DNA of 35,520 bases from Pseudomonadota bacterium (lineage in GTDB: Bacteria > Vulcanimicrobiota > Xenobia > RGZZ01). The notes under the pieces were generated by a model, which was not told where the DNA came from, did not search any database, and worked only from the letters and a program-made list of their open reading frames with translations. The position numbers and the translations under genes were made by a program. Shown piece after piece: positions 1 through 35,520 of this stretch (the first letter of the stretch is position 1; each line of letters opens with the position of its first letter). The DNA is taken from the NCBI GenBank assembly GCA_010028905.1, contig RGZZ01000008.1, positions 1 to 35,520 of the forward strand, written 5' to 3'.

Positions 1-3000
1 GAGCACGGTGAGCGTGGTGAGGGTGAGGCCGGTGTTCAATCCGCCCGCGTCACGGTCGTAGAGGCCGATGCCGCCGGTGGCGCTCTGGGCGGCCACGTTG
101 GCCGCGCTGATGTTGAGCAGGCCTCCCGTGTTGGTGCTGCTGCTGATGTCGCCCTGGGCCGAGAGAACCACGTTGCGACCCACCACGGCACCGCTGGTGG
201 CGGTGATGACACCGCCCGACTGCACGCTGGCGGTGGAACCGCTGCCGGTGCCCCCCGCGATTGTGTACTGGTTCAGCGAGATGTTGCCCGGCGCGTACAC
301 CGCGGTGTTGCCGGTGGTCGGGGTGGTGGTGAAGACGTTCTGGTTGAGCGTGATGCCCCCCGTGGTGGCCACGAGGCACACGTTGGCGCCGGACACACCG
401 TACACGGTGCCGCCGCTGCAGAGCAGATCTTGTTGCACCACGGTGAAGCCGCTGTCGTTGCGAACCTGCAGGTTGCCGCTGTTCGAGGTCGCCGCGAGAT
501 TCTGTGCCTGCAGTCGAATGCTGAGGTTGCCGTGGGTCTCGAGCACCGCGGTCGTCGAGACGATCTGATCGCCACTCACCCCGTTGTTGACGATGGTGCC
601 TCCCGGCCCCCCATTTTCAGTACCCGCGTGCACGCTCACCAGGGAAGTCTGATGGCCTGCGCTGCTGGTGCCGAGCACCTGATCGAGGGTGATGTTGCCG
701 CCTGCCTCGAGAGCGATGCGATTGTTGTTGGGGCCGTTGCCGTTGATGAGGTCGACGTCGTGCAACGTGCCCGCCGACTGGTAGCACACCTGCCAGCCCT
801 GGAGGGTGACCGCGTGCGATCCCGCGCCGCAGTCGATGGTGGAGACCCCATTCGAGGTGATGTCCATGTTGCCGCTGAGACCCACCACATCGACGAGGGT
901 GTTCACCAGGTTGGTGCTGCTCCCCGCCGACACCGTGAACGGATTGGCGCCCGACCCCTGCACGTAGATGGGAGCCCGCGTGACGCCATTGTTCTGGTTC
1001 ACATCGCCCACGTTGGCGCCCCACAGAATGATGTGGTCGGCTTGTACATAGGCCCCCGTGCTGTTGCCAGGGTTGGCGATGTTGCCGCCCCCGGCCGAGG
1101 CATCGAGGCTCACCGTGTTTCCCGCGGTGGTTGCCGAGACGTTGCTGTTCAGATAGATGTTACCCGCTGTGGTCTGCACACCCACGTCGTCACCCGCCGA
1201 GACGATGTGGCTGTCGATCGAGACCGATCCATCGTTGAGCAGGCACACCGCGCCGTTGGTCTCGATGCCCGTGAGGGTCACCGTGGCCGGGTAGTTGTAG
1301 GTGCCGTTGCCATTGTGCTCGGTGTTGTCGTAGGTGCCCACCGTGGTGGCCGAGAGGTTGTGAACGTTCACCAGGCTGTCTGACTTGATGGCCATGTGCG
1401 CGGCGTCGGTGACGAGCTGATGCGGCGCCGTGCCCACGGTGCCACCGATGCCCACGGCGTCGAGCAGCATGGTGCTCGACGCCACCACGTCGGTGTTCGT
1501 GCCGCTGCCGTGCACGATGCTGTCGCCCACCAGCGTGACGTTGTGGGCGGTGATGGTCCGCGAGATGGTGATATTGCCGCTCTCGGTGCGCAGCATGAGG
1601 TCGCCGTACCAGGGGCGGTAGTAGTCAGTGCTCCAGTCGGCTGACGACGTGGGCGACGTCATGCCGTTCACCGTCTGGGTGCTGCAGGCCTGATCGGTGT
1701 ACGACTGCGACACCACCTCAACTCCCTGGGCATTGCGGATGTAGGTGCCACCAGAAGCGTTGTAGGTCGAGAGGTACGACGTGTTCAGGTAGAGGGGGTG
1801 GGTCACATCGGTCGACGAGGTCTCGCCGTTGCCGATGGTCACCGTGCCGTTGTTCACGCTGCTGCGGTTGGCGTCGGCCACGAGAATCGTGTTCGTCGCC
1901 ACGATGTTGTAGTTGCCCCCGGTGTTGCCCGCACCGAGGTTGTTGAGAATCGACCCGTTCGAGATGACCGCCACCGTGTTCGCGCCGGCCGACGTGTTGG
2001 TGTCGGTGATGTTGCCCACCTTGATGTCGCCGTTGCTGTTTGTGAAGAGACTGATGTTGGTGTTGGCGGTGATGCTGCGAACGGTGGCGGTGCCGTCGCT
2101 GATGAGCACGACTGCATCAGTGGTGGGGTTGTTCGAGTGCACGTTGATGTCGTGCCCGTTCGCGTAGCCCCAGGCCACCGCTTGAAGGTTGTGCACGTAG
2201 GCCCCACCATCGGCGACAGAGAGACCCACCTGGTCGACCAGGGTCGCGAGCAGCAGGTTGCCGGCGCCCGCGCAGGGGTTCGCACCGACGCTGCCCGTGC
2301 CGTTCGCGATGGTGATGTCGAGGGTGTGCGCAGTGACGTCGGCATATGTGCTGTGGTTGGCGAGGTCGTAGTTGAGCACGCTCCCACCATTCTGCATCGA
2401 GATGGTCACCGCGTCGGCTCGGGCCACGATACCCGCGGTGCCGTTCACCCCGGTCTCGCCATACAGCCGAACATTGCCCCCGTTGGTTGAGGTGACGCTG
2501 ACGCTGCCGTCGTTGGCGGCGTTGGTTCCCGCCACCACGTCGTGCAGACCGAGAAGCCCGTCGCCCGTGATGGCGATGGAGCCGGCCGACCGCTCGTTGT
2601 CGGTCGACACCGCCTGCAGACGGCATACGCCGTAGGTGAGCGAGAAATTGTCGAAATCCATCACACGCTGGTCGCGGAAGCTGCCGCCGGCATAGATCTG
2701 ATCGAAGTGGTCCATGTCTCCGAGGGCGACGAGATTGATACCGTCAGACGCCGATGCGCCCCCCTCGGTATAGGCGTTGACGTGGGTGTTGGCGCCGGTG
2801 AAGACCACCGCACGCGTGTTGCCGATGGAGCCGGTGCCCGCCCCGGTGCGCACCGCATCGAGGTAGACGGTGCCCGTGGTGCTCCCCGCGCTCATGGTCA
2901 CGTCAGCCACGCCGGGATGGAAGCCCCCGTTGATGTTGCCGCTCAGTGCCACCACCGAGAGGGTGCCGCCATAGGCGCCATAGTTGTCAAACGTGATGTC

Positions 3001-3400
3001 GCCGCTCCGGTTGTAGAGGTAGACGTTCTCCGCGGTGAGCGCCTGCTCCTGATTGGCGAACCCACTGAGCACCCCGGCAACGAGGTTCAGGTAGTTGCCC
3101 GTCCCCCATGTTGCATGGATCTCGCCGCCCGTGGTGGTGAACACGATGTCGGCGGGACGGCTCTGATCGGTCACGTAGATCGAACCGCCCGACAAGGTCG
3201 AGTCGAGGCACAGCCGATTCGTCACATCGGTGACGATGGGCACGCTGCTGACCCCGATGTTGCGGGCGGTGAGGGTGACCACATCGGCACTGATGTGATT
3301 GCTGCCACTGGCCTTGATGTCACCGCTGTCGCTGGCGATGACGGCGTACGTGTCGGTACCCGTGAGGTCGAATCGGTTGACGGTGATATCGGCCGACGCG
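1..3400 (-). repeat. Giant internal repeat of tpsA, copy 2 (partial)
   Basis: The second copy of the 5.4-kb unit starts near 3400 and is cut by the window edge at a point matching about 5404 in copy 1. If it is complete, about 2 kb more of the gene lies to the left. The copies align along their full visible length but differ at many residues, so the duplication is old, or has been diversified, and is not an assembly artefact. Confidence 0.8.
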
Positions 3401-6400
3401 CCGGCCGGCGCGATGTTGTGATACGCCAGGCTGGTTCCGTGGGAGACGTCGGTGCTACCCGCCAGGATCACGTTGGCTCCGAGGTTGAGCACATTGCTCG
3501 TGAAAGTCAGAAGCAGCGGATTGCTGCTCTGATCGAGGAAGGTGAGGTAGGCATTGCCCCCCGCCGTGATGACGTTGTTGCGACTTGCCGAGGCGTTGTT
3601 GTCGGCGAAGATGCGCCCCCCCGTGCTCTTGATGACGAGGTCGCGGGTGACGTGGGTGAGCAGCGACGTGTCATTCGTGTTGTTGCCATCATAGCCGCTG
3701 GTGCCGATGTCGCCACCCGCCACGATGTAGGCGTTCACCGCGCTGATGCGGCTGGTGCTCTGCTGCACGATGGTGCTGTTGGGCACGCGGACGTAGGCAT
3801 TCGTGCCCGCCGTGATGGGATGGGTGAGGGCAAGCTGGCCCGTCGTGGTGAGGTCGACCACATGCGCATCGGCGATGATGCCGTTCACCAGCACGTTGTT
3901 GGCTGTGGCGTTGGCCGCCACGCCGCAGCCGCTCACATCGAGGGTGTTGAACGACCCCACCTGGAGATTGCTGCCGGTGTTGGTGTTGTAGAGATACACG
4001 TTGCCGGTGAGGTAGTTGCCGTTGCCATCGGTGGCGCCGCTGCCGTTGGCGTTCGTGCTCTCGGCCGCCAGCATCGGCGTGCTCGTGTAGATGCTGTGGG
4101 TGTGGTCGCCCACCCCCGTGTTGCCCCACAGCACCACCTGGCTGCCGCTCACCGTGCCTCCACCGGGGGCGGTGTTGGTTGCCGTGATGTTCCCGGTTGC
4201 GGCCACGATGCTGGCCTCGCCCGTGGTGGCACCAGCCGTGACGCTATTCTGGTTGAGCGCAACCGATCCGTTGGCATAGAGCGCCACGTTGCGGTCGGCG
4301 TTGGTGGTGTAGACGTCGCCCCCGTTGGTGAGGGTGATGTTGCCCGCCGGCGCGGCGAGGGTCACGTTGCCATTGGCGTACACGTGACTGGCCACGGTGA
4401 GGTTGCCCGCGGTGTAGACGCACACCTCGGCGTCGTTGGTCTGGGTGTACACGCCCGCGATGGGCGCGCTGGCCGACACGCCGCCGCAGCCGGAGGTGTC
4501 GAGGGTGGAATGGGTGTCGATGGTGAGGCCGCTGGCACGGGTGTTGCGCACATAGATGACGCCCTGGGTGCAGGTGGCCGAGAGATGTGACGCATCGATG
4601 TTGACGGTGTTGCCCGCGCCCGCCGCGCCGATGGGATTGAAGGTGTTGAGCACGACCGTGTCGGCGTTGATGGAGCCGCCCGTCTGCTCGGTGACCCCCG
4701 CCGTGGCCGAGACGATGCTCGCAACGCCACCGGGCGCGTTGATGGTGTGACTCCCCACCGAGATGTTGCCGTCGGCGTAGATGCCGACGTTGCCCGTGCC
4801 GGACGTAACATTGCCGCCGCTGAGCGAGATCTGACCGTTTCCTGACGTGGGCGCGGTGAGGCAGATGTCCCCGTAGCCGTAGATGCCCTGCACCTGGGTG
4901 CCGCTGAACAGCGTGTTGCGGGTGATGACATCGAACGAGCGGACATTCCACAGGTTGAGCTTGCCGCTGCCGTACGCGGCCACGTTCGGCGCGGAGATGG
5001 TAAGCGACAGGTCGGTGCCGCGCCAGATGTTGCCATAGTAGTGGTACTCATCATACCCGTGGGCCACGAGGGCGATGTCGCCGCTCGCCACCACCACGGG
5101 TGTGCCCGCGCTGCTGCCCGTGTGGTCGATGATGGTGGCCGTGGTGCTACCCGATGTGAACGGCATGCCCGCGGCCAGGGTGACCACGCTCACGTCGGTG
5201 TTGTTGGCATTGATGCCCACGATCTGACCTGCCTCGAGGGTGATGTTGCCCTGCGCCTCGAGACCGATGCTGTGTCCGCTGCCCACGATGGGCGCCTGGG
5301 CGACCGACATCGAGCCGTACGTGGCCGCATACACATCGCCGTTCGCCGTGAGACCGACGAGCCCCAAGGGGGCCACGCCGCCGCAGCCGCGGGTATCGAG
5401 GGTGGCGAGCGAAGGCGTGAGGGTCAGTCCCCCGTTGATGCCGCTCTCATCGACGTCGACGACGCTGATGTTTCCGGTGTCACTCGTCGCCGCCACGCGC
5501 GCGGCGCTGATGTTGAGCGAGGTCGAGGTCGAGGTGGTGGCCCCCACATTGCCCACGGCGTGCAGGACTACATCGTGACCCACCACGCGCCCCCCCGTGC
5601 CCTCTTTGATGGCCCCGCCCGCATCGACGCTGGCCTCGTAGCCCGTGTTCGTGCCGCCGCGGATGCTCGCGCCGTGCAGCGTCACGTCACCGCTGGCGTA
5701 GACCGCGGTGTTGCCCACGGTCGAGGTCGTGGTGTAGACGTCTGCGGCCACCGTCAGGCTGCCCGTGGGAACCGCCAGGCAGACATTCGAGCCGCCCACG
5801 CCCGTGACCGTGTACGGCGAGCAGAGAATGGCGGCCGCGGTGGTGGTGACGCTCTCATCGACCTGTATCGAGACGTTGCCCCCCAGTGACAGCGCCGCCA
5901 GGTTGCTCACCATCAGGTGCAGGGCGTTGGCGTCGACGCGGCTGGCCGCAATGCTGCCCGTGGCGCGGATCACGCCGGTGGTCGCGGTGATGAGATCGGG
6001 GTGGATGTTGTCGGTGACATTGTCCTGCAAGGTGATGCCGGCGTTGTTGATGACGTAGCCGGTGTGGATGGTCACATTGCCGGCGTTCAGGCTCACCACG
6101 TTGGTGTTCGCGCCGCCCAGCAGCTGATCGAGGATGAGGGTCCCCCCCGACTGCAGACCGATGTTGTTGCCGCTCGGGCCGGAGATGAGCGCCACGTCCT
6201 CGAGGGTGCCCGCCGAGCTGTAGCACACAGTGCCACCGCGGATGGTGACGACCTTGCCACTGTTCCCGAACACGTCGATGGTGGTCACGGCCTGGGTGGT
6301 GTTGGGATTGGTGTCGATGATCTGCATGTTGCCGGCAAGTCCCACCACGTCGATGAGGCTGCTCAGCGTGTTGGTGCTGCTGCCCGCCGAGACGTGATAG

Positions 6401-9400
6401 GGGTTGGCGCCGCTGCCCTGCACGTAGACCGAGCCGCTGCCGCCCACGCTGGCCCCCCACATCACGATGTTGTCGGCCTGCACGTAATCATCCCAGGTGT
6501 TGCGGCCCTGGAAGCCGGCGCTGCCCGTGATCTGTCCCGCGGTGCCGCCGCCATTCGTGCTCGAGGCGTCGAGGCTCACGGTGCGACCGCCGGCGAGGGC
6601 GCGGATGTAGGCGCCCACAGTGAGGTTGGCGCCGTTGGTCATCTGGATGGCCACGTCGTTGGTCGTGGAGGTGACCCCGGTGATGTTGCAGTACGCGCCC
6701 GTGGTGAGGCTCATGTCATCGGTGAGCGAGAACGCGGTATCCGCCAGGCCCGCCAGGTAGGGGGCGTGGATGTAGATGGGCGCGCCCACGGTCCCCACGT
6801 TGCCCGAGCCGGTCTGCGTTCCAGCCGCCGCCGAGAGCACGGCGAAGCTCGAAGCGTTCACATCATAGGAAACTCCGTTCGCGCGCTGGTCAACGATGTT
6901 TCCATTGTTGCCGGGGGCGCCGACGGTGGGAGTTCCCGCGAAGATGCAGACGTTGGTACCCGTGAGCGTCTGGAAGATGTTCACGTCTCCCGTCTCGGTG
7001 CGCAGAAAGACATCACCGCTCGTACCCGCCATGTTCTGCGGCGAGGTCATGCCATTGACGGTGACCGTCGCCCCCGCGGTGGTGTTTCCGGCATTCGATG
7101 TGTACGACACGCCGGTGACGTTGATGGCCCCGGCGGTGCGCACGTAGGTGGGACCGGAGTCGTTGGTGGTGGCGAGATTGGTCGCGTTGATGTAGATGGG
7201 ATGAGAGACATCGGCGGAAGACGTCTCGGCCGCGCCGATGTGGTAGGCGCCCGTGCCCGCGTGTGTGTTGAAGGCGTCGGCCCGCAGCACCACGTTCACC
7301 GCGCTCACGTTGTAATTGCCCAGGGCCGCTCCTGCCCCCAGATTATTGGTGACGTTGCCGCCCGCGATGACCGCCGCGGTGTTGGCCCCGACCGCGGTGT
7401 TGGTGGCCGACACATTGCCCAGCTGGATATCGCTGGTGCCGTTGGTGAAGAGCGAGATGTTGGTGTTCGAGGTCACCGCACGCGCGTACGCCGTGCCGTC
7501 GCTCACGAGAATCACCGTGTCGGTGGTGGGGCTGCTCGAGCTCACGGCAATCTCATGATTCGTGGCGTAGCCCCAGTTGGTGGCATTGAGGTTGTGGAGG
7601 TACATTCCACCGTCATTGATGGTGGCCCCCACATTCGTCACCGAGGTCACCAGCATGGGAACGCCACCGCCGCCATTCGGGTTCTGTCCCACGCTGCCCG
7701 GGTTCAAGAGATAGAGGTCGAGATTGAGCGCGGTGACCTGTGGATTCGCAGCGGTCGCGCTGGCGTTGAGCACGTCGCCACCATGCACGGTGATGCTCAC
7801 CGAATCGCTCAATGCCGTGAGCCCCCCCGTGCCGGTGGCCCCGAACTGATTCGGGTCGCCTACAAGCAGCACGTCCTTGCCACCGGTGGAGGTCACGCTG
7901 ATGTTGCCGTCACCGGCGAGGCCCGTACCCGCCACGACGTCGTGCAGCACCATCTGGCCGTTCCCGGTGATGTCGACGCTGCCGGCACTCTGATTGGGGT
8001 TCGCAGACACCGCCGACAGGGTCACAACGCCCCACGTGGGCGTGGGCGAGGCGGGGAGGTGGAAGCCGGCCGAGTACCCCACATCGGTGTAGAAGTTGTC
8101 GTTCACGGGAATGAAGCCGTCGGAGCCCGGCAGGTACCAGTAGGAGGGCTCGCTCACCGAAGCGCCTGCGTAGATCTGATCGATGTGCGCGGCGTCGCCG
8201 AGCATCTGCAGGTGGATGCCGTCGGTTGCGGCAGACGCGCCACTCACGGTGTAGGCGTTCACATGCATGGTCGCGTCGGTGAGCTTCACCGCCGCTGTGT
8301 CGCCAATGGAACCGGAGCCCGCATGACTTCCCTTCACCGCTTCGAGGTAGAGGGTGCCGTTGGTGAGGCTCGCGTCGGCGTAGGCGCCGCTACCCCCCTC
8401 GATGCTCCCGTTCAGGGTGCGCAAGAAGAAGATGCCCCCATTGGCCTGGTAGCCGATGCCCGCGCTGTTGTCGAACGTCACGTTGCCGGTGGCGTCGGTG
8501 AGATAGACGTTCTCGGCGGTCTGGCTGCTCTCTTGGTTGGCACGCCCGGTGAGGAGGCCACCCGACAGGTGCACGTAGTCGGCGCGGCTGTTGTTGGCAC
8601 CCCAGTTGGCATTCACGGTGCCGCTGTGGGTGACGAGGTAGAGGTTCGAGGGCTTCGTGGTGTCGTCGAGATACAGATTGCCGCTGACCTGCAGCGCGTC
8701 GGCGGCCAGCACGCCGGCGGTCTGCACGAGAATGGGATGGGCGTTGGTGCCGATGTTCTGGCCGATGAGCGTGGTCGAGGCCGTTGCGAAGATATCTACC
8801 GTGCTCGCCGAACCCAGGAGGCTGCTGATGTTCGCGCTGGCGTCGCTCAGGTAGATGGCGTGAATGGGATTGGCGGCCGTGGCAATGCCGTTGAGCCGAA
8901 GGTTGCTGGTGCCCGTGTTGATCAGCCCCAGGTCGAGGTTGCCAAACCAGCTGCTGCTCGCGCCCGGCGTGAGATTGAGATTCAAAACGCCCGATCCGGT
9001 GGTCTGGGTGATCTGGTCGTTGCTCACGCTGTCCTTGATGTAGACGGAACCGTCGTTGCTGGTGACGCTGAGGGTGTGGTTCACCGCGCCATTGATGACG
9101 ATGGGGTTTCCGCTGGTTCCGATGTGCGCCCCCGACGTCTCGGTGGTGAGCAGCACCGTGGGAACGCCCACCGTGCCGCTGCGCTCGATGGAGCCGCCCA
9201 CAGAGGTGATGTTCCACTCTCCGCCTGTGGTGGCGGTGATGTTGCCCAGGGTGACGGTGGCATTGCTCGTGTCGGTGAACAGCACCATCGCGCCGCCCGT
9301 GCTGCCGGTAAGGGTCGAGGGGGTGTAGCCCACGGTGGGCGCGCCCGAGATGTCCACCCGCCCATTGTTTGTGGTGATGTTCATGTACGTGGGCGAGATG

Positions 9401-11577
9401 CTCTCGTTCACGTACACCGAGCGGCCAGCCGCATCAGACTTGATCCAGAGATAGGGCGTGTTCACCTGCACCGACGACCCGTTGCTGCCGATGTCGTAGT
9501 TCACGGCCTCAAGCGAGACGCCGTGCGACGCGGTGATGGTGCCGCCCCCATTGACGATGCTCCCGTTGTTGGCCTGGGCGGTGAGGTCGCTGACGGTGTA
9601 GTTCCCCACCGTGATGTTGCCGTTGGTCGAGACGAGGTTTGCCGTTGTGGCGGTGACCGTGCCCGCTCCCGTGATGGCGCCCGATGTCGCGTTCAGGGTG
9701 TGGGCGTAGAAGGTGCCGAGATTGATGGTGTTCGCCGTGACGTTGGTGAGGCTGACATCGGTGCCGAGCCAGCCCGAGGTCGACGTCGAAGCCGTGGCGC
9801 CGTTGCCGTGCATCGTGAGGTACTGATTGGTGCTGCTGGTGTAGCCCCGCAGGTAGACGTCTTGACCGGTCCCGGTGAGGTTGACCGCCACGTTCGTGGG
9901 GAGCGAGCCGTAGCCGCTCGTTCCCGACACCGTCATGGGCGATCCAGAAGATCCCACCTGCGTGCTGTAGGTACCGTTGACCGTAAGGCTATCGGTACGA
10001 AGGTTCGGGACGCTGCCGCCGTCCCCACCCGTGGTGAGCGACCCTTGCGTGTTCAAGACGATTCCCTGGGGTGCATCGAGCCCGGAGTTGTATCCCACGG
10101 CCATGTTCACCAGGTTGGCCGTGATGGTTCCCACACCAGAGGTGTGGATGCGCATGGAGTAATCGCCGTTGGTGTACTGGCCGTAATACCAAGAGCCTCC
10201 GCTGTAGTCGCTCTGACTCGAGAGATACAGGTTGTTGGCCGAGATGTTCAGGCTCACGTTCGGGTAGAGGTTGATGTCATGGTCGGTGGTGTGGTAGTAG
10301 CTGGAGTAGCCGCCATAGGTGTAGTGGCGCACGTCGAACTCGACGGTGTCTCCCGCGATGTACACGGTGCCGGCGGTCACGCCCTCGATGCTTTCGACGG
10401 TCTGGTAGCTGTAGCTCGAATAGGGGTTGTCGTTGCTGCTCACGATGTAGAGCACCGTCGGGTCGACCAGCCAGGTTCCCCCCGTGCCCGGCTGCACGCC
10501 CCCTTCGAGCTGCACCCGGCTGCCCGAGGTCTCGATGAAGCCCCCCTTGCCCCCGGGCCCGGGCAGCGTGGTCATCTGCGAGCCCTGGCGGGTGACCAGC
10601 GTTCCATCGGAGTCGATCTTGATGCTGCCGCCGTTCGACCCCGCACCCGATCCGTTGGCGCTGAGAACCGAGCTCGGCCCTGTCACCGTGGCTTGTGTCG
10701 AGTGCACGTCGATGGCGCCAGCGTTGGAACCCCCAAGCCCGTCAACACGAATGATCCCGTTGTTCACCGCCACACCGGACGCACCCACGAGCGACACGGT
10801 GCCATCCGGATTGGCTGCCATGCTGCCGGCCTCGACCACGCTGTGATTGGTGATCACCTGCGACAGCAGCGTGCTCAGCGCAGCCTGGGGAACCACCACC
10901 GTGCCGGGCTTGCCTGTCATCCCAGGCATCGACCAGTTGATGAGGTTTCTGCCGTCGAAGTTGAGCGTGATCTTCTCGCCCGCCCCGAGCACGACCTTGC
11001 CCAGGTTGCAGACGATGAGGCCCTCGTTCGAGACCAGGGGAGCGGTGAGAACCGCGTATCCCCCGTCGGTGACCGTGATGGTGCCCTGGTTCACCACGGA
11101 CGCGAGCTTTGCATTGGGATCTTGCGACAGGTTGTATCGCCCCGCGAGGAAATCAGAGTCAGACATCTTCAATGTCGAGACGAGCAGGCCGGCGGTGTTC
11201 ACCACTGAGGTCGGGGTGAAGAGCACGCCGTTCGGATTGAGCAGGAACACCTGACCCGTGGCGCTCAGCTGCCCTCTGATGATCGACGGATCGCCCCCCG
11301 TCACGCGGTTCAAGATGATGCTCAGCTGACCCGGCTGGAGGATGCGCACCGCCTCGTTGGGATTGATGCTGAACGAGCGCCAGTCGATGATGGCGCGACT
11401 GGTGAGCTGCTCGATGGTGGTCACATTCGGACCGGGCTTGACCACCACGTTGCCGTGCTTGACCGTTGGATCGGTGGGACTGGCTGCAGACGGCAAGACA
11501 AGTGCCGCGAAGAGCCCTCCCACGGCGACCAGCGCCCGGATGTGCTTCACTGCTCGGGTTGCGATGCGAAATGCCAT
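1..11577 (-). CDS. TpsA-type filamentous haemagglutinin-like exoprotein, C-terminus beyond window
   Basis: This is the secreted partner of a two-partner secretion (type Vb) pair. I read the frame on the minus strand as open from ATG 11577 to base 1, giving 3,859 codons without a stop. GAGGAG at 11584-11589 sits 6 nt before the ATG. Residues 1-33 look like a long Sec signal peptide ending PSAAS. Residues about 40-270 match the TPS/haemagglutination domain, with IDWRSFSINPN near 64-74, RVTGGDPS at 91-98 and NPNGVLF at 114-120. A GGFIETSG stretch (346-353) and GTWLVDP (367-373) follow, both typical of large haemagglutinins. The remainder is rich in Gly, Asn, Thr, Ser and Val, with short alternating strands, as expected of a beta-helix shaft. 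Residues from about 925 on form a tandem duplication with a unit of about 1,800 residues. Adhesion or surface display is likely from the family; the cargo or effector end is not visible. Confidence 0.93.
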   Translation of the reverse strand, partial: MAFRIATRAVKHIRALVAVGGLFAALVLPSAASPTDPTVKHGNVVVKPGPNVTTIEQLTSRAIIDWRSFSINPNEAVRILQPGQLSIILNRVTGGDPSIIRGQLSATGQVFLLNPNGVLFTPTSVVNTAGLLVSTLKMSDSDFLAGRYNLSQDPNAKLASVVNQGTITVTDGGYAVLTAPLVSNEGLIVCNLGKVVLGAGEKITLNFDGRNLINWSMPGMTGKPGTVVVPQAALSTLLSQVITNHSVVEAGSMAANPDGTVSLVGASGVAVNNGIIRVDGLGGSNAGAIDVHSTQATVTGPSSVLSANGSGAGSNGGSIKIDSDGTLVTRQGSQMTTLPGPGGKGGFIETSGSRVQLEGGVQPGTGGTWLVDPTVLYIVSSNDNPYSSYSYQTVESIEGVTAGTVYIAGDTVEFDVRHYTYGGYSSYYHTTDHDINLYPNVSLNISANNLYLSSQSDYSGGSWYYGQYTNGDYSMRIHTSGVGTITANLVNMAVGYNSGLDAPQGIVLNTQGSLTTGGDGGSVPNLRTDSLTVNGTYSTQVGSSGSPMTVSGTSGYGSLPTNVAVNLTGTGQDVYLRGYTSSTNQYLTMHGNGATASTSTSGWLGTDVSLTNVTANTINLGTFYAHTLNATSGAITGAGTVTATTANLVSTNGNITVGNYTVSDLTAQANNGSIVNGGGTITASHGVSLEAVNYDIGSNGSSVQVNTPYLWIKSDAAGRSVYVNESISPTYMNITTNNGRVDISGAPTVGYTPSTLTGSTGGAMVLFTDTSNATVTLGNITATTGGEWNITSVGGSIERSGTVGVPTVLLTTETSGAHIGTSGNPIVINGAVNHTLSVTSNDGSVYIKDSVSNDQITQTTGSGVLNLNLTPGASSSWFGNLDLGLINTGTSNLRLNGIATAANPIHAIYLSDASANISSLLGSASTVDIFATASTTLIGQNIGTNAHPILVQTAGVLAADALQVSGNLYLDDTTKPSNLYLVTHSGTVNANWGANNSRADYVHLSGGLLTGRANQESSQTAENVYLTDATGNVTFDNSAGIGYQANGGIFFLRTLNGSIEGGSGAYADASLTNGTLYLEAVKGSHAGSGSIGDTAAVKLTDATMHVNAYTVSGASAATDGIHLQMLGDAAHIDQIYAGASVSEPSYWYLPGSDGFIPVNDNFYTDVGYSAGFHLPASPTPTWGVVTLSAVSANPNQSAGSVDITGNGQMVLHDVVAGTGLAGDGNISVTSTGGKDVLLVGDPNQFGATGTGGLTALSDSVSITVHGGDVLNASATAANPQVTALNLDLYLLNPGSVGQNPNGGGGVPMLVTSVTNVGATINDGGMYLHNLNATNWGYATNHEIAVSSSSPTTDTVILVSDGTAYARAVTSNTNISLFTNGTSDIQLGNVSATNTAVGANTAAVIAGGNVTNNLGAGAALGNYNVSAVNVVLRADAFNTHAGTGAYHIGAAETSSADVSHPIYINATNLATTNDSGPTYVRTAGAINVTGVSYTSNAGNTTAGATVTVNGMTSPQNMAGTSGDVFLRTETGDVNIFQTLTGTNVCIFAGTPTVGAPGNNGNIVDQRANGVSYDVNASSFAVLSAAAGTQTGSGNVGTVGAPIYIHAPYLAGLADTAFSLTDDMSLTTGAYCNITGVTSTTNDVAIQMTNGANLTVGAYIRALAGGRTVSLDASSTNGGGTAGQITGSAGFQGRNTWDDYVQADNIVMWGASVGGSGSVYVQGSGANPYHVSAGSSTNTLSSLIDVVGLAGNMQIIDTNPNTTQAVTTIDVFGNSGKVVTIRGGTVCYSSAGTLEDVALISGPSGNNIGLQSGGTLILDQLLGGANTNVVSLNAGNVTIHTGYVINNAGITLQDNVTDNIHPDLITATTGVIRATGSIAASRVDANALHLMVSNLAALSLGGNVSIQVDESVTTTAAAILCSPYTVTGVGGSNVCLAVPTGSLTVAADVYTTTSTVGNTAVYASGDVTLHGASIRGGTNTGYEASVDAGGAIKEGTGGRVVGHDVVLHAVGNVGATTSTSTSLNISAARVAATSDTGNISVVDVDESGINGGLTLTPSLATLDTRGCGGVAPLGLVGLTANGDVYAATYGSMSVAQAPIVGSGHSIGLEAQGNITLEAGQIVGINANNTDVSVVTLAAGMPFTSGSTTATIIDHTGSSAGTPVVVASGDIALVAHGYDEYHYYGNIWRGTDLSLTISAPNVAAYGSGKLNLWNVRSFDVITRNTLFSGTQVQGIYGYGDICLTAPTSGNGQISLSGGNVTSGTGNVGIYADGNISVGSHTINAPGGVASIVSATAGVTEQTGGSINADTVVLNTFNPIGAAGAGNTVNIDASHLSATCTQGVIYVRNTRASGLTIDTHSTLDTSGCGGVSASAPIAGVYTQTNDAEVCVYTAGNLTVASHVYANGNVTLAAPAGNITLTNGGDVYTTNADRNVALYANGSVALNQNSVTAGATTGEASIVAATGNITATNTAPGGGTVSGSQVVLWGNTGVGDHTHSIYTSTPMLAAESTNANGSGATDGNGNYLTGNVYLYNTNTGSNLQVGSFNTLDVSGCGVAANATANNVLVNGIIADAHVVDLTTTGQLALTHPITAGTNAYVRVPNSTIVQQSTSRISAVNAYIVAGGDIGTSGYDGNNTNDTSLLTHVTRDLVIKSTGGRIFADNNASASRNNVITAGGNAYLTFLDQSSNPLLLTFTSNVLNLGANVILAGSTDVSHGTSLAYHNIAPAGASADITVNRFDLTGTDTYAVIASDSGDIKASGSNHISADVVTLTARNIGVSSVPIVTDVTNRLCLDSTLSGGSIYVTDQSRPADIVFTTTGGEIHATWGTGNYLNLVAGVLSGFANQEQALTAENVYLYNRSGDITFDNYGAYGGTLSVVALSGNINGGFHPGVADVTMSAGSTTGTVYLDAVRTGAGTGSIGNTRAVVFTGANTHVNAYTEGGASASDGINLVALGDMDHFDQIYAGGSFRDQRVMDFDNFSLTYGVCRLQAVSTDNERSAGSIAITGDGLLGLHDVVAGTNAANDGSVSVTSTNGGNVRLYGETGVNGTAGIVARADAVTISMQNGGSVLNYDLANHSTYADVTAHTLDITIANGTGSVGANPCAGAGNLLLATLVDQVGLSVADGGAYVHNLQAVAWGYANGHDINVHSNNPTTDAVVLISDGTATVRSITANTNISLFTNSNGDIKVGNITDTNTSAGANTVAVISNGSILNNLGAGNTGGNYNIVATNTILVADANRSSVNNGTVTIGNGETSSTDVTHPLYLNTSYLSTYNASGGTYIRNAQGVEVVSQSYTDQACSTQTVNGMTSPTSSADWSTDYYRPWYGDLMLRTESGNITISRTITAHNVTLVGDSIVHGSGTNTDVVASSTMLLDAVGIGGTVGTAPHQLVTDAAHMAIKSDSLVNVHNLSATTVGTYDNTEHNGNGTYNYPATVTLTGIETNGAVCLLNDGSVSIDSHIVSAGDDVGVQTTAGNIYLNSNVSATTAGNTVSLDASAGGGNIANPGNSTGAYVQADHIILWGANVGDVNQNNGVTRAPIYVQGSGANPFTVSAGSSTNLVNTLVDVVGLSGNMDITSNGVSTIDCGAGSHAVTLQGWQVCYQSAGTLHDVDLINGNGPNNNRIALEAGGNITLDQVLGTSSAGHQTSLVSVHAGTENGGPGGTIVNNGVSGDQIVSTTAVLETHGNLSIRLQAQNLAATSNSGNLQVRNDSGFTVVQQDLLCSGGTVYGVSGANVCLVATTGGITLNQNVFTTTPTTGNTAVYAPGNISLNQYTIAGGTGSGSTASVQSGGVITATSGAVVGRNVVLSAQGDISSSTNTGGLLNISAANVAAQSATGGIGLYDRDAGGLNTGLTLTTLTVL
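3400..8800 (-). repeat. Giant internal repeat of tpsA, copy 1 (about 5.4 kb)
   Basis: This is the first copy of a diverged tandem repeat inside tpsA, at roughly residues 925-2725. Anchors that recur in copy 2 include LISDG/LVSDG with NISLFTN (near 7450-7510 and 2045-2105), LHDVVAG (near 7935 and 2535), QGSGANP and VDVVGL (near 6400 and 970), and TAENVYL (near 8510 and 3025). Measured offsets are 5400, 5403, 5436 and 5484 bases, all multiples of three. Boundaries are approximate because the ends diverge. Confidence 0.8.
3921..5407 (-). repeat. LDTxGCG submodules in tpsA (three copies)
   Basis: Within repeat unit 1, a short submodule ending in LDTRGCGGV, LDTSGCGGV or LDVSGCGV occurs three times. 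The copies are encoded near 5375-5407, 4479-4509 and 3921-3948. Spacings are about 890 and 555 bases. Each copy is followed by a similar run of short Gly/Ala/Asn-rich strands. This suggests that the large unit itself grew from smaller duplications. It is one of few places in this shaft protein where Cys recurs at a fixed position. Confidence 0.6.
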
Positions 11578-11645
11578 GGCGATCTCCTCGAGTGCCCGCT
11601 GGACGCGCGGCCGAAAGGTCGCACTTCCAGCAATCCATATGGGGA

Positions 11646-11670
11646 GAGATCGGCCTTTTCGGCCGATCTC
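11646..11670 (-). promoter_or_regulatory. Intercistronic stem-loop between tpsB and tpsA
   Basis: A perfect 10-bp inverted repeat (GAGATCGGCC / GGCCGATCTC) with a 5-nt loop starts directly after the tpsB stop codon. It is followed by about 70 nt before tpsA. No T-tract follows, so it is not a classical strong terminator. It could attenuate read-through into tpsA or protect the upstream tpsB mRNA, which would help balance two products needed in different amounts. That role is inference. Confidence 0.7.
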
Positions 11671-13266
11671 CTAGAAATCGTTGGAGAAGAAGATGTAGGG
11701 CACCAGATGGCGCCCCTGGGTGCGGGTCAGGAAGTTGTTGCCGATGGGGTAGCCGAGGTCGAAGTTGAGGGTCATGTCCTTGGTCGGGTTCAGGCGAAAG
11801 CCGAGCCCGGCGCCAGTGAGGTCGATGCTGGGAATGCTTCCCGGCGGCGCGCGCAGCTGCCAGGCTGCGCCGTGGTCGACAAATGCGGTGATGGCCAGGG
11901 TCTCCGGATGCTCCGCGATGGGCATGTAGCGGAACTCGGCGTTCACGTTGTATCCGGAGTCACCGAGATAGGAGGCCTGGAAGTAGCCGCGCACCGTGTC
12001 AACGCCGCCCAGGCCGTACTGGTTTGCGGTGGGCAGGCGCTGGGTAGAGATCTGTGTGCTGCCCCGCAGCAGCAGCAGGGAGTGCTGGCCCAGGCGCTGC
12101 ACACGCGCCAGGTCCGCAAGCCACACATCGAAACCGCCACCCGCGGCGTTCGTCGACCGCGGGTCGTTCGTGCGCATGCCGCCTACCCAGAGGCCCAGAT
12201 CCTGAATGAGTCGCACGCCACCGATCCAGCGACCATCGCTGTCGGTGTGCGCCGTTGTGAAGCCCACCTGCACAGCGCGGAGATAGTCCCGGCTGTTCTC
12301 GATGCCGAACAGCGAGTTGTGGATGTTCTGCACCAGGAAACCGGCCTGGAGGTCGAGGTCGTGCTGAGGCTCGCGGATGAACGGGTGTGAGATCTGCAGC
12401 CCGTACACCGCGGCGGTGCCACGGATGTCGAGGGCCTGGAGCTCCTGTCCCACCGCGAAGGCGGCATTGCTGTAGGAAGCGACGAGCTTCGTCCCGTCAT
12501 AGCCCAGCGGATGGGTGTAGGCGACCACCCCGGTGAACACGCCCTGGGCCGCCAGGCTCTGGAACCCGTGCATGACGAGCTCGTCGGCCGCGCCGGTGAG
12601 GTTCCCGAAATGCGCGGTGGCCCCGGGACGGTTGTAGCCGTTGAGACGGGCCCCATAGTTGTTGAAGTCGACACCGAACCCCATCGGGTTGTGATCTTCA
12701 ACGTTCAGGGTGACATCAACCGTCTCCGGCTTCTCCCCCGGCTCGATCACCGTGCTGGCCTTCATGCCACGCAGCTCGTTGACGAGCAGCACCGCCCGTT
12801 CGAACTTCTCCCGGCGCGGATACGGATCCCGCAGCGCGTCATCGAAGTAGTGGCGCAGCAGCGGGGAGGCGTAGTTCTTGTTGCCCGCGACCTTGAATGT
12901 GCCGAGCTTGTTCTGCACCACGTAGAGGCGAACGATGCCGTCCGCGCCGATGCGCTGCTGCGGCACGAGCACCCGAACCGTGAACCAGCCGTGATCGAGG
13001 TAGGCGCGGGTCAGCGCGTCCGCCACGCCGCGAATGCCCTGGAACGTGAGCGCCTTGCCCTTGTACGGGGAGAGCACGCGATCGACGTCGCGCGCATCGA
13101 GCAACGTGTTGCCCTCGACTGTGAAAGCCGTGACGGTGATCCTGGCCGTAGCATCTGTTCCGCCGGCAACCGCGATGCGACTGAGAAGCAGAACGGCAAA
13201 CACAATGACAGACAGGCATCGCTGCAGCAACCCCAGCCTGACGATTGCACGCTCGCCGTGCGACAT
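11671..13266 (-). CDS. TpsB outer-membrane transporter (ShlB/FhaC family)
   Basis: This Omp85-superfamily pore exports the neighbouring TpsA across the outer membrane. I choose ATG 13266 (531 residues) because an ideal AAGGAGG lies at 13271-13277; an upstream in-frame start lacks this. A signal peptide (CLSVIVFAVLLLSRIAVAG) is followed by a POTRA-type region, with FTVEGNTL and then YLDHGWFTVRVLVPQQ. A second POTRA stretch (FKVAGNKNY) and a beta-barrel follow. The conserved VRGY motif of the barrel loop is at residues 425-428, inside GLGGVDTVRGY. The protein ends in alternating aromatic residues with a terminal Phe (IFFSNDF), as expected of a barrel insertion signal. Length fits the family (about 550-600). 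It is first in the operon, with tpsA starting 93 bases after its stop. Confidence 0.95.
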   Translation of the reverse strand: MSHGERAIVRLGLLQRCLSVIVFAVLLLSRIAVAGGTDATARITVTAFTVEGNTLLDARDVDRVLSPYKGKALTFQGIRGVADALTRAYLDHGWFTVRVLVPQQRIGADGIVRLYVVQNKLGTFKVAGNKNYASPLLRHYFDDALRDPYPRREKFERAVLLVNELRGMKASTVIEPGEKPETVDVTLNVEDHNPMGFGVDFNNYGARLNGYNRPGATAHFGNLTGAADELVMHGFQSLAAQGVFTGVVAYTHPLGYDGTKLVASYSNAAFAVGQELQALDIRGTAAVYGLQISHPFIREPQHDLDLQAGFLVQNIHNSLFGIENSRDYLRAVQVGFTTAHTDSDGRWIGGVRLIQDLGLWVGGMRTNDPRSTNAAGGGFDVWLADLARVQRLGQHSLLLLRGSTQISTQRLPTANQYGLGGVDTVRGYFQASYLGDSGYNVNAEFRYMPIAEHPETLAITAFVDHGAAWQLRAPPGSIPSIDLTGAGLGFRLNPTKDMTLNFDLGYPIGNNFLTRTQGRHLVPYIFFSNDF

Positions 13267-13431
13267 GTCCCCTCCTTCAACGCAAGAAGACCAGGCCACG
13301 CACGATCCGTGCACGACCCGGCATTTCCTGTCTCTCCCTACGGCGCACGCCTGAGGGCCCGAGCGCGGTTCCCCGAACAGGAACTACGAGCACCGCAGTC
13401 CGGCTTGTGCGCATAAAGCGCTGATGACACC

Positions 13432-13460
13432 ATAATAGTTCAAGATGTCGGGCGCGTCAA
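13432..13460 (-). promoter_or_regulatory. Sigma70-type promoter for the tpsB-tpsA operon
   Basis: On the minus strand TTGACG (13460-13455) and TATTAT (13437-13432) are separated by exactly 17 bp. This is the closest match to the bacterial housekeeping consensus I found in the window. It would leave a leader of roughly 160 nt before the tpsB ATG. The surrounding stretch is noticeably more AT-rich than the flanking coding sequence. Confidence 0.75.
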
Positions 13461-13476
13461 ACCGAGGTGACGCGCC
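13451..13476. promoter_or_regulatory. Perfect inverted repeat overlapping the tpsB -35 box (candidate operator)
   Basis: GGCGCGTCA (13451-13459) and TGACGCGCC (13468-13476) form a perfect 9-bp inverted repeat with an 8-bp spacer. The left arm contains five of the six bases of the -35 hexamer. Placement over the -35 element is what one expects of a dimeric repressor or activator site. The regulator is not encoded in an obvious way nearby. Confidence 0.6.
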
Positions 13477-13598
13477 GATGGTCGGCGGTGCAAGGCGGGG
13501 CCGAAAGGAGGGGCCACGGGGGACGGACTTCAGAATCGCAAGCACTCGCTGGACAGGAAACTGCGCACTCCAACAGCCGTCGTGACCCATCAGACGCC

Positions 13599-13651
13599 GT
13601 AGTAGAAGCCCATTTGGGCTTATATCGTGTAGTAGAAGCCCATTTGGGCTT
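13599..13651. repeat. Two tandem 23-bp repeats, each with a 16-bp inverted repeat
   Basis: An identical 23-bp sequence occurs at 13599-13621 and 13629-13651 (period 30). Each copy contains AAGCCCATTTGGGCTT, which folds as a 6-7-bp hairpin. The pair lies about 50 bases after the stop of the heptad-repeat gene and upstream of the tpsB promoter. It could act as a double transcription-end or insulating element, or be part of a dispersed repeat family. No T-tract follows on either strand, so terminator function is uncertain. Confidence 0.8.
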
Positions 13652-13659
13652 GTAATCGC

Positions 13660-13678
13660 GGGAGGGACCGCGGGAGGG
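13660..13678 (+). other. G-quadruplex motif
   Basis: GGGAGGGACCGCGGGAGGG fits the canonical four-run G3 pattern with loops of 1, 5 and 1 nt. It lies on the plus strand, so it is C-rich in the transcript of the flanking minus-strand genes. It arises from a 12-bp tandem repeat (CGCGGGAGGGA twice). Any function is unproven. Confidence 0.6.
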
Positions 13679-13700
13679 AGTGCCCCCCTCCGCTACCGCT

Positions 13701-15656
13701 TCACCCCACTGCGCCCTCGCCGCCGGCGGCGGCTTCGCGGTACTGACGTCCGCGGTCGGCGATGATGGCGCCTGCTTCGAGGCGCTGCTGGCCCTCGCGC
13801 ACCTGGGCTGTACCCTCGTGTTCCAAGGAGGCGCCTTGTGTCTGTGCCTCGCGCGCGGAAGCGAGCATCTCGTCGGCCTTGCGCTGCCCGCCGAGGGCCC
13901 CTTCCACGATGACCCAGCCATCGGCCGCCGTGGCGCGACCTGCGGCCATCGCCCCCTGCGCCTCGCGCAACTCGGCGGCTGCAGTCTCCTCAGCGGTGCG
14001 CGCCCGCTGCCCACGCTCGAGTCCGATGCCCACCTCGCGCAAGCCGCGTCCGACGTGGCGCTGGGCGGCGCGCTCGTTCACGCGCCCGTCGTGAAGCTTC
14101 TCGAGACCGGCTTCCTGGCGGGCGTGGGCGCGATTCTCCCGATCGAGCGCGGTGTGCAGGTTGCCCAGGCCCTGGTCGACCTTGTTCGTGCCTGCGCGCT
14201 CGACCTGACGGCCCTCCCGCCACTGGGCGAGCCCAGCATCCTGACGCGCCTGGCCAGCCTGCTCGGCCGCAAGCCCCTCGTGCATCTGGCGCAGCCCCAG
14301 GTCGACGTCGGCGTCGCCACGGGCCTTCAGCGCCGTGCCCGCGGCGCGCTTCTGGCCTGAGAGCGCGCGATGCTGACCGGCCTGGGCGCGATCTTCAGAG
14401 GCCTCCAGCAGCAGGCCCTGACCCTGGGTCTGGGCAACCTGGCTCGCGCCGCGATGAACATCGGCCTCTGACGCCAGCCCACCGGCCTGAGCCCTCAAGC
14501 GGGCAGCCTCTTCACGGAGGGCCGCGGCGCGCTGCTCGGACTGCGCCGCGCTGGCCTGCAGCTGGGCGGAACGCCCCAGGAGGCACTGCCCGTGCGCGAT
14601 CTCGCCCTGCCCGCGGCAGACCTGCTGCGCGCCGATCATGTACGTGAACGGGCACCACATGGCCATCTGGCCCTGGCTCACATCGCAGGCGCCACGCTGG
14701 GTCCACCAGGTTCCCTCACGCGCCGCGCACTCGGCCTGGGCTCGCTCAGACGCAGCCTGCTCGGCGCTCCGCGCCGCCTCGGCCTCGAGCTCGGCAGCGC
14801 GGCGCACGAGCGCCGCCCCCTGGGCGTCGAGCTCGGTGGCCCGCTGCTCGTCGAGCGCCGACTGCTGGAGAAGACCCTGGCCCTGCACCTCACGCTCGCC
14901 CGCGGCGCGGTCGAGCCCATCGGCGAGGTTCCACTCATTCAAGGCTTCGCCCACGAGCGCCTCACCGCGCGCAGACAACGACCGGCCCGACTGGTAGCGC
15001 GCCGCGCCGGCGTCCTTGGCGGACTCCCCTGCCCGCTCGGCCTCACGCCCCCCATCGAGCTCACGAAGGGCATCTGTCTCGATCTGCTCTCCCCGCCGAT
15101 CGTCGACGCGCCCACTCTCGATGCGCGCGACACCGCGATCCTTGAGCGACTCTGCCTTCTGCGCGCTCGTGCGCCCATCAGCAATGGCGGAGGTGCCCGC
15201 CCGTTCGGTCCGGGCCGCGCGACGCGCCGACTTCAAGCCCTCGTCAACGAGCGCGAGCCCCGTTCCGACGTGCCCGCCGGCGGCGACGTCACGTCGGTGG
15301 GCAGCCTGGGCGCGCCGCAGGGCCTTCTCGGCATCGGCCGTCGCCCGATCGGCGTCTGCCACGCCCCGGTCGACCCCGTCAAGGCCGCGAGCCAGGGCTG
15401 ATTCACTCGTTCGCGCCATCTCCTCGGCCTCGGTCGACGCCTGTCGGCCGGACGCGGCCAGGGAAGAACCCTGCTGAATCGAAGCGCTGCCGCGCTCAAC
15501 GAGGTCGCGGCCCTCGCGCGTCATCGCCTCTCCACGCTCGCAAGCATCGCGACCACTGGCGTCGAGCGCCTGACGAACCTGTGCCGCCGATCCATCGACG
15601 GGAAAGCCCGCTTGTGAGATACGCGCGAGAAGCGGGGGCAGCTGCAGGTTCGACAC
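13701..15656 (-). CDS. 651-residue Gly/Ala heptad-repeat protein, predicted antiparallel helical hairpin
   Basis: I do not recognise a named family. GTG start 15656 follows GAGGTGA by 6 nt. After 33 residues the protein is a gapless series of heptads: 43 at residues 34-334, seven residues (335-341), then 44 at 342-649. One position per heptad (35, 42 ... 329; then 342, 349 ... 643) is always small. By hand count there are 49 Gly, 33 Ala and 5 Ser in 87 heptads. A weaker Leu/Val/Ile/Ala stripe lies four residues later. The rest is rich in Glu, Arg, Gln and Ala, suggesting helix. The hinge carries WW, CPF and five Cys (310, 324, 335, 347, 358). Residues 329/342 and 324/347 are both symmetric about 335.5, next to Pro336. 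A small residue every seventh position is the signature of close-packed antiparallel Alacoils. There is no signal peptide. It follows the LytM-like gene by 172 bases. Confidence 0.85.
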   Translation of the reverse strand: MSNLQLPPLLARISQAGFPVDGSAAQVRQALDASGRDACERGEAMTREGRDLVERGSASIQQGSSLAASGRQASTEAEEMARTSESALARGLDGVDRGVADADRATADAEKALRRAQAAHRRDVAAGGHVGTGLALVDEGLKSARRAARTERAGTSAIADGRTSAQKAESLKDRGVARIESGRVDDRRGEQIETDALRELDGGREAERAGESAKDAGAARYQSGRSLSARGEALVGEALNEWNLADGLDRAAGEREVQGQGLLQQSALDEQRATELDAQGAALVRRAAELEAEAARSAEQAASERAQAECAAREGTWWTQRGACDVSQGQMAMWCPFTYMIGAQQVCRGQGEIAHGQCLLGRSAQLQASAAQSEQRAAALREEAARLRAQAGGLASEADVHRGASQVAQTQGQGLLLEASEDRAQAGQHRALSGQKRAAGTALKARGDADVDLGLRQMHEGLAAEQAGQARQDAGLAQWREGRQVERAGTNKVDQGLGNLHTALDRENRAHARQEAGLEKLHDGRVNERAAQRHVGRGLREVGIGLERGQRARTAEETAAAELREAQGAMAAGRATAADGWVIVEGALGGQRKADEMLASAREAQTQGASLEHEGTAQVREGQQRLEAGAIIADRGRQYREAAAGGEGAVG

Positions 15657-15828
15657 GACCAGTCACCTCGTGGACGAAATGCGCCTGCAGCCAGAGAATC
15701 ACGCCGGACGGGCACACCATCCGACAGACTACCGTCTCCAACCCTTCTCCTACAGGCATGTCCAGGGTAGCACGCGCCGCGCGGGCGGGTGTTGCCGCGA
15801 GATGAACAGTTTGCGCAGCGCCTCGAGG

Positions 15829-16986
15829 TCAGTCGCGGAGGTCGGCGAGCACCTGGTCGAGCTGGGGGACTGCCTGACGCGCATCTTTCAAGGTCTGCTG
15901 ACGGCGCAGCCAGTCGGCCAGCGCGTTGGCGCCCCCCGTTGCGGTGCCGTCAGATCCTGTGAGGGCGCTCGTGATCGCGCCGTTGTCGAGAAAAGCGGCG
16001 AGCAGCACCTCTTCCGGCACTTCCTCCACCGCCAGGCGATCGCGCGCTGCAGCGAGATCGCGACGCACCTGGGCCAGCAGCTCGACGGGCGCGGTCGATC
16101 CGCCCGCGGCAAGCGACGCTTCGTCGCTGCGCAGCTTCACGTACCCGAGGGCCGCGTTCACGGCCTCCCGGCGCAGGGTCCAGTCTGGTCCGGCCAGCGG
16201 CGGAAACACACGGCTCTCGCTGCCAGGCTCGCCATTGACGAGCGCCGATGCGACGGGGCGCTCGCCCGGCGACGAAAGGGGAACGAGCTGCGCGAAGTCG
16301 ATGGCCTGCCCCTTGGCGTTCTTCATCTTCACATCGACGTGGTCGCGCACGATGGCACCCACGGGATCGCCAGGCTCGAGCGACTGCCCGACACGCACGC
16401 ACGGCGCCAGGTGACCGTAGGTGGTGTGGAAGCCGTCCGGCGAGATCACGGTGATGCCGTACTCACGGCCATACCAGCGCGTGATGGCGCTCACGCGGCC
16501 GGGCCAGCCCACGACGACGGTGGAGCCCGCGGGAAGAGCGACATCGTAGCCGTTGTGACGCCCACCCACCGCGCGATAGACAGAAGGGGACCGCCAGTCG
16601 CTGAAGCGACCCGTGATGGTGCCGCCCGGGGTGGTGTGGTCGAGGATGCCGAGGTACTCGGCGAGATTGCGCGCCGGACCGAGCGAAGCGCCCTGGCGGG
16701 ACGCCGTCGATCCCACACCGCGCGAAGCGAGCCGCGCGCGCGGGCTTCGCGCCGCCTCGCCTCGCTCGGACCGCTGCCGCTGTCCGAGGACCAGGCTTCG
16801 GCGGGTGAGCCCCTTTACAAGGGCTTCCGCCTTCGGAGACGCGCCCGCTTCGGCGCGCGGCGTGACGTAGGAGGCGGGCCCGCCGCCTGCGGGGCGGTTG
16901 AAGGCGTTCGGCGTACCCGCCATCGACGGGCTCGCGGCTGCGAGCAGGGCGGCCAGGCAGGCCGTGAGGGTGCGGGGATGCATCAT
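15829..16986 (-). CDS. Secreted M23/LytM-fold protein with an altered metal site
   Basis: I choose ATG 16986 (385 residues), which follows AGGAGAG by 5 nt. Residues 1-23 form a signal peptide (LTACLAALLAAASPSMAG). A low-complexity linker leads to a LytM domain at about 125-225. It has HNGYD (His144, Asp148), YGHL (His192) and, in place of the usual H-x-H, HVD (His216, Asp218). In the family, the second His of H-x-H is a zinc ligand, so activity may be altered or lost, as in LytM regulators such as EnvC. A helical tail of about 130 residues follows. It may act in the periplasm on peptidoglycan or as an amidase activator. The downstream neighbour in the same direction is the heptad-repeat protein. 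Confidence 0.8.
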   Translation of the reverse strand: MMHPRTLTACLAALLAAASPSMAGTPNAFNRPAGGGPASYVTPRAEAGASPKAEALVKGLTRRSLVLGQRQRSERGEAARSPRARLASRGVGSTASRQGASLGPARNLAEYLGILDHTTPGGTITGRFSDWRSPSVYRAVGGRHNGYDVALPAGSTVVVGWPGRVSAITRWYGREYGITVISPDGFHTTYGHLAPCVRVGQSLEPGDPVGAIVRDHVDVKMKNAKGQAIDFAQLVPLSSPGERPVASALVNGEPGSESRVFPPLAGPDWTLRREAVNAALGYVKLRSDEASLAAGGSTAPVELLAQVRRDLAAARDRLAVEEVPEEVLLAAFLDNGAITSALTGSDGTATGGANALADWLRRQQTLKDARQAVPQLDQVLADLRD

Positions 16987-17198
16987 GGAACTCTCCTGGC
17001 TTCGGATGAGGCCTGCGCAGCGCACTGCGCGAAGGGCGCTCGGAGATGCCCCTCGTGCACGACAGCGTCAACGCGGTCTGGGGGCGTCGGCCCGTTCGGA
17101 GCACGTCGCCACGATTCCTGCCCAGATCGGCTGACAGGCTTCCGACACCTCGCGGAGAAGAGGGCCGACGTGAACACCGCATCGGCGACCGCGCACCC

Positions 17199-18377
17199 AT
17201 GACCCTGGTCTTTCCGGACGGTCTGCGCTTCGACTGCGGATCGTGCACCCGCTGCTGCCGCGGCACGTGGAGCGTTCCTCTCGACCCGCAGGCCTGGCGC
17301 CGCATCAGCACCTCCGATCTCTTCGCGCGGCTCACCGAGGAAGACGGCGCCGCCCCCGCCTACCTCGAAGATCCGGAAGCGGGAGAGTGCAGCGCGCGAA
17401 CCCGGCTCAAGAGGGCCGACTGCGCCTTCCTGGCCCCAGACGGCAAGTGCCTCGTCCACAAGGAGCTCGGCGCCTCCGCCAAGCCCTTCGGGTGCAGCCA
17501 GTTCCCCTTCCTCGTGCGCCCCACGCCGGACGGCGTCTACGTCGGGGTCTCGTTCTACTGCAGCGCGGTGCAGGCCAACCACGGCCGTCCCTTGAGCGAG
17601 CACGTGGGCGATCTCGAGCGGGCCGTCGCAAGCCACCACTTCCCTCGCATCGGCAGCCGCGTCGCACTCGACCCGCAGCGCGACATCGCGTGGGAGGTGT
17701 ATCGCGACCTCGAGGCCAGCGCCGAAAGCACGCTGGCGGGCACCCCTGGGCTGCGCGAAGGCCTCTGGCTGGCCGCCCTGCGCATCGTGCTGCTCTCGAG
17801 CCTGCTCGGGCGGCAGGGGGGAGAGGCAGGCGAGCGCTGGCAGCAGGTGCGCGGGGTGAACATTCCCTACGACGAGATCTTCGCATCGCTCGAAGACATC
17901 TTCCTCGTCGGCATCGTGGGGGCCATCGAGTCGCGCGACCCCGCCGAGTGCCGCGCCAACTGCGAGGCCTTCGTCCGCCGCGGACATGTGGTCACCGAGT
18001 CGTTCGGAGCCATCGACCTCACCCACTTCGACGACTTCCGCGGCCGCTTCGACCCCGCGTGGTCGGAAGCCGAGATGCGACGCTTCGTCGAGCACCTGCT
18101 CTTCCGCAAGTTTCTGCCTTACAAGCGCAACCTCGCGGCCAACGCCGCCGCCTGGTACCTCACCGTGCCGCTGCTGAGCCTCTACCGTGATCTCTCGGCC
18201 TTCTCGGCCGGACGCCTGCAGCCAGACATCACCGACCTGCGGCGCGGCTTCGAGATCGTCGAGCGAAGCTTCACCCTGCACGTCAACCTGCTCGATCCGC
18301 TCTTCGAGGAGCTTGCGTCGGGATACCGCCGCATGCTCGACGCGATGCCCGAGCTCACCGCTGGAGGACCGCCATGA
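17199..18377 (+). CDS. Cys-cluster protein, FliB/YkgJ-like, copy 1
   Basis: The 392-residue protein starts at ATG 17199; its frame is open further upstream but nothing recognisable is there. The N-terminus carries CxxCxxCC (Cys13, 16, 19, 20), then Cys75, Cys84 and Cys99 in the order C-AFL-DGKC-VHKELG-GCSQFPF. This is the layout of the putative zinc/iron-chelating YkgJ family and of the Fe-S domain of FliB lysine N-methylases. A conserved PTPDGVYVGVSFYCSAV block adds another Cys. About 270 further residues are mostly helical and unassigned. The length (about 400) and the W-V after the CC favour a FliB-like arrangement over short YkgJ proteins. No flagellar gene is nearby, so the target is unknown. 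Its last four bases overlap the start of copy 2 (ATGA). Confidence 0.75.
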   Translation: MTLVFPDGLRFDCGSCTRCCRGTWSVPLDPQAWRRISTSDLFARLTEEDGAAPAYLEDPEAGECSARTRLKRADCAFLAPDGKCLVHKELGASAKPFGCSQFPFLVRPTPDGVYVGVSFYCSAVQANHGRPLSEHVGDLERAVASHHFPRIGSRVALDPQRDIAWEVYRDLEASAESTLAGTPGLREGLWLAALRIVLLSSLLGRQGGEAGERWQQVRGVNIPYDEIFASLEDIFLVGIVGAIESRDPAECRANCEAFVRRGHVVTESFGAIDLTHFDDFRGRFDPAWSEAEMRRFVEHLLFRKFLPYKRNLAANAAAWYLTVPLLSLYRDLSAFSAGRLQPDITDLRRGFEIVERSFTLHVNLLDPLFEELASGYRRMLDAMPELTAGGPP

Positions 18378-19552
18378 CCCTCATCTTCCCCGAGAGCCAC
18401 CGCTATGACTGCGGCTCGTGCACCAAGTGCTGCCGCACTGTGTGGAACGTGCACGTGTCGCCGAAGGCCTACGATCAGATCGTGGGAACCCCCCTGTTCG
18501 AGCGCATGAAAGCCGAGCACGGGCGCGACCCCGTCTACATGGACGAGGTGAGCGGAGAGAAGAGCGCCCTGGCCCTGGTGAACAAGGGCGGCTGCATCTT
18601 CCTCGGCCCGGATCGGCTGTGCAACGTGCATCGCGAGATCGGCGTGGGCGCCAAGCCACTCGGATGCCGTGAGTTCCCGTTCCTGCCGGTGCCCACGCCG
18701 GACGGCGTCTACGTGGGCCTCTCGTTCTACTGCAGCGCGGTCCAGGCCAACCACGGGCGACCGGTGGAAGCGCACGCCGCCGAGATCGAGGGCATGCTGA
18801 ACGAGTACCGCTACGAGCGGGTGGGCTTCGACCCCATCGCCCTCGACCGCGATCGCCACATCTCGTGGAACGCCTACAAGGCCCTCGAAGCGTTCGCAAC
18901 GGCGCGCCTCGAGGGGTCGGTGGGCGACGCCGCGTGGGACGTGGCCTGCGTGGTGGCGCGCGCGCGTCGGGCCCTCCCCGCGGCGCAGACGTCGCCTGCG
19001 GGCGGAGAAGCCTCGCCCTTCGTGGTGGACGACGCGCACTGGCAGGCGCTGCTCGACCAGCACGCGCCCGTGCCAAAAGACGATGTGCTGCTGCACGTCG
19101 AGCGCATGTTCGTCGAAGGGGTGGTGGGGGTGCTCGAATCCGACTCGCCCGAGGCCTGCAAGGCCAACACCGAAGCCATCTTCCGACGTGGCCGCCTCAC
19201 CAGCGCGACGCTGGGGGGCGAGATCGATCTTGCACACCTCGATGACTTCCGCACCCGTTTCGACGCGTCGTGGTCGCACGCCGAGATCAGGCGCTACCTC
19301 AACCAGCTGGTCTTTCGCAAGTTCCTTGCGCTGAAGCGCCCCCTCGCGAGCAACGCCGCCGCATTCCATCTCGCGTGGCCCCTGCTGGGCTGGTACCGAG
19401 ACCTCTCGGCCTACCACGCCGGGCGACTGGCGCCTGACATGAACGACCTGCGCACCGCCTTCGACGTGGTCGAGCGCGGATTCATCATGCACGCCCGCAA
19501 CATGGACCCGTTCTTCGACCAGCTGGCCGACGCGCTGTCGAAGCTCATCTGA
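18374..19552 (+). CDS. Cys-cluster protein, FliB/YkgJ-like, copy 2
   Basis: This paralogue of the preceding gene has the same length (392 residues) and is translationally coupled by a 4-bp overlap. Cys13, 16, 19 and 20 form CxxCxxCC, and Cys74, Cys83 and Cys98 follow (C-IFLGPDRLC-VHREIG-GCREFPF). PTPDGVYVGLSFYCSAVQ is shared with copy 1, as is a C-terminal block with FRKFL, SNAAA/ANAAA and YRDLSA. The central part differs more, including a loop rich in Ala and Pro near residues 200-215. Preservation of all Cys in both copies suggests both bind metal or an Fe-S cluster. A heterodimer is possible. An alternative is a plain metal-chelating protein with no catalytic role. Confidence 0.75.
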   Translation: MTLIFPESHRYDCGSCTKCCRTVWNVHVSPKAYDQIVGTPLFERMKAEHGRDPVYMDEVSGEKSALALVNKGGCIFLGPDRLCNVHREIGVGAKPLGCREFPFLPVPTPDGVYVGLSFYCSAVQANHGRPVEAHAAEIEGMLNEYRYERVGFDPIALDRDRHISWNAYKALEAFATARLEGSVGDAAWDVACVVARARRALPAAQTSPAGGEASPFVVDDAHWQALLDQHAPVPKDDVLLHVERMFVEGVVGVLESDSPEACKANTEAIFRRGRLTSATLGGEIDLAHLDDFRTRFDASWSHAEIRRYLNQLVFRKFLALKRPLASNAAAFHLAWPLLGWYRDLSAYHAGRLAPDMNDLRTAFDVVERGFIMHARNMDPFFDQLADALSKLI

Positions 19553-19670
19553 GCGCCGGTTCCGCGGAGCGCGCTCCAGGCAGGAAAGCCCCCAGGCAAA
19601 GAGAATGACCGCCCCCTTCCCGCGCTGTCGCGCCTTCTCTCACCATGCCACCTTCCTCAGGAGCACAGGC

Positions 19671-19840
19671 TTGAACCCAGACCTTCATCGACAGGACCGC
19701 TGTGACCGCGCCGCACGCGCGTGCTCCTGGGTTGCGCTCGTCCTGGCGTGTCTGGCGACGACGCCGGCCACGGCGGGGCCGAAGACCGGCGAGCCCCTCT
19801 CCCGCGCAGCCGTCGTCTTCCTCCGCAGCATCGACGCCGG
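19671..19840 (+). pseudogene. Out-of-frame signal-peptide segment of the TolC-family gene
   Basis: TTG 19671 follows TCAGGAG by about 7 nt and opens a frame encoding a short basic stretch. A hydrophobic segment (SWVALVLACLATTPATAG) then follows, which looks like a Sec or lipoprotein signal. This frame has strong coding composition up to about 19830-19840, where coding character moves to the frame of the downstream channel protein. The continuous frame from GTG 19702 instead gives an Arg-rich, non-signal N-terminus. I infer that an indel separates the signal peptide from the mature protein. Confidence 0.55.
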
Positions 19841-21114
19841 TGCCCGCCGAGGCCGTGCTCCCCCTCGACAGCGCCCTCCAGATCGCCGTGAAGGGCAATC
19901 GAAGCCTCGAGAACAGCCGCCTCGAGGTGGTCAAGGAGACCAAGAACGCAAAGGCGTTCCGCGCCAACCAGCTCCCCGTGGTGCAGCTCGAGGCCAAGGC
20001 GAGCGAGCTGCTCACCCCGGTCGGCGTGAACTTCAATCAGGGGGCGTTCGGCATCTATCCCGGGATCGGCCCCATCCCCGCCAACAACGTGCAGATCACC
20101 ACAACCCCGAAGCTCACCACCTACTTCGTGGTGGCCCTGCGACAGCCCGTGGCTCAGCTGCCGCGCATCGGCCTTGCCGCGCGGGTGAAGGAGATCAACG
20201 TGGCGCTGGCCGCCGAAGAGGTGCGCGCCCAGCGCGACAGCCTCCGGACCGACGTGAAGCGCGCCTACTACGCCATCTTGCAGACCGAGGCGTCGCTCGA
20301 GGCGGCCCTCGACAACCTGCGCTTCCAGCAGGAGCTCAACCGCACCATCGCCGACAAGTACCAGCAGAAGACCGTGCTGCGCACCGATCTGCTCGAGGCC
20401 CAGCGCCGCCTGGCCGACGCCGAGTTCGATGTGCAGCAGCAGCGCGACGCCCTCGCCACCAACAAGTCGCAGCTCAACCTGCTGCTCGCGCGCGACATCC
20501 ACACGCCCTTCGAGGTGCAGCAGGTCGGCGAGAGCCCCATCACGCAGCGCACGCTGCCCGAGCTCGAGAAGCTGGCCCTGGCGCAGCGCCCGCAGCTCCA
20601 CCAGGCCGCGCTGAAGGTGCGCCAGGCCGAGCTCGATCGCCGCATCACAGCGGCCCAGTACGCCCCAGACCTCGACCTCGCCGTCACCTACCTGCAGCCC
20701 GCGAACATGGCCCTCGCGCCCGGGTCGTACATCACCGTGGGCGCCGAGATGAAGTGGATCCCCATCACCTGGGGCAAGGTCGACAACGAGATCCAGGCCA
20801 AGACGCAAGCCGTGCTGCAGGCCCGGAACAATGAGAAGCAGCTGAGCGACCAGGTGCTGGTCGAGGTGGGGAGCCTGTACCGCACGGTGCACACCGACCT
20901 CGAGCGGGTGCGCGCCGCGAAGATGAGCCTCGAAGCCGCCCGCGAGGCATTGCGCGTGGCTCGGGTGCGCTACGGCCAGAAGGCCGTTCTGCTGCAAGAT
21001 GTCTATGATGCCGTGACCCGCGTGGCCAGTGCCACCCGTGGCTATCTCGACGCGGTGCTCGCCCTCGACATCGCGCAGGCCGAGCTCGAACAGGCGATTG
21101 GGGAAGACGAATGA
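19702..21114 (+). CDS. TolC-family outer-membrane efflux channel
   Basis: The continuous frame (GTG 19702, 470 residues) matches the outer-membrane factor family from about residue 50. Domains start with LDSALQIAVKGNRSLENSRLEV, continue through paired long helices with amphipathic strands between (TTYFVVALRQPV, ITVGAEMKWIPITWG), and end with a second helical half. This internal repeat is typical of TolC/NodT proteins. The first 45 residues are Arg/Ser/Pro-rich and unlikely to be native; see the out-of-frame signal-peptide segment. The channel would connect to the fusion protein and pump encoded immediately downstream. Its stop overlaps the next start by four bases, so the operon is tightly coupled. 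Confidence 0.88.
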   Translation: MTAPHARAPGLRSSWRVWRRRRPRRGRRPASPSPAQPSSSSAASTPVPAEAVLPLDSALQIAVKGNRSLENSRLEVVKETKNAKAFRANQLPVVQLEAKASELLTPVGVNFNQGAFGIYPGIGPIPANNVQITTTPKLTTYFVVALRQPVAQLPRIGLAARVKEINVALAAEEVRAQRDSLRTDVKRAYYAILQTEASLEAALDNLRFQQELNRTIADKYQQKTVLRTDLLEAQRRLADAEFDVQQQRDALATNKSQLNLLLARDIHTPFEVQQVGESPITQRTLPELEKLALAQRPQLHQAALKVRQAELDRRITAAQYAPDLDLAVTYLQPANMALAPGSYITVGAEMKWIPITWGKVDNEIQAKTQAVLQARNNEKQLSDQVLVEVGSLYRTVHTDLERVRAAKMSLEAAREALRVARVRYGQKAVLLQDVYDAVTRVASATRGYLDAVLALDIAQAELEQAIGEDE

Positions 21115-22526
21115 GAACATCCCGCGTGATGCAGACCCTGCTGCTCTCCGGCGCGCTGCTTGCCAGCGGCTGCAAGGAGAAGCCCAAGCCTGAGACATCG
21201 CTCCCCGTCGTGAGCACGCAGCCGGTGGCCCAGGTGGCCCTCTCGGCCGCTCGGCAGCGCTACGCCGCCACCCTCGCCCCCTATACACAGACCAACCTCA
21301 ACTTTGAGAACAGCGCCTACGTCGAGCGCATCATGATGGTGCCGCGCAACGGCAGCACGGTACTCGTCGACGCGGGTGACACCCTGCGCGAAGGCGAGGT
21401 GCTGGCACGCCAGGACGCCAGCGAGTTCGAGGCCAAGGCGGCCCAGGCCAAGGCCAGCGTCAAGCAGGCCCAGGCCGGCGTCGCCGAGTCGCAGTCGAAG
21501 CTGCAGCAGGCCATGGCCTCCCTCACCCAGGCCCAGGAGAACTACAGCGCGGCCATCGACAAGGCCATGCAGGCGCGCGCAGCACGCCGTCAGGCCGTGG
21601 CAGGTCTGGCCAAGGCCACGGCGCAGCGCGAGGAGACGCGCAAAGCGTTCGAGCGCGCCACCGTTCTCTACCACGAGGAGGCGCAGACCAAGCCCGAATA
21701 CGATCGCGACCTCGCCAACTACGAGAAGGCCCTGGCCGACGTGGCCGGCGCGCGGGCACAGATCGCCCAGACCACCGAGGAGATCGCCGCCGCTGACGCC
21801 CAGGCACGCACCGCGAAGGCCCAGATCACCAGCGCCGAAGCGCAGGTGTCGGCAGCGCAGCAAGGCGTCGATGCCGCACAGGCACAGCTCGAGGGAGCGA
21901 AGGCCAACCAGGCGCGCGCCGACATCGCCCTCGGCCACTGCACCCTGCGCATGCCCACCGACGGAGTGCTGGTGCAGCGCAACGTGGCGCCGGGATCGCT
22001 TGTGGGACCCGGTTCGACGGCGTTCGTGGTGGCTGACCTGAGCCGCATGAAGGCGGTGTTCGGGGTGCCCGACACCGAGGTCGACCACCTGAAGGTGGGC
22101 ACCGACGTGAAGATGGTGATGGATGCCTTCCCCGGGACGCTCTTCAAGGGCCGGGTCTCGAGCATCTCGCCGTCGGCCGACTCGAAGGGCCGCGTGTTCG
22201 ACGTGGCCGTGATGATCGACAACCCGGAGCGCAGGCTGAAGAACGGCATGATCGCCAAGATCGAGCTCGAGAGCGCCGGCCCGAAGCGTGACGCCATCGT
22301 GGTCCCGCTCACCGCCCTGATGCGCTCCCCCACGAACATGGACGCCTACGCGGTGATGGTGGTGGCCGACGAGAACGGCAAGACCGTTGCGCACATCCGC
22401 GACGTGAAGCTCGGTCGCACCACCGGCAACCTGGTCGAGGTCACCCAGGGGCTCGACATCAAGGACCGCATCGTGGTGGGCGGCAGCAACCTCGTTCCGG
22501 ACGGCGCCGCCGTCACTGTGCAGTAG
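21111..22526 (+). CDS. RND efflux membrane-fusion lipoprotein
   Basis: This periplasmic adaptor links pump and channel. LLASGC with Cys21 is a clear lipobox, so the mature protein is probably anchored to the inner membrane by lipid. A lipoyl half (VLVDAGDTLREGEVLARQD, near residues 83-101) is followed by a very long Ala/Gln-rich coiled coil (about residues 105-270). The second lipoyl half follows (CTLRMPTDGVLVQRNVAPGSLV), then beta-barrel and membrane-proximal domains ending at residue 471. The coiled-coil hairpin is longer than in the short adaptors of the family. The gene overlaps the TolC-family gene by ATGA, and its stop lies within the ribosome-binding site of the pump gene (TAGGAG). Confidence 0.93.
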   Translation: MRTSRVMQTLLLSGALLASGCKEKPKPETSLPVVSTQPVAQVALSAARQRYAATLAPYTQTNLNFENSAYVERIMMVPRNGSTVLVDAGDTLREGEVLARQDASEFEAKAAQAKASVKQAQAGVAESQSKLQQAMASLTQAQENYSAAIDKAMQARAARRQAVAGLAKATAQREETRKAFERATVLYHEEAQTKPEYDRDLANYEKALADVAGARAQIAQTTEEIAAADAQARTAKAQITSAEAQVSAAQQGVDAAQAQLEGAKANQARADIALGHCTLRMPTDGVLVQRNVAPGSLVGPGSTAFVVADLSRMKAVFGVPDTEVDHLKVGTDVKMVMDAFPGTLFKGRVSSISPSADSKGRVFDVAVMIDNPERRLKNGMIAKIELESAGPKRDAIVVPLTALMRSPTNMDAYAVMVVADENGKTVAHIRDVKLGRTTGNLVEVTQGLDIKDRIVVGGSNLVPDGAAVTVQ

Positions 22527-22535
22527 GAGACGCCG

Positions 22536-25500
22536 GTGTCGCACGCCCACCTGTCCGATGCGGAGATCGTGGCGCACAGCCACAACAACATCCCCAAGTT
22601 CTGCGTCGACTACGTGCAGGTCACGTGGGTGCTGCTCATCCTCTGCTTTGCGTGGGGCTACGTGGGCTACACGAGCATGCCCCAGCGCAAGGACCCCGAT
22701 GTGCCCGTGCGCGTCGCCGTGGCCAACTGCAGCTGGCCCGGCGCCACCGCCGAGCAGGTCGAGCAGCAGATCACCTACAAGATCGAGCAGGCCATCAACC
22801 AGAACGCCTACGTCAAGGACACGTTCTCGACCTCGGTGACCGGCAGCACGTGCGTGCACGTCGAGCTCGAGGACAAGACCCGTGACACCCGGGAGCAGTT
22901 CAGCGACATCAACCTGAAGCTGCAGAACGTGAGCGGCCTGCCACAAGGCGCGGGGCCCATCCAGTTCAACGGCGACTTCGGCGACACCGCCGCCCTCATG
23001 CTGACCGTGGCCAGCCCGGTGATGACCGACAAGGATCTCGGCCCCCGCACGTTCGCCCTCGAGAAGGCCATTCGCGCGGCACGGGCAAGAAACCGGAAGG
23101 GTGGGCCGGACGAGCAGCCGTTCACCGTCGTGGTGAACTTCCCCACCACCACCGCCACCAAGGTGGTGCAGGGACCGGCCAACATGTTCGCCAGCTACCT
23201 GCTCACCGAGAACGTGGCCACCCACGTCGAGATCCTCCACGGGCTCGGCTACGTCGCGTTCGACGGGGTCACGAAGCTCTCCGACAAGGACCTCATCGAC
23301 GCGTTGCGCAGCTTCATTCGCAACCGCATGCAGGCGCTGCAGATCCATCCGGACGCCTGGGAGCCCTGCGTGATCCGCGACCCCTCCACCACTGCCAGGG
23401 AGATGGCTGCGGTGGCCGGCCCCAAGTACACCTACAAGGAGCTCGATGACTTCACCGACGTGATGCAGCGCGCGCTGCGCACCCCGGAGATCGTCTCGAA
23501 GGTCCAGCGAAGCGGTGTGCAGCAGCAGACGGTGTACCTCGACTACTCACAAGACCGTCTCGCCGCCTACGGTCTCAAGCCCTCCAACCTGCAGGACGTG
23601 ATGGGCGCGGCCAACATCACCATGTCTGGCGGGCAGATGCAGGTCGACAATGCACAGGTCACCGTGTATCCCTCGGGCCAGTTCAAGACCCCGGACGACA
23701 TCGCCAACCTCGTTGTCGGTCTCACCAACGGGGGCGTGCCCGTCTACCTGCACGACGTGGCCACCGTGGTGCCCGCCTACCTCGACCCCCCCCAGTTCGT
23801 CACCTACCTGACACGCAAGAACGACAAGGGCGACTGGCAGCGTCTGCGCGCCATCACCCTGGCCGTGCAGATGAAGTCAGGACGCAAGATCAACGACTTC
23901 GGCCCCATCATCGACAGGATCATGGCCAAGGCGCTCAAGACCCTGCCCTCCGACCTCATCGTCGACAAGACCTCGAACCAGCCCCAGCAGGTCGAGCAGA
24001 AGGTCGACCTGCTCATGGTGAGCCTCGTGAAGGCCGTGATCCTGGTGGTCATCGTCTCGGCCATCGGGTTCTGGGACCTGCGCTCGGCGCTGCTGATGGC
24101 CCTCTCGGTACCCATCACCCTGTCGATGACGTTCGGCATGATGTACTTCCTCGGCATCGATCTGCAGCAGGTCTCCATCGCCACCCTCATCATTGCCCTG
24201 GGGCTGCTCGTCGACGATCCGGTGGTAGCCGGTGACGCCATCAAGGCCCACATGGGCATGGGGCTCGACAAGAAGGTCGCCGCGTGGCTCGGGCCAACGA
24301 AGCTGGCCACCGCCACAACCTTTGCCACCATCACCAACATCGTGGCCTACCTGCCGTTCCTCGGCATCACCGGTGACACGGGGGTCTACCTCTACAGCCT
24401 TCCCGTGGTCATGACATGCTCGCTGGTGGCGTCTCGCGTGGCCTCGATGACCTTCGTGCCCTTCCTCGGCTACATCATGCTGCGCCCCGTGCCAGAGCCC
24501 CCGGTCGAGGAGATGCGCAAGCAGCCTTTCTACGCCGCCTACATCAAGGTGGTGACCTGGGCCATCCACCATCGGGTGAAGATGACCATCGGGGGCCTGG
24601 TCTTCCTGGTCTCCGGGATCTTCGTGCTGAGCAAGCTGCCCACGCAGTTCTTCCCGTACGATCTCAACCCGCTCTTCTACATCGACGTCTGGACACCCGA
24701 GAACGCGTCGCTGGCCGTGACCAACACCGCCGCCAGGCGAGCTGAGAAGATGGTCATGGAGACCGCCGCCGAGTTCACCAAGGAGCACAAGCTGAAGGAA
24801 GACCTGTTGCACTCGGTGGCCACCTATGTGGGGGGCGGCAGCCCTCGGTTCTGGTCGTCGCTGTCTCCGCAGCAGGCACAGCTCAACTACGCCCAGGTGA
24901 CGGTGCAGCTCACCGATCAAGAGCTCACCACGCGCTTCGTGAACACGCTGCAGCAGAAGATGGCGCACATCGATCCCGGCGTGACCTATGACGTGCGCCA
25001 GCTGCAGGTGGGCAAGCCCGTCGACATGCCGATCCAGATCCGCATCCTGGGCGAAGACATCGAAACGCTGCGCAAGCTCACCGCGCAGTGCAAGGCCATG
25101 CTGCGTGCGCAGCCCCTCGCCACGCGCATCCGTGACGACTGGGGGGTCGACAGCTTCAGCGTCACCCTCGACACCGATGCCACTCGCGCCAACATGTCGG
25201 GCTTCACGAACTACGACGTGGCCACCTCGTCGTACGCCGGCCTCACCGGATCGAGCGTGGGCGCCATGCGCGTCGACCGCAACGTCATTCCCATCAACAC
25301 GCGTCTCGTGCTCGACGAGCGCTCACAGCTCTCCGACATCGATCGGCTCTACATCAGCGCCCACGAAGGCACCCAGAAGGTGCCGGTGGCGCAGCTCTCT
25401 CAGGTGGGCTACAAGATGCAGACCAGTCGCATCCAGCGGCGGTGGCAGCAGCGCTGCGTGACCGTGGGCGCCTTCCCCGTCCCCGGACATCTGTCGTCTG

Positions 25501-26083
25501 AGGTGATGAAGGCCATCAAGCCCGAGCTCGACAAGTTCATCGCCACCCTGCCCACCGGCTGCTGGGTCTACATCGATGGCGAGAAGCGCAATCAAGACGA
25601 CGGCTTCAAGAACCTGGTGGGCGTGATGATGGTGTCGATCTTGATGATCTACCTGGCCCTGGTGGCCCAGTTCAAGAACGCCTTCAAGCCGTTCATCGTC
25701 GCCGCCGCCGTGCCGTTCGGCATGGTGGGCGCGGTCTTCGGTCTCGCCATCATGCGCACCCCCTTCGGTTTCATGGCCTTCCTCGGAATCATCAGTCTCA
25801 TGGGCGTCATCGTGAGCCACATCATCGTGCTCTTCGACTTCATCGAGGAAGCCCACGCAAAGGGCGACGACTTCGAGCAGTCGCTCCTCGACGCCGGCAT
25901 CATGCGCCTGCGCCCGGTCATGATCACGGTGGGCGCCACCATCACCGCCCTGTTCCCCCTCGGGGCGTGGCCACGTTCATCACCCTGCTGCTGGTGCCGG
26001 TCATCTACACCATCTTCGTGAAAGACCTCAAGCTGGTGAAGTGGGAAGCCCTTCCCGGCGAGGGCGAGGGTCAGGCGGGCTGA
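22536..26083 (+). pseudogene. RND efflux permease, frame disrupted near its C-terminus
   Basis: The inner-membrane proton-driven pump starts at GTG 22536 after AGGAG. TM1 is near residues 28-46, porter domains follow, and the proton-relay pair is Asp560-Asp561 in LLVDDPVV. The second half repeats this fold. About 130 extra residues (168-298) sit in the second porter subdomain, before YKELDDF. The continuous frame ends at 26021 with an aberrant tail (GAWPRSSP...). The expected last segment (GVATFITLLLVPVIYTIF) lies in another frame starting at 25964 and ends at TGA 26081-26083. The roughly 20 residues usually found between LFPL and this segment are absent, so about 60 or more bases are missing, not a multiple of three. 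This is either a real inactivating deletion or an assembly error. Confidence 0.85.
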
Positions 26084-26092
26084 GCCGCGCCT

Positions 26093-26572
26093 CTAGCGGC
26101 CGAACAGCCCTTTCAGGCGCTCGAGCAGTCCCCGTGCAGGGGCCGAGGTCGCCTCGCTCGCCAGACCCTCCTCGAGCTCAGCCAGCAGCCCGGCATGGCC
26201 CTCGCGCATGCCTCTCTTGTACCGCTCCACCACCAGGCGAAGCTCGCCGTCGTCGAACCACAGGCCCTCGCACTGCACGCAGCAGTCGAGGGTGACGCCG
26301 GCGAACCCGATGCCCTCCATGAAGTAGTGGCAGCGGGGGCAGCGACGGCGACCCGCCCGAACGGCGTCGCGCTGCTGCTGGGTCTGGGCGGTGTCCGGAT
26401 GCCACATGAACCGCTCCTTCAGCGAGGCGCTGCGCAGGAAGACCGCAAGCTCTGCGGCATCGAGCCAGACGCCGTGGCACTGCGGGCAGACGTCGATCTC
26501 GAGCTGGGTCACCGGATCGACCTGCGGCCACATGACGGTCTCTTCACAGACAGGGCAAGGCAGAGGGCTCAC
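26093..26572 (-). CDS. Small protein with two TFIIB-type zinc ribbons
   Basis: The 159-residue protein (GTG start, weak ribosome-binding site) has two zinc-ribbon domains. The first uses Cys6, Cys9, Cys29 and Cys32 with GVWLDAAEL after it. The second uses Cys78, Cys81, Cys98 and Cys101 with GLWFDDGEL after it. This C-x2-C...C-x2-C-x-G-x-W-x-D/D-x-G/A-EL pattern matches the bacterial zf-TFIIB family (PF13453-like), which is often annotated but functionally obscure. The C-terminal 40 residues are charged and probably helical. The gene converges on the RND operon, with nine bases between the stops and no obvious terminator. Confidence 0.8.
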   Translation of the reverse strand: MSPLPCPVCEETVMWPQVDPVTQLEIDVCPQCHGVWLDAAELAVFLRSASLKERFMWHPDTAQTQQQRDAVRAGRRRCPRCHYFMEGIGFAGVTLDCCVQCEGLWFDDGELRLVVERYKRGMREGHAGLLAELEEGLASEATSAPARGLLERLKGLFGR

Positions 26573-26670
26573 GCCTGTAGGTTGACCTCACGCCTTCACA
26601 TTCCCTCTACGCCGCACCTGAGCCCGCCAGAAGGAGGAGATCGCGCCCCTCGGCTGAGAATCTGGCCGGC

Positions 26671-28563
26671 ATGAGCACGACAACTGAACACGCCACCCGA
26701 TTTGAACGCGTCCTCACCAAGGTGCAGCGCCCCGCCCGCTACGTGGGGGGCGAGGTGGGACAGGTGGTCAAAGACCCCGCCACCGTTGCCTGCCGCATGG
26801 CCCTGGTGTTCCCCGACCTGTATGAGGTCGGCCTGAGCAACTACGGGTTGCAGATCCTGTACTACCTGCTCAACGCGCGGGAAGACACCTGGTGCGAGCG
26901 CGCCTATGCCGTGGCGCCCGACATGGAGGCCGTGCTGCGCGAGCAGGCGCTGCCGCTCATGACCCACGAGTCACGCACGCCCCTGCACGCCCTCGACCTC
27001 ATCGGCTTCGGGCTGCAGAGCGAGCTGACGTACATCAATGTCCTGCAGGTGCTCGACCTCGGCGGCATCCCCATGCGTGCAGCCGAGCGCGGCGATGACG
27101 CCCCCCTCATCGTGGCGGGCGGCCACGGCGCTTTCAACCCGGAGCCCCTCGCCGAGATCGTGGATGCCTTCGGCATCGGTGATGGCGAAGACGTCATCGT
27201 CGACATCCGTGACTGCTGGATGCAGTCGAAGGGCCTGCCCCGCCGCGAGCGACTCTCACGGCTGGCGAAGATCGAAGGCGTGTACGTCCCGGCCATGTAC
27301 ACCGTGACCATCGATCCCGACGGCTGGGAGATCCCCGAGGGCCCGCGCGTGGTGAAGCGTAACGTGAAGAACCTCGACGAGACGTTCTTTCCGACGATGC
27401 AGCTCATCCCGTGGACCGAGACGGTGCACGACCGCATCTCCATCGAGGTGATGCGCGGCTGCACCCAGGGCTGCCGCTTCTGCCAGGCGGGCATGATCAC
27501 GCGCCCCATTCGCGAGCGCTCCCCCGAGAAGGTGGTGGCCATTGCCAAGGAGCTCGCAAAGAACACCGGCATGGACGAGATCTCGCTGCTCTCGCTCTCC
27601 ACCGCCGATCACAAGGGGGCCATCCCCATGGCACGCGGCGTGCGCGACACGGTGGGCAAGCCCATGCGCGTCAACATCAGCCTCCCCTCGTCGCGCGCCG
27701 ACGCCTTCAACGTCGAGCTGTCGAGCATGGTGGGCGGCGAGCGCAAGGGCGGCATCACACTCGCGCCGGAGGCCGGGAGCGACCGCCTGCGCCGCGTCAT
27801 CAACAAGTACCTCACCGAAGACGACATCGTCAACGCGGTGCAGTCTGCGGCACAGGGCGGTCACAAGCACGTGAAGCTCTACTTCATGACGGGCCTGCCC
27901 ACCGAGACCGATGACGATCTCATCGAGCTCGTCGGGCTGGTCGAGCGCTGCGAGAAGGCGGGCCAGCGCATCGCGGGGCCGCGCTTCGGCATGCACATCG
28001 GCCTGAGCGGGCTGGTGCCCAAGCCACATACCCCCTTCCAGTGGTGTGCCCAGCTGGTGGGCCCCGAGCTCACCCGCCGCTACCGCCTCGTGCGTGATCG
28101 GCTGCACAAGCGCATCAAGGTGAACTGGGCCGAGAGCGAGGAGCGCACGGTCGAGGGCATTCTCTCGCGCGGTGACCGTCGGGCGGGTCGCCTGATGATG
28201 GAGGCCTACGCCCGCGGGGCGCGTCTCGACGCGTGGAACGAGTACCTGCGCATCGACCTCTGGAAGGATGCCGCCGAAGCGCTCGGCTTCTCCATCGAGC
28301 GCTACCTGGGCGAGCGCGACATGGACGCGCGCCTCCCGTGGTGGCACATCGACGCGGGGGTCACCGACCGCTTCCTCAAATCAGAGTGGAAGAAAGCCGT
28401 CAACGAGATGGTGGTGCGCGACTGCCGCGAAGGCTGCCTGGCCTGCAACGCCTGCGACATCACCGGCGTCGAGATGCAGTTCGGAGACCTGAAGATGGCC
28501 CCCAAGCGCGACGCCGTCATTCGCGCGTGGAAGCGCCAGCAGGGGCGCGAGGCGCCGGTCTAG
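26671..28563 (+). CDS. B12-binding-like radical SAM protein (TIGR03960 type)
   Basis: The 630-residue protein has a degenerate cobalamin-binding-like N-terminal part (LVFPDLYEVGLSNYGLQILY near 45-64, IVAGGHGAFNPEP near 147-159). A radical SAM domain follows, with Cys264, Cys268 and Cys271 in RGCTQGCRFCQAG. A second Cys cluster (585, 589, 592, 595 in CREGCLACNAC) near the C-terminus may hold another metal centre. This is the architecture of the TIGR03960 group, whose substrate is unknown. Many relatives are fused or adjacent to a TIGR03936/DUF2344 partner, which I do not see here. An AGGAGGAG lies about 30 nt upstream of the ATG, too far to use, and no nearer in-frame start exists. dinB follows after 19 bases. 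Confidence 0.9.
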   Translation: MSTTTEHATRFERVLTKVQRPARYVGGEVGQVVKDPATVACRMALVFPDLYEVGLSNYGLQILYYLLNAREDTWCERAYAVAPDMEAVLREQALPLMTHESRTPLHALDLIGFGLQSELTYINVLQVLDLGGIPMRAAERGDDAPLIVAGGHGAFNPEPLAEIVDAFGIGDGEDVIVDIRDCWMQSKGLPRRERLSRLAKIEGVYVPAMYTVTIDPDGWEIPEGPRVVKRNVKNLDETFFPTMQLIPWTETVHDRISIEVMRGCTQGCRFCQAGMITRPIRERSPEKVVAIAKELAKNTGMDEISLLSLSTADHKGAIPMARGVRDTVGKPMRVNISLPSSRADAFNVELSSMVGGERKGGITLAPEAGSDRLRRVINKYLTEDDIVNAVQSAAQGGHKHVKLYFMTGLPTETDDDLIELVGLVERCEKAGQRIAGPRFGMHIGLSGLVPKPHTPFQWCAQLVGPELTRRYRLVRDRLHKRIKVNWAESEERTVEGILSRGDRRAGRLMMEAYARGARLDAWNEYLRIDLWKDAAEALGFSIERYLGERDMDARLPWWHIDAGVTDRFLKSEWKKAVNEMVVRDCREGCLACNACDITGVEMQFGDLKMAPKRDAVIRAWKRQQGREAPV

Positions 28564-28582
28564 GCGCATCGACGAAGTCGCG

Positions 28583-29674
28583 GTGACCCTGCCCTTCCTC
28601 TCCGCGCGACGCATCCTGCATGTCGACATGGACGCCTTCTTCGCGTCGGTGGAGCAGCTCGACAATCCCTCTCTGCGGGGACGCCCCGTGGTGGTGGGAG
28701 GCAGCGAGAAATCAAGAGGGGTGGTGTGCGCGGCGAGCTACGAAGCGCGGCGGTACGGAGTGCGAAGCGCCATTCCCATGTCGCGGGCCCTTCGGCTATG
28801 CCCCGACGCTGTGCGCGTGCCGCCGCGCCATGAGCGCTATCACGAGGTCTCGCTGGAGATCGGCGCGGTGTTTGAATCGTTCACCCCTCAGGTCGAGCCG
28901 CTCTCCCTCGACGAGAGCTACCTCGACGTCACCGAGCGCTGCCTGCGCGATCGCGTGCCGCTCGTCTCGCTGGCCCAGGCGGTGAAGCGCGCGGTGAAGG
29001 CGCGCACCGGGCTCACGGCGAGCGCCGGGGGCGGGCCCAACAAGTTCATCGCCAAGATCGCCTCTGATCTGCGAAAGCCCGACGGCCTCCTCGTCATCTC
29101 GCCAGGCGAGGTGGAGACCTTTCTGCGCCCCCTCGATGTGGACCGCATCTGGGGCGTGGGCCCCGTCACGGCGCAGCGTCTGCGAGCCCTCGGCCTTCTC
29201 ACCATCGGTGATGTGGCCGACCGTGGGGTATCGTGGCTCTGTGAGCGGCTCGGGCGCTTCGGCGCTGAGCTGCATGCCCTCGCCCTCGGGCACGACGATC
29301 GCCCGGTGACGCCCAGCCACGAACCGAAGTCGATCTCGTCAGAGAACACCTTCCCCACCGACGTGACGGATCTCGACGAGATTCTCGCGTGCCTGACGGC
29401 CCAGGCAGAAGAGGTGGGCGAGCGGCTCGCCCGACACGGCGGCACCGCGCGCACCGTGGTGCTGAAGCTGCGCTACGCCGACTTCACCACCATCACCCGA
29501 AGCCTCTCCCCGTCGACGCGGATCCGCTCCGCCGAGCACATCGCGCCCGTCGCGCGGGCGCTGCTCGAGCGAACCGATTTCCCCGCGCGCGCCGTGCGCC
29601 TCGTGGGGGTGGGGGTCAGCGGGCTCTCCGCCGAAGAACCACCCCAGCAGCTCCTGCTGCCTTTTCCATCCTGA
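28583..29674 (+). CDS. dinB: DNA polymerase IV (Y family)
   Basis: This 363-residue translesion polymerase starts at GTG 28583. Catalytic acids are visible: Asp15 in HVDMDAFFASVE, and Asp110-Glu111 in LSLDESYLDV. The Phe residues after DA include the expected steric gate. A thumb with IWGVGPVTAQRLRALGL (a helix-hairpin-helix) and the little-finger domain (KSISSENTF...) follow. The C-terminal QQLLLPF resembles the beta-clamp-binding peptide. Length matches the family. No LexA box is apparent upstream, and the 19-base gap suggests co-transcription with the radical SAM gene. Confidence 0.95.
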   Translation: MTLPFLSARRILHVDMDAFFASVEQLDNPSLRGRPVVVGGSEKSRGVVCAASYEARRYGVRSAIPMSRALRLCPDAVRVPPRHERYHEVSLEIGAVFESFTPQVEPLSLDESYLDVTERCLRDRVPLVSLAQAVKRAVKARTGLTASAGGGPNKFIAKIASDLRKPDGLLVISPGEVETFLRPLDVDRIWGVGPVTAQRLRALGLLTIGDVADRGVSWLCERLGRFGAELHALALGHDDRPVTPSHEPKSISSENTFPTDVTDLDEILACLTAQAEEVGERLARHGGTARTVVLKLRYADFTTITRSLSPSTRIRSAEHIAPVARALLERTDFPARAVRLVGVGVSGLSAEEPPQQLLLPFPS

Positions 29675-29681
29675 GCGCCCC

Positions 29682-29699
29682 CGAGGCGAGGTGGCCTCG
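29682..29699 (+). terminator. Weak hairpin after dinB
   Basis: CGAGGC and GCCTCG form a 6-bp stem with a 6-nt loop, eight bases after the dinB stop codon. No T-tract follows, so intrinsic termination is doubtful. Confidence 0.3.
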
Positions 29700-29750
29700 T
29701 CGCGCCCCTTCCTCCTTCCCCAGATCGAAGAAAGCCTCTCCGCTGCACAC

Positions 29751-30695
29751 CTACTTCTTTGCACCATGGGTGGGGAAGAGCAGGGAGAACGACAGGCGCA
29801 GATCCCACGAGGACGCGCCAACGGGGCGGATGGCGTTGTAGTAGAGCTGGCCGGAGACGTTCACGGGCTGCTTGCCCAGGGTGAACACGCGCCCGAAACC
29901 ACCCCCGACCGGAACCGTCCACTTCTGGGCGCGCTCGCCGTTCCAGTTGACCGTGATGATGGGAGAGCTCGAGAAGTACCAGCCCTTGGGGAAGTTGTAG
30001 TTGAAGAAGGGCTGAACGAGACCCGAGCTCACATCGGGGCGGGCCTTCTCTCCCGCCACCGACCACTGCTGCTGCAGGAGCACCCCCGCCACAATGGGTC
30101 CGTTGCTGGTGAGGAACACCGCGGAGGGGCCGGCGCTGAACTTGCCCGCGCCCAGCGTCTTGTGGCTCGCCGTGGGGAGCGTGATGGCCGGACCGACCCC
30201 CCAGATGAGCTTTCCCGGTTGAGCGGGCGAGACGAAACAGGTATATGTGGTATCGCCCAGACCGAAGTCGCCCCCGCCTGGCACGGGCTGGTTCAGCGGG
30301 GTGATGGCAGAGAAGGGCAGGTAGGCCACCGGCAGGACGGTGCGGTGGATGAGGTTCCAGTCGCCGATGTTCTGGGGGATGACGGGCTGGATCTTGAGCA
30401 GCTCGGCGGTGTCCTTGCGCTCTCCCACACCGAAGTAGGTGTTGCTCTGGAACGGCACGCTGATGAGCGCGGCCACCGGGTTCTGGGTGGCCTTGGCCAG
30501 GTCTTCGGTGCTGTGTTCGGTTGTGCCCTCGCTGCCCTCGTGCTGCTGGGGAGCTGGCGCAGGGCTGGCCGAGGTCTGTGTTGCGGGCGCAGGCGCGACG
30601 GGAGCCTCATCCATCGATTGGGGAGAGGCAGCAGCAGCTCGAGGAAAGGCGGCGAGCATCAGCGCAGTGACAAGAAGAGCGATTCTCTGTTTCAC
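29751..30695 (-). CDS. Outer-membrane barrel protein (neuromedin U / phenol MetA-like annotation group)
   Basis: The 314-residue protein starts at GTG 30695, with AAAGGA 6 nt upstream. Residues 1-23 are a signal peptide (IALLVTALMLAAFPRAAAA). A Pro/Ala/Ser-rich linker of about 35 residues follows, then the typical opening of this group: LAKATQNPVAALISVPFQSNTYFG and IQPVIPQN-DWNLIHRTVLPV. Alternating amphipathic strands fill the rest, ending RLSFSLLFP. Bacterial proteins of this type are commonly mis-annotated as neuromedin U. They are probably outer-membrane transporters, possibly for hydrophobic compounds; the substrate is unknown. It lies 68 bases after the sixA-like stop and could be read through from that operon. 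Confidence 0.8.
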   Translation of the reverse strand: MKQRIALLVTALMLAAFPRAAAASPQSMDEAPVAPAPATQTSASPAPAPQQHEGSEGTTEHSTEDLAKATQNPVAALISVPFQSNTYFGVGERKDTAELLKIQPVIPQNIGDWNLIHRTVLPVAYLPFSAITPLNQPVPGGGDFGLGDTTYTCFVSPAQPGKLIWGVGPAITLPTASHKTLGAGKFSAGPSAVFLTSNGPIVAGVLLQQQWSVAGEKARPDVSSGLVQPFFNYNFPKGWYFSSSPIITVNWNGERAQKWTVPVGGGFGRVFTLGKQPVNVSGQLYYNAIRPVGASSWDLRLSFSLLFPTHGAKK

Positions 30696-30763
30696 AACAT
30701 TCCTTTCAAGCAGGCGCGAGTGAGCCGTATTGAAAGAAATTCTTCGCGATTCAAGCCTGTCCT

Positions 30764-31288
30764 CTACCCTTTGACAGACTCCCCCTGGCCGAGCGCGCGA
30801 AGCACGCGGGGCGGAACAGCCCAGCAGAGTCGGGTCGGCGAGGGCACGATGTCAAGTCGCTCGAGCTCGAGACAGACCAGCCCGCCCTTTTTCAACGGCA
30901 GCCAAGCGCCGGTCTCACCAGAGAGCAGCGCACAGGCCAGCTCCCCCAGGTCGGGTTCGTGACCCACGAGGAGAACCGATGACAGTGGCCCTGGGGCTGC
31001 CCGCAGCATGGCCCTGATGGCATCGATGCCCATCTCCGGGATGAGCGCCCTGTGCTCGACAAGCGGCACATCCGGGAAGCGACGAGAGACGATGTCGGCT
31101 GTCTGTCTCGCGCGCATGTACGAACTGGTGAAGATGAGATCGAAGCTGAGCCCAAGCGCATCCATACCCCGAGCCGCAAGGCGCATGCGCTCCATCCCGT
31201 CGACGGCGAGGGGACGCAGCGCATCGTCAGGCCAGCGTCGCGCATCGCGAGATTCGGCCGGAGCGTGGCGCAGAAGGTAGAGCAGCAC
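30764..31288 (-). CDS. sixA: SixA-type histidine phosphatase
   Basis: This is a branch-1 histidine phosphatase of about 174 residues. I choose GTG 31288 because the protein then begins MLLYLLRHAPAES, placing the catalytic Arg-His at residues 7-8 as in SixA, with GGAGAG about 8 nt upstream. An upstream ATG adds only a Cys/Arg-rich tail and overlaps the preceding gene. The second catalytic motif is VLLVGHEPDLGEL. SixA dephosphorylates phosphohistidine in two-component or PTS proteins in characterised bacteria, but the family also acts on other phosphate esters. It starts four bases after the CHAD gene stop, so the two are coupled. Confidence 0.85.
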   Translation of the reverse strand: MLLYLLRHAPAESRDARRWPDDALRPLAVDGMERMRLAARGMDALGLSFDLIFTSSYMRARQTADIVSRRFPDVPLVEHRALIPEMGIDAIRAMLRAAPGPLSSVLLVGHEPDLGELACALLSGETGAWLPLKKGGLVCLELERLDIVPSPTRLCWAVPPRVLRALGQGESVKG

Positions 31289-31292
31289 GCTG

Positions 31293-32192
31293 TCAGCTCT
31301 CCGACGGCAGCACGGACGGATTCCAGAAGGTGTGGATATCATCGACCGACGCCATCAGCGCATCGGTCTTCTGCAGCAGCCGCCGACCGATCTCATCGTG
31401 GGCTGAAACGAGGTCAGCGCTATGCCTCGCCTTGCGACGACGCCACTTCGTCAGGCGTCGGTTGAGCAGATCGAGGTCGTGCACCTCTCCCATCATCAGC
31501 TGAAAAGCCTTCATCGAGTCGAGCTGCGCCTTCCCCACGCCCACCAGCACAGGCTGCAGCACCTCGACCAGGTAGCGGAAGCGCTTGAACGCGACACGCA
31601 GCGAATGAACGGTATCGAGATCTGAGACATCGAGCGCACGACGACGATCGATGAGACGCGAGAAGCGACGATCGACCGCTTCGAGCAGCGTGGCGCGATG
31701 CCGCGCGACGAGCAGCGCGCTCGACAAGGCAAGCAGCGCCTCGCCCGCGACGAGCTCGAACGTCTTCTGAAGCGAGGCCATGTCGATACCGCTCAGCCAG
31801 CCGCCCACCTTGGCCTCGAGCTTCTTCTCGCGCGCAACGAGACGCGCACGCAAGCCCGCGAGATCGCGGTGGCGCTGCGCGAGACTCGCAACCGCCTTGC
31901 GCTGCACGTACGCGTCGCGCACATCGCCCAGACGTCTGAGCAGCCGCTTCACGTGCTTTCGCAAGGTACGCTCAGCCTTTCCACCGACCAGAACCTCGAC
32001 CAGTGACACCACCGAGTCGAGGCGGCGCAGCGCCACGCGCAGATCGTGAACCCTGCGCCCCCCCGGCTTCTTGCGCGCCGCCGCGAAGGCGCGACCCAGA
32101 ACGACCCAGCGATCTTCGAGCGTGCGAACAAGGACCTCGCCGAGGCCTTCAACCGGGGCAGCCACCAGCGAAGGTGTCGCAGGGCGCGTCAT
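31293..32192 (-). CDS. CHAD-domain protein
   Basis: I choose ATG 32192 (299 residues), with AGGAG 8 nt upstream; the open frame extends further but is not protein-like. The all-helical CHAD fold shows in two repeated halves. VHDLRVALRRL (near 48-58) with LGDVRDAYV is answered by VHSLRVAFKRFRYLVEVL with MGEVHDLDLL. The conserved His, Arg and Lys residues line a basic channel. CHAD domains have been characterised as inorganic polyphosphate-binding modules. Being between a Ppx/GppA-family gene and a SixA-type gene supports a polyphosphate or phosphate-signalling role here. Coils rich in Arg/Lys fill the centre (REKKLEAK). Confidence 0.9.
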   Translation of the reverse strand: MTRPATPSLVAAPVEGLGEVLVRTLEDRWVVLGRAFAAARKKPGGRRVHDLRVALRRLDSVVSLVEVLVGGKAERTLRKHVKRLLRRLGDVRDAYVQRKAVASLAQRHRDLAGLRARLVAREKKLEAKVGGWLSGIDMASLQKTFELVAGEALLALSSALLVARHRATLLEAVDRRFSRLIDRRRALDVSDLDTVHSLRVAFKRFRYLVEVLQPVLVGVGKAQLDSMKAFQLMMGEVHDLDLLNRRLTKWRRRKARHSADLVSAHDEIGRRLLQKTDALMASVDDIHTFWNPSVLPSES

Positions 32193-32307
32193 GACGATAC
32201 TCCTGTGCGGACGCATCGGTCTGTGCACGGGCGATGCGCCGCGAGCGCCTGTGAGCCTGCGCGTGACCCGCGTCTCAGCGCAACACCCTCCGACCGTCGC
32301 AGCGTGT

Positions 32308-33906
32308 TCAATCGACCACGATCTCCACGCCGTAGATCTCCTCGAACAGCGACGCCTTTCGTCCCACCGCCCACTTCTCGAGCAACAGGTCGCCTTCTCC
32401 GCGAAGGCGCAAGCGCATGCGCGGGCGCTTGAGATCGACACTCACCTCGGAGACCTTGCCGCCGTGCTCGGCATCGAGCGCGTCAGCCAGGCGCAATATG
32501 GCGACAAGCTTCTGCACGACAAGCCGATCACGGGGCTGCAGCAAGCGATAGGGCTCGTGGCGCAAGGTGGGGGGCGACTTGCGATGGTAGCGCGCCACGT
32601 TGCCGATGATGCCGCGCTGCACCTCGGAGAGACCAATCATGCGCGACGACGTGAGGAGGTACTGTGTGTGCTTGTGATGGCCCGAGTTGTTCACGAACTG
32701 CCCCATGTCGTGCAGCAGCGCAGCCACCTCGAGCAGCATGCGCTCTTCCTCACCCAGGTGATGATGGCGCTCGGTCTGATCAAAGATGGAGAGGGCGAGG
32801 CGAGCTACCGTGCGGCCGTGTAGCTCGTCGAAGCGATAGCGACGACCCAGCTGCATCGCCGATGCCACGACCTGATCGCGATGGATGCCGCGCTTGCGAT
32901 CGACGACCTCAGACGCCATATCGGCGAGCAGCCCGTCCTTGAGGCCTACCCGCGGTACCTGCAGCACCGAGACCTGCGCGTGTCGCAACAGGTTCTGCAG
33001 AACCAGGGCGGCGGGCACGATGACGTCGGCACGATCAGGACGCAGACCGAAGCGGGTCATGCGCTCTTCATAGCTGGCTGGCAGAAGATGGGCGCACAGC
33101 GCGTCGAGGTGCTCGAGCGAGAGAGACGTTCGCGGCGCAGCGCTGGCTGCCCCCGTGCCGTCGAGGGCCACGGCAAGATCAGCCAGGGCCTCGCAGTTGC
33201 CCCCCGTGGCGAGGCACAGATCGATGCGGCGCTCACCCAGCTGCGACCTGAGCCACTGCTTCGACAGATCGATGTATTCGCGGACCTGCTGCTGAAAGGT
33301 CGCCTCGTCGACAGCGCGACTGAAGCGCTCGATGAGACGCACCGTGCCCATGCGAAAGCTCTCAGTGGCCGCAATGCTGCCATCATCGACGAGCGTTACC
33401 TCGACGCTGCCCCCCCCGATATCGATGAGCAGGGCAAGCTTGCCGCGCAGATTCACCGCACGGCTCACAGCAAGCGCCACAAGACGCGCTTCTTCTTCAC
33501 CGCCGATGACCTCGAGCTCGATGCCGGTCTCACGCGCCACCCGATCAACGAAGACATCGCGGTTGTGCGCCTCACGCAGGGCGCTGGTTCCCACAGCGCG
33601 CACCTGCCGCACCCCGTGCTCGTCGAGCTTCGCCTTGAAACGAGCAAACGCTGCCAGGGCTCGTTCGATGGTCTCTTCGCGCAAGAGCCCGGTGGTGAAG
33701 GCATCTTTGCCGAGGCGAACCGCCTCGCGACAGGGGTCAACGACGCGCATCTCTCCGGATCGACTCACGGTGGCCACCACGAGGCGCATGGCGTTCGAGC
33801 CCACGTCGATGGCGCCGATGGCCTGCACGAGCTCGGCGACCGCGCGGGGGGGAGGCGTCTGTCGTAGGAATGCGAGGGGCGCTTGTTTCGACGGCTTCTT
33901 CGGCAC
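32308..33906 (-). CDS. Ppx/GppA-family phosphatase with HD domain
   Basis: This is an exopolyphosphatase or guanosine-pentaphosphate phosphatase of about 533 residues. I choose GTG 33906 (MPKKPSKQAP...), with AGAGAGA just upstream; a TTG about 70 bases earlier is an alternative. The ASKHA ATPase-like fold is clear: AIDVGSNAMRLVVA (phosphate 1), GTSALREAHN, and LLIDIGGGSVEVTLV (phosphate 2). ATGGNCEAL follows. The C-terminal half carries an HD motif in LLHDMGQFVNNSGHHKHTQYLL, as in the longer Ppx/GppA proteins. Whether it prefers polyphosphate or pppGpp cannot be told from sequence. The CHAD gene follows 115 bases downstream. Confidence 0.9.
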   Translation of the reverse strand: MPKKPSKQAPLAFLRQTPPPRAVAELVQAIGAIDVGSNAMRLVVATVSRSGEMRVVDPCREAVRLGKDAFTTGLLREETIERALAAFARFKAKLDEHGVRQVRAVGTSALREAHNRDVFVDRVARETGIELEVIGGEEEARLVALAVSRAVNLRGKLALLIDIGGGSVEVTLVDDGSIAATESFRMGTVRLIERFSRAVDEATFQQQVREYIDLSKQWLRSQLGERRIDLCLATGGNCEALADLAVALDGTGAASAAPRTSLSLEHLDALCAHLLPASYEERMTRFGLRPDRADVIVPAALVLQNLLRHAQVSVLQVPRVGLKDGLLADMASEVVDRKRGIHRDQVVASAMQLGRRYRFDELHGRTVARLALSIFDQTERHHHLGEEERMLLEVAALLHDMGQFVNNSGHHKHTQYLLTSSRMIGLSEVQRGIIGNVARYHRKSPPTLRHEPYRLLQPRDRLVVQKLVAILRLADALDAEHGGKVSEVSVDLKRPRMRLRLRGEGDLLLEKWAVGRKASLFEEIYGVEIVVD

Positions 33907-34097
33907 GGTGGTCTCTCTGACGCGTGTACGGGTGGTGTAGACGGTGGGGGCGTAGTCTTCTTGGACCGGAAACAATTTCCCCTCTCCCCACGTCGATGAT
34001 GATGCCCGAGGTCGCAGCACCTGGATTGCACCCGTGCTTCGTTTCGAGGGCTGTCCCTGGCAAGGTCGTTCCTGGAAGTCCCCCTCCCAACAGAGCA

Positions 34098-34130
34098 AGC
34101 GCGTGGCACAGGGCCTGCCCCCCACGCGCT
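34098..34130 (-). terminator. Candidate terminator after the flavoprotein gene
   Basis: AGCGCGTGG (34098-34106) and CCACGCGCT (34122-34130) form a perfect 9-bp stem. The 15-nt loop can itself pair (GGGC/GCCC). It lies 16 bases past the flavoprotein stop codon. On the minus strand only a modest T-rich stretch follows. On the plus strand CTTTCTTTTC follows, so a bidirectional element is possible. Confidence 0.5.
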
Positions 34131-34145
34131 CTTTCTTTTCAGGCC

Positions 34146-35348
34146 TCACACGTGCGTCGTGTGTGCCCGCACCCACGCAGCAGCAGCCCGCCCTGCCCAT
34201 CGTCCGGTCGAGACGCAGCCCTGCACGAGAAAGCCCCCCGTGGGGGCGTCCCAGTCGATCATCTCGCCGGCCACGAACACCCCCGGCTGTCGACGCAGCA
34301 TCAAGCCCTCATCGATCTCTTGCCAGCACACCCCGCCAGACGAAGAGATGGCCTCCTCGAGCGGCTGACGCTCGAGCAGCGCGATGGGGAAGGCTTTTAC
34401 GCACGATGCGAGTGCCTCCTGATCGGTGCGCGCCGTCTCAGGCGCCAGGTGAAAGAGCAGAGCGAGGGCTCCGTCTCCCAGTCTCAGGGTGCGCCGGGCT
34501 CTGCGCATGGGCGAGAGGTTCTCGCGTGGCAAGGCAAGCCGGCGGCTCACCTCTTCGAGCGAGAGGTCGGGCTTCAGATCGATGTGAACCGTCTCCACCT
34601 CACCCACCGCGTAGATCGGAGTTCCCTCGAGACCGTACGACGTGATGACCAGATCGCCCGCCCGGGCTCCGCGTGATGACCGCACCACCACGTTCTTGAT
34701 CGGCCTGCCCTCGGCCTCGGCCAGCAAACCTGCCGGCCATGCCACGCGAAACCCCGCGTTCGAAGCGCGAAAGGGCGAAAACCCGACACGTTGGCGCTCG
34801 AATAGAGGCTGCACGGTGAACGGTGGCTTCTCCCAGCTGCCGCCCCCCAGGCAGAGAACGGCAGCGGCGCCGTTCCAGCGGGAGCCGTCGGCGAACGTGA
34901 GAGCGACCTGACCGTCGCGTGCCTCGAAGCCGCTGCAGAGGTGATCGAACGCGAACGCGACCGCCCGCTCGCGAAGCGCCTCGACCCAGGCCCCCAACAA
35001 CGGGGGGGCCTTCATCCCCTCGACGAACCAGCGACGGCTGGTGCCCTTGAATGTGCGCACCCCGAGCTGCTCGATGAACCCCAGCCACGCTGCTGGAGGA
35101 TACGCTTCGAGGATGGCGCGCATGTGCCCGTCCTCCGGCGCGTACGCGGCGACAATCTCTTCGATGGGTGCATCGAACGTGACGTTGAGCCCAGAGCTCC
35201 CGGCGATGAGAAGCTTGCGCCCCGGAGACGAACGTTTCTCAAACACGCGCGCGCGCAGGCCGGCCTCGGCCACGACGTGCGCCGCCATGAGTCCGGCGGG
35301 ACCCGACCCTACGATGGCGACCTCGGGAGATGCCGCGCTGACGGTCAT
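34146..35348 (-). CDS. HI0933-like FAD-dependent oxidoreductase (TIGR03862 type)
   Basis: I choose ATG 35348 (400 residues), eight codons before the FAD-binding motif VAIVGSGPAGLMAA. ATG 35378, preceded by GGAGGGG, is an alternative, and the frame is open to 35495. The ERKSSPGRKLL-like segment (KRSSPGRKLLIAGSSGLNVT) is typical of HI0933/YhiN flavoproteins. CLGGGSW is the second dinucleotide-binding stretch. The C-terminus has GVFVAGEMIDWDAPTGGFLVQGCVSTGRWAG, where the FAD ring contact is expected. These proteins are widespread, but their substrates are not established. The gene heads a minus-strand run leading to ppx, separated by a likely terminator. Confidence 0.88.
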   Translation of the reverse strand: MTVSAASPEVAIVGSGPAGLMAAHVVAEAGLRARVFEKRSSPGRKLLIAGSSGLNVTFDAPIEEIVAAYAPEDGHMRAILEAYPPAAWLGFIEQLGVRTFKGTSRRWFVEGMKAPPLLGAWVEALRERAVAFAFDHLCSGFEARDGQVALTFADGSRWNGAAAVLCLGGGSWEKPPFTVQPLFERQRVGFSPFRASNAGFRVAWPAGLLAEAEGRPIKNVVVRSSRGARAGDLVITSYGLEGTPIYAVGEVETVHIDLKPDLSLEEVSRRLALPRENLSPMRRARRTLRLGDGALALLFHLAPETARTDQEALASCVKAFPIALLERQPLEEAISSSGGVCWQEIDEGLMLRRQPGVFVAGEMIDWDAPTGGFLVQGCVSTGRWAGRAAAAWVRAHTTHV

Positions 35349-35379
35349 ACCTGACCATTCGAACGCGGCACGCAGCATC

Positions 35380-35413
35380 CCCTCCGCTTCGTGCGAAGCA
35401 CGCTGACGGAGGG
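35380..35413. promoter_or_regulatory. Nested inverted repeats upstream of the flavoprotein gene
   Basis: CCCTCCG (35380-35386) pairs with CGGAGGG (35407-35413). Inside them GCTTCGTGCGAAGC (35386-35399) is itself a perfect 6-bp inverted repeat with a 2-nt centre. The element abuts the alternative ATG 35378. It could be an operator or a leader hairpin hiding the GGAGG. The remaining 100 bases to the window end show no gene that I can support. Confidence 0.4.
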
Positions 35414-35520
35414 CGGTAACGCATCCAGAAGTTAAAGAGTCGTCAACCTCGGAGGCAGCCGCGTGGCCTATGATGCCGGTGAAACGTTCCGGCAACCGTT
35501 CCGGAAGAGTTGGCAGGAGA

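Follow-up and report, generated by a model that had tools for sequence, protein, structure and literature searches.

On the minus strand of a 35,520-nt stretch of DNA (the window), we examined a gene whose product is very probably a helical hairpin, with two long heptad arms that carry a small residue at every seventh position and that match each other in mirror orientation about a Pro turn. As the best explanation overall, to which we assign a probability of roughly 60%, we propose that this protein is a leaderless, soluble rod that would bundle with an anciently duplicated paralogue and act as a cytoplasmic spacer or scaffold, with partners bound at its tip and its base. The gene and the parts of its product are listed in Table 1.

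Table 1 Coordinates of the rod protein gene and of the parts of its product within the window
Feature	Window positions	Strand	Description
Rod protein gene, paralogue A	13701..15656	-	651 aa; GTG start 15654-15656, stop 13701-13703; homologues 620-690 aa
N-terminal tail, residues 1-33	15558..15656	-	Low model confidence; no signal peptide, no hydrophobic segment
Arm 1, residues 34-334	14655..15557	-	43 heptads, stripe at 35, 42 ... 329; model helix 24-332
Hinge insert, residues 335-341	14634..14654	-	C335-P336-F337 turn; stripe spacing 13, register shift -1
Arm 2, residues 342-649	13710..14633	-	44 heptads, stripe at 342, 349 ... 643; model helix 336-644
Conserved N-terminal base, residues 29-49	15510..15572	-	Placed beside the C-terminal base by the hairpin
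Conserved C-terminal base, residues 617-644	13725..13808	-	Q-x-x-x-A-G-x-I-x-x-x-K/R-G-x-x-Y; end away from the hinge

A small-residue stripe along 87 heptads

The initial annotation of this ORF, made from the letters of the DNA, had described 87 gapless heptads with one invariantly small position and a single change of register. Every figure it gave proved correct: at a stride of 7, the longest runs of Gly, Ala or Ser in the protein begin at residues 35 (43 heptads) and 342 (44 heptads), the stripe position is small in 87/87 heptads (Gly in 49, Ala in 33 and Ser in 5), and the only register change falls at C335-P336-F337, where the step from G329 to G342 is 13 residues rather than 14. P336 is invariant in an alignment of 17 sequences. 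The third-longest run of this kind in the window protein spans 5 heptads, and the longest run in 2,000 residue shuffles had a mean of 6.2 and a maximum of 14 heptads. Autocorrelation at lag 7, proposed with the annotation as a check, was 0.37 for Gly, with values of 0.22–0.24 at lags 14, 21 and 28 and values near or below zero at other lags.

Homologues in which the stripe is broken had been named in advance as the finding that would speak against this design. Instead, Gly, Ala or Ser occupied 85–100% of aligned stripe positions in homologues. Identity to the window protein among its relatives was 50–84% within the stripe and 10–29% outside it, which makes the stripe the most conserved property of the rod protein.

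The protein is very hydrophilic and biased in composition (80/651 residues are Gly). Hydrophobic residues are placed at +1, +3 and +4 from the stripe, in ~27–41% of heptads, and follow a super-repeat of 21 residues, with an autocorrelation of LIVMF of 0.23–0.25 at lag 21 and 0.19–0.23 at lag 42, compared to ~0.10–0.14 at lags 7 and 14. In several members, L004 and L006 among them, the repeating unit can be written as G[L/I]xx[I/L]xx-G[L/F]xxExx-[A/G]ExxKxx. We infer an intramolecular seam made up of the stripe and the residues next to it, whereas the 21-residue pattern may be used for packing side by side.

The two arms match in mirror orientation

Read outward from the hinge, the stripe of the window protein is GGGAAAAGASGAAAGGGGGAGGGAGGAGGAAAAGGSAGGGGGG in arm 1 and GGGSAAAAASGAASGGGGGGGGGAAGGAGGAAAGGAAAGGGGGAV in arm 2, two strings of Gly and Ala that are almost alike. 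The detrended correlation between these arms at offset 0 was 0.66 for Gly and 0.61 for hydrophobic residues, and 0/5,000 permutations of arm 2 gave a higher value. Across 15 members, the mirror correlation peaked at offset 0 (0.61 for Gly and 0.53 for hydrophobics), compared to at most 0.20 and 0.13 in the direct orientation; these members are related and their combined value hence does not sum independent tests, whereas the single-sequence test on the window is independent of that relatedness. Some members had their best Gly correlation at offset +1, or their best hydrophobic correlation at +3 or −3, and the mirror match was not significant in the short member L081. Charges at +3 and +4 were weakly anticorrelated between arms at offset 0 (−0.18 and −0.14, respectively).

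The heptad layout of the family was characterized by a hidden-state scan of 28 members. In nearly all of them, the two arms are separated by a Pro turn at which the register shifts by −1; the remaining ones have long non-heptad tips or, in the case of the short member L081 and of L019/L078, another shift. The arms are nearly equal throughout, with 42–45 and 43–45 heptads in members of the window type (A), 41–42 and 41–42 in members of the second type (B, described below), 39 and 39 in L078, 43 and 42 in L018, and 19 and 20 in L081. Stretches that depart from the heptad pattern are mirrored between arms as well, as in L079 (14-[69]-18 in one arm and 19-[69]-14 in the other) and L080 (14-[69]-18 and 19-[76]-13). 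In these two divergent B genes (of genomes G010 and G013), the mirrored stretches of 69–76 residues lie near the dip or break seen in the AlphaFold2 models of other members and perhaps form an elbow. Furthermore, five members (L012, L016, L018, L019 and L078) replace the turn with disordered, non-heptad loops of ~49–111 residues, which would be expected at the tip of a hairpin rather than midway along a straight one.

Structure prediction of the monomer, a further check put forward with the annotation, was performed with AlphaFold2 (six sequences) and returned two helices of 309 residues each, separated by a three-residue turn (333–335). The window model had a mean pLDDT of 79 and a pTM of 0.31, with mirrored dips in confidence near residues 120–160 and 505–545, and the B-type model turned at 316–324 and showed mirrored breaks at 164–173 and 461–470; for the A and B models, pLDDT values of 79–80 were accompanied by pTM values of only 0.31–0.34. 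The proposal that two arms of ~300 residues fold back on each other into a rod tens of nanometres long is thus supported by the mirrored sequence, the near-equal arms, the mirrored irregular stretches and the models. At 1.5 Å per residue along each arm, the rod would measure ~46 nm.

An extended antiparallel homodimer would consist of near-straight chains of ~92 nm, the first arm of each pairing with the second arm of its partner. This arrangement would show mirror-matched and equally long arms just as a hairpin does, so that mirror correlation alone cannot separate it from a hairpin. We nevertheless consider such a dimer improbable, as a straight helix would be interrupted by the invariant or near-invariant Pro and the exact −1 register shift at the hinge of A and B, as well as by the long disordered loops that five members carry at this site, and AlphaFold2 places a turn at the hinge in both paralogues.

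Two ancient paralogues with conserved ends

A search of the phylum with a profile of 17 members, as the annotation had suggested, found matches in 25 of 149 genomes, ~20 of them substantial, and a wider scan of sequence collections recovered only three loci, all from the window's class. The family is found in large-genome lineages of the phylum and is absent or marginally matched in the dominant family (f12). UBP9 is a class of Eremiobacterota (WPS-2) according to Ward et al. 2019 (PMC6664022). A rod gene of the UBP9 class also has a near-identical copy in JAAZKF010000147.1 (L077), a record titled Burkholderiales bacterium whose organism label looks wrong. No rod match was obtained by tblastn against 50,697 phage and 72,556 plasmid records and no rod relative was found on viral contigs, and an origin from a phage or plasmid was rejected on these grounds.

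The family contains two anciently duplicated paralogues, A and B, each of which forms one clade with 100/100 support. Members of A have a CPF-like tip that is rich in aromatic residues and Cys, and members of B have the tip LLxRKAxIDxxAGxxLxxxPxFxEEG and are about three heptads shorter per arm. B is retained in every well-covered lineage that has A, except for family f11 (A only). The two genes are convergent neighbours in three genomes (G001, G002 and G008) and lie ~7–9 kb apart in the g9 genomes; in the window's own genome, the B gene is broken into two pieces, one at an end of contig C539 and the other at an end of C256. The rod is most conserved at its ends, with values of 2.54 at the tip and 2.44 at the C-terminal base of B (mean 0.89) and 1.35–1.38 at the base of A (mean 0.69), and the ends therefore look like binding sites and the shafts like spacers.

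L081 (G002:C54, 12098–13237, plus strand) may represent a third type of member; this short protein (379 aa) carries the stripe on arms of 19 and 20 heptads and differs from the others in its tip.

Genomic neighbourhood and cellular location

Except for B, we found no neighbours of the rod gene that are conserved beyond closely related genomes. A conserved operon was rejected, since the B paralogue was the only neighbour to recur in more than one family; a gene for an M23 peptidase lies close upstream of the rod gene, but in only two of the three f1 genomes. In the window, the rod gene is directly followed downstream by a TpsA/TpsB pair on the minus strand, made up of a TpsB/ShlB transporter (11671–13314) and a TpsA-type protein (1–11577; TPS domain, E 1e-29) that has at least 3,859 residues and runs off the contig end. 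This pair adjoins the rod gene of the window and not those of its relatives, and we rejected it as a two-partner secretion partner on that basis.

Several other genes were observed near members of the family. In the window, two adjoining, overlapping genes on the plus strand (17046–18377 and 18374–19552) encode CxxCxxCC / FliB lysine-N-methylase-like proteins, and a homologue of these genes lies upstream of the A gene in G001. Next to the split B gene of the window's genome (L056, G000:C256, 780–7281), we found a gene for an L,D-transpeptidase of the YkuD type, together with a repetitive ORF that spans at least 1,042 aa and is weakly similar to the window's TpsA-type ORF. In L057 (G002:C34), the A gene and a gene for an M23 peptidase that is related to window positions 15829–17025 flank a minus-strand gene (8028–9083) whose product is an SLT transglycosylase; its long N-terminus is disordered, and no signal peptide is obvious.

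No signal peptide or membrane segment was found in any rod member, and the maximum 19-residue Kyte–Doolittle hydropathy was 0.79 in the window protein and at most 1.54 across the family. These values bear on an exported or membrane-active rod, whose A tip would touch a membrane in the manner of two-component α-helical pore-formers or translocators after a leaderless exit, for example through the flagellar export apparatus. Such a rod would be consistent with the two paralogues, the aromatic and Cys-rich A tip of several members, leaderless N-termini that are rich in Ser, Asn and Gln, the weak similarity to AhlB and SmhB in Foldseek (E 0.14–0.15) and the flagellar-type genes present in these genomes. 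We judge it unlikely, however, because the hydropathy stays below that of a membrane-crossing segment, the profile for SctJ of non-flagellar injectisomes (TIGR02544) scored above its cut-off in 0/36 genomes with only weaker FliF-like matches, flagellar genes without a rod are common among the genomes, and the AhlB and SmhB matches are no better than those of any helical hairpin. Two specific candidates of this kind were likewise rejected: type III secretion cargo, given the SctJ result and a distribution of FHIPEP (138/149 genomes) that does not track the rod, and an α-helical pore-forming toxin of the ClyA/AhlB/Xax type, given the lack of a hydrophobic membrane-inserting hairpin and a Foldseek E-value of 0.14 only.

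Less probable readings of fold and coding status

A signalling rod, in which a signal would pass from base to tip along a chemoreceptor-like four-helix bundle, would account for the shared architecture of equal heptad arms, turn and paired indels, and the best short-domain Foldseek match is the cytoplasmic domain of a Thermotoga chemoreceptor (2ch7_B; TM 0.58 by target length, E 0.24). However, the rod protein has no match to Pfam or to MCPsignal (PF00015), though this profile finds a receptor elsewhere in the same genome (one gene, on contig C11), which led us to reject membership of the chemoreceptor family. The rod protein also comes without a sensory domain, a membrane anchor or conserved chemotaxis neighbours, and we hold a signalling rod to be very unlikely.

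Composition (hydrophilic, biased and rich in Gly, as given above) would suit a disordered, desiccation-type low-complexity protein, or a fold that is heptad-based and non-helical, such as a β-roll, which the initial annotation had kept in consideration. A disordered chain would need neither a register kept free of slips through 87 heptads and throughout the family nor arms that match each other; the stripe is strongly conserved, and both AlphaFold2 models are helical at pLDDT 79–80. The helical models thus disfavour the non-helical alternative, and we give very little credence to either of these readings.

The rod ORF is a genuine gene. The GC-rich window has many overlapping ORFs (GC3 of the rod gene is 0.81), but the possibility that the rod ORF arose by chance, as a long open frame on the non-coding strand of high-GC DNA, is already refuted by the rod homologues, which are full-length and free of stops (20–36% identity, in a search of 98 related genomes), show dN/dS values of 0.11–0.27 for close pairs and occur in genomes of 30% to 71% GC, and we attach virtually no probability to it. 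This range of base composition also rules out GC bias as the source of the stripe pattern; in two genomes of 30% GC (G028 and G031; GC3 0.15–0.16), the homologous ORFs have equal length and stripe.

A proposed role for the paired rods

In our preferred reading, a leaderless soluble hairpin, two helices of ~309 residues joined by the Pro turn would form an antiparallel rod of ~46 nm, with the termini meeting at its base and the turn forming its tip. The Gly/Ala stripe of each arm would face the other arm, placing Gly opposite Gly and Ala opposite Ala, and the local spacing of the helices would then be set pair by pair in an Alacoil-like packing; long Gly-rich helices would not obviously be stable alone. 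The hydrophobic residues that recur every third heptad (21 residues) would create sticky patches every ~31 Å and thereby allow side-by-side assembly, in which A and B may bundle while their tips and bases bind partners. We propose this co-assembly of A and B tentatively.

The rods could serve in the cytoplasm as a spacer or a scaffold. Given the hairpin, we put the chances for and against such a role as about even; it is a guess from form, since, B aside, there is no conserved neighbour that would point to a process. More speculatively still, A and B might be two subunits of an undescribed intracellular structure of Eremiobacterota, in which 46-nm hairpins with stripe-coded spacing would bundle through their 21-residue period into a regular rod or lattice, with contacts at tip and base. 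The ancient parallel retention of A and B points to a hitherto undescribed structural system in an almost uncultured phylum, and the rod family may provide a template for the design of very long antiparallel rods.

Comparison with known systems

The rod protein had no family match in Pfam or NCBIfam and no credible family in the PDB, and a comparison of 17 rod members with Pfam at E ≤ 1 yielded only five chance families. Sequence matches in the PDB, to designed antiparallel coiled coils (E 0.006–0.03) and a T7 tail fibre, were rejected as compositional. Foldseek returned generic long coiled coils, with SMC/MukB at the top, as well as PrgA and chemoreceptor hairpins. In a family that thus lacks a match in Pfam, NCBIfam and solved structures, a single sequence read by eye is enough to assign the antiparallel partner of nearly every heptad.

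Enterococcal PrgA (6z9l; Foldseek E 1.4e-3, TM 0.34 by query length) resembles the rod in having a long helical stalk, but it is a cell-wall-anchored surface protein with a globular domain, and at 11% identity and an rmsd of 86 Å the match reflects gross shape only. The arms of SMC, MukB and Rad50 share with the rod a long intramolecular antiparallel coiled coil, and the mirrored breaks of the B model are reminiscent of an elbow. Unlike SMC and Rad50, the rod has no hinge domain and no ABC ATPase head (no Pfam match; its termini are short tails), and a short conserved base is all that the termini form where they meet.

At the level of sequence, we rate the Gly-heptad repeat of YueB and Pip (xxxLxxG; TIGR03057) as the best parallel; the YueB/EsaA/Pip ectodomains and the rod are both long heptad rods with one Gly per heptad. 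By its title, Sao-Jose 2006 (reference 166 of PMC9863714) describes the YueB ectodomain as forming a fibre. These proteins are, however, extracellular membrane proteins of mostly Gram-positive bacteria with transmembrane segments, and no such segments flank the repeat in the window protein, where hydropathy over 19 residues peaks at 0.79. Membership of TIGR03057 was rejected, as the profile had no match in the window's genome and its matches in eight relatives lie elsewhere, none at the rod gene.

Based on equal heptad arms and paired indels, the best architectural parallel is the chemoreceptor (MCP) cytoplasmic hairpin, whose classes are named 24H to 44H. Both are long, antiparallel hairpins with a conserved tip, and throughout the rod family we found the equal heptad arms and mirrored indels that characterize chemoreceptors. 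The rod differs in having ~88 heptads, compared to at most 44, and a Gly/Ala stripe in every heptad, and in being without the MCPsignal domain, membrane anchor and tip signature. As neither MCPsignal nor TIGR03057 matches it despite the parallels with chemoreceptors and YueB/Pip, we rate the rod proteins as a new family; the long antiparallel hairpin itself is known, and the fold is not new in kind.

The packing that we propose for the seam is closest to that of Alacoils, antiparallel coiled coils with Ala or another small residue at every seventh position, for example in ROP and ferritin, in which the helix axes lie unusually close together (about 7.5–8.5 Å). Like an Alacoil, the rod has a small residue at one heptad position of both helices (87/87 heptads in the window protein and at least 90% in most members), and its helices run antiparallel and in register, with a mirror peak at offset 0, no direct peak and a turn in the AlphaFold2 model. 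Known Alacoils are short, whereas the stripe of the rod extends over 43–44 heptads per arm, is half Gly, and has Gly and Ala matched across the pair. The rod family offers a natural test of how the choice between Gly and Ala controls helix spacing in close packing that extends over tens of nanometres.
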